DNA of 64,000 bases from an uncultured Thiohalocapsa sp. Its GTDB lineage: Bacteria; Pseudomonadota; Gammaproteobacteria; Chromatiales; Chromatiaceae. Positions 1 through 64,000 of this stretch are shown here, in pieces. The position numbers and the translations under genes are program-made. Location of the stretch: contig NZ_CAJXYK010000024.1 of the NCBI RefSeq assembly GCF_913063425.1, positions 1 to 64,000 on the forward strand. The letters are read 5' to 3'. The notes under the pieces were generated by a model. The model saw nothing but the letters and a program-made list of their open reading frames with translations, searched no databases and was not told the origin of the DNA. Position 1 is the first letter of the stretch; each line of letters starts with the position of its first letter.

Positions 1-81
1 TCCACGACCATGATCTACACCCATGTGATGAATCGCCCGGGGGTGCTGCCGGTGCGCAGCCCGGTGGATGGGTTGGGATGA
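1..81 (+). CDS. Integron-integrase-like tyrosine recombinase, C-terminal end only
   Basis: Only the last 26 codons are inside the window. They read STTMIYTHV, then a short stretch ending in RSPVDGLG and a TGA stop. The MIYTHV segment carries the catalytic tyrosine of tyrosine recombinases, and a tail of the RSPxD type is typical of integron integrases (IntI) rather than phage integrases. The family would act by strand exchange at attI/attC sites. In integrons the cassette array lies upstream of intI, which here would be to the left of the window; no attC-like site is seen to the right. Family assignment rests on a short tail, so a related non-integron recombinase remains possible. Confidence 0.7.
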   Translation, partial: STTMIYTHVMNRPGVLPVRSPVDGLG

Positions 82-135
82 CGGGAGCGTTGGTCTTGGT
101 GCGCCGGTGCCCTGATGCCAATCAGAGCAGCTCAC

Positions 136-159
136 CACGAAGACACGAAGAGCACGAAG
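136..159 (+). repeat. Three near-tandem CACGAAG copies
   Basis: CACGAAG occurs at 136-142, 144-150 and 153-159, that is with 8-9 base periodicity. Strings of this type recur in non-coding DNA of several high-GC bacterial genomes, as I recall; function unknown. Confidence 0.6.
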
Positions 160-181
160 CAGAAGACGCGGAAGGACAGCT

Positions 182-195
182 GCTTGCCGGCAAGC
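182..195. repeat. Perfect 14-bp palindrome
   Basis: GCTTGCC followed directly by GGCAAGC; self-complementary with no loop. It belongs with the hairpin cluster behind the recombinase fragment. Confidence 0.6.
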
Positions 196-270
196 TGCGC
201 CGGGACTTCGCTCGCGCTGTGGGTCGAAGGCGCGAGTGTGCTTCGCCTGCGGAGTCCTCCTTGGTTCATC

Positions 271-294
271 GTCGCGAAGCTCCTGCTTCGCGAC
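271..294. repeat. Hairpin, 10-bp perfect stem
   Basis: GTCGCGAAGC, a TCCT loop, then GCTTCGCGAC. The core is shared with the 438-463 hairpin. There is no T-run after it, so it is not a typical intrinsic terminator. Confidence 0.7.
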
Positions 295-300
295 GGCGGC

Positions 301-319
301 CGGGAAGCTGTGCTTCCCG
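301..319. repeat. Hairpin, 8-bp perfect stem
   Basis: CGGGAAGC, a TGT loop, then GCTTCCCG; only a few bases after the 271-294 hairpin and similar in its GAAGC/GCTTC core. Confidence 0.65.
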
Positions 320-437
320 AGAACGGCCTTAGGCATCGGCGACCCCGGGAATCCGTTCCGCTCGCTTGCTCCATGGCCGCACGCGCCCCGCCACCCCTGC
401 CTGCGCAGCACATCCGCAAGCACAGCTTCCGCGCTCG

Positions 438-463
438 GGTCGCGAAGCTGGAGCTTCGCGACC
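438..463. repeat. Hairpin, 12-bp perfect stem
   Basis: GGTCGCGAAGCT, a two-base GG loop, then AGCTTCGCGACC. It is the longest stem of the cluster and shares TCGCGAAGC/GCTTCGCGA with 271-294. Confidence 0.7.
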
Positions 464-610
464 AGGGAATCACCACGTAGCCAGGGCGACGCGGCGCAGA
501 GCGTCCGCCCCAGCTCCGACGCTGGAACGTGGGAGCCAGCGCCCGGCCCGTGCTCGGACTCATGATCGACGCCCGGCGGCTCGGGCTGCGCTGGCGCAAG
601 CGCGGCCCGG

Positions 611-635
611 CACAGGCTCACAGGCTGAGCCTGTG
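611..635. repeat. Hairpin, 10-bp perfect stem upstream of the helicase gene
   Basis: CACAGGCTCA, loop CAGGC, then TGAGCCTGTG. It ends 37 bases before the mrfA start codon, so it could fold in the mRNA leader or form part of a binding site; no function can be assigned. Confidence 0.6.
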
Positions 636-672
636 CTGCGGTAGGCTCCGGGAAACGCACCCGGAGCCTGCC

Positions 673-3531
673 ATGTCTGCTGTCCTTGACGCTTCGTCCG
701 CCCGGCCCAGTCCCTCTGGGCTCGATCCGGCGCTGCCCGCTGGACCGGCAGTGGTCGGTGAGGGCACATCCAAGCCGCACGATGACCGCGTCCACCGCCT
801 GCTCGGCGGCCTCAAGCGCAAGTATGCCGGGCGCATCACCGGTGAGCTGGCGATGCCGGCGCAGGCGGCGCGCTTTGCCGAGCTGCCGGAGGGGCTGCAT
901 CCGCGGCTGCGGGCGGCGCTGGCGGCGCGGGGGCTGACCCGGCTCTATGCCCACCAGCGCGCCGCCTGGGAGCGGGTGCAGGCGGGGGAGCATCTGGTGG
1001 TGGCGACGCCGACGGCGTCCGGCAAGACGCTCTGCTACAACCTGCCGGTGCTGGATGCGGTCTTGAGTCGGCAGGCGAAGGCGCTGTATCTGTTCCCCAC
1101 CAAGGCGCTGGCGCAGGATCAGGTGGCGGAGCTGTCGGAGCTGAATCAGGCGTTGGTGGGCGGGGCGGGTGGTGCGGTCCGCACAGCGGAGCCTACGGGG
1201 GAAGGTGCCGGTAAAGGGGAGGGTGCTGCTGCGGCGCAGGTCCGCGCAGATGACGGCGTCGCGGCCCGCGCGCCGGACCCGGCGGGGTCCGTGCCCAGGG
1301 GCCGCTCTGCGGACCGGGGATCTGAGCGTGGCACCGGCGGCGGGTCCCTGGGCATCAAGGCCTTCACCTTCGACGGCGACACCCCGGGGGATGCCCGCAA
1401 GGCGGTGCGCACCCGCGGCGACATCGTGCTGTCCAACCCGGACATGCTGCATCAGGCCATCCTGCCGCATCACACCAAGTGGGCGCAGTTCTTCGAGTCG
1501 CTGCAATTCGTGGTGGTGGATGAGCTGCACGGCTATCGCGGCGTCTTCGGCAGCCATGTGGCCAATGTCTTCCGGCGGCTCTTGCGCATCTGCCGGTTCT
1601 ACGGGGCCAGTCCGGTGTTCATCTTCGCGTCCGCCACCATCGCCAATCCGGCGGAGCTGGCGGGGCGGCTCATCGGTGCGCCCGTGCACGCGATCACCGA
1701 CAGCGGTGCGCCGCGGGGGGAGCGGCAGCTTTTGCTCTGGAACCCGCCGGTCATCGACCCGGACCTCGGTATCCGGGCGTCGGCCCGCTCGCAGACCACG
1801 CGCATCGCCCGCGCGGCCACGAAGCAGGGGCTCAAGAACATCGTCTTCGCCCGCTCGCGGCTGATGGTGGAGGTCATCACCAAGTACCTGAAGGACGTCT
1901 TCGACCGCGACCCGCGCCGCCCGCCGCGGGTGCTCGCCTACCGCGGCGGCTATCTGCCGAGCGAGCGGCGCAGCGGTGAGCGGGCGCTGCGGGCGGGCCG
2001 CGTGGACTGCGTGGTAAGCACCTCGGCGCTGGAGCTCGGCGTGGACATCGGCGCCCTGGATGTCGCCGTGCTGAACGGCTACCCGGGCACCATCGCCGCC
2101 ACCTGGCAGCGCCTCGGCCGCGCCGGGCGTCGCAACCGCCCTTGCCTGGGCGTGCTGGTGGCCACCAGCGACCCGCTGGATCAGTACATGGTGCGGCATC
2201 CGGAATTCTTCTTGGGCAGCTCGCCGGAGCATGCGCGCATCCATCCCGATCAGCTTCTGATCCTGATGGACCATGTGCGCTGCGCCGCCTTCGAGCTGCC
2301 CTTCCGCGACGGCGAGGGCTTCGGCGACTGCGCGGAGGACCTCGCCGAGATGCTCGCCTATCTGCGCGACGAGGGGCTGCTGCAGCGCCAGGGGCCGCAA
2401 TGGTTCTGGGTGGCGGACAGCTATCCGGCCAATGCCGTGTCCCTGCGCTCGGTGGCGGAGGGCAACTTCGTGGTCATCGACACCACCGGCGGCGGGCAGA
2501 CCATCATCGCCGAGGTGGACTACACCGGCGCCCCCGGCACCGTCTACGAGGGCGCCATCTACATGGTGCAGTCTCAGCCCTACCAGGTGGAGAAGCTGGA
2601 CTGGACCGGCCGCAAGGCCTATGTCACCAGAACCCGGGCGGACTACTACACCGACGCCATCGATTACACCAAGCTCAAGATCCTGGCGGAATTCGACCGG
2701 GGCGGGATGGTGGCGGCGCTGCGCGGGGCGGGCGGGGTGGCTGCCGAGCGTCCTTATGCCGACAGCGACACCGATCCCGACAGCGATACCGAGACCGGCT
2801 CCGGCGCCGAGGCCACCGCGGCCGCCGCCCACGGCGAGGTGCACCTGGTGCGCCGTTATCCGGGCTACAAGAAGATCCGCTACTACAGCCACGACAACAT
2901 CGGCTACGGCAACATCGACCTGCCGGACCAGGAGATGCACACCACCGCCGTCTGGTGGCAGCTGCACCCGCGGGTGCTGGCACGGGCGGTGGCGGAGACC
3001 TTCGGCAGCCGCGAGCGGCTGGTGGAGGGCTTCCTCGGCGCCGCCTACGCCCTGCACCACGTGGCGGCGCTGCGCGCCATGGCGGAGGTGCAGGACCTGG
3101 GCCGCGCCGTGGGCGACGGGCAGGGGCGCTGGTTCGCCGTGGTGGGTGCCGACGGCCGCGGCCAGCTGCGCGGGCCGGACAACCAGCCCCTGGACGCGCC
3201 GCCGCCCGGCGGCTTCGAGCCGACGCTCTTCCTGTACGACAACTACCCGGGCGGTGTCGGGCTTTCGGCGCCGCTGTTCGAGGCGGCGACGACGCTGCTC
3301 GCGGACGCCCTGGCGCTGGTGCAGGGCTGTGCCTGCACCGGCGGCTGCCCGGCCTGCATCGGGCCCATCCTGCCGGGCGACGAGCAGCGGGCGCAGCCGC
3401 CGAAGGCGCTGGCCGCCGCCGTGCTGGCGCTGCTCGGCGGGCGCTCGCCGGGAACCCTCACCGCGGGGACGTCGGGCACCGGCCAAGCCGCGGCGAAGCC
3501 CGGGCACGGCACCCGCCGGAGCGATGCATGA
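673..3531 (+). CDS. mrfA: MrfA/YprA-type DEAD/DEAH-box DNA helicase with DUF1998 cysteine cluster
   Basis: Superfamily 2 helicase of the kind that in Bacillus subtilis (MrfA) acts with MrfB to repair mitomycin-type DNA damage. The 952-residue product has the ATP-binding motif TPTASGKT (Lys118), a DELH box near 283, the helicase C motifs (SALELGVDIG, QRLGRAGR) and a C-terminal cysteine group at about 886, 888, 892 and 895, matching the metal-binding DUF1998 region. Start chosen at 673 because GGAG lies 7 bases upstream; the frame is open further left. Two low-complexity inserts are unusual: an Ala/Gly-rich one at about 160-225 before the DELH box and an acidic Asp/Thr one near 700. Its stop overlaps the start of the mrfB-like gene (ATGA), so the two are translationally coupled. 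Confidence 0.9.
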   Translation: MSAVLDASSARPSPSGLDPALPAGPAVVGEGTSKPHDDRVHRLLGGLKRKYAGRITGELAMPAQAARFAELPEGLHPRLRAALAARGLTRLYAHQRAAWERVQAGEHLVVATPTASGKTLCYNLPVLDAVLSRQAKALYLFPTKALAQDQVAELSELNQALVGGAGGAVRTAEPTGEGAGKGEGAAAAQVRADDGVAARAPDPAGSVPRGRSADRGSERGTGGGSLGIKAFTFDGDTPGDARKAVRTRGDIVLSNPDMLHQAILPHHTKWAQFFESLQFVVVDELHGYRGVFGSHVANVFRRLLRICRFYGASPVFIFASATIANPAELAGRLIGAPVHAITDSGAPRGERQLLLWNPPVIDPDLGIRASARSQTTRIARAATKQGLKNIVFARSRLMVEVITKYLKDVFDRDPRRPPRVLAYRGGYLPSERRSGERALRAGRVDCVVSTSALELGVDIGALDVAVLNGYPGTIAATWQRLGRAGRRNRPCLGVLVATSDPLDQYMVRHPEFFLGSSPEHARIHPDQLLILMDHVRCAAFELPFRDGEGFGDCAEDLAEMLAYLRDEGLLQRQGPQWFWVADSYPANAVSLRSVAEGNFVVIDTTGGGQTIIAEVDYTGAPGTVYEGAIYMVQSQPYQVEKLDWTGRKAYVTRTRADYYTDAIDYTKLKILAEFDRGGMVAALRGAGGVAAERPYADSDTDPDSDTETGSGAEATAAAAHGEVHLVRRYPGYKKIRYYSHDNIGYGNIDLPDQEMHTTAVWWQLHPRVLARAVAETFGSRERLVEGFLGAAYALHHVAALRAMAEVQDLGRAVGDGQGRWFAVVGADGRGQLRGPDNQPLDAPPPGGFEPTLFLYDNYPGGVGLSAPLFEAATTLLADALALVQGCACTGGCPACIGPILPGDEQRAQPPKALAAAVLALLGGRSPGTLTAGTSGTGQAAAKPGHGTRRSDA

Positions 3532-4847
3532 AGAGCCTGCGCGAGCGCCTGCGGCGGGTGCAGGGGGAGGCGGCGCCGGAGCCGACCCCGCCGGCGCCGG
3601 CGCAGCCGAGCCTTGCTGACCGCCTGAAGCGCCTGGGTGGGGCCAGAGCTGGTGCCGCCGGGGCAGCGACGCCGGCAGCCCCCGCAGCCCCCGCAGCAGC
3701 GGCGCCGCCGCCGACCCCTTCGCCCGCCCGCTCGGCTGCCCCTTCGGCGGCGGACGAGGCAGCCCTCGCCGCCCGGCTCGGTGCCGAGCAGCTCGCCCCC
3801 GGCGTGCTGCGGGTGGAGCGAAGCCGCCCCCTCGCCCTGGCGCACGGCCGCTGCACGGCGCAGCCGGACCCGGCCGCCGTGACGCTGCTGGAGCCGGATG
3901 CTCCGACGGACCCAGCCGGCTGGGTCGCCCTGGACACGGAGACCAGCGGCCTCGCCGGCGGCACCGGCACCTGGGCCTTTGTGGTGGGGCTCGCGCGCTG
4001 GCGGGCGGACCGGCTGGTGCTGACCCAGTACCTGCTGACCCGCCTGGATGCCGAAGCCGAGCTGCTGGCAATGCTGGGCGCGGACCTCGCCGACGCCGCG
4101 CTCCTGCTCAGCTACAACGGTAAGGCCTTCGATGTACCGCTGCTCGCGGCAAGGCTGCGCCTGGCGCGGCTGCCGGATGCGACGGCCGGCCTCGCGCATC
4201 TGGACCTGCTGCATCCGGTGCGCCGGGCCTTCAGCGGGGTCTGGCCCGATTGCCGCCTCGCCAGCGTCGAGGCACGCCTGCTGGGCCACAGGCGTGCGGA
4301 TGACCTGCCCGGTGCCGAGGCGCCGGCGGCCTGGCTCTCCTGGCTGCGCCGGGGCGACGGCCGCCGGCTGGGTGCCGTGCTGGCGCACAACCGCGACGAT
4401 CTGATCTCCGTCGCAGCCCTGCCGGCGCGGCTCGCGGCGGCGCATCACGCACCGGCGGCGCTCGGGGCCGATGTGCTGCGCATCGCCCGCTGGCGTCTCG
4501 CGGCGGGCGATCCCGCCGGCGCTCGGCGGCTGCTGGCCGCGGACGCGTCCGCCCTCGACGACGCCGCCCGGCAGCTGCTGGCCCGGCTCCACGCCCGCGC
4601 CGGCGACTGGCCGGCGGCGCTGGCCCTGTGGGAGCGCCTCGCCGCCGCCGGCGACCCGGCCGCGCTGGAGGCCCTGGCCAAGCACTACGAGCACCGCGCA
4701 AAGGACCCGGTCCAGGCCCTTGCCCACGCCCGGCGGCTGCCGCCGGGGCCGGCGACGGAGCGCCGCTGTCAGCGATTGGCGTACAAGGCGCGGGCGACCT
4801 GCCTGAGCAAGCATCTGCTGATCGAGCCGCCCGATGAGTGTCATTGA
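3528..4847 (+). CDS. mrfB: MrfB/YprB-type RNase H-like 3'-5' exonuclease with TPR-like tail
   Basis: Predicted DEDDh-type exonuclease partner of the preceding helicase (YprB family, RNase_H_2 fold). In 439 residues one sees a disordered Pro/Ala-rich N-terminus (1-85), then the nuclease core: ALDTETSG with Asp136 and Glu138, SYNGKAFD with Asp202, and HNRDDLIS with His287 and Asp290/291. These are the acidic residues and histidine expected for two-metal nucleolytic activity. The Ala/Leu-rich part after 300 resembles the TPR-like tail of MrfB. The 4-base overlap with the helicase gene makes a two-gene repair operon very likely. No SOS box could be recognised upstream. Confidence 0.85.
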   Translation: MKSLRERLRRVQGEAAPEPTPPAPAQPSLADRLKRLGGARAGAAGAATPAAPAAPAAAAPPPTPSPARSAAPSAADEAALAARLGAEQLAPGVLRVERSRPLALAHGRCTAQPDPAAVTLLEPDAPTDPAGWVALDTETSGLAGGTGTWAFVVGLARWRADRLVLTQYLLTRLDAEAELLAMLGADLADAALLLSYNGKAFDVPLLAARLRLARLPDATAGLAHLDLLHPVRRAFSGVWPDCRLASVEARLLGHRRADDLPGAEAPAAWLSWLRRGDGRRLGAVLAHNRDDLISVAALPARLAAAHHAPAALGADVLRIARWRLAAGDPAGARRLLAADASALDDAARQLLARLHARAGDWPAALALWERLAAAGDPAALEALAKHYEHRAKDPVQALAHARRLPPGPATERRCQRLAYKARATCLSKHLLIEPPDECH

Positions 4848-4874
4848 CCGGGGCTCTGTGCTCGGCGATATAAG
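4844..4874 (+). promoter_or_regulatory. Candidate sigma-70 promoter for the response regulator gene
   Basis: TTGACC at 4844-4849 is followed after 19 bases by TATAAG at 4869-4874 (or after 17 by GATATA). The -35 element overlaps the stop codon of the exonuclease gene, which would give the next gene its own start of transcription about 37 bases before its ATG. Seen by eye only. Confidence 0.4.
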
Positions 4875-4917
4875 AGGCCGCCTTCTTCAGGCTCCACGGC
4901 AACCAACGGAGCGGCCC

Positions 4918-5559
4918 ATGAGCATCAAAGTCGTCCTCGCCGACGATCACAAAATGATTCGCGAAGCCCTCGGCGCCTTGCTGTCCCGGGAGCCGGACAT
5001 CCAGGTGGTGGCCTTCGCCGGCGACGGCGCCGAGGCGCTCACCCTCGCCCAGGCCTGGAAGCCGGACATCGTGCTGATGGACGTCTGCATGCCCGGCGTG
5101 GACGGCATCGAGGCCGCCATGCGCATCGTCAAGCTCCTGCCGCGCACCCGCGTCATCGCCCTGTCGGCCCAGGGCGAGCGGCCCTTCGTGTCACAGATGG
5201 TGGAGGCGGGCGTGCAGGGCTATGTGCTGAAGGACGAGTCCGTCGGCACGCTCGCGAGCGCGGTGCGGTCCGTGGCCGGCGGTCAGACCTGGCTGCCGGA
5301 CAGCTCGCAGATCCTGAGCGGGCCGGAGAAACGGCTGCTGTCGCGCCGCGAGCGCCTGGTGCTGAAGGAGCTCGCCGAAGGCAAGCGGGCGCGGGAGGTG
5401 GCCGAGACCATGGGCATCAGCACCAAGACCGTGGATACCTATCGGCGGCGCATGATGTCCAAGCTCGGGCTGGAGTCCCAGGCCGAGCTGGTGAAGTACG
5501 CCGTCGCCCTGCACAGCGGCGCCGGCGAGCGCGTCCGCGGTGCGGCGGAGACGGCTTGA
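4918..5559 (+). CDS. NarL/FixJ-type response regulator
   Basis: A 213-residue two-domain transcription regulator: receiver domain (1-120) with the acidic pair DD at 9-10, phospho-acceptor Asp55 in VLMDVCM and the conserved Lys in VLKDE, then a LuxR-type helix-turn-helix (about 145-205, LSRRERLVLKELAEG ... ISTKTVDTYRRR). It would be phosphorylated by a histidine kinase not present here. Start at 4918 with ACGGAG upstream; the frame extends left to 4834 but would then overlap the exonuclease gene. No neighbouring kinase, so it is an orphan within this window. Confidence 0.88.
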   Translation: MSIKVVLADDHKMIREALGALLSREPDIQVVAFAGDGAEALTLAQAWKPDIVLMDVCMPGVDGIEAAMRIVKLLPRTRVIALSAQGERPFVSQMVEAGVQGYVLKDESVGTLASAVRSVAGGQTWLPDSSQILSGPEKRLLSRRERLVLKELAEGKRAREVAETMGISTKTVDTYRRRMMSKLGLESQAELVKYAVALHSGAGERVRGAAETA

Positions 5560-5684
5560 GGTCCGCGTTGCCCGTGCACCGGGCGCGGGATCGGGACTGA
5601 TCGCCCGCACCGGGCTCGGCAGTGGCAGGGCATCGGCGCCGGTTCCGGCGCCCGAGCGCCGCAACCGGGGCCGCGTGCGCTGCT

Positions 5685-5706
5685 GCCGCCGACATCCATC
5701 GGCGGC
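5685..5706. terminator. Hairpin between convergent genes
   Basis: GCCGCCGA, loop CATCCA, TCGGCGGC: a perfect 8-bp GC stem lying 11 bases past the minus-strand peptidase stop and 126 bases past the response regulator stop. It has no T-run, so termination in either direction is only a possibility. Confidence 0.35.
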
Positions 5707-5717
5707 CGTCTGCCGGT

Positions 5718-7967
5718 TTAACGCTCCACCAGCGTCCCCTGCACCGGCATGCGCAGCTGCGGGCGTGCGTCGGAGAGCCACAGCGTCAGCGCGGAATCCC
5801 CGGGCGGCCATTGGCCCTTCAGCTGGTTGTCCGGCGCGTCGCCGGTGAAGGTCAGATAGCCGTACTTGCCGTAGTGCGGCAGCTTGCGGGCGAGTCCGGG
5901 CACCGCCGCCGGCGTCTCTGCCGCGACCCAGCCGAGCGCGCGCGTCGCATCCCCGGCCGCCAGGGCCACACTCACGCCACGCTGCTCGGTGCCGGCCAGG
6001 GCCAGGCTCCGGGCAGCGGGATCGAGGTCCAGCCCGCCGGCGGTCCCGGCGAATGCGTCGAGAAAGGCGTTCTCCCAGCCGAAGAGCCAGACGGCGCCCG
6101 CGTCCGGCAGTTCATCCAGCGCCTTGTCCTCAGCGATCTCCCAGCCCGGGTGACCCCGCTGCCAGGCCTCCGCCAGGCGGCGGTAGGCGGCTTTGAGTGG
6201 CCCGGGTGCCGCCGCCGGCAGCACCATCAGCCCGGCCTCGGCGCCGAACAGGTTGCTGAGGGAGGCCGGCGATTCCTCCGGCAGCAGCCGGCGGAAGGTG
6301 TCGAACTGGGGGTCCACCGCCACGCGCACCGGCGCCGTCGCCAGCCGCGCCTCGAAGCGGGCACCGCGCTGCTTGAAGGGTGCCAGCACCCGCCGCGGCG
6401 TGCCGCGCTCGGAGTGCACCACCACCGGCACCGTCATCGGGAAGGGGGGCTCATCCTGCACCTGATAGACGCTGCCGGAGACCAGGAAACCGCCGCCCTC
6501 GGCCTGGGCCACCTCGACATTGCCGAGCTTGAGGCGGGCGGCGCCGGTACGAGTGGTCCAGGCGCTGAAGAAATCGTCCAGATCGCGGTTGCTGGCGAGC
6601 TCGAAGGCGAGCTTCAGGTCGTCGAAGTCGGCGGTGCGGAAGCGGTTCTGGCGATAGAAGGCCTTGAGCCCGCTCTTGAAAGTGTCCTCGCCCAGCATGA
6701 CCCGCAGCATGTGCATGGTCATCAGCGTCTTGCCGTAACCGATGGCCTGGGAGGCGCTGCCGTGGCGACCGCGGAAGGCGGTGAGCGGGAAGTCCTCGCC
6801 GCTCTGCACGTAATCGGCGTAGGCCTTGAGCTGGTCGCGGCGGTAGTCGGCGCCGGCGCCCGCCAGGGCCTTGTTCAGATGGTCGGACAGGTAGGCCGTG
6901 AGCCCCTCGGACCAGTTGCCGCCGGCATAGTCCACGTAGACGCCGTTGCCCCACCAGTTGTGCAGGATCTCGTGGGGATAGGAGCTGTGCAGGATGAACG
7001 GCAGGCGCATCACCCGGGAGCCGAGCAGCGTGAAGGAGGGCATGCCGTAGCCCGTCTCCCAGAAATTCTCCACCAGCGCGAACTTGGCGTAGGGATAGGC
7101 GCCGATGAGCGCGCTGTAGCGGGCGAGGTAGGCGGCGGTGGCGTCCAGGTAGCGCGCGGCCAGGTCTGCGTCGGGCAGGCGCAGGTAGGCCTGGGCCTCG
7201 CCATGCGGCGTCTGCTGCCGATACAGCTTGAAGCGCGCGGCGCTGAGATAGAGCTCGTCCTGGGGCTGCTCCTCGGTCCAGCGGATCCGGGTGGCGTCGC
7301 CGTCCACCAGCTCGGGCCCCGCACCCTGGGAGACGGCGAGCCAGCCGGGCGGCAGAGTCACGGTGAGCCGCATGCGGTTCAGCGCGCCGGGACTGGTGGG
7401 ATACCAGCCGGTATAGCCGGTGAGAAAGACGCCGTCCGCGGCGATGGTGCCCACCAGCTGCTGGCGCTCGCGGCCCATGCCCTCGCGCACCGTGGTCAGG
7501 GGGTGGCGGATGCGCCCGCCGTAGCCCAGCGTCAGGGTGCTGCCGGGGGCCTTGGGCGTGAGCCGGAAGCGCTCCAGATGGCCCTCACGGCCGATGCGCT
7601 CCAGCACGGCGTCGCCCGCCACCACCCGGGGGGCGAGCCCGTGGTGCAGCAGGAACACGAGCTGGCCGATGTCGGCGGGCAGTGTCAGTTTGTCCGTGGT
7701 GGTGAGGCGGCCCGCCTCCGGGTCCAGCGCCACCTCGATGTCATGACCGACGACGGGCTGCGCCAGGGCGGCCCCTGCCGGCGGTGCCGCCCACAGCAGC
7801 GCCCACAGCAGCGCCCACAGCAGCATTGGCAGCACCGCCACGGCGGGCAGCAGCGCGCGCAGTGTGAGCGCGCGGCGGGCCGGCGCCGGGCGCAGGGCAG
7901 GCGTATCGGCTCGGGGGCGAATGGGCGCGGCAAGGCTCGGCATGGGGAACTTCGGGGGTCGGCGCAT
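5718..7967 (-). CDS. Exported M1-like (gluzincin) metallopeptidase
   Basis: Predicted zinc aminopeptidase-like protein of 749 residues, anchored or exported through an N-terminal hydrophobic segment (about 45-65). The zinc site is HEILH at 332-336 followed by GNWSEGL with Glu354, the gluzincin pattern HExxH...E. The spacing from the second His to Glu is one residue shorter than in typical M1 enzymes (18 instead of 19 steps), and no classical GAMEN exopeptidase motif is evident, so substrate class is uncertain. Start at 7967 because ACGGAG precedes that ATG; the frame is open to 8201 but would run into the divergent gene. The hydrophobic segment contains a threefold LLWA repeat encoded by three identical 12-bp units. 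It is divergent from the ChaN-like gene, 130 bp apart. Confidence 0.82.
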   Translation of the reverse strand: MRRPPKFPMPSLAAPIRPRADTPALRPAPARRALTLRALLPAVAVLPMLLWALLWALLWAAPPAGAALAQPVVGHDIEVALDPEAGRLTTTDKLTLPADIGQLVFLLHHGLAPRVVAGDAVLERIGREGHLERFRLTPKAPGSTLTLGYGGRIRHPLTTVREGMGRERQQLVGTIAADGVFLTGYTGWYPTSPGALNRMRLTVTLPPGWLAVSQGAGPELVDGDATRIRWTEEQPQDELYLSAARFKLYRQQTPHGEAQAYLRLPDADLAARYLDATAAYLARYSALIGAYPYAKFALVENFWETGYGMPSFTLLGSRVMRLPFILHSSYPHEILHNWWGNGVYVDYAGGNWSEGLTAYLSDHLNKALAGAGADYRRDQLKAYADYVQSGEDFPLTAFRGRHGSASQAIGYGKTLMTMHMLRVMLGEDTFKSGLKAFYRQNRFRTADFDDLKLAFELASNRDLDDFFSAWTTRTGAARLKLGNVEVAQAEGGGFLVSGSVYQVQDEPPFPMTVPVVVHSERGTPRRVLAPFKQRGARFEARLATAPVRVAVDPQFDTFRRLLPEESPASLSNLFGAEAGLMVLPAAAPGPLKAAYRRLAEAWQRGHPGWEIAEDKALDELPDAGAVWLFGWENAFLDAFAGTAGGLDLDPAARSLALAGTEQRGVSVALAAGDATRALGWVAAETPAAVPGLARKLPHYGKYGYLTFTGDAPDNQLKGQWPPGDSALTLWLSDARPQLRMPVQGTLVER
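7789..7824 (-). repeat. Three identical 12-bp tandem units inside the peptidase signal segment
   Basis: GCCCACAGCAGC is repeated three times without mismatch. On the coding strand it gives (LLWA)3, the hydrophobic core of the membrane anchor or signal peptide. Gain or loss of a unit would keep the frame and change the hydrophobic length by four residues. Confidence 0.85.
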
Positions 7968-8097
7968 GGTCGCTCCGTGGTCGGTTCGCGGCGGGCTCGC
8001 TGAGGAGCCGCGGCGGGCTGCACCGGGAGAATCCCGGGACGCGGCGCCGTCGCGCCCCCATAATGGAGATGTCCGCCAGACAATCACAGCAGGTGCC

Positions 8098-9279
8098 ATG
8101 ATCCAACGCCCCTTCACAACCCTTTCCGCCGCCGCCTGCGCCGCCGGCCTGCTCACGCAGGTCGCGGTCGCGGAGGCCACCGCCGCCGCCGCGGCCGACA
8201 TGCTGCCCGGTCAGGACGAGATCCACGACACCGCCACCGCCGTGGTGGAAACGGCGAGCGTGGCCGGCATCGATGCGCTGCTGCCGCGCTTGCGCGACAA
8301 GCGCGTGGTCTTTGTCGGGGAGTCCCACGACCGCTACGAGGACCACCTGAACCAGCTGCGTATCATTCGCGGCCTGCACGAGCAGGGGCACGACCTCGCC
8401 ATCGGCATGGAGTTCTTCCAGCGGCCCTTCCAGCCCGTGCTGGATGCCTTCATCGCCGGCGAGATCAGCGAGGCGGCACTGCTGCGGCAGACCGAGTACT
8501 TCACGCGCTGGCGCTTCGACTACCGGCTGTACCGGCCCATTCTGCGCTTCGCCCGCGAGCACGGCATCCCGCTGATCGCGCTGAACCTGCCGAAGGAGAT
8601 CACCGACCAGGTGGGCGACGGCGGCATCGACTCCCTGAGTCCGGAGCAGGCGGCCCTGATCCCGGCGGACATCGACCGCGACGACGCCGTGTATCGGGAG
8701 CGGGTGGAGGCGGTGTTCGCCCTGCACCCGAAGGACGACGATGCCGACTTCGAGCACTTCATGGAGGTGCAGCTGCTCTGGGACGAGGGCATGGCGGAGC
8801 GCGCCGCGGACTATCTGCAAGCGCACCCGGACAAGACCCTGGTGGTGCTGGCGGGCACCGGTCACGTGGAGTACGGTCACGGCATCCCCCAGCGGGTGGC
8901 CCGGCGCATCGACGTGCCGGCGGCGACGGTGGTGAGCGGCAACATGCGGCCCTTCGACCCCGGGCTCGCGGACTACATCCTGTATCCGCAGCGGGTGGAG
9001 CTGCCGGCCACCGGGCTGCTCGGCGTCATGCTGGACACGGACTCCGAGGGCGAAGGCCTGGGTGTGCAGGGCTTCAGCGAGGACAGCGGCGCCAAGGCCG
9101 CCGGCGTGGAGGAGGGGGACCGCATCGTCAGCGTCGGCGACAGCCCCATCGACAGCTATGCCGACATCCGCATCGCACTCATGGACAGCCGCCCGGGGGA
9201 GGTGCTGCCGGTGGAGGTATTGCGGGAGAAGCTCATCGGCGGCAAGGAGCGGCTCAGCTTCGAGGTGGAGCTGCACTAG
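8098..9279 (+). CDS. Exported ChaN-like haem-binding protein fused to a PDZ domain
   Basis: The 393-residue product has an N-terminal export signal (1-26), a ChaN-like domain (about 60-290; VFVGESHDRYEDHLNQL, GMEFFQRPFQ, VLAGTGHVEYGHG), and a C-terminal PDZ domain (about 300-393; GVQGFSEDSGAKAAGVEEGDRI). ChaN of Campylobacter binds cofacial haems; many proteins of the family are involved in iron/haem handling. PDZ domains bind C-terminal peptides and are common in periplasmic proteases and their partners. The start at 8098 follows an AGGTG site. It sits back to back with the peptidase gene, suggesting a shared regulatory region and perhaps a shared envelope role. No lipobox is obvious, so it is probably soluble in the periplasm. 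Confidence 0.82.
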   Translation: MIQRPFTTLSAAACAAGLLTQVAVAEATAAAAADMLPGQDEIHDTATAVVETASVAGIDALLPRLRDKRVVFVGESHDRYEDHLNQLRIIRGLHEQGHDLAIGMEFFQRPFQPVLDAFIAGEISEAALLRQTEYFTRWRFDYRLYRPILRFAREHGIPLIALNLPKEITDQVGDGGIDSLSPEQAALIPADIDRDDAVYRERVEAVFALHPKDDDADFEHFMEVQLLWDEGMAERAADYLQAHPDKTLVVLAGTGHVEYGHGIPQRVARRIDVPAATVVSGNMRPFDPGLADYILYPQRVELPATGLLGVMLDTDSEGEGLGVQGFSEDSGAKAAGVEEGDRIVSVGDSPIDSYADIRIALMDSRPGEVLPVEVLREKLIGGKERLSFEVELH

Positions 9280-9356
9280 ACGGCGCGGCCGCCGTCGATG
9301 TTTGCTCGGGTGACGCTGCGCTGACCCGACCTGCACGGAATTCCTGCCCGGTCCCC

Positions 9357-10697
9357 ATGAGCGCGACCACGCCGCAAAAACCCGAGCTGCTTGCCCCCGC
9401 CGGCACGCTGAAGGGCCTCGAATACGCCCTCGCCTACGGCGCCGATGCGGTCTATGCGGGCGTGCCGCGCTACAGCCTGCGGGTGCGCAACAACGACTTC
9501 GATCTCGCCAACCTCGCCGCCGGCATCGAGCGGGCCCATGCCCGGGGCCGGCGTTTCTACCTCGCCGCCAACGTGCTGCCCCACGGCGCCAAGGTCCGCA
9601 CCTTTCTGGACGACATGGCGCCGGTGGTGGCGCTGGGGCCGGATGCCCTCATCATGGCCGATCCCGGGCTCATCCTGCTGGTGCGCGAGCGCTGGCCGGA
9701 CCTGCCCGTGCACCTGTCGGTGCAGGCCAATACCACCAATGCCGCGGCGGTGCGCTTCTGGCAGCAACAGGGCATCAGCCGCGTGATCCTGTCCCGGGAG
9801 CTGTCACTCGCGGAGATCGCCGACATCCGCACCGCCTGCCCGGATGTGGAGCTGGAGGTCTTTGTCCACGGCGCCGTCTGCATCGCCTATTCCGGGCGCT
9901 GCCTGCTGTCCGGCTATTTCAACCACCGCGACGCCAACCAGGGCAGCTGCACCAACGCCTGCCGCTGGGAATACCGGCTCGCGCGGCCGGCTGCGCCTGC
10001 TGGGGCAGGAGCGGCCGGCACCGACGGTACGCCGGCCGCCGCACCCGCCGCCGCCAGCGCGCGCCATCCCGCTGCGGACGAGGTCTGGCTGCTGGAGGAG
10101 GCGAAGCGGCCCGGCGAGTACATGCCGGTGCTCGAGGACGCAGCGGGCACCTACATCCTGAACGCCAAGGATCTGCGTGCCGTGCAGCACGTGGCCGCGC
10201 TTGCGGCCATGGGTATCGATTGTCTCAAGATCGAGGGCCGCACCAAGTCCCACTACTATGCCGCGCGCACCACCCGGGTCTATCGGCAGGCCATCGACGA
10301 CGCCGTCGCCGGGCGCGCGTTCCGGCCGGCGCTGCTGGACGAGCTGGAGGGGCTGGCGAACCGCGGCTACACAGAGGGCTTCTACCGCCGCCATGCCCCG
10401 GAGGCGACCCAAAACTACGCCGACGGCGCCTCGCGCAACCACCGGCGCATCTTCGTCGGTGAGGTGCTGGACCTGGATCCGGGGACGGGGCTGGTGGAGG
10501 TGGCGGTGAAGAACCGCTTCGCCGTCGGTGACGAGCTGGAGCTGCTCACGCCCGCGGGCCGGAGCCTGCTGCGGGTCACGACCCTGCTCGGCCCGGACGG
10601 CCGGCCCCTGGACGCGGCACCGGGTGACGGCTGGCGGGTGCGCCTGCCCCTGCCCTGGCCCCAAGCCGGTTACGGGCTCCTGACGGCGGCAGCCTAA
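9357..10697 (+). CDS. trhP: TrhP (YegQ) tRNA hydroxylation protein, peptidase U32 family
   Basis: A 446-residue member of the U32 family matching E. coli YegQ/TrhP in length and in its N-terminal block (ELLAPAGTLKGLEYALAYGADAVYAG written here in two parts: ELLAPAGTLKGLEYAL and AYGADAVYAG). TrhP makes 5-hydroxyuridine at the wobble position of certain tRNAs using prephenate and an iron-sulfur centre. The U32 signature EVFVHGAVCIAYSGRCLLS is present, with cysteines there and in GSCTNACRW. A low-complexity Ala-rich insert occurs near 215-240. No strong ribosome-binding site precedes the ATG. It appears monocistronic and soluble. Confidence 0.88.
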   Translation: MSATTPQKPELLAPAGTLKGLEYALAYGADAVYAGVPRYSLRVRNNDFDLANLAAGIERAHARGRRFYLAANVLPHGAKVRTFLDDMAPVVALGPDALIMADPGLILLVRERWPDLPVHLSVQANTTNAAAVRFWQQQGISRVILSRELSLAEIADIRTACPDVELEVFVHGAVCIAYSGRCLLSGYFNHRDANQGSCTNACRWEYRLARPAAPAGAGAAGTDGTPAAAPAAASARHPAADEVWLLEEAKRPGEYMPVLEDAAGTYILNAKDLRAVQHVAALAAMGIDCLKIEGRTKSHYYAARTTRVYRQAIDDAVAGRAFRPALLDELEGLANRGYTEGFYRRHAPEATQNYADGASRNHRRIFVGEVLDLDPGTGLVEVAVKNRFAVGDELELLTPAGRSLLRVTTLLGPDGRPLDAAPGDGWRVRLPLPWPQAGYGLLTAAA

Positions 10698-10737
10698 GAG
10701 AAACCCTGAGCGCGGCATAGGCCGATCGGCCCGCTTG

Positions 10738-10765
10738 TTGCAAAGGGCGGAAAAACGGCTACTGT
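10738..10765 (+). promoter_or_regulatory. Possible promoter before the small membrane protein
   Basis: TTGCAA and TACTGT separated by 16 bases, each 4 of 6 to the sigma-70 consensus, about 87 bases before the 10852 start. Weak evidence, by eye only. Confidence 0.25.
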
Positions 10766-10851
10766 CGTCGCTCAGTGGACGCTGCCGGCAGGGGGGCTTT
10801 GCTAATCTGGCCGCAGTTTCGGCAACCCTAGGGCACATCGGCCTCGCTGCC

Positions 10852-11361
10852 ATGACCGTCAACCTGCTGCACGCCGCCGTGGCCGCAGCGCGCGAAGTCG
10901 CGAACCTGATCCTGCTCGGCGGTCTGTTCTTCCTGTTGTACGTGCAATTGCCGGCCATCGCCCGGCTGCGCTCCGCGCGCGCCCGGCTCGCACTGCGCAA
11001 GGCGAGCTTCGGGCGTGTCTTCCTCTGGGGCTGGCTCGGGCTCGGGGTGCTCTGGCTCACGGCCGTGTACGACCTGCTGCGGGCAGACGGGCAGCTGCCG
11101 GCCTACTCCGGCGCCGCCGCGGCGCTCGCGGCGGTATTCACCTTCATCTTCCTGATCGCCCAGTTCGGACTCTATACGCAGTCCATCATCGCCCTGGAGG
11201 AGGGCAACGCCGAGCGCGCTGCCTGGCTCAACCACCACCTGCGCTGGGTGCTGCGGGTCGCCTTCCTGCTGGCGCTGTCGGTGCTGCTGCTCCAACAGGT
11301 GGGGCCGGCGCTGATCCCACCGGAGGGCTTCTCGGTGCAGGCGCTGCTGCCGTCGCGCTGA
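10852..11361 (+). CDS. Small integral membrane protein, CopD-like
   Basis: A 169-residue protein with four predicted membrane helices (about 8-30, 52-72, 82-104, 132-152) and conserved-looking polar positions between them. The arrangement resembles small CopD-like/DUF-type copper-resistance membrane proteins, but no histidine or methionine metal pattern is clear, so function is not assigned. The ATG at 10852 is the first that begins directly with the membrane domain; the frame is open to 10735 without an obvious ribosome-binding site. It stands alone between trhP and the amidase homologue. Confidence 0.65.
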   Translation: MTVNLLHAAVAAAREVANLILLGGLFFLLYVQLPAIARLRSARARLALRKASFGRVFLWGWLGLGVLWLTAVYDLLRADGQLPAYSGAAAALAAVFTFIFLIAQFGLYTQSIIALEEGNAERAAWLNHHLRWVLRVAFLLALSVLLLQQVGPALIPPEGFSVQALLPSR

Positions 11362-11451
11362 TCCCCTGGCTCCAGCCGCTCCCGGCCGCCGGGCGCGCCG
11401 CTGGCGGCTGGCTTCGCGTATCCTCTGCCGGGAGTCAGGGGAGCAACCACA

Positions 11452-13119
11452 ATGAACCGAACGAGCCCGCCGTGGCACCCTGGTGCGGTGCTGCGCCAAC
11501 TCCGTGCGCTCTGCTTGGGCGCTGTCGCACTGGTCGCCACGGCAGCGGTGGCGTCCGAGGCCGTGGACAGCGGGGAGGACGCGGCATTCGAGCTCCTGGA
11601 AGCCGACATCCCGGCCGTGCAGGCCGCTTTCGCTTCCGGCAGCCTCACCGCCGAGGCACTGACCCGCGCTTATCTGGCGCGCATCGAGGCGCTGGACCGC
11701 GCCGGACCTGGCCTGAACAGCGTCATCGCCGTCAATGAGCATGCCGTGGAGGATGCCGTTGCCCTGGACGCGGAGCGGGCGGCATCCGGCGCCCGCGGGC
11801 CCCTGCATGGCATCCCCGTCATCGTACGGGATGATCTGGACACCCTGGAGCTTCCCACCACCGCCGGGTCCGCAACCCTGCGCGGCCACGAGCCGCTGCG
11901 CGATGCCTTCGTGGTGGCGCGCCTGCGCGCCGCGGGCGCCGTGGTGCTGGCCAAGGCGAACCTGAGCGAGCTGGGCTTCGCCGCCGGGCGCCCCGGCTAC
12001 AGCTCCGCCGGCGGGCAGACACGCAATCCGTACAATCCGCGGCGGGGGCCGTCCAGCGCCGGGGACGGCGCTGCCGTGGCCGCGAACCTGGCCATGCTGG
12101 CGGTGGGGACGGACACCGTCGGCGGGCTGCGGGGACCGGCCGCGGTGACGGCGCTGGCGGGCCTCAGACCCACGCTCGGCCTCACCAGCCGCGCCGGCAT
12201 CGTGCCCACGGCGCTCAGCCTGGAGGTCACCGGCCCGCTCGCGCGCAGCGTCCGTGATCTGGCGCTGACGCTGGATGTCATTGCGGCGGAGGACCCGGCG
12301 GACCCGCGCACCGCGGACCCGCCGGCGCGGCCGGACAGCTACTCCGCCGCCCTGGCGGAGGCAACGCTCGATGGCGCCCGGCTCGGTGTCGCCGTGGACT
12401 ACCGCGGCGGCAACGCCGAGGTGGATACTGCCTTTGCGGCGGCGCTGGCCCTGCTGCGCGCCCAGGGCGCGAAGCTGGTGGAGCTGTCCCTGCCCGACAG
12501 CGTTCTGGACGGTCGCGCGGTGATCCTGGACCGGCTCATCGACACCGAATTCCGCGACCAGCTCAATGCCTACCTGCTGCACACCGAGCAGGGCATGCCG
12601 CATTCGCTGGCGGAGCTGCTGCGCATGAGCCGCTCGCCCCTGATCGCAGGCTCGCCGACACCGGTGCATCCGGGGCGCATCGGCGCACTGACCCGGGCAC
12701 TGCAAAGCCCCGGGCTCGCGGACCTGCACTACCTGCACGTCCTCTCGCGGCGGCTGCCGGCGGCCCGTGCCGCCGTCGCCGAGCTGTTCGAGGCGCACGC
12801 GCTCACCGCCCTGGTGCTGCCCACCATGCTGTGTCCCGCCGCATCGCTGCTGGATGACTACGACACAAGCTACGACTGCGATGCGCACGACCCGCAGCAG
12901 CCGTCTTACCTCGCCTCCATCGCCGCCCTGCCGGAGCTGACGCTGCCCATGGGCTGGACCGAGGCGGGTCTGCCGCTCGGCCTGTCCTTGGTCGGTCCCG
13001 CCTTTTCCGAGGCACGGCTGCTGGCGCTGGGCCATGCCTTCGAGGCCGCCGCCGGCGCCCGGGAGCCGCCGCCGCTGCCGGAGGTCTCCCTCGGCCAGCC
13101 GCGCGTGCCGGCCGACTAG
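11452..13119 (+). CDS. Exported amidase-signature protein lacking the catalytic Ser and Lys (pseudoenzyme)
   Basis: 555 residues with a signal peptide (about 15-35) and a complete amidase-signature fold by length and motifs. Active members use a Lys-cisSer-Ser triad. Here the lysine position in GIPVIVRDD is Arg126, the cis-serine is kept (Ser201 in GPSSAG), and the nucleophile position 24 residues later, normally the Ser of GTDTGGSIR, is Gly225 in GTDTVGGLR. The reading is unambiguous in the DNA. Hydrolysis by the usual mechanism should be impossible. An exported, inactive homologue suggests a binding or scaffolding role, or decay without loss of frame. The frame is intact, so it is annotated as a gene. 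Stand-alone, flanked by non-coding DNA. Confidence 0.88.
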   Translation: MNRTSPPWHPGAVLRQLRALCLGAVALVATAAVASEAVDSGEDAAFELLEADIPAVQAAFASGSLTAEALTRAYLARIEALDRAGPGLNSVIAVNEHAVEDAVALDAERAASGARGPLHGIPVIVRDDLDTLELPTTAGSATLRGHEPLRDAFVVARLRAAGAVVLAKANLSELGFAAGRPGYSSAGGQTRNPYNPRRGPSSAGDGAAVAANLAMLAVGTDTVGGLRGPAAVTALAGLRPTLGLTSRAGIVPTALSLEVTGPLARSVRDLALTLDVIAAEDPADPRTADPPARPDSYSAALAEATLDGARLGVAVDYRGGNAEVDTAFAAALALLRAQGAKLVELSLPDSVLDGRAVILDRLIDTEFRDQLNAYLLHTEQGMPHSLAELLRMSRSPLIAGSPTPVHPGRIGALTRALQSPGLADLHYLHVLSRRLPAARAAVAELFEAHALTALVLPTMLCPAASLLDDYDTSYDCDAHDPQQPSYLASIAALPELTLPMGWTEAGLPLGLSLVGPAFSEARLLALGHAFEAAAGAREPPPLPEVSLGQPRVPAD

Positions 13120-13183
13120 TGCTCCAATGCGGAGGTGGTGCGGCCGCCACGGGTCCGCCCACTTCAGTCGGCACCCCTGGGCA

Positions 13184-13201
13184 GGCGGACGTCAGTCCGC
13201 C
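13184..13201. repeat. Palindrome GGCGGAC-GTCA-GTCCGCC
   Basis: Perfect 7-bp stem with a GTCA loop, 65 bases after the amidase-homologue stop. A close copy (GGCGGACGTCAGTCTGCG) lies at 32306-32323 at the end of the UPF0182 gene, so this may be a small dispersed repeat. Confidence 0.5.
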
Positions 13202-13289
13202 GCTGGCGAGTCATCGCGCGGCACCGGATTGCTCACGGCGCTGTACGCGCATGCCCGACCATCAGCAAGCATTCGGGAGAGGCCCGCTC

Positions 13290-13319
13290 ATGACCTCCGG
13301 GGGCCGTCCACGGTATGAT
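13290..13319 (+). promoter_or_regulatory. Candidate promoter for the GGDEF-EAL gene
   Basis: TATGAT at 13314-13319 (5 of 6 to the -10 consensus) with ATGACC 18 bases upstream at 13290-13295. It would give a leader of about 155 bases before the chosen start. Confidence 0.35.
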
Positions 13320-13483
13320 CGCCCGTTGCGGTGGTCGTGCTCCCGGGCCTCGGCTTCTACCCCATAGCGGGCCGGGCGTCGGCGCCCTCGGCTGACCGGT
13401 GCCCGGCATCCGCGCAGTCGCCGCAAGGCCGCAGCCGCAGGCCCCGCGATACCGCTCCGCCACCACGCGACCTCCTGCCGGAC

Positions 13484-15931
13484 ATGGCGTCAGAACGCCG
13501 CAGCAGCGACGACTTGCAGGCCACACCAGCCGCGGCGGGCCGGGTGCTGGCGCGCGGCGACTGTGCCGCGCTGGACTGGCTGCAAGCGCCGGTCTGGGTG
13601 TTCGACACCGAGCACCGGCGCATGTGGTGGGCCAATCAGGCGGCCCTCGCGCTGTGGAGCGCAGGAAACCTCGAGGAGCTTCTGGCGCGGGACTTCGCCG
13701 CCGACATGTCGGCGGTGACGGCGGCCCGGCTGAAGGACTATCTGCGCCGCTTCCGCGCCGGCGAGACGGTGCTGGAGCAATGGACCTTCTACCCCCGCGG
13801 GCGGCCGGTGACCGTGCACTGCACCTGCTCGGGCGTGCGCATCGACGACGGCCGCCTGGCCATGCTGGTGGAGGGGCGTCCGCCGCCGGAAGCTGCCACG
13901 GGCGACGCGCTGCGGGGTGTGGAGGCGGTGCGCTACGCCCCCGTGCCCATCGCGCTGTTCGACACCACCGGCCGGGTGCTCTTCCACAACCCGGCCGCCA
14001 CCGAAGCCTTCGGACCCGTGGCAAAGGGCGCCGCAGGCGGCTTCGTCGAGCGCTTTCGCGAGCCGCTGGTGGGTGAGCGCATCTGGCGGCAGGTGCAGGC
14101 CGGCGTGGAGGTGAGCGACGAGGTGGTCGTGCTCACCCGCAGCGGCGAGCGCCGCCACCGCCTGCGCTGTCGCCTCACGGAGGATCCGGCCACCGGCGCC
14201 CCGGCCGTTCTCGCCGTGCACGAGGACGTGACGGAGATCAAGCGCACCCAGGCCTCGCTGGAGAAGCTCTCCCGGGCCGTGGAGCACAGCGGCAGCGCCG
14301 TGATGATCACCGACGCGGCGGCGCGCATCGAGTATGTGAATCCGCAGTTCACGCGCCTGACGGGCTATACGGCGGCGGAGGTCACCGGCCGCACGCCGGC
14401 CATGCTGCGCACCGCCGAGACGCCGCCGGCGGTCTACACTCACCTGTGGTCCACCATCGGCGCCGGTGAGGTCTGGCGCGGCGAGCTGCACAACCGCAGG
14501 AAGGACGGCTCGCTTTACTGGAATCTGCTCACCATCGCGCCGATCCTGGACCCGGGCGGGCGCATCCGTCACTTCGTGGGCGTGAGCGAGGATGTCACGG
14601 CACTCAAGGAAGCGCATGCGCGGGCCGAGCAGCTGTCGCGCTACGGCGGCCTCACCGGGCTCGCCAACCGCCGGCTGTTCACCGAGCAGCTGGCGGACCA
14701 GGTTGCGGCGGCGCGGCGGGGCGGCTCAACCGCGGCGCTGCTGTTTCTGGACCTGGACGGGTTCAAGGAGATCAACGACACATTGGGCCATCAATTGGGC
14801 GACCGCCTGCTGTGCGAGGTCGCCCAGAGGCTGCGCGCCACCGCAGGCGATGGCGACACCGTCGCGCGCCTGGGCGGCGATGAATTCGCACTGCTGCTGC
14901 CGGGCTGTGCCGAGGCGGAGACCGCCGCCGCGATGGCGCAGCGCATCCTGGCGGCGCTGCGACGCCCGCTCGACCTGCCCGGCCTGCAGCGCCCGGTGGC
15001 ATCGAGCATCGGCATCACCCTGCTGCCCCGGGACGGCGCCGATGCAGACGCGCTGCTGCGCAACGCAGACCTCGCCATGTACAGCGCCAAGCAGGCCGGG
15101 CGCGGGCGCTGGGCCTTCTTTCGCCCGGACATGAATGCCGCCATCACGGCACGGGTGCAGCTGGAGCGGGAGCTGCGCGAGGCGCTGCGCACCGACGCGT
15201 TGATGCTGTGCTACCAGCCGGTGCTGCGGCTCGCGGATATGGCCGTCGTCGGCGCGGAGGCGCTGGTGCGCTGGCAGCACCCGCGCCACGGCCTGATGCT
15301 GCCGGCGTCCTTCCTGCGTGTCGCCGAGGACACGGGGCTCATTGTCGAGCTCGGCGAGCGGGTGCTGGCGCTGGCGTGCGCGGATCTGCACGCCAGTCTG
15401 GCGGACACGGGCCTTGCATGGATCAGCGTCAACGTTTCCGCGCGCCAGCTCGGCGCGCCCGGCTTCGAGTCGCACCTGCGGCGTGTGCTCGCGCAGCACT
15501 GGACGGGGCCGCTGCGGCTCAAGCTGGAGCTCACCGAAACCACGTTGATGCAGCACGGCGGTCCCGACGATGCCCTGCTGTCGCGCCTGCGCGATTTGGG
15601 CATCGGCCTCGCCGTGGACGATTTCGGCTCCGGTTGCGCGTCCATGGCGGCGCTGAAGCAACTGCCGGTGGACAGCCTGAAGGCGGATCGCGCCTTCATC
15701 CGCGCGCTGCCGCAGGATGCCGGCGAGCGCGCCATCATCACCGCCGTGCTGACCTTGGCCCGGGGGCTCGGCATCGGCGTCGTGGCCGAGGGCATCGACA
15801 GTCGGGCGCAGCTCGACTTCCTGCGCAGCGTCGGCTGCGACTTTGGTCAGGGCTTCCTGCTCGGGCGGCCCATGCCGGCGCCGGTGCTGAGGGCCTGGCT
15901 TGAGGCGCGCTCCGCAGACCCTGGGAGATGA
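13484..15931 (+). CDS. PAS-PAS-GGDEF-EAL cyclic-di-GMP enzyme
   Basis: 815 residues, no membrane segment: PAS-like sensory regions at about 30-130 and 150-260, a clearer PAS-PAC (about 265-390, VMITDAAARIEYVNPQFTRLTGY), a GGDEF domain (about 400-560) and an EAL domain (about 575-815). GGDEF is intact (464-468), so diguanylate cyclase activity is possible; the RxxD inhibitory site is missing its Arg (Gly there). EAL is intact (592-594) with NVSARQL, ELTET, DDFGSG and the LKADR lysine, so phosphodiesterase activity is also possible. The start at 13484 lacks a clear ribosome-binding site and could lie upstream. It precedes the cyclase gene by 125 bp on the same strand. Confidence 0.85.
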   Translation: MASERRSSDDLQATPAAAGRVLARGDCAALDWLQAPVWVFDTEHRRMWWANQAALALWSAGNLEELLARDFAADMSAVTAARLKDYLRRFRAGETVLEQWTFYPRGRPVTVHCTCSGVRIDDGRLAMLVEGRPPPEAATGDALRGVEAVRYAPVPIALFDTTGRVLFHNPAATEAFGPVAKGAAGGFVERFREPLVGERIWRQVQAGVEVSDEVVVLTRSGERRHRLRCRLTEDPATGAPAVLAVHEDVTEIKRTQASLEKLSRAVEHSGSAVMITDAAARIEYVNPQFTRLTGYTAAEVTGRTPAMLRTAETPPAVYTHLWSTIGAGEVWRGELHNRRKDGSLYWNLLTIAPILDPGGRIRHFVGVSEDVTALKEAHARAEQLSRYGGLTGLANRRLFTEQLADQVAAARRGGSTAALLFLDLDGFKEINDTLGHQLGDRLLCEVAQRLRATAGDGDTVARLGGDEFALLLPGCAEAETAAAMAQRILAALRRPLDLPGLQRPVASSIGITLLPRDGADADALLRNADLAMYSAKQAGRGRWAFFRPDMNAAITARVQLERELREALRTDALMLCYQPVLRLADMAVVGAEALVRWQHPRHGLMLPASFLRVAEDTGLIVELGERVLALACADLHASLADTGLAWISVNVSARQLGAPGFESHLRRVLAQHWTGPLRLKLELTETTLMQHGGPDDALLSRLRDLGIGLAVDDFGSGCASMAALKQLPVDSLKADRAFIRALPQDAGERAIITAVLTLARGLGIGVVAEGIDSRAQLDFLRSVGCDFGQGFLLGRPMPAPVLRAWLEARSADPGR

Positions 15932-16056
15932 TGGCAAAACCCTTCATTTCGGCGCCGCAACCGTGCGATGCTCGCCGTCGCACTGCACGATGGCCACCAC
16001 GGGCGCCGCGTCGGCGCTCGGCGCCGCCGCAGCTGCGCCACCCAGGGTACAAGACC

Positions 16057-19000
16057 ATGACAGTCCCGCCCCAGCGCGATCAGCGCGTCGATGACTGGCT
16101 GGCCGGGCTCGGCCTGGCGGAGCTCGCCGATGTGCTCGCCCGCGAGCGCATCGACTGGGAGCTGCTGCCGGAGCTGGGCGCGGCGGACCTGCGCGAGCTC
16201 GGCATCCCCCTGGGCCTGCGCAAACGCCTGCTGCAGGGCCTGGAGACCCTGCGCGCGACACCGTCACCGGTCCGCTCGCCGCCGGCGGAGGACGGCGCCG
16301 AGCGCCGCCTGCTGACGGTGCTGTTCTGCGATCTGGTGGGCTACACGGCGCTTGGTCAGCACCTGGACGCCGAAGACCTGCAGGACGTGCTGGATGCCTA
16401 CCGCCGCTGCTGCGGCGCCGCCATCGAGCGCTTCGGCGGTCATGTCGCCAACTATCTCGGCGACGGCATCATGGTCTACTTCGGCTATCCCCGGGCCAGC
16501 GAGCAGGATGCCGAGCGCGCCGTGCACACGGCGCTGGACCTGATGCAGCGCCTGGCGGCCGAGCCCCCCGTGCACGGTATCCGCATCCAGGCGCGGGTGG
16601 GCATCGCCACCGGCCCGGTGGTGGTGGGCCGGCTCATCGGCCTCGGCACCGCCCGCGAGCGCTCCGTGGTGGGGGAGACGCCGAGCCTCGCGGCACGCCT
16701 GCAATCCCTGGCCGGCCCGGACGGCATCGCCGTCGCGGAGAGCACCCACAGGCTCACCGGCGGCTTGTTCGAGTGGCAGGACCTGGGCACGCATCCGCTC
16801 AAGGGGTTCGCGGCCCCGGTGCAGGCCTGGCAGCCGCTTGCGGTGCGCCAGGTGGAAAGCCGCTTCGAGGCCGTGCGCCAGACCGGACAGGGCGGCGCGG
16901 CGGACGGCCCGCCCATGGTGGGGCGGGAAGCGCCGCTGCGTGAGCTGCTGTCCCTGTGGCAGACCTGCGAGGCGGGCCGCGGCGCCCTGGTGCTGCTGCG
17001 CGGGGAAGCGGGCATCGGCAAGTCCCGGCTCACCCAGGCCCTGCGCGCCGCCGTGGCCCAGCGCACGCACCGGGCGCTGCGCATGTACGCCTCGCCCTAT
17101 TTCAGCAACACCGCGCTCTACCCGCTGATTGCGCAGCTGGAGCGCTCCGCCGGCTTCCACCGCGACGACAACACCGACACCCGGCTCGACAAGCTGGAGC
17201 GTCTGCTCGCCGAGACCGAGCAGAACCGCCCGGAGGTGCTGCCGCTGTTCGCCGACGTGCTGTCCCTGCCCACCGATCGCTGGCCGAGCCGCAACCTGAC
17301 GCCGCAACTGCGCCGCGCCGAGACCCTGCGCGTGCTGCTGGAGCGCCTGCGGCGGGTGGCGGCGGATGCCCCGGTGCTGCTGGTGCTGGAGGACCTGCAC
17401 TGGGTGGACCCCACCACCCTGGAGCTGCTCGCCAAGGCCGCGGACATGCTGGCGGAGCTGCCCATCCTGGTGGTGCTGACGGCGCGCCCGGAATTCAGTC
17501 ATCCCCTGTTCGACGCGGACACCGCCCACCCCGCCGCCCGGGTGCTGACCCTGGAACGGCTCGCACCCGGCGACACCGCCCGCGTCATGGTGGCCCTGGC
17601 CGGCAAGCCCCTGGCGCCGCGACTCTACGAGCGCATCCATGCCAAGGCGGACGGCGTGCCCCTGTTCGTCGAGGAGCTCACCAAGAACCTGCTGGAGAGC
17701 GACGCCCTGGAGGAGCGCGACGGCGAGCTGCGGGCCGCGGGCGGCGACGACGCCCTGGCCATCCCGGACACCCTGCAGGACTCGCTCATGGCGCGCCTGG
17801 ACCGCCTGGAGGATGCGCGGGAGCTGGCGCAGGTGGGGGCGGTCATCGGCCGGCAATTCAGCGCGGCGCTGCTGGCACGGGTGCTGGAGCGCGAGCCGGC
17901 GGCGCTGGCGGCGGGCCTCGGCCGTCTTGCGGACGCGGAGCTGGTGTTCACCAGCGGCAGCGACGCCCACCGCCAGTACAGCTTCAAGCACGCGCTGGTG
18001 CAGGACGCGGCCTACAACAGCCTGCTGCGCCGTCGCCGCCGGGGCCTGCACGGCCGGGTGGCGGATGTGCTGGAGGCGGAGTTTCCGGAAGTTGTCGCGG
18101 GCGAGCCCGAGCTGCTCGCCCACCACCATGCCGGGGCGGACCACCCGGACCGCGCCGCGGGCTATTGGCAGCGCGCCGGCGAGCGGGCCCTGCAGCGCTC
18201 CGCCAACGAGGAGGCCATCGCCTACCTGGACCGCGCGCTGCCCATGGTGGAGCGGCTGCCGGCATCGGTGGCGCGCAATCAGCTGGAGCTGGGGCTCTAC
18301 GCCAGTCTGGGGCCGGCGCTGATGATGGCCCGCGGCTACACCGCACAGGAGGTGCAGCGGGCCTATGCCCGCGCCGGCGAGCTCTGCTCCCAGGTGGGGG
18401 AGACGCCGTTGCTGGTGCCGGCGCTGTTCGGGCTCTGGATCCACTACGCCGCGCGCTTCGAGCTGGCCGAGTGCCGCCGCATGGGTGAGCAGCTGTTCGC
18501 CGTCGGTGCCGCGTCGGGAGATCCGGACCTGATCCTGGAGACCCACGTGGTGCTGGGTGCGACGACTTTCCACATGGCCGAGCTGGACAAGGCCGCCTCG
18601 CACCTGCGCCACGTGGTGGCGCATTACGACCCGGTGCGCCACGGCGAGCACGCCTACACCTACGGGCAGGACCCCGGGGTGGCGGCCGGGGTGTATCTGG
18701 CCAATGCGCTGTGGTGCGCGGGCGCCCGGGAGGATGCCCTGGCCAGCCTGGATCAGGCCCTGCGCCTGGCCCGGGACCTGGGCCATCCCTACAGCCTGGC
18801 GCTGGGACTGGTGTTCGCGGCGCGGGTGCAGCAGAAGGAGCGCGATGCGGCAGCCACGGAGCGGCTGGCGCAGGAGGCCGTGAGCCTGGCGCAGCGCCAG
18901 GGCTTCCCGGCGGTGCTGTGCATGGCCCAGGGGCTGCTCGGCTGGGCGCTCGCGGCCCGCGGCGAGCATGCGGCGGGCCTGGAGGTGCAGCGCCAGGGGC

Positions 19001-19320
19001 TCGACTTCGGCCAAGCCATCGGCCACGGCGTCTCCCGCGCCTGGTTTCTGGCGCTGCTGGCGGACTCGGCGCTGGACGCAGGCGACCTGGATGCCGCCGG
19101 GGCGGCGCTGACGGAGGCCACCGCCAACATCGCCCGCATCGGCGCCCAGGCGGAGGAGGCGGAGGTCTACCGGGTGATGGCGCGCCTGCACGCCCACCGC
19201 GGCGAGGACGCGGCGGCCCAGGAGTGGCTGCACCGGGCGCGGGAGCGTGCGCAGGCCCAAGGGGCGCTCGGCTGGCACCGGCATCTGGATGCCCTTGCCG
19301 CAGAGACCGCGACCGGCTGA
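16057..19320 (+). CDS. SAM domain-class III adenylate cyclase-AAA ATPase-TPR protein
   Basis: A 1087-residue signalling protein. N-terminal SAM domain (about 5-65; VDDWLAGLGLAELADVL), class III nucleotide cyclase domain (about 85-255) with both metal aspartates in LFCDLVGYT and YLGDGIM, an AAA_16-type ATPase (about 290-560; GEAGIGKSRL with Lys322, then VLLVLEDLHWVD), and TPR-like helices to the end (about 640-1080). This architecture is a known family in proteobacteria, thought to make cAMP in response to signals sensed by the ATPase/TPR part; the ligand is unknown. The start at 16057 is the ATG just before the SAM domain; no clear ribosome-binding site. Its position behind the c-di-GMP gene suggests linked second-messenger control. 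Confidence 0.85.
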   Translation: MTVPPQRDQRVDDWLAGLGLAELADVLARERIDWELLPELGAADLRELGIPLGLRKRLLQGLETLRATPSPVRSPPAEDGAERRLLTVLFCDLVGYTALGQHLDAEDLQDVLDAYRRCCGAAIERFGGHVANYLGDGIMVYFGYPRASEQDAERAVHTALDLMQRLAAEPPVHGIRIQARVGIATGPVVVGRLIGLGTARERSVVGETPSLAARLQSLAGPDGIAVAESTHRLTGGLFEWQDLGTHPLKGFAAPVQAWQPLAVRQVESRFEAVRQTGQGGAADGPPMVGREAPLRELLSLWQTCEAGRGALVLLRGEAGIGKSRLTQALRAAVAQRTHRALRMYASPYFSNTALYPLIAQLERSAGFHRDDNTDTRLDKLERLLAETEQNRPEVLPLFADVLSLPTDRWPSRNLTPQLRRAETLRVLLERLRRVAADAPVLLVLEDLHWVDPTTLELLAKAADMLAELPILVVLTARPEFSHPLFDADTAHPAARVLTLERLAPGDTARVMVALAGKPLAPRLYERIHAKADGVPLFVEELTKNLLESDALEERDGELRAAGGDDALAIPDTLQDSLMARLDRLEDARELAQVGAVIGRQFSAALLARVLEREPAALAAGLGRLADAELVFTSGSDAHRQYSFKHALVQDAAYNSLLRRRRRGLHGRVADVLEAEFPEVVAGEPELLAHHHAGADHPDRAAGYWQRAGERALQRSANEEAIAYLDRALPMVERLPASVARNQLELGLYASLGPALMMARGYTAQEVQRAYARAGELCSQVGETPLLVPALFGLWIHYAARFELAECRRMGEQLFAVGAASGDPDLILETHVVLGATTFHMAELDKAASHLRHVVAHYDPVRHGEHAYTYGQDPGVAAGVYLANALWCAGAREDALASLDQALRLARDLGHPYSLALGLVFAARVQQKERDAAATERLAQEAVSLAQRQGFPAVLCMAQGLLGWALAARGEHAAGLEVQRQGLDFGQAIGHGVSRAWFLALLADSALDAGDLDAAGAALTEATANIARIGAQAEEAEVYRVMARLHAHRGEDAAAQEWLHRARERAQAQGALGWHRHLDALAAETATG

Positions 19321-19345
19321 GCGCGGGGCGGGGGCTGCTGGTGGC

Positions 19346-22036
19346 TCAGATCTCGATGCTCTCGCCGATGCCCGCCGGCAGCAGATAGTCGCGGGCGCGC
19401 TGCTCGCCCTGGCTGCGCGCGCGGATGGCCGCGCCGATGGCGTCCAGGCGCCCGCGCAGCTCGCCCACCAGCTGCCACACCGCCGGCAGGTCCGCGAAGG
19501 ACGAGAAGCCGTAGGTGCCGAGGGGCTCGTCGCTCGGCTCGCTCAGCAGATGCACCATGAGGATCTGCTGGGCCGAGGCCCCGAAGCCCGGCAGGGCACG
19601 CATCAGGTCGTCCTCGCTGGCGCTGCACTTGTTGGTGGGCGCCGGCGCATACAGGGCGCCGGGCACATTGGGCACATAGCCGAACATGTCGTACTGGCCG
19701 TTGTTCACGGCGGCGTGTCCGGCGCTGGCGGTGTAGACGATCTGAGTCACCAGGTCGGCGAGCAGGGCACGGTCGCCGATGCCGCCGGCGCCCGGGAAGC
19801 CGCGGATGCGCCCGCCTGCGTCGGCGGCAAGCTCCTGCGCCCAGGCCTGGAGCTCAGTGTCGGCGACGACGCTGGCATCGTCCGGGTAGAAGAGCGCCAG
19901 ATAGCCGCTGACGAAGGCGTGCAGCGCGGCCCAGAGCGCCTGCACGTCCTCGCGGTAGTCGTAGCGGGGCAGGGCGTCCGCGTCCATGACGCCGCGGCGC
20001 TTCAGGTCTTCGATGGGGTGCATGTCGGCATAGGACCACTCGGCCCAGGCCCGGCCGAGCAGCTCCAGGCTGCCGGCGGCGCCTGCGGCCAGGGTCTTGT
20101 CGATGGGGCCGCCCGGCGCCAGCAGCTTGCGCCGCGCGGCGTCGTTGATGGCCATGGTGTAGCGGAAGTGCGGTGTGAGCAGGGCGCTCAGCGGGTGGTC
20201 CGGGTGCAGCTGCCGGGCGCTGGCGACGGCGAAGACCTCCATGACCAGATGCGTGTGCAGCAGGTGCACGACGATCTCGTGCATGTGCGCATCGGCGCTC
20301 TGTAGGAAGCGGGTCACGGTGAGCCAGAGCCAGGCCGGGTCCTTGGGCGTGAAGATGGGGTTGTGCGGGCCTGGCACCTGGCGCAGCTGGGCCGCGATGG
20401 GCAGAAGACGGCCGAGCCGGTCCACATAGAGCAGGCAGATGGGCGCGGTGAGATAGCCGTTCTTGGTGCTGATGGTCTCCAGCAGCGGATAGTCCAGCAG
20501 GTAGAGCCGCCGCGCCGCCATGGCCGAGGCCAGGGTCTCGCCCGGGTCCAGCAGCCCCTCGACCAGCGCGTCGGTCACCGGGAGCTTCTCCGGTAGGGCG
20601 TCGCAGCGCCGCAGCATCAGGGGATTGATGCCGGCCAGCCGCTGCCGGGCGTATTCGGCATCTTCTGTCCAGCGCCGCGCCGTCAGGGGCTTCTGGCGCA
20701 CGGAATAGAAGACCTCGTAGCGCCGGATGCCCTTGAGGCTGCCGAAGGTCCAGCGGGGCCAGGCGAGCAGCAGGTCCAGTACTGTCACCGCGAGGTCGCT
20801 GTTCATGCGCCAGCGCTTCTGCAGGTCGAAGGCCTCCCGCGCCGGCAGCGTTGCCACGTGCGGCGGGGCGTGCTCGGGGTGCGCCCAGCGGTAGGTACTG
20901 CGCGTCAGCGCCAGCTGCTCGTCACGCCGGCGACGACCGTCGGCGTTCTCGTCCTGCGGCAGGCGCAGGGCCTGCGGGCGGGTGTTGGGCTCCGGCACCT
21001 CGCGGGCGTCGGGGATGGCCCCGGGCATGCCGAACAGGCGGTAAGACAGCAGCCGCGCGCGCTTGGTCCAGATATCCAGCCGACGCAGATGGTTGAGCGA
21101 CGCCGGGTCATGGATGGAGCGGGCCTTGGGCACGCTCATGCACTTGGGCAGGTTCGCGATGTGGAACCACATGCGCTGGCCGGCGCGATAGTCCAGGGCG
21201 CGGTCCAGCGACACCTCCGCCAGCGGCAGCCAGGGGTGGGTGTCTTCGTTCCAGGGCTGCACGCAGTTGAGGATGGCGCGATCGTCGTCCGGGCGGCGGC
21301 GATGCAGCTGCAGCTCCAGGTGGTAGCGGATGGGGCCGCGGGCGATGCGGGCGGCCAGATCGTCCTTGAGGTAGTTGCGCGAGCGGGTCTCGCCGGGGCG
21401 GATCAGCTGCCGCCACAGGCATTCGAGCTCCGCCTCGGTGGCGCGGCCGTGGCCCTGCTCGCGGTCCTCCGGCAGCAGCCGGAACTTGATGTAGTAGTCC
21501 ACGCCGTCCGCGTCGCGAAAGCCGAGCGGGGTCTTGGAATGGTAGCGCAGCCGGGTGTAGCTCTCGGGGTAGCGCAGGGCGCCGCGGATGCCCGCGATCT
21601 CCTCCGGATAGCGCTTGAGGTAGGGGACGATGTAGGGGTCGCGACCGCGGATGGTGGCCCACATGAACTGCAGGAAGGTGTAGGCGTCTTCGAAAGGGCC
21701 GGCATCCCCGCTGTTCATCATCAGGTCCAGCGGGCTGTCGTAGGGCGCATCGGCGAGCTTGAGCGACGCCGCCCGGGCCACCAGCCGCGCATCGTCCATG
21801 TAGGAGACGCTCGCGTGCCGCAGCCGGCACGGGAACACCCGCCCGGGGGTGAAGAAGTCGTTCCGCGGAAAGGCAGGGTTGTCCACGATACGCACCCGGC
21901 CGGCCAGCGCCATGCCGTTCTCGTGCGACATCCGCACGCGCTTGAACAGGGAGTTCAGCGTGATCAGCAGCAGGATCAGGAAGCTCACCAGCGCCAGCAG
22001 CAGCCGGTCGTACAGAAACTGGAAGAACGCCTTCAC
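19346..22036 (-). CDS. Membrane-anchored catalase-like haem domain fused to lipoxygenase
   Basis: 896 residues. A membrane helix (8-28) is followed by a catalase-related domain (about 36-345) with distal His38 in MSHENG, the block RYHSKTPLGFRD and proximal haem ligand Tyr332 in RLLSYRLFG. After a charged linker comes a lipoxygenase domain (about 410-896) with iron ligands His586 and His591 (HEIVVH), His774 and Asn778 (HAAVN) and the required C-terminal Ile896. Related fusions (coral allene oxide synthase-lipoxygenase, Anabaena) make a fatty-acid hydroperoxide with one domain and rearrange it with the other. The haem domain resembles those more than true catalase. Start is GTG 22036, with GAGG 7 bases upstream. 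The cleavage product cannot be predicted. It is last in a minus-strand run with the sulfatase. Confidence 0.88.
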   Translation of the reverse strand: MKAFFQFLYDRLLLALVSFLILLLITLNSLFKRVRMSHENGMALAGRVRIVDNPAFPRNDFFTPGRVFPCRLRHASVSYMDDARLVARAASLKLADAPYDSPLDLMMNSGDAGPFEDAYTFLQFMWATIRGRDPYIVPYLKRYPEEIAGIRGALRYPESYTRLRYHSKTPLGFRDADGVDYYIKFRLLPEDREQGHGRATEAELECLWRQLIRPGETRSRNYLKDDLAARIARGPIRYHLELQLHRRRPDDDRAILNCVQPWNEDTHPWLPLAEVSLDRALDYRAGQRMWFHIANLPKCMSVPKARSIHDPASLNHLRRLDIWTKRARLLSYRLFGMPGAIPDAREVPEPNTRPQALRLPQDENADGRRRRDEQLALTRSTYRWAHPEHAPPHVATLPAREAFDLQKRWRMNSDLAVTVLDLLLAWPRWTFGSLKGIRRYEVFYSVRQKPLTARRWTEDAEYARQRLAGINPLMLRRCDALPEKLPVTDALVEGLLDPGETLASAMAARRLYLLDYPLLETISTKNGYLTAPICLLYVDRLGRLLPIAAQLRQVPGPHNPIFTPKDPAWLWLTVTRFLQSADAHMHEIVVHLLHTHLVMEVFAVASARQLHPDHPLSALLTPHFRYTMAINDAARRKLLAPGGPIDKTLAAGAAGSLELLGRAWAEWSYADMHPIEDLKRRGVMDADALPRYDYREDVQALWAALHAFVSGYLALFYPDDASVVADTELQAWAQELAADAGGRIRGFPGAGGIGDRALLADLVTQIVYTASAGHAAVNNGQYDMFGYVPNVPGALYAPAPTNKCSASEDDLMRALPGFGASAQQILMVHLLSEPSDEPLGTYGFSSFADLPAVWQLVGELRGRLDAIGAAIRARSQGEQRARDYLLPAGIGESIEI

Positions 22037-22263
22037 GGTGCAGCCTCGGCCGGAAACCAAGCCCGGACTGTACCGCAAAGGCCGAGCGCTGAATGCGCAT
22101 TATTCACCTTTACGCCAGCGATTCGGCTCGGTAATGAGTCAGGCGCGATCGACGACCCCGAGGAAGCGCTGGAGCCCGCGCCCTGGCGCCCGCGCTGAAG
22201 CACGGGCGCCAGCGGGCCGAAGACGCGTGTCGCGTCCCACGGACGCGGCGCTCGCCGGAGGGC
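22037..22263. other. Intergenic region between lipoxygenase fusion and sulfatase
   Basis: 227 bp. A locally A/T-richer patch at about 22090-22140 (with TGAATAAT on the minus strand) could hold the promoter of the lipoxygenase fusion. The part nearer the sulfatase carries a strong hairpin. No gene seen. Confidence 0.4.
22183..22212 (-). terminator. Hairpin after the sulfatase gene
   Basis: CTGGCGCCCG, a 10-base loop, CGGGCGCCAG: perfect 10-bp stem, 51 bases past the sulfatase stop. There is no clear U-run, so termination is tentative; it may separate the sulfatase and lipoxygenase transcripts. Confidence 0.4.
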
Positions 22264-25071
22264 TCAGTGCGGCCCACTCTGCAAGTGCTGGATCGGACTG
22301 CCGTCAACGGCGGTCGCCCGGGACGCCTCCAGTGTCTTGGCGTCCTCCGGCGTGAGCTGCGGGCGGTCGACCGTGATGGTCAGCTTGTTGAGCTGGGCGG
22401 TGAGCGGGAACGGCGGCTTGTAGTCGGCGTCGTTGACCCCGGTCAGGGTATCCGAGCCGATGTCGAAGCTCTCGTCCCACTGCAGGATGATGGGCAGCGT
22501 GTGCTTGAGCTTCTGCGTCTGCACAACCTCGCCATCCACCTTGAGGACGCCGGTGCCGGACTGTCCGATGCCGCTCATGTTGTTGTAGGCGAGGGTGCCA
22601 TCGCCAAGGCCGTCGTACTGGAAGTCGAACTCGATGGTGTGCTGTCCGGGGGAGAGCGCCTCTGGACCTTCCCACTTGACGCGCTTGAGGTTGATCAGGT
22701 TCCACAGGAAGACCGGCTTCCCATCGAGCAGGTAGAAACCGTAGCCGGCAAAGCGCCCGCCCGAGGTGAGGATCATGCCCTCGGCGCCACCCGCCGGCAC
22801 GGTGATGTCGGCCGTGATGGTGTAGGAGCTGTTGAGCAGAGACGGCGAGTCACCCTGGGGCAGACCGACCATCGGGCGCGTGTAGACGAACGCGGTGCGC
22901 CCGGCGGTGATGTTCGGGCGCGGTGCGGCCATGCGTGCCGCCACCGATGCATTGAGTGGAAACACCTGGTACTTCCTGGCTTCCGCGATGAACTTCTCCT
23001 TCAGCTCCGCCACCTTCTCCGGATGGTCGGCAGCGATGTCGTTGGACTGGGTGAAGTCTTTGGTCAGGTCGTAGAGCTGGAAGGTTTGGTTGTTGAGCGG
23101 GTCGGGATTGGCCGCGCCGAAGGCTTGCCAGGGCGCCCGATTGACCTTGGTGCTCAGCAGCCAGCCGTCGTCGTACAGCGCCCACTGCCCCATCATCTCG
23201 AAGTACTGGGTCTGGTGGCGCGCCGGTGCGTCGGCGTTTTCGGCGTCGAAGGTGTAGGCGAAGCTGGTGCCCTCGATGGGTGCCTGCTCGATGCCGTCAA
23301 CCTCCTCGGGTGCCGCGATGCCGGTGACCTCGAGGATAGTCGGCACGACATCGATGACATGGATGAACTGCTCGCGCAAAGCACCCTTGTCTTTGATGCG
23401 CGCCGGCCAGGCGACGACCATATTCTGGTTGATGGCGCCGAGCCGGGAGGCGTTCTGCTTGAACCAGTCGAAGGGCGTGTCGAAGGCCCAGGACCAGCCC
23501 GCGGACATGTGGTTGTAGGTCTCCTCGGTGCCCCAGACGTCGTACCACTGCATCTGGGTCTCCACCGGCATCTCATTGACGCCGTTGAAGAAGGCCACCT
23601 CGTTGGGGGTGCCGAGCGGGCCGCCCTCGGCGCTGGTGCCGTTGTCGCCGTTGATGTAGATGATCAGCGTGTTGTCGAGCCGACCCACGTCCTCGAAGGC
23701 CTGGACCACACGGCCGATCTCGTGGTCGGTGTAAGCGGCGTAGGCGGCAAAGACCTCCACCTGACGGATGAAGAGCTTCTTCTCGTCATCGGTGAGCTGG
23801 TCCCAGGGCTTCAGCAGCTCATCCGGCCAGGGCGTGAGCTGCGAATCCTCCGGAATCACGCCGAGCCGTTTCTGGTTCTCGAAGATCGTCTGGCGCAGCG
23901 CCTCGTAGCCGTCATCGAACAGGTTCATGGCCTGGATCTTCTCGACCCATGCCTGCGTGGGGTGGTGCGGCGCGTGCGTGGCACCCGGCGCATACTTGAT
24001 GAACAGCGGCTTGGACGGATCGGTCTGATGCACCCGGTAGATGTAATCGATGGCGTCATCGGCCATGCCGGTGATCAGGTTCCAGGTCCCCTCCTTGCCG
24101 TCGAAGGGATAGATCTGTGTGGTGTTGCGGAACAGGTTCGGCTGCCATTGGTTGGCGTCGCCGCCGACGAAGCCGTAGAAGTACTCGAAGCCCATGCCCG
24201 TGGGCCACTTGTCGAAGGGACCCGCCTGGCTGGCGGCGAAGGCCGGCGTGTTGTGGTCCTTGCCGAACCAGGCCGTGGCGTAGCCGTTCTCCAGCAGGAT
24301 GCGACCGATGGTGGCCTTGTCCTCGGCAATGATGCTGTTGTAGCCGGGATAGCCGGTGGACTGTTCCGAGATCACGCCGAAGCCGGCGGAATGGTGATTG
24401 CGGCCGGTGATCAGCGCCGCCCGCGTCGGCGAGCACAGGGCGGTGGAGAAGACGCGGTTGTAGCGCAGCCCCGCGTTGGCGATCTGGTCCATGGTCGGCG
24501 TCGGGATGACGCCGCCGAAGGTGCTCGGCACGCCGAAGCCGGCGTCATCGGTGATGATCAGCAGGATGTTCGGTGCCTCCTTGGGCGGCGCGATGCGCGG
24601 CGCCCACCAAGGCGTCGAGCTGAGCGCATCGTCCTTGATCACGCCGCCGAAGGGCGGTGCGGGTGCCGGGAGCTGCTCGCCGCTGATGGTCGCCGTGGCG
24701 TCGGGTGCGCCCATCGTGCCGGCGATCACCTCATAGCCCGCGGCATCCGCACTCGCGGCGCCCGCTGCTGCCGGCATACCCTGTCCCGGGATCGCGAGCT
24801 GCTGGCCCACGTCGATGACGTCAGTGCTCAGGTCGTTCTTTGCCTTCAACGCTGCGAGTGACACACCGAAGCGCGCGGCGATATCGGACAGGTCGTCGCC
24901 TGCTGCGACCTCGTAGGTGGACGTGTCAGGGTTGTAGGCGCCTTGCGCATGGGGACGGGCGCCTTGGTCCTCGGCCGCCGCGGCGGTGGCGAACAGCAGC
25001 ACCAGGCCCAGCGCGGCGGCGGTGAATCCACCTCGCCCCGGGCCGACGGCGAGCATCGGATCGAACATCAT
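22264..25071 (-). CDS. Exported arylsulfatase with N-terminal LysM domain
   Basis: 935 residues: signal peptide (about 15-33), LysM domain (about 50-100; TYEVAAGDDLSDIAARFGVS), linker, type I sulfatase domain (about 165-640) and a C-terminal beta-rich domain. The sulfatase signature is CSPTRAALITGR with Cys213, to be converted to formylglycine. Metal-ligand candidates are the DDAGFG aspartates and the DNGTS pair. Lysine and histidine of GKDH fit the active site. The sulfatase plus C-terminal part matches the long (about 780 residue) actinobacterial/proteobacterial arylsulfatases; LysM, which binds peptidoglycan or chitin-like glycans, is the unusual addition. No formylglycine-generating enzyme gene is nearby. 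GAGGAG stands 6 bases before the ATG. Confidence 0.88.
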   Translation of the reverse strand: MMFDPMLAVGPGRGGFTAAALGLVLLFATAAAAEDQGARPHAQGAYNPDTSTYEVAAGDDLSDIAARFGVSLAALKAKNDLSTDVIDVGQQLAIPGQGMPAAAGAASADAAGYEVIAGTMGAPDATATISGEQLPAPAPPFGGVIKDDALSSTPWWAPRIAPPKEAPNILLIITDDAGFGVPSTFGGVIPTPTMDQIANAGLRYNRVFSTALCSPTRAALITGRNHHSAGFGVISEQSTGYPGYNSIIAEDKATIGRILLENGYATAWFGKDHNTPAFAASQAGPFDKWPTGMGFEYFYGFVGGDANQWQPNLFRNTTQIYPFDGKEGTWNLITGMADDAIDYIYRVHQTDPSKPLFIKYAPGATHAPHHPTQAWVEKIQAMNLFDDGYEALRQTIFENQKRLGVIPEDSQLTPWPDELLKPWDQLTDDEKKLFIRQVEVFAAYAAYTDHEIGRVVQAFEDVGRLDNTLIIYINGDNGTSAEGGPLGTPNEVAFFNGVNEMPVETQMQWYDVWGTEETYNHMSAGWSWAFDTPFDWFKQNASRLGAINQNMVVAWPARIKDKGALREQFIHVIDVVPTILEVTGIAAPEEVDGIEQAPIEGTSFAYTFDAENADAPARHQTQYFEMMGQWALYDDGWLLSTKVNRAPWQAFGAANPDPLNNQTFQLYDLTKDFTQSNDIAADHPEKVAELKEKFIAEARKYQVFPLNASVAARMAAPRPNITAGRTAFVYTRPMVGLPQGDSPSLLNSSYTITADITVPAGGAEGMILTSGGRFAGYGFYLLDGKPVFLWNLINLKRVKWEGPEALSPGQHTIEFDFQYDGLGDGTLAYNNMSGIGQSGTGVLKVDGEVVQTQKLKHTLPIILQWDESFDIGSDTLTGVNDADYKPPFPLTAQLNKLTITVDRPQLTPEDAKTLEASRATAVDGSPIQHLQSGPH

Positions 25072-25174
25072 GGAGTCTCCTCGTTTGGCTCAGTGGGACG
25101 GTCAATCGAGACAAGGGGCACGCCGGGTGCTCCGCTGATCGGTGCGGTGCGGCCGCGAAAACCCATGGCATCGA

Positions 25175-25558
25175 TCAGGGTTGGTTGGGGATGTAGGCAT
25201 ACGCCTTGGGTACGTCCATGCCCTTGATGGTGAACGCCTGATCGCTCCAGAAGCTGCCGAGCTTGACGGTCTCGCCGGCCGGATACTCGCCGACGCGGCC
25301 ATCGCCGCTGCTCATGACTTCGTAGCTGCCTTCTCCCGGCGGCATCTTCAGGTAGACGGTGCAGGGGCTGGAGTTGCAGGTGCCGGTGTCGCCCGGCGCG
25401 AGCGTGATCTCGTCGAAGCCCGAAATATCCTTGTCGCCGGCCTGAAGCGTCGCAGCACTGCCGATCAGCAAGCAGAGCAGCGCGCCCGTGAGCACGCCCG
25501 GCAGCATGCGGTTGCCAATGGCATTGATGTGGACATCATGCTGGTTGTGCTTCTTCAT
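25175..25558 (-). CDS. Small exported protein of unknown function
   Basis: 127 residues with a signal peptide (about 22-45, ending near LQAGD). The mature part has two cysteines six residues apart (TCNSSPCT) that could form a disulfide, and a beta-rich, glycine-containing sequence. I do not recognise the family. GGAGG precedes the ATG at 25558. It lies between an outer-membrane barrel and the sulfatase on the same strand (172 and 103 bp away), so it may be an accessory of that set. Confidence 0.72.
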   Translation of the reverse strand: MKKHNQHDVHINAIGNRMLPGVLTGALLCLLIGSAATLQAGDKDISGFDEITLAPGDTGTCNSSPCTVYLKMPPGEGSYEVMSSGDGRVGEYPAGETVKLGSFWSDQAFTIKGMDVPKAYAYIPNQP

Positions 25559-25730
25559 CGGGTGTCCTCCGTCAGGGTGGTGATCGAGCGCTTGACGACT
25601 CAGTGCGAAATGCAATCCAGGTGCTCCAACAGCTTGATCGTCCAGGGGCCGGGCTGATCGCGCCGCGGTGGCCGCTGCACCCAGGGGGGCCGGTGCGCGG
25701 CCGATTGTCGGATCCAGGTGCCGCAGGCGC

Positions 25731-26579
25731 TCACCAGCGGAAGCCGATGCCAAGGCCCGGCCCGTGCAGCGTCAGATCCATGTCATTCGTGTCGAGCTCA
25801 TAGCCGATGGCGCGGTAGGCGAGGGTCACCTCGCCCCAGTCGAACCGGTAGCCGAGCCCGAGCATGGCCTGCCAGGTCCAGTTGGAGCCGGCGGTGCCGA
25901 TGTCTGCGTAGTAGGGGACGTACCAGTCGGAGCCGGGAAACAGGATATGCCCGCGTGCGCCGATGATCCCGTCCCAGAGGTCCTGGTCCAGCGAAACCTT
26001 AGGCTGGCGGAGAAAGCGTCCGTCCTCGCCCAGCAGGGTGAGCTCCAGGTCGCTGGTGATGCTCAGGTAACGGAACCCCGCCATCAGGTCGAGATCGAAG
26101 GTCGGCCGCTCCACGACCCGGTAGCCCGCGGCGAGTGTCCATGCGGTGGTGCTGAGATCCGTTCTGGCCTTACGGGAGATGTCGGCATCCAGATTGCCGC
26201 GCGGTCCGGAGACGCGACGCAGCGTCGTCTGCGACTGCGCGAAGCTCGTATAGAGCACGTCGGTGTAGACCGACCATGGCCCCTTGCGGGCCTCGCCCAT
26301 GGCCATGACGGCCATGTTCAGGTTCTCAAGGTAATCCCTCGGGCCGAGGTCGGTGCTGATGCTGACGGGGCCGAGCTCGTCACCGTTGGCATTGCGCAGG
26401 CTCCGCACGCTGATCTGCGCACTGGCATCCACGGCGGGGAGCCAGAGGTAGGGCGTCGCCTGGAACTGCCAGTCGGTGGCGCCCGTGTCCGCCGCCGCGA
26501 GATGGACCCCTGCGCCCATGCAGAGCGCCGCCAGGGCGGGCAGTACCGGGGTGCGCAACGGCAAGGAGATCTTGAGCAT
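25731..26579 (-). CDS. Outer-membrane beta-barrel protein
   Basis: 282 residues with a signal peptide (about 1-28), followed by alternating amphipathic strands separated by turns and a C-terminal aromatic residue (GIGFRW end), the signal recognised by the BAM complex. Motifs such as FQATPYLWLPAV, YTDVLYTSF, AGYRVVER and GLGYRFDWGEVTLAYRA are typical of small 8-12 strand barrels in Gram-negatives. Substrate unknown. Start at 26579, where GACAGG lies upstream; the frame extends further left without a signal. First gene of the minus-strand run leading to the sulfatase. Confidence 0.82.
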   Translation of the reverse strand: MLKISLPLRTPVLPALAALCMGAGVHLAAADTGATDWQFQATPYLWLPAVDASAQISVRSLRNANGDELGPVSISTDLGPRDYLENLNMAVMAMGEARKGPWSVYTDVLYTSFAQSQTTLRRVSGPRGNLDADISRKARTDLSTTAWTLAAGYRVVERPTFDLDLMAGFRYLSITSDLELTLLGEDGRFLRQPKVSLDQDLWDGIIGARGHILFPGSDWYVPYYADIGTAGSNWTWQAMLGLGYRFDWGEVTLAYRAIGYELDTNDMDLTLHGPGLGIGFRW

Positions 26580-26830
26580 ACCTGTCTCACTGGGGCGGTC
26601 TCGCGACGCGCTGCGGCACAGCATCGCTGCGGTGCCGACGCCGGGCGGGCGAGCACAAAAGGAGCCGAGAGTCGCTCCAGGGGTATTCCCCGAACGGCCT
26701 AACGGGATGCTAGTCCAGCGATCCGGGTCGGGATTGATCTTTCGCGACAGAATCGCGTGCACACCCTGAAATCGGCATCAGGGCAGGTCGCGGCGTTCGA
26801 TGGCAGCGGGGTCGGGGCGGGCCGGGTGGA

Positions 26831-27895
26831 TCAGGCGGCACCATGGCGTGAACGCCAGCGGATGGCAGTGGTGCCGGACCAGCGTCGGAAGGCGTGGCCG
26901 AACGCGGCAGCACTGCCGTAGCCGAGGGCCAGGGCGATGTCGTTGGCCGGCAGACGGGTGTCGCGCAGCAGCTGGCGTGCAATGGCATAGCGTGTTGCCT
27001 CCAGCACGGCCTTGAAGCTGGTGCCCTCGGCGCGCAGGCGGCGGTTCAGGGTACGCGGATGCAGTGCGAAGAGCCGCGCGATGCCCGCCAGATCCGTCGC
27101 CTCCACCTCGCCGCTCATGAAGAGCCGGTACAGCACCCGCTGGACCTGGTCCGCCAGTCGGGCGTCTGCGCGTGTCTCCAAGGCCGCCAGCTGACGCAGG
27201 GCCGCGGCGTAGGCCAGGGGATCGGCCTCTGGACACGGTCGCTTCAGGTCCGCCGCCGGAAACACGACGGCGGCCTGCTGCGCCCCGAAGCGCAGCGGCG
27301 CACGGTACAGCTGCCGGTATGGCGTCAGCAGGGCCGGCGCAGTGCGGAACAGGCGCACCTCGGTGGCGCGCCAACCGGGCCCCGCCAGCTCCCGCAGGAT
27401 GTTCTGCATCACCGCGAGCGCGCAGTCGTAGATGTGCTGCGTCCCCAAGACGTCCGCGCAGTCGATGCTGTAACCGAACAGGGCATGCGGCCCGGCCTCC
27501 CACAGCGCCGGCACCGCGCCGCGGTCGTGCAGGTGCAGATGCAGGATCAGTGCGCGCAGGGCCGAGCCCACGTCCGGCGCCAAACGCACCGCCCGCCCGA
27601 GGAGCCCGAGCACGTCCAGCCCATGGTGGCGGCAGAGCGTCAGGCCAAGGCAGGGATTGCCGGTGTCGGCGGCCGCCTGCGTCAGCAGCCGGCCCACGGT
27701 GGTGAAGCCGATGCTGTTCTCCGGGTCAGTGAAGCGCGCCGGGTCCACGCCGGCCGCGCGGATGGTCACATGCGGGTCGCGGCCGTGGCCGGCGAGCAGT
27801 TGCGGCAAGCCCAAGAGCGGGGCCATGCGCACCTCGCCCGCTGCGATAAGGCCCGCCCCTGCGTGGCAGGGCAGGCAGCCGGTGGGCCTGTCCAT
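26831..27895 (-). CDS. AraC-family transcription regulator
   Basis: 354 residues: an arabinose-binding-type N-terminal domain (about 45-225; the kind found in OruR/ArgR-like AraC regulators) and a C-terminal double helix-turn-helix (about 255-345; LHPRTLNRRLRAEGTSFKAV, ANDIALALGYGSAAAFGHAF). The start ATG overlaps the stop of the amidohydrolase gene by one base (TAATG), so it is translated from the same mRNA. It probably controls that operon or a nearby gene; no operator can be recognised. Confidence 0.87.
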   Translation of the reverse strand: MDRPTGCLPCHAGAGLIAAGEVRMAPLLGLPQLLAGHGRDPHVTIRAAGVDPARFTDPENSIGFTTVGRLLTQAAADTGNPCLGLTLCRHHGLDVLGLLGRAVRLAPDVGSALRALILHLHLHDRGAVPALWEAGPHALFGYSIDCADVLGTQHIYDCALAVMQNILRELAGPGWRATEVRLFRTAPALLTPYRQLYRAPLRFGAQQAAVVFPAADLKRPCPEADPLAYAAALRQLAALETRADARLADQVQRVLYRLFMSGEVEATDLAGIARLFALHPRTLNRRLRAEGTSFKAVLEATRYAIARQLLRDTRLPANDIALALGYGSAAAFGHAFRRWSGTTAIRWRSRHGAA

Positions 27896-29829
27896 TACGC
27901 ATCTCCGCCGCCGCGGGCTGCGTGCGCCTGTCGTTCTGCGTCGGCCGCGTTTCCACCCGTGGCGTTCCGGTCCCTGGCGTTCTGCTCAGCGGCAGCATTA
28001 GGGCCTGGCGGCACCGGCTGCACGCGCCCGTCCAGCATGGTGCCCCAGACGGGGATGTCCTTGATCCAGGTGGCGGGCACGTCCAGCGGGCTCGCCGCCA
28101 GAATGGTCAGGTTGGCGCGCTTGCCCACGGCGATGGAGCCGATGCTGTCCTCCTGGCGGAGGGCATGCGCCGCGCCCAGGGTCACCGCCCGCAGCGCCGC
28201 TGCCCGCGGCAGCTGGTGCGCCGGCCCCGGAATGCGGCCCTCGGCGGTGAGCCGGTTCACAGCGGCCCAGACCAGCAGCAGCGGCTGCGCCGGCGCCATG
28301 GGCATATCGGAGCCGAACGACAGCGGGACGGCGTGCTCCAGCACCGTCGCCAGCGGCACCATGGCCGCTGCGCGCTCGGGGTCCATGCCGCCGGGGCTGC
28401 CGGGCCTGGTGCGGCGGCCGGCCAGCATGGAGAGCGCATGCGGATTGGCGCCGATGCTGCCGCCGAGGGCCGCCCATCTTTCCACCTGATCAGGCGCCGC
28501 GAACACCAAGGACGTGAGCCGGGTGCGGTGGTCCTCGCGGGGGGCACGTGCCATGGCCTGCTCCAGGCTCGTGAGGGCCAGCGCCACGGCGGCCTCGCCG
28601 TGGGCCTGGACGTGGATCTGCCAGCCGGCATCCCAATAGCTCTGGAAGGCGGCGTCGAAGGCGGCGGGCTCCATCGCCCAGGCACCTGCCCGCTCGCTGC
28701 GGTCGCCCTGTTGCATTTGCCCGCTCAGGGGATCGCCGTCGGTGGCGAGCCATACCTGCTGGGGCAGATGGCGGAGGCGGCGGTCCGCCCTGGTGGTGAG
28801 CGTGCGGGTGGTGTCGACGAGGGCGGCGGCGGCCGCCGGTGTGGTCGGGGGATGGCGGGCGGCAATCGCCGTGCCGTCGCGGATGAAGCAGTGCTCGAAG
28901 GGGGTCGCCGAGTCGGCGTAGACGGCTGCCATGGCCTTGCGCAAGGGCGCGGATGCGAGGCCGCCCGGTGCGCAGACCGTGGTGATGCCGTGGCGGTGGT
29001 AGTAGGTCTCCGTGAGCTCCAGGCCCAGCTGCTGCTGCGCCGGCGTCGCGAGCAGGGGCGCCAGCCGGTCCAGGATGGCGAGGGCGCCCTGGCTTCGGAA
29101 GTGGCCCGCGTCGAGGTCGATGCCGTCCTGGGCCTCGGCGCCGAGCCCTGCCACCAGCGCCGCGTCGATGCCGGTGCGCTCAAGCGCCGCGCTGTTCAGA
29201 TGAAAGGCGCGGCCGGCGCGATGCCAGATGATCACCGGGGCCGAAGACATCAGCCCGTCCAGCAGGCGCCGGGACATGGGCCCGTGGAAGTCCTGGTGGT
29301 AGCCAAAGCTCAGAAAGGCACCGCTGCCCCCGCGGTGATGGTCCGCCAGTGCGTGCAACAGCCGCTCCTGGTAGGCCTCCGGGTCTCGCACCGCTGGGGA
29401 GAAGCCCGACGCGGTGGTCCAGTCGTCGATGGCGATGATGGTGCTGGCGAGCGCGAGCGCCGCAGCCAGTGGGTGCACCTGGGGGGCGATGAAGCCCGGC
29501 AGCAGCACCTTCCCGGCGAAGGTCTCGTCCAGCCGCGCATCCGGCCCGGCCGCGGCGGTCACCGCCTCCCGGCTGCCGACGGCGATGAAGCGCCCCTCGC
29601 GCACGGCGACGGCCTCCGCCTGTGGCTGCTCGGGGTCCATGGTGATGATGTCCCGCGCGACATAGACGGTTGCCTGCGCCGGCGCTTCGGCGAGGGCGGA
29701 CAGCGCCTGCAGGGTCACGGCCTGGGCCGGTGCCGCGGCGGCAGCCGGGGGACCGCTCAGAAACAGGGCCGCGAGCGCGAGCCGCACAGCGCTCCGAGCG
29801 CGGGCAGGGTGCGAGTGTCTCGGGCGCAT
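27895..29829 (-). CDS. Exported amidohydrolase family 3 (YtcJ-like) with altered first metal motif
   Basis: 644 residues with a signal peptide (about 13-35) and an amidohydrolase-3 barrel. Family members open with a HxH metal pair in PGFIDxHxH. Here it reads PGFIAPQVHP, so the first histidine is Gln117 while His119 stays. Other expected ligands are present (HVQAHGEAAV, LSFGSDMPM). Activity is therefore uncertain: it may use one metal or a different chemistry. Start at 29829, where GGGGGAG precedes the ATG; the frame is open to 29979. It is followed by a one-base-overlapping AraC regulator. The His-rich, Asn/Ala tail (about 615-644) is low complexity. Confidence 0.82.
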   Translation of the reverse strand: MRPRHSHPARARSAVRLALAALFLSGPPAAAAAPAQAVTLQALSALAEAPAQATVYVARDIITMDPEQPQAEAVAVREGRFIAVGSREAVTAAAGPDARLDETFAGKVLLPGFIAPQVHPLAAALALASTIIAIDDWTTASGFSPAVRDPEAYQERLLHALADHHRGGSGAFLSFGYHQDFHGPMSRRLLDGLMSSAPVIIWHRAGRAFHLNSAALERTGIDAALVAGLGAEAQDGIDLDAGHFRSQGALAILDRLAPLLATPAQQQLGLELTETYYHRHGITTVCAPGGLASAPLRKAMAAVYADSATPFEHCFIRDGTAIAARHPPTTPAAAAALVDTTRTLTTRADRRLRHLPQQVWLATDGDPLSGQMQQGDRSERAGAWAMEPAAFDAAFQSYWDAGWQIHVQAHGEAAVALALTSLEQAMARAPREDHRTRLTSLVFAAPDQVERWAALGGSIGANPHALSMLAGRRTRPGSPGGMDPERAAAMVPLATVLEHAVPLSFGSDMPMAPAQPLLLVWAAVNRLTAEGRIPGPAHQLPRAAALRAVTLGAAHALRQEDSIGSIAVGKRANLTILAASPLDVPATWIKDIPVWGTMLDGRVQPVPPGPNAAAEQNARDRNATGGNAADAERQAHAARGGGDA

Positions 29830-30003
29830 GGGCAGCTCCCCCGGCAGCGGCGGGATTCGCAGGTCGAGTCCGGAGTATAGGCCCCCGGTGCAATGCATCC
29901 AGGCGGCGGCTGCGCCGGTCATCGACCGCTGGTAACGCACGCTCGGTCGCAGCCGGGCGCAGCTGCCGACCCTGATCATCCGTGCATGCGGGCGGCGCCC
30001 GGC

Positions 30004-31458
30004 TCAATCGTGCTCGAAGGCCGCGGCGATGCGCCCGCCCACGTCCGGGTCGATCCTGCGCCAATACTCGAAGGCGCGCTCCAGCACCGGCTGGGTAACG
30101 CCGTCCTTCAGGTGGCCGACCACATTGCTCACCAGGCGCTCGCGGGCGGCGTCGTCCATCACGTGGCGCACCAGGTTGCCCGCCTGCACGAAGTCGTCAT
30201 CCTCCCGGTGCGGCGTCTGCGCGGTGTGCATGAATTCGCCGCTCGCCGCCCAGCCCGCCTGGTAGGGCCAGCGCTCCGGGTCCGCGGCGGGTCCGCCCTT
30301 GGAGTTGGGTGCGTACACCGGGTCCTCGGACTTGATCACCCGCATGGCGCCCTCCTTGCTGTAGGCATGCACCGGCGCCTGCGGGCGATTCACCGGGATC
30401 TGCTTGTAATTGACGCCCATGCGGGCGCGGTGGGCATCCGCGTAGGAGAACACCCGCGCGAGCAGCATCCGGTCCGGGCTGAAGCCGATGCCGGGGACGA
30501 TGTTGTTGGGCTCGAAGGCGGCCTGCTCGATCTCGGTGTGATAGTCCGTCGGATTGCGGTCGAGCGTCATGCGGCCGACCTCCATCAGCGGGTAGTCGCC
30601 GTGGGGCCAGACCTTGGTGAGGTCGAAGGGGTTGAAGCGGTAGTCCGCGGCGTCCTCGAAGGGCATGATCTGCACTTTGAGTGTCCAGCTCGGATACTCG
30701 CCGCGCTTGATGGCCTCGTAGAGGTCGCGGGTGTGGTAGTCCGCGTCGGCGCCGGCCAGGCGGTCGGCCTCCTCCTGGGTCAGGTAATCGATGCCCTGGT
30801 CCGTCTTGAAGTGGTATTTCACCCAGAAGCGCTCGCCCTCGGCGTTCACCCACAGGTAGGTGTGGCTGGAGTAGCCGTTCATGTGGCGCCAGGTCTTGGG
30901 GATGCCGCGGTCGCCCATGAGCCAGGTCACCTGGTGGGCCGTCTCCGGTGACAGCGTCCAGAAGTCCCACTGCATGTCATGGTCGCGCAGGTTGACGTCC
31001 GCGCGGCGCTTCTGAGAGCGGATGAAGGGTTGGAACTTCATCGGATCGCGGACGAAGAAGATGGGCGTGTTGTTGCCCACCATGTCGTAGTTGCCCTCGG
31101 GCGTGTAGAACTTCAGTGCGAAGCCGCGGGGGTCGCGCCAGGTGTCGGGGCTGCCCCGCTCGCCGGCGACGGTGGAGAAGCGCGCGAGCATTTCGGTGGT
31201 CGCGCCGGGCTGGAACAGCGCTGCCCTGGTGTAGGCACTGACGTCGTTGGTGACCTCGAAGCGTCCGTGGGCGCCGCCACCCTTGGCATGGGGCTGACGC
31301 TCCGGGATGCGCTCGCGGTTGAAATTCGCCATTTGCTCCAGTAGGTAATGATCCTGGAGCAGGATGGGACCATCCGGCCCGACGGTAAGCGAGTATTCGT
31401 CACTCGGCACCGGAATGCCGGCGTCGGTGGTGGTGGGCTTGCGGCCGTCGTTGCTCAT
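30004..31458 (-). CDS. Haem catalase, clade 3
   Basis: 484 residues, the normal size of a small-subunit monofunctional catalase that destroys hydrogen peroxide. The distal haem pocket is RQPHAKGG with His57, followed by [19 protein letters not shown] split by the usual core and VGNNTPIFF. The proximal region [14 protein letters not shown] holds the tyrosine ligand and GVNY follows. ACGGAG precedes the start codon. No signal peptide, so cytoplasmic. A DJ-1/PfpI gene lies directly upstream on the same strand but a strong terminator separates them, so each probably has its own promoter. Confidence 0.93.
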
Positions 31459-31556
31459 GTTGGGGCTCCGTCAGTGGTTGATTCTGGCGTCCTGCAAGGC
31501 GCCAGCGCAGTCTGATCTTGGGTGAGGATTGGGCGCGCTCGCTCGCGCTGCCGGCG

Positions 31557-31583
31557 AAAAGGCCAATTGCGTTCGCAATAGGC
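31557..31583 (-). terminator. Intrinsic terminator after the PfpI gene
   Basis: On the minus strand an imperfect stem (GCC-U-AUUGCG pairing with CGCAAU-U-GGC, one mismatch) is followed by CUUUU. It begins four bases after the PfpI stop codon. Best terminator candidate in the window. Confidence 0.6.
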
Positions 31584-31586
31584 GGC

Positions 31587-32111
31587 TCAGCCCGCCAGTG
31601 CGGCGATGAGCGTGCGGCAGAAGGCCGGCAGGTCACCTGGGTGGCGGCTTGAGATCAACGGGCCGTCCTGCACCACCTCGCTGTCCTCCCATTCGGCGCC
31701 GGCATTCACCAGATCGTCGCGGATGGAGGGCGCGGAGGTGACCCGCCGTCCGCGCACGATGCCGGCGGAGATGGGCACCCAGCCTGCGTGGCAGATGAAG
31801 GCCACCGGGCGGTCCTGCTGGGCCATGTCGCGCACCAGCGCCAGCAGATGCTCGTCCCGGCGCATGTAGTCCGGGGCATAGCCGCCGGGGATGATCAGGG
31901 CGTCAAGGTGCTTTGCGGATGCCGAGCTGACGGGGCCGTCCGCCATGGCCGTCAGGCCGTGCTTGCCGTGGTACATGCTTGCGCCGGTGCCGAGCAGGGC
32001 AACGGCGGCGCCAGCCTCGCGCATGCGGATCACCGGGTACCACAGCTCGAGGTCCTCGAACTGGTCTTCGACGAGAACGGCGATGCTGCGGTCTGGGATC
32101 TCCTGAGTCAT
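31587..32111 (-). CDS. DJ-1/PfpI family protein
   Basis: 174 residues, the full DJ-1/PfpI fold: VEDQFED with the acidic residue near the active site, PGGYAPD, and the nucleophilic cysteine in FICHAGW. Family members act as glyoxalases, deglycase-like or stress-protective proteins; the substrate cannot be read from sequence. GGAGG lies before the start at 32111; the frame is open to 32270. Position ahead of the catalase gene suggests an oxidative or carbonyl stress role. Confidence 0.88.
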   Translation of the reverse strand: MTQEIPDRSIAVLVEDQFEDLELWYPVIRMREAGAAVALLGTGASMYHGKHGLTAMADGPVSSASAKHLDALIIPGGYAPDYMRRDEHLLALVRDMAQQDRPVAFICHAGWVPISAGIVRGRRVTSAPSIRDDLVNAGAEWEDSEVVQDGPLISSRHPGDLPAFCRTLIAALAG

Positions 32112-32280
32112 GGATGTCCTCCAATGGGCAGATGGACGTTGCGGCCCGCGGGCGTGGTGCAGCGGGGAGCAGCAGAAGTGATGCCAATCGTCCGACTGGG
32201 CTCGGGGCGGCGCAGCGGCGTGGCTCGACCTGTCGGGCCGTACCGGTGCGGTGTCCGAAGAACGGGTCATTTCCCCTTCG

Positions 32281-32300
32281 AGCGGGGCAAATGCCCCGCT
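32281..32300. repeat. Perfect inverted repeat after the UPF0182 gene
   Basis: AGCGGGGCA, AA, TGCCCCGCT: 9-bp stem, 13 bases past the stop of the minus-strand UPF0182 gene. There is no U-run on that strand, so it is recorded as a hairpin rather than a terminator. Confidence 0.5.
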
Positions 32301-32313
32301 TTCGGGGCGGACG

Positions 32314-34974
32314 TCAGTCTGCGGCGGCGTTTGCCGTTTCCGGTGTCACGTCCGGTGGCTGATCGGGGGGCCGCAGCTGCTCCATGGGCTCGTCCCCGTG
32401 CCTGTTGCGGACGAGGTCCTGGAGTGAGCGAAAGCCCTCTTCCAGGTTGGATGCCATGGTCACCAGGCGTCCCTGGCTCACCATGATCCGGGCGAGCTGC
32501 GGCATACGCGAGGCCGCCTCGGCCTCCAGGAAAATGCCCTGGATGTAGATCACGACGCCGCCCACGGGGACCACCAGCATGCGCCCGCGCAGGACGTTGG
32601 AGCCCTCCTGGCTCCACAGCGTCAGCTCCTGGGTGATGGCCGCGTCCTGGCGAATGAAGGCATTCACCTGTGCCGGACCGTACACCAGGCTGCCCTTGGG
32701 GAAGTGGTAGACCACCAGGCGCCCATAGTTGTCGTCGTCGCTGCCCATGACTGCCAGCGCGCGCATGTTGCGCTGCCCGAGCGGGGTGAGCGGGGCGAAC
32801 AGGCTGAACTCGAACTGATCTTCGTTAATGAGGTTCAGCATCACGTAGTAGGACTCGATGTGATGGATCTCGTCACCCCAATGGACGGTGGGCAGCTCCC
32901 ACGCATCCTCCTGGTTGTAGAAGGTCTCCGGGTCGCGCTGGTGGTAGCGTGCATAGACGTCCAACTGCACGTTGAACATGCTCTGCGGATAGCGCACATG
33001 CGCCTTGAGTGCCTCCGGCATGGCATCGAAGGGCTCGAACAGGCCCGGATAGAGAAAGTCATAGGCCGCGGCGATGGGATCATCCGGATCTGTGAGGTAG
33101 TAGCTCACGCTGCCGTCATAGGCGTCCACGACGACCTTCACCGACTGGCGGATGTAATTGAAGCGCCGCTCGAACTGCTCCACCCGCCCCAACCGCGGAG
33201 CTGTGTAGGGCCGGGAGTAGGGATACCAGTCGGCGGCGGTCAGCGCGTCCTGGATCCAGTACAGGCGGCCGTCGGCCAGCGCCAGGTAGGGATTCGGGTC
33301 CAGAATGAGAAACGGCGTCAGCTTGCGGATGCGCTCGTGGAGGTCGCGGCGGAAGAGCAGCCGGCTTGCGTCCGTGGTCTGTGTGGTGTAGAGAATGTTC
33401 GGCTCACCGAAGTAGAGCGCAAACAGGAGCTTGCGGAAGAGTGAGCTCACCGGTACGCCGCCTTTGCCGGCATAGTCGGTGACATTCACCTCGTCCGCGG
33501 ATGCATAGTCGAACTCGTGGCTCGCATTGGGCGCGATCACCGGCTGGTGCTTGCCGGGGCCGTAGTAGATGGCGGGCTGATCCACGGGGACTCCCGGCGC
33601 CGACTTGGGCGGGATACCCTGGATGTACCAGTCCATGGGCTTGTCCGCTGCCTGTGCCGCCGGCGTCATGACGATGCCGTAGCCGTGCGTGTACTTGAGC
33701 CACTGGTTCACCCAGGTCTGCTGGGATTCCCGCAGTGCGCCGAGGTCCAGGCGCCGCGCGGCGAGGAAGACTTGCTGGTAGACCCCATCCACCTCGTAAC
33801 GGCCGATATCCACGTCGTCGAAGGTGTAGTAGGGCCTGATCTCCTGCAGCTCCTGATAGACCGGCAGGAGGTTTTCATCGTCCCAGATTGGCACGTTCTG
33901 GAGGCCGATCTCCACCTCCGGTGGAACCTCGTCGCGCGCCGGCTCGCGCAGTGGATACTCGCGTGTCTCCACGTCTTGCAGGTCATAGGCCGCCAGCGTC
34001 GCCTGAATGTTGTTCGCAATGAAAGGCGCCTGGCGTGTCAGCTCGTTGGGCTTGACCACGAAGCGGTGCACGGCGTCGATCATGAAGGGCGTGTGCCGCA
34101 GACCCACCACCGCCACCAGCAGCACCGTCATTGCGGCCAGCGTCCAGACGCCGCGACCGCTGTTCAAGAGCCGGATCACCACGGCACCGATGACCAGCAC
34201 CAGCAGCAGGGCAATGCCGATGAGCGGCAGCGTGACCCACATCTCCTCGTAGCCCGGACCGTAGAACAGCGGCAGATGGGTGTCCGTGTAGAGCAGCAGC
34301 AGGGCGTCGCCGGCCAGCCAGCCGGCGGCCAGGATGAAGATGAGCCCGATCACCACGCTCAGGTGCAGGCGTGCGCCGCGGCGCATCTGCCCGCGATCCC
34401 GCGGCATGGCCCGGTGCTCCAGCCAATACAGCAGGGCCAGCCCCAGCAGCAGCACCAGCAGCGCGGCCGAGAGCTCGCCATACAGCAGCGCCAGCACAGG
34501 CAGCGTGAACAGGTAGAAGCTCACATCCAGCCCGTAGACGGGATCATCGATGCCCGCATCCGGCCCCAGGAGAAAGAGCGACTGCTCCCACTTCAGGAAC
34601 ATGGGCAGTGCCACCAGCACCGCGAGCATCAACGCAAGCGGCAGGTAGACCAGCAGCGAGCGCGTCTGAAAGCGCTGGTAGATCTGACGCAGTGGGGTGT
34701 CGGTCTCGGCATGGGCGCGTCCGGGCGCGCCCAGAAACTTGGCCCCGATCCAGAAATTGCCGAAGAACAGCAGGAAGAACAGGACCACGGCGGCGCCGAA
34801 TACGAGCCAGCGGTACAGGAGCCGCTGCCAGAAGTAGAGCCCGTAGCCGAGGTTGTCGAACCACCAGAGGTCGATGAGGAAGTCCCGCAGCAGCACGCCG
34901 GTCCCGACCAGGGCGGCGGTCACCACCAGCAGCAGGCCGACGAGGGTCAGGGAGACGGATTTCCAGGCAGACAT
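32314..34974 (-). CDS. UPF0182 family large membrane protein
   Basis: 886 residues, typical for UPF0182 (COG1615). The first 300 residues contain about seven membrane helices (for example WKSVSLTLVGLLLVVTAALV in two parts, VFGAAVVLFFLLFFGNFWIG, LHLSVVIGLIFILAAGWLAG); the remainder is a large extracytoplasmic domain with the family blocks YTHGYG, GEPNILYTTQTTD and NVQLDVYARYHQRDPETFYN. The biochemical role of the family is unknown. GGAGAA precedes the ATG at 34974. Divergent from the AsmA gene. Confidence 0.9.
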   Translation of the reverse strand: MSAWKSVSLTLVGLLLVVTAALVGTGVLLRDFLIDLWWFDNLGYGLYFWQRLLYRWLVFGAAVVLFFLLFFGNFWIGAKFLGAPGRAHAETDTPLRQIYQRFQTRSLLVYLPLALMLAVLVALPMFLKWEQSLFLLGPDAGIDDPVYGLDVSFYLFTLPVLALLYGELSAALLVLLLGLALLYWLEHRAMPRDRGQMRRGARLHLSVVIGLIFILAAGWLAGDALLLLYTDTHLPLFYGPGYEEMWVTLPLIGIALLLVLVIGAVVIRLLNSGRGVWTLAAMTVLLVAVVGLRHTPFMIDAVHRFVVKPNELTRQAPFIANNIQATLAAYDLQDVETREYPLREPARDEVPPEVEIGLQNVPIWDDENLLPVYQELQEIRPYYTFDDVDIGRYEVDGVYQQVFLAARRLDLGALRESQQTWVNQWLKYTHGYGIVMTPAAQAADKPMDWYIQGIPPKSAPGVPVDQPAIYYGPGKHQPVIAPNASHEFDYASADEVNVTDYAGKGGVPVSSLFRKLLFALYFGEPNILYTTQTTDASRLLFRRDLHERIRKLTPFLILDPNPYLALADGRLYWIQDALTAADWYPYSRPYTAPRLGRVEQFERRFNYIRQSVKVVVDAYDGSVSYYLTDPDDPIAAAYDFLYPGLFEPFDAMPEALKAHVRYPQSMFNVQLDVYARYHQRDPETFYNQEDAWELPTVHWGDEIHHIESYYVMLNLINEDQFEFSLFAPLTPLGQRNMRALAVMGSDDDNYGRLVVYHFPKGSLVYGPAQVNAFIRQDAAITQELTLWSQEGSNVLRGRMLVVPVGGVVIYIQGIFLEAEAASRMPQLARIMVSQGRLVTMASNLEEGFRSLQDLVRNRHGDEPMEQLRPPDQPPDVTPETANAAAD

Positions 34975-35344
34975 GGCTTCTCCGGACGACGACGGGTAGC
35001 TGCCCGCGGACAGCCATGTGGCGCATCCGGTTGCAGCGTCTGGGTGTTATCCGCCAGCAAGGGGCATGCCGCGCCTCCCAGGGCGCTGTGCCCCGGTCGC
35101 GCGACAGTTGACGCCCGGCGCCGCCGTCAAGGCCGGCGCGCCCATGCCGCGCCGCCGCAGCCGCTGACCCGGCACAGCGCGTGCCGCCCGCTGAGCCCGG
35201 ACCGCCGGGTGGACTGAGCCGCCATCGGTGCAAAAGCCCCAACCCGGGGAGGTCCTCGCCACCTTCGGCGCCGACCCTGGGCACCCCACTCGTCGTCGCT
35301 GCGCCGGTTCGCCTGGCTGGCACCGGTGCTGCTAAGCAGTGGAT
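34975..35344. other. 370-bp divergent intergenic region
   Basis: Lies between the UPF0182 gene (minus) and the AsmA-family gene (plus), so it should hold both promoters. I cannot point to a convincing -10/-35 pair, repeat or small gene in it. Confidence 0.5.
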
Positions 35345-38300
35345 ATGCGCAACCAAAACGCTCCATCGAGGCCGGACCGGCGGCGACGCATGCCCGTTGC
35401 GGCGCACCTCTCTGTGGCGCGCGGCGTCAGCGTCCTGCTCGTGATCCTGATGCTGGTCGCGCCGCCGCTCGCCCCGCAGGACACGGACCTGCCCTTCGGC
35501 AAACGCATGGTGCGGGACTGGGTGCTGGACCGGCTCGGCGACATGGCCGGCCGCGAGCTCAGTATCGAGGGCGACATCGACGTGGATTTGGGCTGGACGC
35601 CCAAGGTGCGCGTCGGGCAGGTGCGGGTCGCCAACGCCGCGTGGGGGCGTGCCCGCCACCTGCTGGAGCTGGAGGCGCTCGAGGTTAGGGTGGACATGCA
35701 GCAGCTGCTCGGCGGCCGGGTGCGGCTGCCGCAGCTGACCCTGATCCGGCCCACGCTGTTCCTGGAGGTCTCCCCGGCCGGCGAGGCGAACTGGATCCTC
35801 GGCGGCTCAGAGCAGACCATCGTCGAGTCCGCGGCGGCGCCGGGGGGCGAGCTTGGCAACCTGCCGCAGATCGATCGCCTGCGAGTGATCGGCGGCGACC
35901 TGCGCTACCTGAGCCACGGCGGCGACGCGGACGGCGGCGATGGGCAATGGGTCGAGGGCCACATCGACGCTGCCGGCGGCAGCCTCACCGGCGAGGGTGT
36001 GGACCTGGCCGCGAGCGGCAGCCTGGGCGGGGATGCGTTCAACATCCTGCTGCGCAGCGCTGCCCTGGATGAGCTCCGCGGCGGCGATCATCCGAGCCCC
36101 GTGTTTCTGTCGGCCACAGCCGGCAGCAGCCGCCTGCGGGTGGAGGGCACCGCGGTGCGGCTCTTCGCGCTGCGGGGTATCGATCTGGAACTCACCGCGG
36201 CTGGCCCTGGCTTCCACCGCCTGCCGCTGCTGACGGGGCTGCCCGAGAGTCCGCCATTCGAGCTGCGCGGACGGCTGCTGGGGGATGCCGGTGACTGGCG
36301 CCTGGAGGCGCTTCAGACCACCATCGGCCGGAGCAGTCTGCGCGGTTCCGCGGGCTTCCAGCGCGGCGGCGAGCGACCGCGCATCACCGCGGACCTGACC
36401 GCCCAGACCCTCGCCCTCGACGAGCTGCTGTCCATCGCCCCCGAGCCCACGGCGGACGCCGCCGCCGCCGCGGCAGACCGCGTGACATTGCCCGACGGCG
36501 CCATCGACCTGTCCGTACTCACCACCCTGGATGCCGACCTGGCCTTCACCGCGGAGCGGCTGATCTACGAGCGGCTTCGCTTGCAGCGCGTGCGTGCCGA
36601 GCTGCATCTGGACGACGGCGTGCTGCGGCTCGAGCCCTTGTCCGCGGCCGCCGGCAGCGGGCGCATCAGCACCCGCGTGAAGCTCGGCACTGAGCCGCTC
36701 CAGGCGAGCGCACGGGTGCGCTTGCGGGACGTGGCGCTGGCGTCGCTGCTTCACGCTGGCGGCAGCACGGACCGTGGGCTCGGTGTGCTGGAGGGCACGC
36801 TGGCCTTGCGACTGCCGCCGCGGCAGTCGGCGGGCGCCGGCGCGCTGGTGCTCCAGCCGGCCGTGGCCCTGGAGCGTCTGCATGTGACCCGTGGGCGGCT
36901 CGGCTACAGGGAGCCGGCCCGGAGCACGGATGTGCTGCTGACGCTCGCGGCCGGTCCGGATCAGCCGGGTCCGAGACTGCATGTGCAGGGTCGGCTCCGC
37001 GGCATGCCGCTCGACGGCAGCGTCAGCGCGGACCCGCTGCCCCGGCTGCTCTCGCAGACCGACTATGGCCTGGAGGGCCGCCTCGAGGTCGGTGACAGCG
37101 ATCTGTCCGGTGAGCTGGTTCTGGACACCGCCGGGGTGGATCCAACGGTGGACGCGGACCTCAGCTCTGCAACCCTGGACGTCGCCGCCCTGTCGGGGCT
37201 GATGCCCGCCGCCGAAGGCGCCGGCCGCACGCCCGCCTTCCACACGGACCTCAACGTCCGGCTGGACTATACCGCCGGGCGCATCCTCCTCGACGGCTCA
37301 AGCATCACCGACCTGGACATCGAGACGCGCCTCGCCGACAGGCGGCTGCGGCTCGGCCCGCTGCGGCTCAGCTGGCAAATGCCGGCACAGGACACGCTCC
37401 TTGAGCTCGCGCTCGACGCGCCGGAGGACGGCCATGTGCGTGGCCGCCTGAAGGGGCGGCTGCGTGGGCACCCGGTTGCGGCCACCGTCGGCGCCGATGC
37501 CTGGCTCCAGCTCCGTGACGGCGGACCACCCGGGAACTGGTGGCTGCGGCTGACGCCGGCCGATACCCGGATCGAGCTCAGCGGCAGCCTGCGGGACCTG
37601 CTCTCGCCCGGGACGCTGGACCTGGATCTCCGCGCCGAGGGCGACGACACCGGGCCCTTATCCCGCCTGCTCGGGGTGTCTTTGCCGACGCTGCCGCCCT
37701 ATGCACTGTCGGCGCAGGTGCATCGGGACGGACCGCAGGTGGTCTTGCGGGATCTCGATGCCAGTGTCGGCGCAAGCGACCTCTCCGGGAAGGTGACGCT
37801 GGACCTCGCCGCCGAGCCGCCGGCTGTGCGCGCCGAGCTGCGCTCGGACCGCCTCGACTACGACGACCTGACCGCGTTCCTGAGCGATCCGCAACCGGAG
37901 CCGCCGGGGGGCCTTTTTCCCACCGCGCCGCTGCGCCTGGACCGGCTGGCGGGTGCGGTGCAGGGCCGTCTCGATTATCGCGCGCGGCGAATCATCGCCG
38001 CCGAGGTGCCCTTGGACGCTCTGCGGCTGGCGGCGAGACTCCGCGACGGCCGGCTGGGGCTCGCGCCGCTGCGCTTTGGGGTGGGCGGCGGTCGCGTCAC
38101 GCTGGATCTGGACATGGCCATCGCGCGGCGACCACCACGGGCGGAGCTCTCCGGCGAGATCGCACGGGTGGACCTGCGCCGGGTGCTGAATCCCTTCGGC
38201 CTCACCGACGAGAGCCTGGGCATCGTCGGCGGGCGCTGTCAGCTGTGGATGCGGGGCGACAGCATCGCCGAGCTGCTGGGCTCCGCGGACGGCGGGCTCT

Positions 38301-38797
38301 TCCTGCTCATGACCGGCGGCGTGCTGGAGCAGCTCCTGATCGAGCTGGCGGGCCTCGATCTCGGCGAGGCCATGCTTGCCCTGGTGGACGAGGACCGAGT
38401 GCCCATCGACTGCGCCTACCTGAGTCTGCGCAGTCGTGGTGGTCAGGTGACCGTCGAGAACCTCAGCGTGGACACCCGCGATACGCTGTTCGTCGGCGGC
38501 GGTGGCCTGGATCTACAGGCCGAGCGGTTGGACGTGGTGATCGAGGCGCGGCCCAAGGACGCGAGCCTGCCGGCCTTCAGCTCCCCGCTGCGCCTGGAGG
38601 GGCCGCTTACGGACCCGCGGCTCGATCTGGTGAGCGGCGAGCTGCTCGCGCGGGGCGCGCTCGCCATCGGCCTTGCTGCGGCCCAGCCCGTCGCCGCCCT
38701 GCTCCCCCTCATCGAGGTGGGCGGCGATGCCGACAGCCCGTACTGCAATGGGCTCATGCAGGCGCTGGAGCAGGCCGTGGAGGAGACACGGCCATGA
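35345..38797 (+). CDS. AsmA-family envelope protein
   Basis: 1150 residues: a membrane anchor (about 25-45) and a long periplasmic beta-rich body made of repeated units, ending in the C-terminal AsmA-like region (about 980-1110; GIVGGRCQLWMRGDSIAELLGS, VDTRDTLFVGGGGLDLQAERL). AsmA, TamB and YhdP-type proteins bridge inner and outer membranes and move phospholipids or help outer-membrane assembly; the particular role is unknown. The exact start is uncertain: GTG 35339, ATG 35345 and ATG 35390 are all possible and none has a good ribosome-binding site. Its stop overlaps the next gene (ATGA), and GGAGGAG for that gene lies inside its last codons. Confidence 0.85.
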   Translation: MRNQNAPSRPDRRRRMPVAAHLSVARGVSVLLVILMLVAPPLAPQDTDLPFGKRMVRDWVLDRLGDMAGRELSIEGDIDVDLGWTPKVRVGQVRVANAAWGRARHLLELEALEVRVDMQQLLGGRVRLPQLTLIRPTLFLEVSPAGEANWILGGSEQTIVESAAAPGGELGNLPQIDRLRVIGGDLRYLSHGGDADGGDGQWVEGHIDAAGGSLTGEGVDLAASGSLGGDAFNILLRSAALDELRGGDHPSPVFLSATAGSSRLRVEGTAVRLFALRGIDLELTAAGPGFHRLPLLTGLPESPPFELRGRLLGDAGDWRLEALQTTIGRSSLRGSAGFQRGGERPRITADLTAQTLALDELLSIAPEPTADAAAAAADRVTLPDGAIDLSVLTTLDADLAFTAERLIYERLRLQRVRAELHLDDGVLRLEPLSAAAGSGRISTRVKLGTEPLQASARVRLRDVALASLLHAGGSTDRGLGVLEGTLALRLPPRQSAGAGALVLQPAVALERLHVTRGRLGYREPARSTDVLLTLAAGPDQPGPRLHVQGRLRGMPLDGSVSADPLPRLLSQTDYGLEGRLEVGDSDLSGELVLDTAGVDPTVDADLSSATLDVAALSGLMPAAEGAGRTPAFHTDLNVRLDYTAGRILLDGSSITDLDIETRLADRRLRLGPLRLSWQMPAQDTLLELALDAPEDGHVRGRLKGRLRGHPVAATVGADAWLQLRDGGPPGNWWLRLTPADTRIELSGSLRDLLSPGTLDLDLRAEGDDTGPLSRLLGVSLPTLPPYALSAQVHRDGPQVVLRDLDASVGASDLSGKVTLDLAAEPPAVRAELRSDRLDYDDLTAFLSDPQPEPPGGLFPTAPLRLDRLAGAVQGRLDYRARRIIAAEVPLDALRLAARLRDGRLGLAPLRFGVGGGRVTLDLDMAIARRPPRAELSGEIARVDLRRVLNPFGLTDESLGIVGGRCQLWMRGDSIAELLGSADGGLFLLMTGGVLEQLLIELAGLDLGEAMLALVDEDRVPIDCAYLSLRSRGGQVTVENLSVDTRDTLFVGGGGLDLQAERLDVVIEARPKDASLPAFSSPLRLEGPLTDPRLDLVSGELLARGALAIGLAAAQPVAALLPLIEVGGDADSPYCNGLMQALEQAVEETRP

Positions 38798-39135
38798 CAT
38801 GCGACCCGAGCCCCCGGCGCCGGCCGGTCCGATGCCGCCTGCGGCGCATTGTGCTGATGCTCGCACCGGCACTGGTGCTTGCGCTCAGTGGCTGCGCGAC
38901 GCCCACCGCCGTGCAGCAGGAGCCGCCTGCGCAGTCCCGGCTGGAGAGCCGTGTCAAGGTGGCCCTGGTGGAAGACCCGGAACTGGAGGCTGCTGCCATT
39001 TTCGTGGAAGCCAGGGGGCGCCGCATCCGGCTCAGCGGCTTCGTCGACACCGCGGCGCAGCGCGAGCGTGCCGCGACGGTGGCGGCGGGCGTGGCGGGCG
39101 TCCGCGGGGTGGAGAGCCGCATTCGCATCCGCTGA
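38794..39135 (+). CDS. BON-domain lipoprotein
   Basis: 113 residues with a lipoprotein signal (LALSGC, lipidated Cys34) and one BON domain (about 48-113; RVKVALVEDPELEAAAIFVEARGRRIRLSGFV in two parts, then the VRGVESRIRIR end). BON domains bind phospholipid or other envelope ligands (OsmY, DolP). Four-base overlap with the AsmA gene, so the two are translated together, which fits a common envelope role. Ends convergent to the Wzz-like gene. Confidence 0.85.
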   Translation: MTCDPSPRRRPVRCRLRRIVLMLAPALVLALSGCATPTAVQQEPPAQSRLESRVKVALVEDPELEAAAIFVEARGRRIRLSGFVDTAAQRERAATVAAGVAGVRGVESRIRIR

Positions 39136-39253
39136 CGCATCCGCAGGACCACTGCCAGCGCGAGCATGGCTTTGCGCACACGCGACCCTGTGTGCAGACG
39201 GTGGTGCACGGCCGCGACGACAACCGCAGCGACCCTGACCGGGCTGCGCGGGC

Positions 39254-41743
39254 TCAGGCCACCCCCAGATCGTCCTCCACCAGTACCGGGTCCTGTTTGC
39301 CCTTGTGTCCGCGTTGCTTCTTGGGCTTCGGCGGCGGCTCGAAAGTGCGCTTGCCGGCGATGAGGTGACGCGGGATGCCGGTGACGATGACGGCGCGGAT
39401 AGGGATCTCGCGGGCGGCGAGGGCCGTGGCGGCGGCCTTGAGGTCGGCGCGGCGGGTGTGGCCGCTGCGGGCCACCAGGAGCACGTTGCCGACGGCGGCG
39501 GCGGCCTCGATGACCGCCTCCATGGCGTTGATGGGCGGGAGATCATAGAGGACGTGCTCGCCCTCGCGCCTGACGCGCCGGGTGAGGTCCTTGAAGCCGC
39601 GGCTGCCGAGCAGCAGCAGGCCGCGGTCGTCCTCGTAGTCGCCGGCGCTCAGGATGCGCACATAGGGGTTGGTGGTGGGCTCGTAGGCGTCTTCCGGGGC
39701 GGCGGCGCCGGCGAGCACATCGGTGATCTCCGCCGGCGGGTGCAGGGCCTCGACGCCGAACAGGCTCTCGGGTCTGGGGCCGGCGTCGGCGCGCACATCG
39801 GCGTCCACCAGCAGGGTCAGCTCGTCCTTCAGCGCCAGCGCCGAGGCCAGATTCACCGCCACCAGTGAGCGCCCGGAGGCGGGCTCGGCGCTGGTGATGG
39901 CGAGGCTGCGCCAGTCCCTGGGCGCCAGCGCCGTGCGCAGGTCGTTGATCATGGTGCGGAACAGCGTGGACACGGGCGCCGTCGGCACCACGTGGTCGAT
40001 GACGGCATCGTCCCCGTGCGGGGCCTGCTGGAACTCGAGCACCAGCTCGCAGCCGGTGAGGCCCTTCGCATCGCGCGCGGTGCGGATGATCGGGTCCAGG
40101 AATTCCAGCACCAGGGCCACGAAGAGCCCGAGCCCGCCGCCCAGGATGACGCCCGCGGCGGCGACGAGCTTGCGCAGCGAGGGCTCGGGCCAGATGGGCG
40201 GTGTGGCGCGCTCCAGGATGCTGAAGCCCGGGTTGTTGCGCAGCAGTGCCACGCGCACCTCGGCCTGCCGGGCGGCGAGCTTGTCCACCAGCTGCTCGGC
40301 CTCGCGCAGCTCGGCGGTGAGCTCCTGGTAGCCGGTGCGCGCCACGGTGAGGGCGTTCAGCGAGCTGCGCGCCTCGTCCAGGGTCTGCTTCACGGCCGCG
40401 GCTTGGGCCTCCGCCACCTTGATGTCGTCTTCCAGCGTCTGGGCGCGCAGCGAGAGCTCCTCGCGCTTGGGGTTCAGGCGGTATTCGTTCTCCGGCGCCA
40501 CCTCGTCGTTGCTCTCTTCGATGAGCTGCTCCAGGGTGGCGATGCGCTTTTGGATGCGCTGGATCTTCGGGTTCTCTTCGGTGTAGCGGGTGCGCGCCTC
40601 GCGCAGCTCCCATTGGTACTCGGACAGACGCTGCTTGAAGGGGCTGTAGTAGCGGGAGATGGCGACGACCATCTCCGGCTCCTCCGCCAGCTGCTGCTGC
40701 ACGCGCTTGAGCGCCGCGCGCATGGCGCCGGCCTCGGCGGTCAGGGTGCGATACTCGGCATCCAGCTCCGAGACCTGGCCCACCAGCACCATGAGCTGGT
40801 CCTTGAGGCTCGCGATCCGGTGCGCTTCCTCGAAGGCCAGCACCGCCGCGTTGGCCTGCTCCAGGGCCGAGCGGGCCTCGCGCAGCTGGCTGCTGTAGTC
40901 GTTGAAGGTCGCCTCGATGTCCCGGCGGCGGATGGCGGCGGCGTTCTCCAGGAACAGCTCGGCGACGGTGTTGGCGATGCGCGTGGCGGTGCTCGGGTCC
41001 TCCCAGACAACGCTGATGGTGAACACCTTGGACTCCCGGCCGACGCCGACGGAGATGGCCCCCGCCATGGTCATGCGCAGCACCGAGATGCCCACGCGCT
41101 CCATGGTCTCGTCGAGCGAGCTTGGCAGCTTGATGGTGTCGATGAAGGTCTGCAGGTCGTAGTCCTGCGGCCGGAACGGCGGCACATCGCTGACCTGGAA
41201 GGGGTCCTGGTGAGTGTCGGCGATGAGGGTCACCGTCGAGCGCCACTCCCGCGGCAGGGACAGCGCCAGCAGCAGGAACAGCAGAGTGACGACGGTGGCG
41301 ATGGCGCCCACCAGCCACTTGCGCTGCCAGACGCCGCGCACGAAGCGCATGATGTCGATGTCGGGGCCGGCGGGGGCCTGATCTTCGTCATCGCCGAAGC
41401 CGGGCAGCGGCGGGAAGGCCGGTGCCGGCGGCGGGCCGGGGTCGTCCTCGTCGTCGTCGTCGGTGGTGGCGAGGCCGGTGGGCCTGTGCGCCGGGGGCGG
41501 GGCGCGGCTTGGTCCGATGTGCCCGGACTGGATGCCGGCGCCGGGGATAGGCTCGGGCGGGCGACTCTCGGGCTGCTGCGGACCGGCCGGGGCGCCGTCG
41601 GTGCCCGGCCGGGCCGCGTCCGCGGCCGGGTCCGGCAGATTCCAGGCGGCCTCGCCCGGGCTCTCATCGTCGCCGGGCGCCGCGTCGGCGTCTGCGCGCT
41701 GTCGCCGACGCAGGCTGGCGTCGATGTCGAGCTGCCTGCTCAC
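39254..41743 (-). CDS. Wzz-type chain-length protein with degenerate tyrosine-kinase domain
   Basis: 829 residues. N-terminal disordered Pro/Asp-rich cytoplasmic part (1-125), first membrane helix (about 145-168), Wzz periplasmic domain with long coiled coil (about 170-530), second helix (about 535-555) and a BY-kinase/CpsD-like ATPase domain (about 590-800). Such proteins set polysaccharide chain length and control export. The Walker A motif is damaged: SAEPASGRSL has Arg625 where the P-loop lysine should be. Walker A' (LLVDADVR) and the later DLPP are kept. The usual C-terminal tyrosine cluster is absent; the tail is Lys/Asp-rich. GTG start at 41743 overlaps the upstream stop (GTGA). Confidence 0.85.
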   Translation of the reverse strand: MSRQLDIDASLRRRQRADADAAPGDDESPGEAAWNLPDPAADAARPGTDGAPAGPQQPESRPPEPIPGAGIQSGHIGPSRAPPPAHRPTGLATTDDDDEDDPGPPPAPAFPPLPGFGDDEDQAPAGPDIDIMRFVRGVWQRKWLVGAIATVVTLLFLLLALSLPREWRSTVTLIADTHQDPFQVSDVPPFRPQDYDLQTFIDTIKLPSSLDETMERVGISVLRMTMAGAISVGVGRESKVFTISVVWEDPSTATRIANTVAELFLENAAAIRRRDIEATFNDYSSQLREARSALEQANAAVLAFEEAHRIASLKDQLMVLVGQVSELDAEYRTLTAEAGAMRAALKRVQQQLAEEPEMVVAISRYYSPFKQRLSEYQWELREARTRYTEENPKIQRIQKRIATLEQLIEESNDEVAPENEYRLNPKREELSLRAQTLEDDIKVAEAQAAAVKQTLDEARSSLNALTVARTGYQELTAELREAEQLVDKLAARQAEVRVALLRNNPGFSILERATPPIWPEPSLRKLVAAAGVILGGGLGLFVALVLEFLDPIIRTARDAKGLTGCELVLEFQQAPHGDDAVIDHVVPTAPVSTLFRTMINDLRTALAPRDWRSLAITSAEPASGRSLVAVNLASALALKDELTLLVDADVRADAGPRPESLFGVEALHPPAEITDVLAGAAAPEDAYEPTTNPYVRILSAGDYEDDRGLLLLGSRGFKDLTRRVRREGEHVLYDLPPINAMEAVIEAAAAVGNVLLVARSGHTRRADLKAAATALAAREIPIRAVIVTGIPRHLIAGKRTFEPPPKPKKQRGHKGKQDPVLVEDDLGVA

Positions 41744-42708
41744 GGCGGGTCCGGCGGTGCCAGCCCGTCGTCCAGCAGGTCGCCGTCGGCCTGCTCCATG
41801 GCGAGTGCGCCGTGGCGGCGCAGGTCTGCTACCACCACGTGCAGGGCGGCGGCGTCGAGCCGGCTGCCGTGGTGGCTCACCACGTGCTCCAGCGCGAGCT
41901 TGCAGAGGCGGTTGATCTCGCGCGGGATGCCGCGGCTCGCCCGGTGCAGCAGGGTCACGGCCGCGGGGTCCACGGGCGGCTCGCCCACCAGGCCGGCGGC
42001 CTTGAGCCGGTGGCGCACATAGTCGCCGGTTTCGGTCTCGGTGAGGGCGCCCAGATGGAAGCGCAGGCTGACGCGCTGCTCCACCTGCGGCAGGCGGGCC
42101 AGGCGCTCGCGCAGCTCCGGCTGGCCGATGAGGATGAGGGTCAGGAAGTTCTGCCGCTCGGAGGCGATGTTGGTGAGCGCCTTCAGCTGCTCCAGGGTGT
42201 CGAGGCCGAGCTGCTGGGCCTCGTCCACCAGCACGATCAGGTGCTTGTCCTGGGCCGCCACCTGCTCCGCCAGGGTGCGCTTGAAGGCGGCGAGGCGGCT
42301 TTAGCGGTCCGGCAGGTCGGCGCTGTGCACCCGCGCGCCGCGCATCTGGCTCAGCACCTCCAGCAGCAGGCCGTCGAAGTCCAGCAGGCTGTTCTCGATG
42401 TTGACGCGGATGTGATCGGCGCAAGACAGCTGCGCGTACAGCAGGGTGCGCAGCAGGGTCTTGCCGGCGCCGATCTCCCCGGTGAGCAGGCCGATGCCCA
42501 TGTTGCGGTCCTGGGCCAGGAACAGGAGCCGCGACAGGGCCTCGCGGTGTGCGGCGGAGGGGAAGTAGAAGCGCGTGTCCCGCGTGTTCTCGAAGGCCGG
42601 GCGCGGCGGGTTGCGCGGGCCGAGCCGGCCGGCGTCGGCGGGCTCCGGGTCGGCGGTCGGGGCGTGCTCGGACACGGGGCGGGCGGCGCTGCGGGGTTCT
42701 GTGGGCAT
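41740..42708 (-). pseudogene. ExeA/GspA-type AAA ATPase interrupted by an in-frame TAA
   Basis: The 323-codon frame encodes a secretion-type ATPase of the kind found in exosortase/exopolysaccharide loci. Walker A (GEIGAGKT, Lys83) is in the first part and Walker B (LIVLVDEAQ) in the second. Codon 136 (42303-42301) is TAA, between the two motifs, and the family sequence resumes at once in the same frame (RLAAFKRTLAEQVAAQ). Neither half could be a working ATPase. One base change (for instance CAA to TAA) would explain it. A sequencing error cannot be excluded. The 3' end overlaps the Wzz-like start, so the stop would also affect coupling. GspA-like C-terminal part ends at 41740. Confidence 0.75.
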
Positions 42709-42931
42709 GCTGGGGGCGCGGTCTGCGTGCCCTCAGTATAGGCCAGACGAGGGTCGGAATCGGTGGAAAGCTGATCAGGCGATCAGGGCCTGTCGGCGGA
42801 CGGCGCAGGCCGTCAGCCGCGCCGGCGATGGGGCACCGCCAGCGCGAAGGGCACAGTCCGGGGCCTGCGGCGTCGGTGCCGCTCCGGACCCCGCGCAGAA
42901 CCCGGCCCGGGCCCGGGTTTGGATAATCGGC

Positions 42932-43465
42932 TCAGCGGGCGCCGCCCACCGGTGTGCGGTCCTGCGGGAGCTCAGTGCTCGCGCTCTCCGGCGCCGGGTT
43001 GTTCATGAAAAAGGACACCCGCGCCGGCAGCGGTGGGATCTGGATGAGCCTTTCCTGCTGCGCCTGCCCGGGGTAGAGGGGGACGGCCACCAGGCTGATG
43101 GCCCGGTCGTCACTGCTGAAGCCGATGGGATGGCGCAGCGGGCTGTAGCCGATGAAGCGCCCGTTCAGGTAGATGGCGGCGGCGGTGGGCCGGCTGTCGA
43201 TGTGGACCCGGCGCCGGCTTTCACCGGCGGTCGCTTCCACGCGCGCTGTGCGCCTCGCACCGGTGCAGCCCGGGTCGAAGGCCGAGCAGCCCCGCGCAGG
43301 CTCGCGCATGGGCCATGCTCCGCCGCAGCCGGCAGTCAGTATGGCGGCGGCGAGGGCGGCGGCGAGGGCGGCGGCGAGGCCTGCAGTGCTGCGATGCCGC
43401 GGGAGCCCGGCCGGAGCCGGACCGCGTACGGCGACAGCGCTGCCGGTGCTGCGTATCCGTGTCAC
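42932..43465 (-). CDS. Lipoprotein with PEGA-like domain
   Basis: 177 residues. Lipoprotein signal with ILTAGC (Cys47) preceded by a hydrophobic core made of (AALA)-type repeats from three identical 12-bp units. The mature part has a PEGA-like beta domain (about 87-130; HIDSRPTAAAIYLNGRFIGYSP). PEGA domains occur in surface-layer and envelope proteins. GTG start at 43465 overlaps the glycosyltransferase stop (GTGA). Between glycosyltransferase and ATPase genes, it may be an envelope component of the polysaccharide machine. Assignment of the domain is by eye. Confidence 0.72.
   Translation of the reverse strand: MTRIRSTGSAVAVRGPAPAGLPRHRSTAGLAAALAAALAAAILTAGCGGAWPMREPARGCSAFDPGCTGARRTARVEATAGESRRRVHIDSRPTAAAIYLNGRFIGYSPLRHPIGFSSDDRAISLVAVPLYPGQAQQERLIQIPPLPARVSFFMNNPAPESASTELPQDRTPVGGAR
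43343..43378 (-). repeat. Three identical 12-bp units inside the lipoprotein signal peptide
   Basis: GGCGGCGGCGAG three times without mismatch, coding for the Ala/Leu core of the signal peptide. A second, unrelated 12-bp triplicate sits in the signal segment of the M1-like peptidase (7789-7824). Confidence 0.85.
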
Positions 43466-44628
43466 GGCGGCTTGGTCCGCGCCAGGCCGTCGAGCTCCGC
43501 CCAGGTCGCCGCCGCGGCACGGTCCCAGGTGAAGTCGGCGGCGCGATGTCGGCCGCGCTCGATCAATCGTTGCCGCAGCCCGCGGTCGTCACCGTGCTCG
43601 TCCAGCAGCCGGCCCAGGGTGTTGGCGATGGCGGCGGTGTCCGTCGGATCGAACAGGAGCCCGGCGTCGCCGACGACTTCCGGGATGCTGGAGGTGTCCG
43701 CCGCGCACACGGGCGTGCCGGACGCCATGGCCTCCAGCACCGGGATGCCGAAGCCTTCGAACAGGGACGGGAAGACGAAGACATCCGCCGCGGCATAGAG
43801 CGGCGGCAGCAGCTCATCGGGCACGAAGCCCGGAAAGGTCACGGCATGCTCAAGCCCGAGCTCGGCGACCTTGGCATCGATGGCCTCGGCACCGCTCCAG
43901 CGCCCGCCCGCGAGCACCAGCCGGTGGGGCAGGTCCGCATGTCTGCGCCGCAGCTGCGCGAACGCCTCCAGCAGTCGCACGTGATTCTTGCCCGGATGCT
44001 CCAGGCGGGCGGTGTAGAGCAGATACGGACCGTCGATGCCGAGCTGCCCGCGCATGGCGGCCACGGCGCCCGCCGGCTGCTGCGGTGTGAAGCGGCTGAG
44101 ATCGGCGCCGTTGTGGATGACGCGGATGCGCTCGGGCGGCACCCGGGCGAAGGCTTCCAGGTCCCGCCGCGTGGACTCGCTGACGGCGATGACCCGGTCC
44201 AGGCGGCGCATCATGGCCGGGAGCACGCGCATGATATAGGCCATGCGCAGTGCATCGTATTTCTGCGGCACATGCAGCTGGGAGAAATCGTGCACGGTGC
44301 CGAGGCTCGGCACGCCATAGGACCAGGCCAGCCGGCGGTTGCCGGCGGGCATGAACACCAGATCGCAGCCCTGGGCGCGCAGCGCCGCCGGCAGGCGCAG
44401 CAAATGCCAGCCGATGCTCGCGATGGGGTGGGCGGTCCAGTTGGGGTAGGCGACCACCGCAAGCCGCGGGTGCCAGGACTGCACCCAGTCCCGGTCACCC
44501 TGGCCGACGAAGGCGATGAAGTCGTGCTGCGGCGCCAGCTCGATCATCCGGCCGACGATGTTGGCCATGTACTGGCTGATGCCGGACTTGCCGCCGTCGC
44601 CCGCGAAGGCGGAGATGCCGATGCGCAT
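43462..44628 (-). CDS. Glycosyltransferase family 4
   Basis: 388 residues with GT-B fold. N-terminal acceptor-binding half and C-terminal nucleotide-sugar half (about 205-380), with YLLYTARLEHPGKNH and the EX7E motif in SLFEGFGIPVLEAMA. Start at 44628 (MRIGISAFAGDGG), where the family normally begins; ribosome-binding site weak (GGA). No membrane segment, so a cytoplasmic or peripheral enzyme adding a sugar to the lipid-linked polysaccharide unit. Sugar identity unknown. Its stop overlaps the PEGA lipoprotein start. Confidence 0.88.
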   Translation of the reverse strand: MRIGISAFAGDGGKSGISQYMANIVGRMIELAPQHDFIAFVGQGDRDWVQSWHPRLAVVAYPNWTAHPIASIGWHLLRLPAALRAQGCDLVFMPAGNRRLAWSYGVPSLGTVHDFSQLHVPQKYDALRMAYIMRVLPAMMRRLDRVIAVSESTRRDLEAFARVPPERIRVIHNGADLSRFTPQQPAGAVAAMRGQLGIDGPYLLYTARLEHPGKNHVRLLEAFAQLRRRHADLPHRLVLAGGRWSGAEAIDAKVAELGLEHAVTFPGFVPDELLPPLYAAADVFVFPSLFEGFGIPVLEAMASGTPVCAADTSSIPEVVGDAGLLFDPTDTAAIANTLGRLLDEHGDDRGLRQRLIERGRHRAADFTWDRAAAATWAELDGLARTKPP

Positions 44629-44784
44629 GGTGGATTCCGGCTCTTGCTGTGCGTGTCGTTGTCGGTCGCGCTGGTCGCGGTGTTTCAACGCAAGGGCGCA
44701 ATGCCGCGAGGAGCGCGAGGGTTTTGGTTGTGTTGTTGCGTGCACCCAGCCCTGCCAGACGGACACGAGGGGGCGCAACGCGCG

Positions 44785-45933
44785 CTAGCCGAAATCCGCC
44801 ACCGTTTCCCGCAGCACCCTGGTGAGCTGGTCCAGGCAGGCGTCTGGGCTGTAGCGCTCGCGCACGCGGGCGGCGGCGCGCCTGCCGAGCAGGGCCGCGA
44901 GCTCCGGGTCCGCCAGGAGCCGCGCCAGATTGTCGGCCAGGGCGTCGGTGTCCGCTTCCCGCGCCAGCAGGCCTGTGGTCCCGTGGTCCAGCCAGTCCGG
45001 GATACCGCCGACGGCGAAGCCCACCACCGGCCGGCCCCGGGCCATGGCCTCGATGCCCACCATGCCGAAGGGCTCCGGCCAGCGCGACGGCACGGCGCTC
45101 ACCGAAGCGCGGGCGTAGTAAGCGTCCAGCGCGGCATGGTCCACCCAGCCGGTGAAGGTGATGCGGTGGGCGATGTCAAGCTTGATGGCCAGCGCCTTGC
45201 AGGCGTCCAGATGGTTGCCCGTGCCGACGACGGTGGCATGCCACTCCCCCGGCACCTGCGCCAGGGCCTTCAGCAGCAGGTCCACGCCCTTGCCGCGGAT
45301 CACCTGGCCGACGTAGAGCACCTCGGGTGAGCTTGACGGCGGCTGTTGCTCGCAGCGGGCGAGCGAGCGCGGCACCGGCGGCACGATGCGGATGCGCGCC
45401 GGCGGCAGGCCGTTGGCGCGCAGCTCGTCGCGCATCCAGCGGCTGCCGACGATCAAGCGGCGGACGTTGACATGGGCGGCCAGGGCGGCGCGGACCTCCC
45501 GCGTGCCCTTGAGCTTGATGGGCAGGGGGCCGCCTTGGGCCCGCTGCACGAAGCAGAGGTGTGTCCAGCAGGCCGCCCCGGCAGGGCGGTCACAGACGCG
45601 CTTGCTGAGCGGGAAATACTTGTGACGGCGCGGGCACACCAGGTCATGGTCGTGCACCATGCGGGCGGTGGGGAAGCGGGCGGCGAGGTCGGCGACGCGA
45701 CCCGGGTCCTGAAGCTTGTGCAGCAGCAGCACGTCCGGCTGGAAGCGCTCCAGCACCGCCTTCTCCGTGCCGCTGTCCGCGAAGACGCCGAGATAGTCTG
45801 ACCGCGGTCGCGGGTCCGCGTGCAACAGGCCCTGGGGCAGCCCGCGGTCGGCGAGCCCGGCGGCGATGTCGTGCAGGATCTGCTCGACACCGCCGTAGAA
45901 GCCCGCCCGCTCGTGGACATGCAGGACGCGCAT
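44785..45933 (-). CDS. Glycosyltransferase family 4
   Basis: 382 residues, GT-B fold. N-terminal HERAGFYGGVEQILHDIA (nucleotide-independent half), C-terminal VLYVGQVIRGKGVDLLL and EX7E in PEPFGMVGIEAMARG. A cysteine-containing stretch at about 100-128 (CPRRHKYF, CDRPAGAACW, CFVQ) is a feature of some family 4 enzymes. ATG directly follows the upstream TGA (TGAATG), so it is coupled to the next glycosyltransferase gene. Predicted role is assembly of the surface polysaccharide; donor and acceptor unknown. Confidence 0.88.
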   Translation of the reverse strand: MRVLHVHERAGFYGGVEQILHDIAAGLADRGLPQGLLHADPRPRSDYLGVFADSGTEKAVLERFQPDVLLLHKLQDPGRVADLAARFPTARMVHDHDLVCPRRHKYFPLSKRVCDRPAGAACWTHLCFVQRAQGGPLPIKLKGTREVRAALAAHVNVRRLIVGSRWMRDELRANGLPPARIRIVPPVPRSLARCEQQPPSSSPEVLYVGQVIRGKGVDLLLKALAQVPGEWHATVVGTGNHLDACKALAIKLDIAHRITFTGWVDHAALDAYYARASVSAVPSRWPEPFGMVGIEAMARGRPVVGFAVGGIPDWLDHGTTGLLAREADTDALADNLARLLADPELAALLGRRAAARVRERYSPDACLDQLTRVLRETVADFG

Positions 45934-47064
45934 TCAGTGCACCAGCCCGAGTCGGCTCACGAGGTTGCCGATGTGGTCCACCAGCCGGCGCTCCTGGTAG
46001 TAGCGCACATAGACCTCCCGCGCCTTGTCCGCGATGCGCCGGCGCTCGTCCTCGTGGTCCAGGTACCAGCGGCATTGCTCCAGCATGTCCGACATGTCCC
46101 ACTTGAGCGGCACATAGGTCTCGCCGGGGAAGCACACATCCGGCTCGGTTTTGATGTGCTCCAGCGAGGGCTTCAGCAGCAGGGCGCCGAAGTACATGGC
46201 CTCGTAGTCCTTCGGCGTGTATTCGCACCAGCCGGACGGCGAGACGAAAATTCGCGCCTGGGCCATTTCCCGATAATATTCGGAGAAGGAGACTTTGGCG
46301 GTGGAGGAAACCACCTTGTACTCGTCCGCGAGACGATTGAGCTCGGCAATGGTGGATTCCCGGTGCTTGCGCGTCCAGCCGGCGTACAGCGTGGCGCGGC
46401 AGTAGGCGTCGATGCTCTTGCCCCGTCCGCGCAGCCTGTCCAGCGCGGCGCGCGCCTTGGCGGCGGCGAAGCGGTGCGGCTTGTCCTTGCCCAGCAGCAC
46501 CAGATCCGGCTTCCCCTCTGCGAGGTAGATCATGCGCTTCCACAGGCCGACGTTCCAGCCGAGTGCGAGCTTGTGCGCGTGCTCCGCAGGCAGCTCGGAC
46601 TGGAACAGCTCCGTCCACACCTCGGACAGGATACTGTCCTCCGCCATGCCGATGTCGACCAGGTACTCGATGAACCTGGAGCCACCCAGGAAGCGCCGGG
46701 AATAATCGTCCCAATCGGTGTTGAGATACTGCTTCAGGTACAGGTCCACCTGCGGCAGGATGCCGAAGTGCGGCGATTGATTGCCGTCGCCGTAGTCGAA
46801 GTGGACGAGCTTCTGGTCCGGGCAGGCTCTGCGCAGCTCACGGTAGAAGTCCAGCAGCTTGCAGCGGTCCGTGTCCCAGGGGACGGAGAGGACGATGAGC
46901 TCGCCGGTGAAGGCCCGGGCGTCCAGGAGCTTCTGCTGCAGGCTGTCGGAGACGATCTCCCGGCTGGTGAGCCCGAAGCGGGATTGCAGATCGTCCTTGT
47001 AATGAATGAACGGATACAAAGACCCATGGCCGAAACCGGTGTTGGACAGAATCAGGGCCTGCAT
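45934..47064 (-). CDS. Glycosyltransferase (group-1-like, GT-B)
   Basis: 376 residues. N-terminal half begins ALILSNTGFGHG and lacks a clear family signature; the C-terminal part (about 255-365; YYREMAQARIFVSPSGWCEYTPKDYEAMYFGALLL in two parts, then LEQCRWYLDHEDERRRIA) matches the glycosyl transferases group 1 domain. First gene of the minus-strand run, with GGAGG before its ATG. It differs from its two neighbours more than they do from each other. Specificity unknown. Confidence 0.78.
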   Translation of the reverse strand: MQALILSNTGFGHGSLYPFIHYKDDLQSRFGLTSREIVSDSLQQKLLDARAFTGELIVLSVPWDTDRCKLLDFYRELRRACPDQKLVHFDYGDGNQSPHFGILPQVDLYLKQYLNTDWDDYSRRFLGGSRFIEYLVDIGMAEDSILSEVWTELFQSELPAEHAHKLALGWNVGLWKRMIYLAEGKPDLVLLGKDKPHRFAAAKARAALDRLRGRGKSIDAYCRATLYAGWTRKHRESTIAELNRLADEYKVVSSTAKVSFSEYYREMAQARIFVSPSGWCEYTPKDYEAMYFGALLLKPSLEHIKTEPDVCFPGETYVPLKWDMSDMLEQCRWYLDHEDERRRIADKAREVYVRYYQERRLVDHIGNLVSRLGLVH

Positions 47065-47280
47065 CGCGTCCTCCAGGGTGGTCTTGTGCTGTCATTGTCT
47101 TGGCTGATAGGGGACAGGCGCTCAAATCCCTGCCGCGACCATGGTAACCAATGTGCCAGGTCCGTGCCATGCCGCCGACCCGGCGCCGCATCCGGGGGCC
47201 TGCTTGAGCCCGGACGCTGGCCAGTGCCCTCGCGGCGGGCCATAGAGCTGGGCCACTGATCAATTACGCCGACCTCAGCA

Positions 47281-48786
47281 ATGCCCCTGCCGCCGGAAAT
47301 CTTCCCCGAGCCCATCAGCCTGAAGCAGCTCGTCTTCGTGGTGGCGACCCTCGGCTTCCTGGCCATGGCCATCCCGGCGGCCATCAGGTTTCCATGGATG
47401 GAGCGGGTCTGCATCGGCGGCATCCTGTTCATGGCCATCAACCCGGTGGACGTGACCTTCTTCAGCTACACCAACTACCGCGGCGACATCCGCGGCATCG
47501 AGTTCGGGATCACCGACTGGTTTACGATCGTCCTGATCGTGACCATGCAGTTCGCGCCGCGCTGGAAGCGCCGCCGGCTGCATTACCAAAGCCCGAATCA
47601 GATGCTGATGTGGACCTACCTGGCCTGGGCCACGGCGTCCATTGCCTGGGCCATGATCCCGCAGTTCGCGTTCTTCGGCGTCACCCGGCTCATCCGCGCC
47701 TTCGCGCTCTTCTGGGTGGCCTACAACTACGTCCGCGACGAAGACGATCTGCGCTTCGTCATCAATTGCGTGGTGGCACTCAGCTTCTACAGCTTCTTCC
47801 AGGTGCTGCTGGACAAGTACCAGCGCGGAGTCTTTCCGCCGCGGGGCTCCTTCGATCACCAGCACACCCTGGTGACCTTCCAGAACGTGATGAACTTCAT
47901 CGTCTTCGCGGCGCTGCTGGGCGACACGGATAAGGTCTTCGACAAGCGCAGCCTGGTGTACTGGGCGGCCCTCGGCGCGGGCTCGCTTACCAGTGTCGCC
48001 ACCCTCTCCCGCGGCGGCATGGTGACCATGGTCATGGGCTACGCCATGATGACGCCTATCCTGCTGTGGCTGAAGCAGCCCGGGCGCAAGCTCGGCAAGA
48101 AATTCATTGCCCTCGGCATCATGGTTCTGGCGAGCCTGCCGGCGCCGGCGGTGGTGCTGCCGCCCATCATCGACCGCTTCCAGAACGCCCCGGAGGAGTC
48201 CGCCGAAGCGCGCGACCTGTTCAACGAGGTGGCCAAGGACATGGGCGACACGCATTTCCTTGGCATCGGCCTCAACAACTATTCCTACGGGACGGCCTAT
48301 GTCGACCAATACCGGGATCATCTCCCGCCCATCGACCACGGCGGGCTCGCGCATCACATCTACTGGCTGCACTATGCGGAGCTCGGCGTCGTCGGCCGCA
48401 CCCTGTTCATTCTGCTGATGCTGGGCTTCATGGTCGTGATGCTGCGCTTCATCCTGCGCCGCCGCGACAGTCTGGAGCGTGTCTTCACCGTGGGCGTGCT
48501 GGCGGGCTTCATCATTGCCATGCTCATCGGGCTTCTGGAATGGAACTGGCGCCAGTCGCAGATGACGCTCACCTACATGATGCTCGCGGGCATCGTCTGC
48601 GCCCTGCCGCGGGTGGAGCGCGAGCGCGGGCTCGCAGAGCGGCGGCGGCGACAGCAGCTGCTCGCGCTGGCCGCCTATGCGCAGCAGCAGCAGGCCGGCG
48701 GCGGCCGGCGTGCGGCGCTCAGCGCCCGCCGGCACGGGGTCGGGCCGCGACCAGCTCCGCATACAGGTCGCGCAGCCGGGCGCTGA
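47281..48786 (+). CDS. O-antigen ligase/polymerase-like membrane protein
   Basis: 501 residues with about ten membrane helices and a large periplasmic loop near 310-360 (FNEVAKDMGDTHFLGIGLNNY), which carries the Wzy_C/O-antigen-ligase type pattern FLGIGLNNYSY. Family members polymerise or ligate polysaccharide units on the periplasmic face of the inner membrane. Ends in a Gln/Ala/Arg-rich tail whose last 68 bases overlap, on the opposite strand, the end of the glycosyltransferase gene at 48719. Ribosome-binding site not obvious. The only plus-strand gene of this polysaccharide region, flanked by two minus-strand runs. Confidence 0.82.
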   Translation: MPLPPEIFPEPISLKQLVFVVATLGFLAMAIPAAIRFPWMERVCIGGILFMAINPVDVTFFSYTNYRGDIRGIEFGITDWFTIVLIVTMQFAPRWKRRRLHYQSPNQMLMWTYLAWATASIAWAMIPQFAFFGVTRLIRAFALFWVAYNYVRDEDDLRFVINCVVALSFYSFFQVLLDKYQRGVFPPRGSFDHQHTLVTFQNVMNFIVFAALLGDTDKVFDKRSLVYWAALGAGSLTSVATLSRGGMVTMVMGYAMMTPILLWLKQPGRKLGKKFIALGIMVLASLPAPAVVLPPIIDRFQNAPEESAEARDLFNEVAKDMGDTHFLGIGLNNYSYGTAYVDQYRDHLPPIDHGGLAHHIYWLHYAELGVVGRTLFILLMLGFMVVMLRFILRRRDSLERVFTVGVLAGFIIAMLIGLLEWNWRQSQMTLTYMMLAGIVCALPRVERERGLAERRRRQQLLALAAYAQQQQAGGGRRAALSARRHGVGPRPAPHTGRAAGR

Positions 48787-49978
48787 TGGCGCGCCAGTCG
48801 TAGTCGCGGCGGGCCTTGCTGCGGCCGGCGTCCGCGAGCCGGCCGGCGAGTGCGGGGTCGTCCAGTACGCGGCCGAGCTGGGCAGCCAGGTCGCCGGCAT
48901 CGCCCGGTGCCGCGTGCAGCACGTCCTTGCCGTCCGCGGTGAAGGACGGGATGCCGCCGATGCGTGAGGCCACCACCGGCAGCCCCGCCGCCCAGGCCTC
49001 CAGGATCACAATACCGAAGGGCTCGTGCAGTGACGGCAGGCAGAACACCTCCGCCGCGTGAAAGGCCCCCACCAGCAGCGGGTCGTCGGACCTGAGGCCC
49101 GGAATCAGGGTCAGGCTCGCGGCCACGCCGAGCGCCCGGACCCGGGCGTCCAGCTTCTCGCGGTAGCTCGCGACGGTCACCGGCCCCAGCAGCACCAGAT
49201 GCAGGTCCGGATGGTCCGGCAGCGGCTGTGCCAGGGCCTCCACCAGGGCGATCTGGTTCTTCTGGTAGTCGATGCGGCTGACACAGAGCATGATCCGGCG
49301 CTCGGGTGGGATGCCGTGGGCCTGTCGAAAGGCAGCGCCGTCACCGCTGGCGAAGGCCGCACAGTCCACGCCGTTCGGCATCAGCTCCACGCGCTGCCCC
49401 GGCAGGCGCTCGCGGGCGGCGGCGAGCTCGTCGCCGCCGACGCAGAGCACCGCATCGGCGTCCTCCAGCACCCGGCGCGAGCCCATGGCCATGCCGAACA
49501 GCCGGCCCCACTCCAGCCGACCCTGAATGGGTGCCAGCATCTGGCTCATTTCGCCCTGGGGCACGACGAAATGGCCACCGTGCAGCGTGATGACATAGGG
49601 GATGCCGCGGAGCTTCGCCGCCGTGCGCACGGCCGCACCCAGGCGCTTGCCGCTGTGGGCATGCAGCAGGTCCACCCCGGGCTCCCGCAGCAGGGCCCAG
49701 AGGAGCGACAGCGACAGCAGATTGCCGCCCTTCTTGTCCATGTCGCGCCGCGCCGCTTTGTCCAGCCCCAGGAAGGGATAGCTGTACTGGAAGCGGCGCA
49801 CGGGCACGCCGCGGATGGTCTCCGCCTGGGTGTCCGACAGCGCCAGGCTGGTGAAGATGCTGACCTCGTCGCCGTCGGCCAGCAGCGCCCGGCTGGTCTC
49901 GAGGATGGTGGTCTCGGTGCCGCCCCACTCATCGGCCACGAAGCGCCTTGGAACTTGAATGATCTTCACCCGTGTCAC
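48719..49978 (-). CDS. Glycosyltransferase family 4
   Basis: 419 residues, GT-B fold with N-terminal VADEWGGTETTILETSRALL, C-terminal MLCVSRIDYQKNQIALVEAL and EX7E in HEPFGIVILEAWA. GTG start at 49978 follows AGGAAG; an alternative GTG is three codons later. Sixteen bases after the flippase stop, so in its operon. Probably the last glycosyltransferase of the pathway encoded here; sugar unknown. Its end overlaps the convergent ligase-like gene by 68 bp. Confidence 0.88.
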   Translation of the reverse strand: MTRVKIIQVPRRFVADEWGGTETTILETSRALLADGDEVSIFTSLALSDTQAETIRGVPVRRFQYSYPFLGLDKAARRDMDKKGGNLLSLSLLWALLREPGVDLLHAHSGKRLGAAVRTAAKLRGIPYVITLHGGHFVVPQGEMSQMLAPIQGRLEWGRLFGMAMGSRRVLEDADAVLCVGGDELAAARERLPGQRVELMPNGVDCAAFASGDGAAFRQAHGIPPERRIMLCVSRIDYQKNQIALVEALAQPLPDHPDLHLVLLGPVTVASYREKLDARVRALGVAASLTLIPGLRSDDPLLVGAFHAAEVFCLPSLHEPFGIVILEAWAAGLPVVASRIGGIPSFTADGKDVLHAAPGDAGDLAAQLGRVLDDPALAGRLADAGRSKARRDYDWRAISARLRDLYAELVAARPRAGGR

Positions 49979-49994
49979 CGCTTCCTGTGCCGGC

Positions 49995-51515
49995 TCATGC
50001 GTTGGGCTGGGCCGCCGCCGGACGACGCGTCAGCTTTGCGGCAATGAAAAGCCGCTCCTCGGCCCGCAGCGAGGTCAGATAGTAGGTCATGTAATAGACC
50101 AGTGCCGCGGTGGCGCCCTGCAGAAAGACCCACTGGAAGCCGTCAACGGCCGGCTGCAGATAATCGAGTCCGTAGGCGGCGGCCAGTGACGGCACCAGCG
50201 GCGGCAGCACCGGCCACAGCGCCTCGCGGAAGAAGCGCCAAAGCGAAACGCCCCGGGACCAGCAGGCACGGGGCACGATGACCAGCACCTCCACGGTGAA
50301 GGCGGAGATCAGCGTTGCCAGTGCGACACCGTTCAGGCCGTGCTCCTGAATCAGGATCACCGACAGCACGAGGTTCAACAGCGCCGAGACGCCCATGGCC
50401 AGGGCGATGAACCGATGCTGCCCGTTCATCGCCAACACATTCGCCGCGTTGAGCTGTACCGCGGTGGACAAAATGGCCCCGAGCAGCAGCTGCAGCACCG
50501 GCACGGCACCGGCGAAATCTTCCCCCATCCACAGCAGGATGATGGCCTCGGTGTAGAAGAACAGCAGAGCGACGAAGGGCAGCGCGATGGCCATGCCGAA
50601 GCGGGTCCCGTCCAGCAGCACGCGGTCGATGGTGGCGTCGTCGCCGCCGCCCCGGGACTGTGCCACCAGCGGCATCAGGGCGTTGGAGAACTGCTTGTTG
50701 AGGTAATAGCTGTACTCGGCGATCTTCGCACCGATGGCATAGACGGCAACGGCGGAGAGCGGCAGGAAGGCCTTGATCACCACCGGGTCGATGCGCAGGA
50801 TGATCAGCACGGCGATGTTCGCAATGAAAAAATAGAACGAGAAGCCGAGCAGCTCCGGCACCCGCGACCGCGAGAACAACCGCGGCGCGACGGACAGGCG
50901 CGGCGTCAGCACGAAGGCCAGCACCATGGCCAGGAGCGGTCCCAAGAGCATGGTCAGGCTGGTCGAGTAGATGAGCGCGCGGATGCCGTAATCCGCATTC
51001 AGCAGGGTCACGATGAGCGCGGCGTTGATGAGCTGCATCGCCATGTCGATGCCGTTCACCAGTGCCATGCGCCCGCTGCCGTTCAGTACCGCCTTGAACA
51101 GGTTGAGGGGCAGGTTGATGGCCACCACGCCGCCGAGCAGCCACAGGGCGAGCTGGAACCAGTGCCGCATCTCCGGCTCCAGATGGAACCAGGCACCGGC
51201 GAAGGTGGAGATCACGGCCACCAAGGCGATGCACAGCAGGCCGAGCAGCAGGTAGACGCCGAGCAGTGTCGCGAGCACCTCATTGCGTCCCGCATGGTCG
51301 CCGCTGCCGTGGAACTCCCCCATGTACTTGTTCGCCGCGGTGGCGAAGCCGAGATCCATCAGCCCGAACATGGCCACCACGGAGAAGATCAGTGACCAGA
51401 GCCCGAACTGGTCCACGCCGATCTTGCTGACGATGAAGGGCGTCAGGAAGAACACCAGCACCATCAGCACGACGAAGCGCAGATAGCTGGTGGCGATGTT
51501 GATGATCCAGCGCAT
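49995..51515 (-). CDS. Wzx-like polysaccharide flippase
   Basis: 506 residues, about 12-14 membrane helices, MOP/PST superfamily. N-terminal ATSYLRFVVLMVLVFFLTPF followed by IGVDQFGLWSLI is typical of Wzx proteins. It would flip lipid-linked oligosaccharide units across the inner membrane for polymerisation. ATG at 51515 with no strong ribosome-binding site; a GTGGCGA heptamer tract lies just upstream in the leader. Second last gene of the operon that begins with the partner-switching trio. Confidence 0.87.
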   Translation of the reverse strand: MRWIINIATSYLRFVVLMVLVFFLTPFIVSKIGVDQFGLWSLIFSVVAMFGLMDLGFATAANKYMGEFHGSGDHAGRNEVLATLLGVYLLLGLLCIALVAVISTFAGAWFHLEPEMRHWFQLALWLLGGVVAINLPLNLFKAVLNGSGRMALVNGIDMAMQLINAALIVTLLNADYGIRALIYSTSLTMLLGPLLAMVLAFVLTPRLSVAPRLFSRSRVPELLGFSFYFFIANIAVLIILRIDPVVIKAFLPLSAVAVYAIGAKIAEYSYYLNKQFSNALMPLVAQSRGGGDDATIDRVLLDGTRFGMAIALPFVALLFFYTEAIILLWMGEDFAGAVPVLQLLLGAILSTAVQLNAANVLAMNGQHRFIALAMGVSALLNLVLSVILIQEHGLNGVALATLISAFTVEVLVIVPRACWSRGVSLWRFFREALWPVLPPLVPSLAAAYGLDYLQPAVDGFQWVFLQGATAALVYYMTYYLTSLRAEERLFIAAKLTRRPAAAQPNA

Positions 51516-51520
51516 GCTCA

Positions 51521-51579
51521 GTGGCGAGTGGCGAGTGGCGAGTGGCGAGTGGCGAGTGGCGAGTGGCGAGGAGTGGCGA
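51521..51579. repeat. Seven tandem GTGGCGA heptamers plus one displaced copy
   Basis: GTGGCGA is repeated seven times without mismatch at 51521-51569, followed by GGA and an eighth copy at 51573-51579. The tract starts 6 bases upstream of the flippase start codon, in the region where its ribosome-binding site should lie. Seven-base units change frame and spacing, so copy number could alter expression. Confidence 0.9.
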
Positions 51580-51701
51580 GGGGCTGGTAGGCGTTCGCAG
51601 CGGGGCGGTGGATCAGCGCCGCTTGAACGGCCGTGCTGTGCGGTGATGTCGCCCGCGCAGCAAGCCTTGTCGCGGCATGTATCAGCCGCGTGGCGACGCG
51701 G

Positions 51702-52862
51702 TCAGCCGCGGAGGCCGGCCTCGGCCTGCATGACGTGGAACACGTCGGTGATGGCCTGCGGGTCGCCGGGCGGCGGTACGTTGCTGAGCAGGCAGGCGTC
51801 GGAGTCCGGGTCGTCCGGGTGGTAGCCGTGCATGCCGGTGATGGGCTTCAGACCCATGTGGCAGGGCACGATGATGACGCCGGGATTGGTGAGGAAATTC
51901 AGCTCGCCGTACTGATGGCCGTCGAAGTCGCAGCCGAGGGCGCGCAATTCGGCCTCCGACAGGATGCGCCCGTTCGGCTCCTGCTCCAGTGCGGCGATAA
52001 TGCGCTCGCGGGCTTGCGGGTGCTTGAACCAGAACCGGCCCATGGTGGAGTCATAGGTCGCGACATAGTCCGTGTCGAAGGCGAGCCCCAGGGCCTCGAT
52101 GCGTGCCATGAGATCGATGTGGGTGTGCACGGTGGCCATGCCGTGGTCGGAGCAGACGAAGAGCCTCACCTCGTCGTAGTGACGCTCGGCGACTTCCAGC
52201 AGCGCCGTCAGCTCGCGCTCGTACCAGGCCATCTTCTTGTCCACCTCCGGGCTTTCCTTGCCCACCTGGTGCAGCAGCGCGTCCATGGCGGCCATGTACA
52301 GGAACGCGAAGCGGATCTCGCCCTGCGCGATGTCCGCCTTCACTGCCGCGAGGTTGGCGTCCTCCGGCTCGCGCCAGTTGGAGACGTGGTAGGGCACGCG
52401 CTCGCGCTCCAGCAGGTCGAAGATGTTCTCGCCGCGGTTCAGCCCGCCCGGCTTGAACAGGTCCTTCTTCTCGCAGTAGTCGAACAGACCGATCTGACTG
52501 AAGGGCAGGCTGTAGAGCTGGAAATAGCCGGTAAAACCGTAGGCGCGCTTCACCAGCTTGCTGATCTGGTTGCGCACCCGCCCGCGGTCCACGATGCTGC
52601 GCGGCAGGAGCCCGAGCGGCTTCAGCGGCTTGAACGGAGAATGTTGCGGGTCGTAGTAGAAAAACGACCAATGCCCGTGCTCGCGCGGCGTGAGGCCGGA
52701 CAGAATCGACGGCACGCAGGCGGACGAAAACCCGAAAGTGGAGCGCAGCCTGCGCCGGTGCGGCAGGCGCTCCTCCAGGAACCGGCGCCCGCGCAGCACC
52801 TCCCAGCCCAGGGCGTCGATGAAGCAGACGATGGCAAGGCGCTTGTTCGTGCTCGTGGACAT
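51702..52862 (-). CDS. Alkaline phosphatase-superfamily phosphodiesterase
   Basis: 386 residues, type I phosphodiesterase/nucleotide pyrophosphatase fold: metal aspartate in CFIDALGW, nucleophile region ACVPSILSG (Ser), VCSDHGM and GMHGYHPDD. Family members cleave phosphodiester or sulfate esters and some act on glycerophosphate-type substituents of polysaccharides; the substrate here is unknown. No signal peptide is evident. GGAGG before the ATG. Lies between the STAS gene and the flippase on the same strand, which ties it to polysaccharide assembly. Confidence 0.82.
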   Translation of the reverse strand: MSTSTNKRLAIVCFIDALGWEVLRGRRFLEERLPHRRRLRSTFGFSSACVPSILSGLTPREHGHWSFFYYDPQHSPFKPLKPLGLLPRSIVDRGRVRNQISKLVKRAYGFTGYFQLYSLPFSQIGLFDYCEKKDLFKPGGLNRGENIFDLLERERVPYHVSNWREPEDANLAAVKADIAQGEIRFAFLYMAAMDALLHQVGKESPEVDKKMAWYERELTALLEVAERHYDEVRLFVCSDHGMATVHTHIDLMARIEALGLAFDTDYVATYDSTMGRFWFKHPQARERIIAALEQEPNGRILSEAELRALGCDFDGHQYGELNFLTNPGVIIVPCHMGLKPITGMHGYHPDDPDSDACLLSNVPPPGDPQAITDVFHVMQAEAGLRG

Positions 52863-52910
52863 ACCGTCCTCCGTCAGTCTGTCATGGATGGCGCGGGCGG
52901 GCGGCCCCGG

Positions 52911-53246
52911 TCAGCCGAAGGCGCGCACCGCCGCTGCCTCGTCATCGAAGATCTGGAACACCGTGTGCAGGCGGGTCAGCTCGAACAGGGCGCGGATGGT
53001 GTCGCTCATCTGTGCCAGGTACAGGTCGCCGTCCATTTTCCGTGCTGCCTGCAGGCCGGCCACCACGACGGCGAGGCCGCTGGAGTCCATGAACGTCGTC
53101 TCACCCAGGTTCACCACCACCCGCCCGGAGCCGGATTGGATGATGTCCTTCAGCTGGGCACGGGCATCGCCGGCATTGGCCATGACCAGGCGCTCCGGCA
53201 GTGTGACCACGTCGATGCCGTTCTCTTGTCTGTGATTCAGGCTCAT
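52911..53246 (-). CDS. STAS-domain anti-sigma-factor antagonist
   Basis: 111 residues, a single STAS domain like SpoIIAA/RsbV, with the phosphorylatable serine in MDSSGL (Ser56). In partner-switching systems the unphosphorylated form binds a target or frees a sigma factor, and a kinase phosphorylates the serine. GGAG precedes the ATG at 53246. The kinase-type and phosphatase genes follow immediately upstream in transcription, so the trio is complete. SypA of Vibrio fischeri is a STAS protein of this kind controlling a biofilm polysaccharide. Confidence 0.88.
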   Translation of the reverse strand: MSLNHRQENGIDVVTLPERLVMANAGDARAQLKDIIQSGSGRVVVNLGETTFMDSSGLAVVVAGLQAARKMDGDLYLAQMSDTIRALFELTRLHTVFQIFDDEAAAVRAFG

Positions 53247-53308
53247 GGGTTGCTCCAATCGGCTTGAGGTTGGGCGCGGCGCACGACTCTGCCGGCGGCG
53301 GGTGCCGG

Positions 53309-53725
53309 TCAGGCGGTGGGTACCGGCCGGCTCAGGGTCAGCAGGTTCAGGCCCTCGCGCCGCTCGTAGTGCACGTCCGGAAATCCGGCGCGAATGATCT
53401 GCCAGCCGCGACCGCCGGCGGCATCCGTCGCCGCCGGCTCGCCGCTCGGCAGCGGCAGCGGCATGGGCCGGCCCTGGTCGCGCAGCTGGTAGCGCAGGGC
53501 GTCGGCGCAACACTCGCCGCTGATGGCAATGGGCAGACCAGGCTCGAGTGCATAGGCATGCTCGATGATGTTGTTGACCGCCTCCACCAGCGCGAGCTGA
53601 AGGCCGAAGACTTCCAGGTCGCCGAGCCCCGCCGCCTGCGCCAGCGGCATCAGGCGGGTCTCGATCAGGCCGTGCCAGGCCATGTCGTCCGGATCGCTGT
53701 TGAAGTCGATGTCCACGCGCTGCAT
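53309..53725 (-). CDS. RsbW-like serine kinase/anti-sigma HATPase
   Basis: 138 residues, HATPase_c_2 fold: N box EAVNNIIEHAY (Glu49, Asn51/52, His56), G1 region RDQGRPMP and G2 region GGRGWQIIR. Kinases of this type phosphorylate the STAS partner. Start at 53725 with GAGTG upstream; GTG at 53734 is in frame but lacks one. Sits between the STAS gene (62 bp) and the REC-phosphatase gene (101 bp) in the same direction. No sigma factor gene is visible, so its target is probably the STAS protein alone. Confidence 0.86.
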   Translation of the reverse strand: MQRVDIDFNSDPDDMAWHGLIETRLMPLAQAAGLGDLEVFGLQLALVEAVNNIIEHAYALEPGLPIAISGECCADALRYQLRDQGRPMPLPLPSGEPAATDAAGGRGWQIIRAGFPDVHYERREGLNLLTLSRPVPTA

Positions 53726-53826
53726 GGCTTTCACTCAGAAAGGCGACGGGCGCCGTGGTATCCCGCCGACCGATCTGACGGGATGGTCGGCGGGTCCACG
53801 CGCCGGCGGACTGACCGGGCATGGGC

Positions 53827-55098
53827 TCACGGTGCCGGGCGCTCGATGATCAGCAGCGACACGTCGTCCTCCAGCTCGGCCTCGCCACGCCAGGCCAGGA
53901 CGGCATCGCGCAGCAGAGCCGCGAGCGCACTGCTGCCCGCGTTGCGGTGCGCGCGCAGCAGATCGCACAGGTGCTCAAGGTCGAAGGCGCGGCCGTCGGC
54001 GTCGAAGCAATCGGTGATGCCGTCGCTGTAGGTGACGATGCGCTCGCCTGGGGCCAGGTGGAACCGGTGCGCGCTGTACTCGGCGGTGTCGAACATGCCC
54101 ACGGGCAGACCCCCTTTGGACGCGAGCTCCACGCTGCCGTCGGCGCGCAGCAGCAGCGGCTGCGGGTGGCCGGCGCTGGCGAGGCGGCCCTCGCCCGTGT
54201 GCGGGTCGAGCACGCCGTAGACCACGGTGGCATAGCTGGTGACCTCGCCGTCGGGGCTGCACAGCTGCGCGTTCAGCGCCTCCAGGAAGCCCGCGGGGTT
54301 CAGGTACTCGCCGCTGTCCAGGTTGGGCGCCAGGATGCCCGTCTGCGGCACGAGCGAGCGGCTCAGGCTGGTGGACAACAGCGCCGCCGGGATACCGTGG
54401 CCGGCGACGTCCAGGTGGTAGAAGCCCATTTCGCTCGCCGACACCGGAAAGAAATGGAAGCTGTCGCCGGAGATCTTCGCCGCCGGCAGGAACAGCCAGC
54501 CGGCACTGAGCGGTGCGATGCCGGCGTCGGACACCGGCAGCAGCTCGCGCTGGATGCGGGCGGCGGCGGCGAGGTCGTTCTGGATCTGCCCGTAGGCGCG
54601 GTCCAGGGCATCGTGGCTCTGCTTGAGCCGGCGGTTCTGCTCCGCAAGCCGCTCCTCCAGGCCGAGGATGCGCACTCCAACCTGAAGGCGTGCCCGCAGC
54701 ACCTGCACGTCGAAGGGCTTGCCGACGAAGTCGTCCGCGCCGGCGTCGAGGCCATACACGAGGTCTGTGTCCTCGGTGCGGCCGGTGAGCAGCATGACGT
54801 ACACGTAGTGCGGAAAATCTTCGCGGCGGATGGCGGCGCAGACCTCGGGGCCGCTCATGCCGTCCATCATCCAGTCGCAGATCACCAGCCGTATGTCGCC
54901 GCCGCGCAGGCGCTGAAGCCCATCTGCGCCGTTGCTCGCCACCACCGGGTCGAAGCCCCACTTGCGCAGCAGCGCGCGCACGTAGGCGCGTACATCGGGT
55001 GCGTCGTCGATCACGAGCACTTTGAGCGGTGCCGTTGCACAGGTCTGCTCGGCCGGTTGCGGCTCGGCCGTGCCGGACACCGGCTGCGGGTCACTCAT
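53827..55098 (-). CDS. Response regulator with PP2C (SpoIIE-type) phosphatase output
   Basis: 423 residues: receiver domain (about 25-140) with phospho-acceptor Asp75 in VICDWMMDG and Lys in GKPF, a coiled-coil connector (about 145-190), and a PPM/SpoIIE phosphatase domain (about 195-423) with SGDSF, DVAGHGIPAALL, YSDGITD and LEDDVSLLI. Predicted to dephosphorylate the STAS partner on receiving a phosphoryl signal. AGG before ATG 55098. No histidine kinase gene nearby. First gene of the operon that runs to the glycosyltransferase at 48719. HsbR in Pseudomonas and SypE in Vibrio are functional parallels. Confidence 0.88.
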   Translation of the reverse strand: MSDPQPVSGTAEPQPAEQTCATAPLKVLVIDDAPDVRAYVRALLRKWGFDPVVASNGADGLQRLRGGDIRLVICDWMMDGMSGPEVCAAIRREDFPHYVYVMLLTGRTEDTDLVYGLDAGADDFVGKPFDVQVLRARLQVGVRILGLEERLAEQNRRLKQSHDALDRAYGQIQNDLAAAARIQRELLPVSDAGIAPLSAGWLFLPAAKISGDSFHFFPVSASEMGFYHLDVAGHGIPAALLSTSLSRSLVPQTGILAPNLDSGEYLNPAGFLEALNAQLCSPDGEVTSYATVVYGVLDPHTGEGRLASAGHPQPLLLRADGSVELASKGGLPVGMFDTAEYSAHRFHLAPGERIVTYSDGITDCFDADGRAFDLEHLCDLLRAHRNAGSSALAALLRDAVLAWRGEAELEDDVSLLIIERPAP

Positions 55099-55342
55099 CT
55101 ACGCCTGCAAGCTGCTCATGGGCGGTTCTCGGGCTCCTGTTGCGGTGTCCGTGTGGGACCGCTCGTCGTCTTTGCCGTCGCGCGCCGCGCGCCGTTGCGG
55201 TGGCGATGATGGCGGGCTCGTACCCATCCAGCGTCCGACGACGCATTGCATTTCGCGTGGGCAGGTCGCTCACGTTGCATTCTGCAAGTCCGGCTCATGC
55301 CGACCTTCGTGACTGTCGCGCAGGCCGTCGGGCAGTACCGCT

Positions 55343-56215
55343 GTGCTGAGGTTGGCACAGCATGGCAATCCCGGCAATGGACTTCGGCTGTCACTGTCAT
55401 CCCTCCGCCTGGCCCGGCGGCTCGCAGGCAGGTCCCGGCCATCTTTGCTCCGGGCGGCGGTGGCAGCGCTCGGCCTGCTGCTCCTGTCGGGTCAGGCGGC
55501 GGCGGTCAGCGACATGTCCGCCAGCATCTACTCTGTGGATCTGGACCCTGAAGAGCTGAACGAGATCCAGGCGCTGCTGCCGGAGCGGAAGGTCAACAGC
55601 GCCTTCGTCAACAGCGCAGTGGACCCGAATCTGCGCCTGCTGGAGGCGGCCGAGGTGTCGCTGACCTTCATCGACGAGGGCGCCGGCTACAAGAACAGCT
55701 TCGGGTACTTCCTGTTCGACGACGAGCAGAACATCCTGGACGAGCGGACCATCTTCGCGAACGCCAGCAAAGAGACCGACAAGAAAGGCGGCGGCGCGGC
55801 GGCCAACAAGAAGTTCGGCGGTCTGGAAGCCGGCGATACCGTGGACCTAGGCGTCTTCGATGCCGGCACCAACATCGGCTTCTGGCTGCAAGGCAACGGC
55901 TACGCCGACCCGAACGGCCACACCTACTACACGCTGGATCATCTCAATCCGGACGGTCTGCGCCACGTGGCCATGATCAACGACGTCATGAACGAGCAGG
56001 TCGTGCTCGGGGTGGAAGACCTGTTCAACCTGGGCGACCAGGACTACAACGACATCATCTTCACCGTCACCGCCTCGCCGTTCTCCGCACTCGACGTCAG
56101 CAGCCTGCCCACCGGGGCGCCGGAGGCGGGACCCATCGCCACGGCGGTCATCTGCGCCTCGCTGCTCGGCGCTTACGCGCGTCGGCGCGGCGGCCTGCAA
56201 CGGCGCCGTGGCTAG
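55343..56215 (+). CDS. DUF4114 exported protein with PEA-type C-terminal sorting signal
   Basis: 290 residues: signal peptide (about 34-55), a beta-rich body with a DUF4114-like stretch (VEDLFNLGDQDYNDIIFTV) and a C-terminal tail PEAGP (260-264), hydrophobic segment (265-279) and basic end (RRRGG...). This tripartite tail has the layout of a PEP-CTERM signal but with Ala in place of the second Pro. An exosortase would cleave at or near the PEA motif. An exosortase gene lies 3.5 kb downstream. Start uncertain: GTG 55343, or TTG 55445, the latter directly at the signal peptide. Opposite strand to the REC-phosphatase, with a shared 244-bp upstream region. Confidence 0.78.
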   Translation: MLRLAQHGNPGNGLRLSLSSLRLARRLAGRSRPSLLRAAVAALGLLLLSGQAAAVSDMSASIYSVDLDPEELNEIQALLPERKVNSAFVNSAVDPNLRLLEAAEVSLTFIDEGAGYKNSFGYFLFDDEQNILDERTIFANASKETDKKGGGAAANKKFGGLEAGDTVDLGVFDAGTNIGFWLQGNGYADPNGHTYYTLDHLNPDGLRHVAMINDVMNEQVVLGVEDLFNLGDQDYNDIIFTVTASPFSALDVSSLPTGAPEAGPIATAVICASLLGAYARRRGGLQRRRG

Positions 56216-58448
56216 GGCGGACAGGGTTGCCGACGCGCCGGTGTCTCAGCCGCAGGGGCTCGGGCGCACCAAGCTCATCGCCGCTGTGGTGGCGGTACTC
56301 AGCATCGTCTGCCTGCTGGCGCTGGTGATCATCGTCGCCCGTGAGCAGATGATGGGGCACGCCATGGCGGTGGCGGACGCCCGCAGCGGCGGCGCAGGTG
56401 ATCAGCGTGCGGCGCTGGAGGCGGTGCTGGACCGCGATCCCCACGACGACACCGCCATCGCCGAGCTTGCGATGCTGGCCACCGACGAGCTTCGCTGGCG
56501 CGACGCCGCCGGGCACTGGGGTCAGCTCGCCAAGCTGGACCCGCTGCATACCGATGCCCGCTTCGAGCAGGCCCGCGCGCTGCTGGCGCTGGGGGATGCG
56601 GCTGCTGCCGCGTCTGTGCTCACCCAGGATGGGCGCACACCCAGCGCCCGGGAGCAGGTCCTGCTCGCACGCGCCGCCCTGCTCCGGGGTGATCTGGACG
56701 CCGCGCGCACCCATGCCGGGGTTGCGGCGGACGCGGCGGCAGACCTGCCTGCGGTGGCGCTGCTTAAGGCCGATCTCGCCTTTCTCGCCGCCGACGACGC
56801 CCGCGCCGCCGCCCTCTACGAGCCCCTGCTCAACGACCCGGACGCCGCCGCGGCGGCCGGGCTGGGCCTTCCACAGATCGCAGTGCGTGCCGGCGAGACG
56901 GATGCCGCGCTGGACCGGCTTGCGGCCCTGCCCGCCGACGCGGGCTATCAGGTGCTGCGCGCACGGGCCTCGCTGTACCGCCAGCTCGGGCGGGATGCCG
57001 CGGCGGCGGCGGATCTCACCGCGCTCATGGACCGCTATGGCCCGGTGGCGGACCTGGTGGTGCCCCTGGCCGAGCTGCGCGCCGCCGCCGAAGACAGCGC
57101 CGGGGTGCGCGCACTGCGCGAGTCCCTGGTGGGCACCGGTGCCGCGGAGCTCGCCGCCCGGCATTATCTGTAGGCCATCGAGGCCTACCTCGCCGGCGCG
57201 CTTGCCGATGCGCGGGACTTCCTCGGCTGGTCTGCGGACTTCTTCGCCGGCCGCGACCTGTACCGCTGGCTGCAGCTGGATATCGGTGCGCAGCTCGGCG
57301 ACGCGGCCCTGGTGGGCGCGGCGGTGGCGGCGATGCAGGAGGGCGTCCAGAGTCCGGTGCGCCTGGCGCGGGTTACCACGCTGCTGGTGGCCGAGGCGCG
57401 GGATTTCGCCGCTGCCGGCGATGCCGCCACCGCCGCGGCGCTGGCGGACGCCGCGCTGGCGCTGGTGCCGGAGCTGCCGGCGGCGCAGCTGGTGGCGGCG
57501 CGGGCAGCATTGCTGGCCGGAGAAGAAGAGCGGGTCGTCGCGTACGCCAGGCCGCTCCTGGATGATCCGGATCACCGCAGCGCAGCACTGGAGGTGCTCG
57601 GCCGCGCGGCGCTGCGTACCGCGGACACCACCCGCGCAGCGGACTATTTCGCGGAGCTTGCCGCGGCGGCACCGCAGGCGGCCGTCGGGCGCTACTGGCA
57701 GGGCGTCACCGCCGCCCGTGCCGGAGACCTCGCCGGCGCGGAAGCCCACCTGCGCGCGGCCTATGATCAGCGACCTGACCCGCGCATCGAGGCGGCGCTC
57801 ATGGACGTGCTGCTGGCCCGCAGCGACTGGCAGGCGGCCCTGGCCCTGGCGCGCACACTCACAGATGCCGAGGACGCCGCGACCCGCGCCCGTGGCCAGG
57901 CCTATCTCGGCGGCGTGCTGCGGGCCCAGGGCGATGCCGCCGCCGCAGCCGCCGCCTACGCCGATGCCGCGGCCACCGACCCCGCCCGGGCCGCCTATGC
58001 ACTCGCCGCGGCGGACCTGTTCATGGGCCTGGAGCGCTGGGAGGAGGCGGACCGCCTGCTCGCCGCCGCCGGCGCCCGCCACCCCGACAACCGCTACGTC
58101 GCCTTCAAGCGGGCGCTGCTGGCCCAGCGCGCCGGGCGGGCGGATGAGGCAGCACAACGCTACCGGGCGCTGCTGGCGGACACACCAGGCTGGGCGCTGC
58201 CCATGGTCAATCTCTCGGAGCTGCTCGCCGCAGACCCGGCGGCGGCAGACGCGGAAGCGCTGGACCTGGCCGAGCGCGCCGCCTCCCTGACGCCGGAATG
58301 GTCCGACGCGCAGTGGAATCTGGCCGAGCGCCGCGCCGAGGCCGGCGACACCGCCGGCGCCCTGGCGGCGGCGCGGGCGGTGCTCGCGCTCGCGCCGGAG
58401 CACAGCGCCGCGCAGGCGCTGGTCCAGCGGCTCGGTGACGGCGCGTGA
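56208..58448 (+). pseudogene. TPR-repeat membrane protein interrupted by an in-frame TAG
   Basis: Frame of 746 codons plus stop. An N-terminal membrane helix (about 22-45) is followed by Ala-rich helical TPR-like repeats to the end. Codon 322 (57171-57173) is TAG, after GAAELAARHYL; the repeats go on in the same frame (AIEAYLAGALADARDF). A CAG to TAG change would explain it. The first 321 residues could still fold as a shortened membrane-anchored TPR protein, so partial function is possible. GTG start overlaps the DUF4114 stop by 8 bases and the end overlaps the next gene (GTGA). TPR proteins of this sort (PrsT-like) accompany exosortase systems. Sequencing error is possible. Confidence 0.72.
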
Positions 58449-59650
58449 GGGGCAGGCCGAGCCCGGTCCGGCCGCTGCTGCGGCTGCTGGCGCCGCCGTT
58501 GGTGCTGTTGGCCCTGCTGGCGCCGAGCCTGCCCTGGATTGTGCAGGCCTGGCGCACCTCGCCGCTGGATGCCTGGGGTTGGGTCTTTCTGCTGCTCGGT
58601 GTGCTCTGGTGGCTCCTGGTGCTGGACCTGGCCACGCCGGCGCCCGCCGCGGACCGCCCCCGCAGCCTGGATCACGCGGGCTGGCCGGTGCTGGGGCTCT
58701 TCGCCGTCATCGGCCTGCTCGGGCTGCTGCTGGACGTGCGGGTGGCGCAGGCGGTGGCGGCCCTCGGCATCGGTTGGGCCTGCGGCTGGCTGCTGCTCGG
58801 TGGCCGTCTCGCGCTGCTGCTGGCGCCGGCCTTGGTGCTGGGACTGCTGGCGCTCCCCACCACGGGCTATGTGCTGCAGCTCGGGCTGGCGGCACTGGCC
58901 GAGCGGCTGCTGCCGCAGCCGGGGGGCACCGCCGGAGCCGCGGGCGTGATGCTGCTCAAGGCCGTCATTGCGTCGGCCGCCCTGCTGCTCGGTCTGCTGC
59001 TGGCCTGGCTGGCCCGCCGGGGGCGGCTGGCGCCGCCACGGCCGGTCACCGCCGCCTACGGTGCAGCGGCGGCCCTTGCGCTGCTCGGGCTCCTGGCGGC
59101 GCTGAACCCGCCCGCCTTCGGGCCGCCGCTCGCGCTCGCCGACGACGAATGGGCCTTCGGGGCCTGGCTCGGCGCCGAGATCCCGGTGACCGCGGCGGAG
59201 CGGCGGCTCTTTGCGGACAGCCGCAGCCTGAGCAAGCGCCTCTACAGCACCCGCGACGGGCAGCGCGTCAGCGTGCTGCTGGTGGAGAGCGATGATGTCC
59301 ATGACCTGCACACACCGGAGTATTGCCTGAGCGGCAGCGGCTGGTCGCTGCTGCGCGATGTGCCGCTCGCCGCCGGTGATGCGCCGCAGCTGGAGTTCCG
59401 TCACCCGGCGCCCGCCGCCGGCGCGCTGACGGCCGTCCGTGGCGGGCAGCGACTCGCCGGCGTGTACTGGTTCGGCTCCGATGCGCGCTCCACCGATGAC
59501 ATCGCCGGCCTGCGGCTGCATCGCCGTCTGCACGGCGACGGGCCTTGGCGCATGATCCTGGTAACGGCGGTGGGCGATTCGGCCCGCAGCCCGGAGCCGG
59601 TGCTGCGGCGCTTCGTGCGCGACGCACCCTGGCTGGGCAGCGAATCTTGA
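58445..59650 (+). CDS. Multi-helix membrane protein with C-terminal EpsI-like domain
   Basis: 401 residues: about seven membrane helices (10-220) and a periplasmic EpsI-like (DUF3485) domain (about 240-401) with the family motif LHTPEYCLSGSGW. EpsI is usually either free or attached to the end of the exosortase itself. Here it is joined to a separate membrane protein with no recognisable exosortase Cys/Arg/His residues. It may therefore be an inactive partner that presents substrate or polysaccharide to the exosortase. GTG start at 58445 overlaps the TPR frame stop. Confidence 0.82.
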   Translation: MRGRPSPVRPLLRLLAPPLVLLALLAPSLPWIVQAWRTSPLDAWGWVFLLLGVLWWLLVLDLATPAPAADRPRSLDHAGWPVLGLFAVIGLLGLLLDVRVAQAVAALGIGWACGWLLLGGRLALLLAPALVLGLLALPTTGYVLQLGLAALAERLLPQPGGTAGAAGVMLLKAVIASAALLLGLLLAWLARRGRLAPPRPVTAAYGAAAALALLGLLAALNPPAFGPPLALADDEWAFGAWLGAEIPVTAAERRLFADSRSLSKRLYSTRDGQRVSVLLVESDDVHDLHTPEYCLSGSGWSLLRDVPLAAGDAPQLEFRHPAPAAGALTAVRGGQRLAGVYWFGSDARSTDDIAGLRLHRRLHGDGPWRMILVTAVGDSARSPEPVLRRFVRDAPWLGSES

Positions 59651-59693
59651 GCAGGCCACAGCACCGGCACAGGCAGCCCGGGCGGCGCGGCCC

Positions 59694-60545
59694 ATGAGCG
59701 CGGACGCGGCGCCCGCGCCGCTGCGGTCACGTCAGCCCTGGCCCCTGCTGGTGGGGGCCGGCCTGGTGGCCCTGGGCCTGCTGCTGCAAAGCCCGCGGGT
59801 GCTGGCCGCAGACCCACTCGCACACCTGATCCTCGCGGGCACCGCCGCGGTGCTGCTGCTGCATCGGCTGCGCGACCCGGCGGCGCCGGGGAGCCCGGCC
59901 CTGGGGGTGGCGCTGGCCCTGCTGGCGGCGCTGGCGGCCTTCGCGGCGCCCGTCGCCGGCGCCATACGCCCGCCGCTGCTGCATGCTGCGCTCGCGCTGC
60001 TGTTGCTGAGCGGTGTCGCCGTGGGCTTCGGTGCCCGCATGGCGGGGCGGGTGGCCGCGCCGCTGCTGGTGCTGTTCGTGCTGGTGCCGATGCTGCCGCT
60101 GTTCGAGGCGGCGCTGAGCTATCCCATGCGGCGGCTCTCGGCACTGCTGGCGGCGGCGGTGCTGTCCCTGGGGCCGGGGACGGTGACCCTGACCGGCACT
60201 GAGCTTGCCTGGGGGGAGCTCCGCGTCAGTGTCACCTCCGCCTGCAGCGGTCTCACACTGCTCCAGAACCTCATCTGGGTGGCCTGGTGGACGGTGCTGC
60301 TGCGGCATACCGGGGTGCTGCAGCGCGGGCTGCACATGCTGCCGGCCGTGCCGGCGGTGGTCATCGCCAACACCCTGCGCGTCATCGCGCTGGCGGTGGC
60401 CGCCGCCTGGCAGGGGGAGCAGGTGCTGCTGGGCACCACCCATGTGATCATCGGCTGGGCCGCCGTGGCACTCGCGGCGGGGCTGTTCCTGGCCATGGAG
60501 CAGGTGTTTCCGGCCTCCGCCGGCGCCGGCGTTGATGGGGGCTGA
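59694..60545 (+). CDS. Exosortase
   Basis: 283 residues with about eight membrane helices. The three catalytic residues of exosortases/archaeosortases are in place: Cys184 in TSACSGL, Arg229 in NTLRVIAL and His250 in TTHVIIGW. It should cleave C-terminal sorting signals of exported proteins and probably attach them to a surface acceptor. EpsI is not fused to it but is encoded on the preceding gene, 43 bp away. The natural substrate is likely the DUF4114 protein at 55343. Exosortase class (Xrt letter) not assigned. ATG at 59694 has no strong ribosome-binding site. Confidence 0.87.
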   Translation: MSADAAPAPLRSRQPWPLLVGAGLVALGLLLQSPRVLAADPLAHLILAGTAAVLLLHRLRDPAAPGSPALGVALALLAALAAFAAPVAGAIRPPLLHAALALLLLSGVAVGFGARMAGRVAAPLLVLFVLVPMLPLFEAALSYPMRRLSALLAAAVLSLGPGTVTLTGTELAWGELRVSVTSACSGLTLLQNLIWVAWWTVLLRHTGVLQRGLHMLPAVPAVVIANTLRVIALAVAAAWQGEQVLLGTTHVIIGWAAVALAAGLFLAMEQVFPASAGAGVDGG

Positions 60546-60651
60546 GGCGCCATCCCCCGCAGGCAGGCCGCATTGCCAGGGCCTCGGGGCGCTCGGCATA
60601 CTGCCGCTTTGACCAGAGCGCCGCGCATCGCGGTGCCCCGCCGGAGCCCGC

Positions 60652-61254
60652 ATGCGAGACCTCATCGACGCCACCATCGCCGCCCATGTCGCGGTGCTGA
60701 ACGACACCGCGGCCCTGGCGCCGGAGATCGGTCGCTTCGCCGAGCAGGCGGCGCAGTGCATCGCCGGCGGCGGGCGGGTGTTCTGGATGGGCAACGGCGG
60801 CAGCGCCGCGGACTGCCAGCATTTGGCGGCGGAGCTGGTGGGCCGCTTCGAGCGCGAGCGGCCGGGGCTTGCGTCCATCGCGCTCACCACCGACAGCTCC
60901 ATTCTGACCTCCGTCGCCAACGACTACGGCTTCGAGTCCGTCTTCGCCCGCCAGGTGGAGGCGCTGTGCCGCGACGGGGACTTGCTGGTGGGGCTGTCCA
61001 CATCGGGCAACAGCGCCAATGTGCTGCGCGCCATGGAGCGGGCGGCGGGTCGCGGCATCTACCGGGTCGGCCTCACCGGCGCCGGCGGCGGGCGCCTGGC
61101 GGACACCTGTGAGCTGTGCCTGTCGGTGCCGTCCCGGGTCACGGCGCGCATCCAGGAGGCCCACATCGTCATCGGCCACATCCTCTGCGACCTGGTGGAG
61201 CGCCGCATCACCGGCGAGGCGCCGGCTGCCGAGTCGGCCCGGGGCAACTGCTGA
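60652..61254 (+). CDS. gmhA: Phosphoheptose isomerase
   Basis: 200 residues, the full SIS-domain GmhA: converts sedoheptulose 7-phosphate to heptose 7-phosphate, the first step of ADP-heptose synthesis for LPS core. Motifs GNGGSAADCQHLAAELVGRF (phosphate and active site), TTDSSILTSVANDYGF and STSGNSANVLRAME fit. GGAG before ATG. Its TGA overlaps the ATG of hldE (TGATG). Cytoplasmic. Confidence 0.93.
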   Translation: MRDLIDATIAAHVAVLNDTAALAPEIGRFAEQAAQCIAGGGRVFWMGNGGSAADCQHLAAELVGRFERERPGLASIALTTDSSILTSVANDYGFESVFARQVEALCRDGDLLVGLSTSGNSANVLRAMERAAGRGIYRVGLTGAGGGRLADTCELCLSVPSRVTARIQEAHIVIGHILCDLVERRITGEAPAAESARGNC

Positions 61255-62732
61255 TGTTCCGCGAGCCCCAGCGCGTGCGCGACGCCGTCGCCGGCGGCTT
61301 CGGCGGTGCGCGGGTGCTGGTGGTGGGCGATCTGATGCTGGACCGCTACCTCACGGGGGACGTGGGCCGCATTTCGCCTGAGGCGCCGGTGCCGGTGCTG
61401 AGGCTGGGCGGCGAGCGGCGCGTCGCCGGCGGTGCGGCCAATGTCGCGCGCAATCTGCTCGGGCTCGGGCTCGCCGTCTCGCTGGCGGGCGTGCGCGGCG
61501 ACGATGCCGACGGCGCGGCGTTGCTGGGGCTGCTGCAGGCCGCCGGAATGGACCACGCCGCGGTGCTGACGGACCCGCACCGGCCCACCACCAGCAAGAC
61601 GCGCATCGTCGGCAACGGTCAGCAGATGCTGCGCATCGACGCCGAGGACACAGGCCCGCTGTCGGCGCGGCTCGCGGAGGACTTGGTGCAGGCAGTGGCC
61701 GCGGCCATGGACGACGCCGACGTGCTGCTGCTCTCCGACTATGCCAAGGGCGTGCTCGCGGGTCCGCTCTGTACGCGCCTCATCGAGCTCGCAGCGCAGC
61801 GCGGCGTGCCGGTGCTGGTGGACCCCAAGGGACGGGACTTCGCGCGCTACCGCGGTGCCACCCTGCTGACGCCGAACCGTGCCGAGCTGGCGCTGGCCGT
61901 CGGCGCCGATGCGGCCGATCTGGACGGCCTGCTGCGGCAGGCACAGGGGCTGCGCGCAGACCTCGGTCTCGCGCAGCTGGTGGTGACCCTGGGCGAGCTC
62001 GGCATGGCGCTGGTGGACGCCGATCGCATCACCCGGGTGCCGGCGGTGGCACGGGAGGTGTTCGATGTCTCGGGTGCCGGCGACACCGTCATTGCCGGCA
62101 TCGCCGCCGGACTCGCGGCGGGGCTGGACCCGGTGGATCGGGCGCATCTCGCGAACCTGGCCGCCGGCGTCGTGGTGGGCCACCGCGGCACGGCGGCCGT
62201 CACCCGCGACGAGGTGTTGGCGGCCATGGCCGGCGAGGCGGCGCTGGAGCAGGCGGCGAAGATCCGTGACCTGGCTGGCATGCACGAGCAGGTGCAGGCC
62301 TGGCGTGCCGCGGGGGAGCGCGTGGTGTTCACCAACGGGTGCTTCGACCTGCTGCACCTGGGCCATGTCACCTACCTGGAGCGGGCGCGCCGGCATGGGC
62401 AGCGGCTGGTGGTGGGCCTCAACACGGACCGCTCGGTGCGTGCGCTCAAAGGGGCGGACCGGCCCCTCATCGGCGAGCAGGACCGCGCCCGGGTGCTGGC
62501 GGCGCTGGCAGCGGTGGACGGCGTGGTGCTGTTCGATGCGGACACGCCCATCGAGCTGATCCGTGCGCTGCGCCCGGACGTGCTCGCCAAGGGTGCGGAT
62601 TATCGGGAGGACGAAGTTGTCGGTGCCGCCGAGGTCAAGGCCTGGGGCGGCCAGGTGGTGCTGGTGCCGCTGGTGGCGGACCGCAGCACCTCAGCCATTG
62701 TCGAGCGTATGCGCCCGGACACGCCGGGCTGA
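61254..62732 (+). CDS. hldE: Bifunctional heptose kinase/adenylyltransferase
   Basis: 492 residues with both domains of HldE: an N-terminal ribokinase-type D-beta-D-heptose 7-phosphate kinase (about 1-325; GGAANVARN, DVSGAGDTVIAG) and a C-terminal nucleotidyltransferase (about 345-492; TNGCFDLLHLGHVTYLE, then the GADYREDEVVGA region). It makes ADP-heptose precursors together with GmhA; GmhB and HldD are not in the window. Overlaps gmhA by one base. Confirms a Gram-negative LPS producer. Confidence 0.93.
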   Translation: MFREPQRVRDAVAGGFGGARVLVVGDLMLDRYLTGDVGRISPEAPVPVLRLGGERRVAGGAANVARNLLGLGLAVSLAGVRGDDADGAALLGLLQAAGMDHAAVLTDPHRPTTSKTRIVGNGQQMLRIDAEDTGPLSARLAEDLVQAVAAAMDDADVLLLSDYAKGVLAGPLCTRLIELAAQRGVPVLVDPKGRDFARYRGATLLTPNRAELALAVGADAADLDGLLRQAQGLRADLGLAQLVVTLGELGMALVDADRITRVPAVAREVFDVSGAGDTVIAGIAAGLAAGLDPVDRAHLANLAAGVVVGHRGTAAVTRDEVLAAMAGEAALEQAAKIRDLAGMHEQVQAWRAAGERVVFTNGCFDLLHLGHVTYLERARRHGQRLVVGLNTDRSVRALKGADRPLIGEQDRARVLAALAAVDGVVLFDADTPIELIRALRPDVLAKGADYREDEVVGAAEVKAWGGQVVLVPLVADRSTSAIVERMRPDTPG

Positions 62733-62743
62733 CGAGGTGGGTC

Positions 62744-63532
62744 TTGGAGTGTCCCAAGTGCGGCGCGGCGGATCAGCACGGGCAGGCCATCTGTAGCGCC
62801 TGTGGCGTCGTGTTCGAGAAATACTGGAAGTACCACCCGCGCCCGGGTGACGAGGCCGCCGCGGGCATGGCGTCTGACGATGCGGCGCCCATTGCAGCGC
62901 CCAGCCGCCGTGCGGTGCGCCGGTCGCGAGCCCGATCCGGCGCCGGGCGTGGTCCGCTCGCGGAGTTGTTGCTGCCGACCCCCGTCGCCGACCCGGTGGC
63001 GGCCGGGGCGCGGGCGGCATTGCTGGCTGTGCTGGTGGTCTGGGGGCTCTGGCTCATCACGTCGTCCGTGGCGAGCAACGCCGCCGGCGAGTCCTTTCTG
63101 CACCTGGTGAACCTGCCGTTCCACGAGGCGGGACATGTCTTCTTCGGCCTCTTCGGTGAATTCATCGGCTCCCTCGGCGGCACCCTCGGACAGTTGCTGA
63201 TGCCGCTCACCGCCATGCTGGTGCTGCTGCTGAAGACCCGCGACCCGTTCGGGGCCGCCGTGGCCCTGTGGTGGCTCGGGGAGAATTTTCTCGACATTGC
63301 GCCTTACATCAACGACGCCCGCGCGGGCCAGCTGCCGCTGCTCGGCGGCAACTTCGGGCACTCGGCGCCCTACGGCTTCCACGACTGGGAGTATCTGCTG
63401 ACGGAGACGGGCCTGATCCGCCTGGATCACCAGATTGCCCAGGCGAGCCACGTGCTCGGCAGCCTGATCATGCTGCTGGCGATGGCGTGGGGCGGGGTGC
63501 TGGTGTATCGGCAGTTGACGGCGGAGCGGTGA
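62744..63532 (+). CDS. Zinc-ribbon membrane protein with HEAGH motif
   Basis: 262 residues starting with TTG, which fits because GAGGTGG precedes it and the protein opens with a zinc ribbon (Cys3, Cys6, Cys17, Cys20). A linker leads to about four membrane helices, the second preceded by NLPFHEAGHVFFGLFG. HEAGH is the HExxH metal-binding form seen in site-2-type (M50) peptidases, but the second M50 motif is not evident, so peptidase activity is unproven. Adjacent to hldE (11 bp) in the same direction. Function unknown. Confidence 0.75.
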   Translation: MECPKCGAADQHGQAICSACGVVFEKYWKYHPRPGDEAAAGMASDDAAPIAAPSRRAVRRSRARSGAGRGPLAELLLPTPVADPVAAGARAALLAVLVVWGLWLITSSVASNAAGESFLHLVNLPFHEAGHVFFGLFGEFIGSLGGTLGQLLMPLTAMLVLLLKTRDPFGAAVALWWLGENFLDIAPYINDARAGQLPLLGGNFGHSAPYGFHDWEYLLTETGLIRLDHQIAQASHVLGSLIMLLAMAWGGVLVYRQLTAER

Positions 63533-63583
63533 GCTGCGGGCCAGGGTTACATCACGCAGAACACCAGGCGCTCGACCTGAGCG

Positions 63584-64000
63584 TCAACCGGCCTCGGGCC
63601 AGTGATCCGTGCTCAGCAGCTGATCGATGGTGTAGGGGCAGGTATCGGGGAAGGTGGACTCCGGCAGGCCGGTTTCGTTGGCGGCGTTGTACCGGGCACG
63701 CGGATACTGGCGCGCGACCAGCTCCGGCAGACGATTGCGCAGGCTCGGGCTGTCGTCCAACAGATCCCTGATCGCCGTGCGGCCGTTGTAGATCGAGCCT
63801 CGCCACCCGCTGCTGCGATGCCCGGGTTGGTGCTCCCACTTGAGTAGATGCAGCATCACGACGGCCAGGTGACTGCCTAGTGCCCTGACATCGCTGCGCG
63901 CCGTATCTTCCAGCTCCTCGGCGATGTTCTCCACATCCAGCGCCTCCAGTCGGCGGGCCCGCAGCAGGGCCGCATTCTCGAACAGCCAGCGCACGTAGTC
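63584..64000 (-). CDS. DUF29 family protein, start beyond the window
   Basis: At least 138 residues of a DUF29 protein: RWLFENAALLRARRLEALDVENIAEELED in two parts, HLLKWEHQPG, SIYNGRTAIRDLLDDSPSL, then FPDTCPYTIDQLL. The family has no known function but is abundant in cyanobacteria and Chromatiales, often near toxin-antitoxin-like genes. An internal GTG codon lies at 63994, but the frame continues as DYVRWLFENA off the end, so the real start is probably outside. Confidence 0.8.
   Translation of the reverse strand, partial: DYVRWLFENAALLRARRLEALDVENIAEELEDTARSDVRALGSHLAVVMLHLLKWEHQPGHRSSGWRGSIYNGRTAIRDLLDDSPSLRNRLPELVARQYPRARYNAANETGLPESTFPDTCPYTIDQLLSTDHWPEAG

Follow-up and report, generated by a model that had tools for sequence, protein, structure and literature searches.

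A catalase-fold haem domain fused to a lipoxygenase behind a predicted membrane helix in purple sulfur bacteria, and its nucleotide cyclase neighbours

Fusions of a catalase-related haem domain with a lipoxygenase have so far been described from corals and cyanobacteria. The coral representatives, the allene oxide synthase-lipoxygenase of Plexaura homomalla (cAOS-LOX; structures 1u5u and 3dy5) and the coral hydroperoxide lyase-lipoxygenase (HPL-LOX), place the haem domain ahead of the lipoxygenase, and a Thr-His distal pair is named a hallmark of the coral-type catalase-related allene oxide synthases (AOS) in a title cited by PMC10813956. In Anabaena PCC 7120 and Acaryochloris marina, a catalase-related domain is fused to a lipoxygenase that acts on C18 fatty acids, and the portions of these accounts available to us mention neither a membrane helix nor a signalling neighbourhood (PMC11719350, PMC4319731). 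Mini-catalases, such as those of the NGR234 plasmid and of M. avium paratuberculosis (3e4w), share the small catalase fold.

We analyzed a 64,000-nucleotide stretch of DNA (hereafter the window) from a Thiohalocapsa-like purple sulfur bacterium of the same genus as T. halophila DSM 6210, in agreement with the gammaproteobacterial host proposed in an earlier sequence-only reading. One gene in the window encodes a single 896-residue protein that joins a haem domain of coral cAOS kinship to a lipoxygenase and carries a predicted membrane helix at its N-terminus (Table 1). A phmmer search against solved structures matched both halves of the protein to 3dy5 in the same domain order, bearing out the reading's claim that a catalase-related haem domain is joined to a lipoxygenase. 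With the coral fusions it also shares the distal His and Asn, two haem-propionate Arg residues and the modelled haem fold; it differs from them in having Ser-His instead of Thr-His, a seemingly altered proximal Tyr position, no PLAT match, an N-terminal membrane helix, Ala634 for a coral Gly, and neither Lys60 nor Lys107. With the cyanobacterial proteins, compared by their published descriptions, it has in common a bacterial catalase-related domain joined to a lipoxygenase, whereas the NGR234 mini-catalase differs in keeping canonical Thr-His and R-AIV-Y motifs and in having no fused lipoxygenase. The protein is a variant of the known haem-lipoxygenase fusions and probably works like them in outline. 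Our literature search, with subscription journals mostly outside its coverage, found no gammaproteobacterial haem-lipoxygenase fusion of this kind.

Table 1. Features of the fusion locus, with positions in the window.
Feature	Position	Strand	Remarks and basis
Haem-lipoxygenase fusion gene	19346..22036	(-)	896 aa, GTG start, no internal stops
Predicted membrane helix, aa 12-30	21947..22003	(-)	Kyte-Doolittle 2.63, mean over 19 residues
Catalase-fold haem domain, ~aa 33-345, relative of coral cAOS	21002..21940	(-)	phmmer, family profile, Foldseek
Distal Ser37-His38	21923..21928	(-)	Same pair in all 10 haem domains; coral and NGR234 have Thr-His
Ile322, at or beside the canonical proximal Tyr position (coral Tyr353)	21071..21073	(-)	phmmer, profile, MAFFT, model; pairwise alignments partly contradict
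Arg328-Leu-Leu-Ser-Tyr332, catalase-like R-xxx-Y motif, rival proximal ligand	21041..21055	(-)	Arg and Tyr invariant
Lipoxygenase domain, aa 352-896	19349..20983	(-)	PF00305; no PLAT match
Iron ligands His591, His596	20249..20266	(-)	Alignment of members
Iron ligands His774, Asn778	19703..19717	(-)	Alignment of members
C-terminal Ile896, carboxylate ligand	19349..19351	(-)	Translation
SAM - class III nucleotide cyclase - AAA_16 - TPR gene	15928..19320	(+)	Pfam; convergent, 25 bp from fusion; kept in T. halophila

The N-terminal membrane helix of the earlier reading is supported by hydropathy. Its C-terminal end lies eight residues ahead of His38, the charges flanking it are similar on both sides and so favour neither a periplasmic placement nor the opposite one for the envelope pathway suggested in that reading, and a hydrophobic N-terminal stretch (at least 1.82) was also present in all seven other fusion-family members tested. 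A promoter scan found no promoter-like site and a terminator scan found two terminator-like sites, compared with 1.0 (sd 1.0) in shuffled sequences.

Searches of the fusion protein against Pfam and NCBIfam at E 0.001 left the haem domain without a match, and therefore these libraries miss it. A plain monofunctional catalase was rejected, as PF00199 gave no Pfam match at this threshold, in contrast to the genuine catalase encoded at 30004-31458, 8 kb from the fusion, which scores 3.4e-186. By phmmer, residues 22-330 aligned with coral cAOS (domain E 8.3e-52 for 3dy5 and 4.7e-53 for 1u5u), and a family profile built from eight haem domains matched 1u5u with an E of 3.5e-78; the NGR234 mini-catalase aligns over positions 32-326 of this profile. 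The structural model of the haem domain had 1u5u as its top Foldseek match (E 3.0e-16), with catalases next, and superposed on 1u5u with a Z of 15.1 and an rmsd of 3.8 over 212 residues, although this is a low-confidence model (mean pLDDT 54.9, below 50 from residue 321 on), which suffices for the fold and not for the ligand. The model of the full-length fusion had a pLDDT of 41.1.

At the haem site, Arg35, Ser37, His38, Arg73 and Asn108 are invariant in the eight haem domains first aligned, and the Ser-His pair together with Asn108, the equivalent of coral N137, is kept in all ten when two haem domains added later are included. Arg35 and Arg73 are the counterparts of two of the three coral haem-propionate Arg residues (R64, R102 and R360), while Arg328 pairs with R360 only in a register without a proximal Tyr. 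The invariance of these five residues speaks for selection on a haem site, and from the sequence we infer that the domain contains haem. The distal His38 proposed earlier is present in all ten. As for the distal pocket, which the same reading had suggested comparing with the coral enzyme, His38 and Asn108 stand, but Thr-His is absent and Ser-His takes its place in ten of ten, a variation that the reading had overlooked.

The proximal side is less clear. Tyr332 had been named as the proximal Tyr, and both Tyr332 and Arg328 are indeed invariant, but phmmer, the family profile and multiple alignments all set coral Tyr353 at or beside Ile322, ten residues earlier: phmmer places it on Asp321, the profile inserts it between 321 and 322, and in two MAFFT alignments it coincides with 322, a position that is Ile, Gly, Trp or Arg and never Tyr in the ten haem domains. 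The model superposition, for which ranges give the ends only, finishes with residue 333 on coral 364 and on residue 369 of human catalase (1dgh), and other catalases end a few residues differently. These ends place 322 on or next to the ligand position, and exactly on it for both proteins when Tyr353 of coral and Tyr358 of human catalase are taken as the ligands. Pairwise alignments are split. With gap costs of 11/1, eight of ten members pair the coral Tyr with a residue other than Tyr at 321-322, one sets it against a gap and one pairs it with Tyr332, whereas the NGR234 Tyr falls on Tyr332 in six and on position 322 in four; with softer gap costs, it falls on Tyr332 in eight of ten. The catalase encoded in the window aligns too poorly to discriminate between 322 and 332. 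Since the profile and multiple alignments favour 322 while the pairwise alignments split, the proximal iron ligand may either have moved to Tyr332 or have been lost. With Thr-His replaced and this ligand in doubt, we do not class the protein among the allene oxide synthases. Should the canonical Tyr have given way to Tyr332 or to a different residue, the family would provide a test of how the catalase fold can change its iron ligand.

The lipoxygenase half is well supported. PF00305 matched residues 454-876 (E 2.1e-62; 212 bits against a cut-off of 23.6), and no PLAT domain was matched in the fusion protein by Pfam at E 0.001. Residues 358-894 align to residues 5-567 of the 569-residue lipoxygenase chain 5med, and residues 446-890 to the lipoxygenase half of 3dy5 (phmmer, E 6.1e-76). 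His591, His596, His774 and Asn778 are invariant in seven full-length members. The C-terminal residue, Ile896 here, is replaced by Thr in the five members from the genus designated g293. All five iron ligands are present in the translation, as the earlier reading had it, and with a match above the PF00305 cut-off, four side-chain ligands and a C-terminal carboxylate the domain belongs to the lipoxygenases. Ala634, invariant in seven members and aligned with a coral Gly, occupies the Coffa site, a position derived by hand from the phmmer alignment. As the stereochemistry rule based on this site does not hold for the Anabaena enzyme, we make no claim of R or S stereochemistry from Ala634.

The fusion is rare and patchy in its distribution. 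T. halophila DSM 6210 (G446) has an orthologue of 84% identity. Within the order, lipoxygenases occur in 10 of 210 genomes, of which seven are fused (the window genome, G000; T. halophila; and five of g293), one is split from its haem domain (G412), and two stand alone (G932 and G375); the family haem domain was not found in the stretches around the latter two. Two of the ten listed genomes of the window's genus have a lipoxygenase, and in the Halioglobus family (Halieaceae) the fusion is present in 2 of 140 genomes (L002 and L003). Searched with the haem profile, the phylum gave hits in 2 of 398 genomes, the window's own and a weak one, and a class-wide search with the window protein gave matches in 6 of 369 genomes besides its own, in the lipoxygenase part only except for G093, where the match is short and contains stops. 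Plasmid records yielded 12 matches, none covering 80% of the query; among the three inspected, an Acaryochloris plasmid matches through a lipoxygenase gene whose annotated neighbours include no haem gene. In the lipoxygenase tree, the nine fused proteins and that of G412 lie on one side of a branch from seven other bacterial rows (100/99), with G412 joined to the two from Halieaceae (96/98). As its lipoxygenase thus nests within the family, the split arrangement looks like a fission or an exchange inside the family; the haem-domain tree, with long branches flagged, does not resolve its placement.

The gene neighbourhood gives a possible hint at function. In the 5.9-Mb window genome, a PF00211 search found no match other than the cyclase gene that converges on the fusion, a neighbour not noted in the earlier reading; five other carriers have two to three. 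Class III cyclases use a catalytic Asn, and this one has Ser at the expected position. T. halophila keeps only one flank, with genes for the class III cyclase, a GGDEF-EAL protein and an amidase, and its upstream genes with Pfam matches encode a ParD-type antitoxin and an AMP-binding/acyltransferase protein. The exported sulfatase gene set, which had been taken as the context of the fusion, is absent beside the T. halophila fusion while the cyclase side is kept, and the sulfatase link was rejected. In all five g293 genomes, the fusion shares an overlap of 4 bp (TGA/ATG) with a gene encoding Pkinase, AAA_16, GAF and class III cyclase domains (hereafter the giant), as determined by Pfam on three of them, the other two being 91-95% identical to one of these. 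Upstream of the fusion in the same five genomes (tblastn), there is a gene that combines a phosphodiesterase-like N-terminal half with a cNMP-binding domain and a Crp-type helix-turn-helix domain. Of the three copies analyzed by Pfam, two score just over the PDEase_I cut-off and the third falls short of it; in one genome (G436), an in-frame stop separates the phosphodiesterase-like half from the CRP half. On the 8.7-kb contig of G412, a giant of the kinase-AAA-GAF-cyclase kind (1527-6830, minus strand) is flanked by separate haem (82-1341, plus) and lipoxygenase (6834-8474, minus) genes. Giants with other outputs occur near two lipoxygenases outside the family, one with a histidine kinase and receiver and a RoxA-like gene in between (G284), and one convergent and 191 bp away with a GGDEF domain (G859). 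By contrast, the two Halieaceae fusions are without a cyclase neighbour. In our literature search, limited as above in subscription journals, no lipoxygenase adjoining a kinase-AAA-GAF gene was found.

To gauge this linkage, 28 hand-picked genomes (16 with and 12 without a lipoxygenase) were surveyed for giants, with 14 candidates scored per genome. Among the matches listed, near-full-length giants were found in G284 (two), G859, the five g293 genomes, G412 and G932, that is one or two per genome where present, and G372, without a lipoxygenase, has one partial giant. In eight of the nine lipoxygenase genomes with a giant among these matches, it lies beside or near the lipoxygenase, the exception being G932, where it is on a different contig; the five g293 genomes are not independent of one another. 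A tblastn search with the signalling proteins places a giant or a class III cyclase beside or near 10 of 22 lipoxygenase loci and finds none at the other 12, although several of these 12 are short contigs and other kinds of cyclase could be missed. Inside the fusion family, the proportion is 8 of 10, the misses being the Halieaceae, compared with 2 of 12 outside it. By our own arithmetic, the chance of such a neighbour is about one in a thousand per lineage. A gene neighbourhood shows linkage, not the direction of signalling.

The substrate of the lipoxygenase is probably foreign, since no PUFA synthase gene was over the cut-off and no PUFA route was seen. An endogenous PUFA supply was rejected on these grounds: pfaD was over the cut-off in none of five carriers, with weak matches below it in Halioglobus only, and in the window genome a search for one FA-desaturase family gave one gene below and one over the cut-off, the latter looking like a delta-9 type in our reading of its sequence. 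Stranded macroalgae carry mats whose pufM libraries are made up chiefly of clones related to Thiohalocapsa (PMC5660696). According to PMC5617202, coral Lys60 and Lys107 are thought to hold the substrate carboxylate, and Phe150 of cHPL and Asn176-Leu177 of AOS are the residues that separate the coral lyase from the synthase. Neither Lys is kept here, the first corresponding to Lys32, which is unconserved in the family, and the second to Ser78. In the profile and multiple alignments, Phe121 is the counterpart of the lyase Phe150, while Gly149-Ile150 is nearer to the synthase pair; because lyase-like and synthase-like signs are mixed, a reading of the product type from pocket residues was given up.

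Taken together, we favour, by a modest degree of confidence, a two-step oxylipin synthase of the inner membrane that is tied to second-messenger signalling, a reading that starts from the observed fusion, ligands, conservation and neighbourhood and to which haem content, substrate, product and sensing are added conditionally. The N-terminal helix would hold the enzyme at the inner membrane, where the lipoxygenase would add O2 to a PUFA whose probable source is the debris of algae or cyanobacteria. The hydroperoxide would then move to the N-terminal haem domain, which, with Ser37-His38 and Asn108 on its distal side, might convert it to an epoxide, an allene oxide or an aldehyde, and in the Chromatiaceae the product or the peroxide intermediate might be read out by the adjoining cyclase protein and answered with a cyclic nucleotide. 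Counted against this mechanism are the absence of a cyclase beside the Halieaceae fusions, the lipoxygenase in only two of ten listed genomes of the genus, the loss of the two Lys residues, the Asn to Ser change in the cyclase and the in-frame stop in G436; the canonical proximal Tyr may also be missing, which would weaken or change the haem chemistry.

Alternatively, the fusion might serve in defence, consuming PUFA and peroxides harmful to the membrane with no signalling role. The genuine catalase nearby, the di-haem peroxidase and patatin genes that adjoin the Thr-His mini-catalase gene of NGR234 and the Halieaceae copies without a cyclase would fit such a role; however, a lipoxygenase itself makes peroxides, and the overlap with the kinase-AAA-GAF-cyclase gene and the two giants near out-of-family lipoxygenases would be left unexplained, which makes defence alone unlikely in our view. 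It is comparably improbable that the haem domain is a pseudo-enzyme, without haem or turnover since the loss of its proximal Tyr, that serves as a membrane and substrate-channelling scaffold for a plain lipoxygenase. Position 322, never Tyr, and the superposition that puts it on or next to the ligand position speak for this, but the superposed model is weak in that very region, the five haem-site residues and Arg328-xxx-Tyr332 are invariant, and Tyr332 is the preferred pairwise partner of the NGR234 Tyr in six of ten.

The neighbourhood could also be accidental, and the protein an ordinary, horizontally acquired oxylipin synthase that acts on other organisms, for example on algal or host lipids. 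The patchy spread (7 of 210 genomes in the order as fusions, along with the genus and Halieaceae counts above) and the 12 of 22 loci without a signalling neighbour are consistent with this, while the scarcity of giants in a genome and their position near the lipoxygenase in eight of the nine genomes having both, among the matches listed, argue against it, and we assign it the same low probability as the other two. Our preferred reading, the membrane-bound synthase tied to signalling, can be extended to a one-operon circuit resembling that of eicosanoids, in which the haem-lipoxygenase with a relocated ligand makes an oxylipin, the kinase-AAA-GAF protein acts as its sensor and responds by producing a cyclic nucleotide, and the phosphodiesterase-CRP fusion both degrades that nucleotide and reads it at promoters. 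The sensor half might then be a general bacterial receptor for oxylipins or lipid peroxides, because it recurs near out-of-family lipoxygenases with its output swapped for a histidine kinase or GGDEF. We regard this extension as doubtful, only slightly more probable than the rivals above. The position of the fusion gene among cyclic-nucleotide signalling genes in relatives of the window's host in itself suggests that signals resembling animal eicosanoids may be produced and perceived by bacteria. If the linkage reflects function, a receptor family linked to second messengers would become a candidate for bacterial oxylipins.

The domain make-up of the giants recalls kinases of the Mak2/Mak3/Chk1 type, an analogy that bears no evidence on the ligand of the giant. 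Fission-yeast Mak2 and Mak3 carry Ser/Thr kinase and GAF domains (PMC5383687), and deletion of mak2 or mak3 impairs the relay of the H2O2 signal (PMC3644883). The giants of G284 and G859 likewise have kinase, AAA and GAF domains with weak TPR_CHK1 matches, whereas the lipoxygenase-linked giants differ from these kinases in having a class III cyclase, a histidine kinase or a GGDEF domain as output.

The LysM-sulfatase gene is not retained next to the fusion, the membrane-anchored haem-lipoxygenase gene, in T. halophila. The neighbouring cyclase protein scores 544.8 bits against TIGR03903, below the cut-off of 705.75, and in both Thiohalocapsa its motif GETPSLAAR carries Ser at a position where Asn is the usual residue. 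In the window, the PF00199 catalase lies 8 kb from the fusion.

Elsewhere, the haem peroxidase gene upstream of the stand-alone lipoxygenase gene in G375 matches PF03098 (4.8e-64), and the Thr-His mini-catalase frame of NGR234 is annotated as a shorter hypothetical protein. The joining of a phosphodiesterase motif to a cNMP-binding/Crp-type protein in L029 is unusual.

Genes in the window and at the compared loci (L-numbers)
Feature	Location	Strand	Genome	Match
Cyclase protein	window 15928-19320	+		TIGR03903 (TOMM kinase/cyclase), below cut-off
Sulfatase, N-terminal LysM domain	window 22264-25071	-		
Monofunctional catalase, genuine	window 30004-31458	-		PF00199, 3.4e-186
Mini-catalase, di-haem peroxidase and patatin genes	L024 4880-10933		NGR234 plasmid	
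Thr-His mini-catalase frame	L024 5944-6927		NGR234	
Class I-like phosphodiesterase motif fused to cNMP-binding and Crp-type DNA-binding protein	L029 6568-8208			
Lipoxygenase gene adjoining RoxA-like di-haem cytochrome gene	L032 7965-11551			
Lipoxygenase gene adjoining RoxA-like di-haem cytochrome gene	L047 8220-13529			
Animal-type haem peroxidase gene, directly followed by lipoxygenase gene	L048 75-4558		G375	
Divergent lipoxygenase and GGDEF genes	L058 7262-10591		G706
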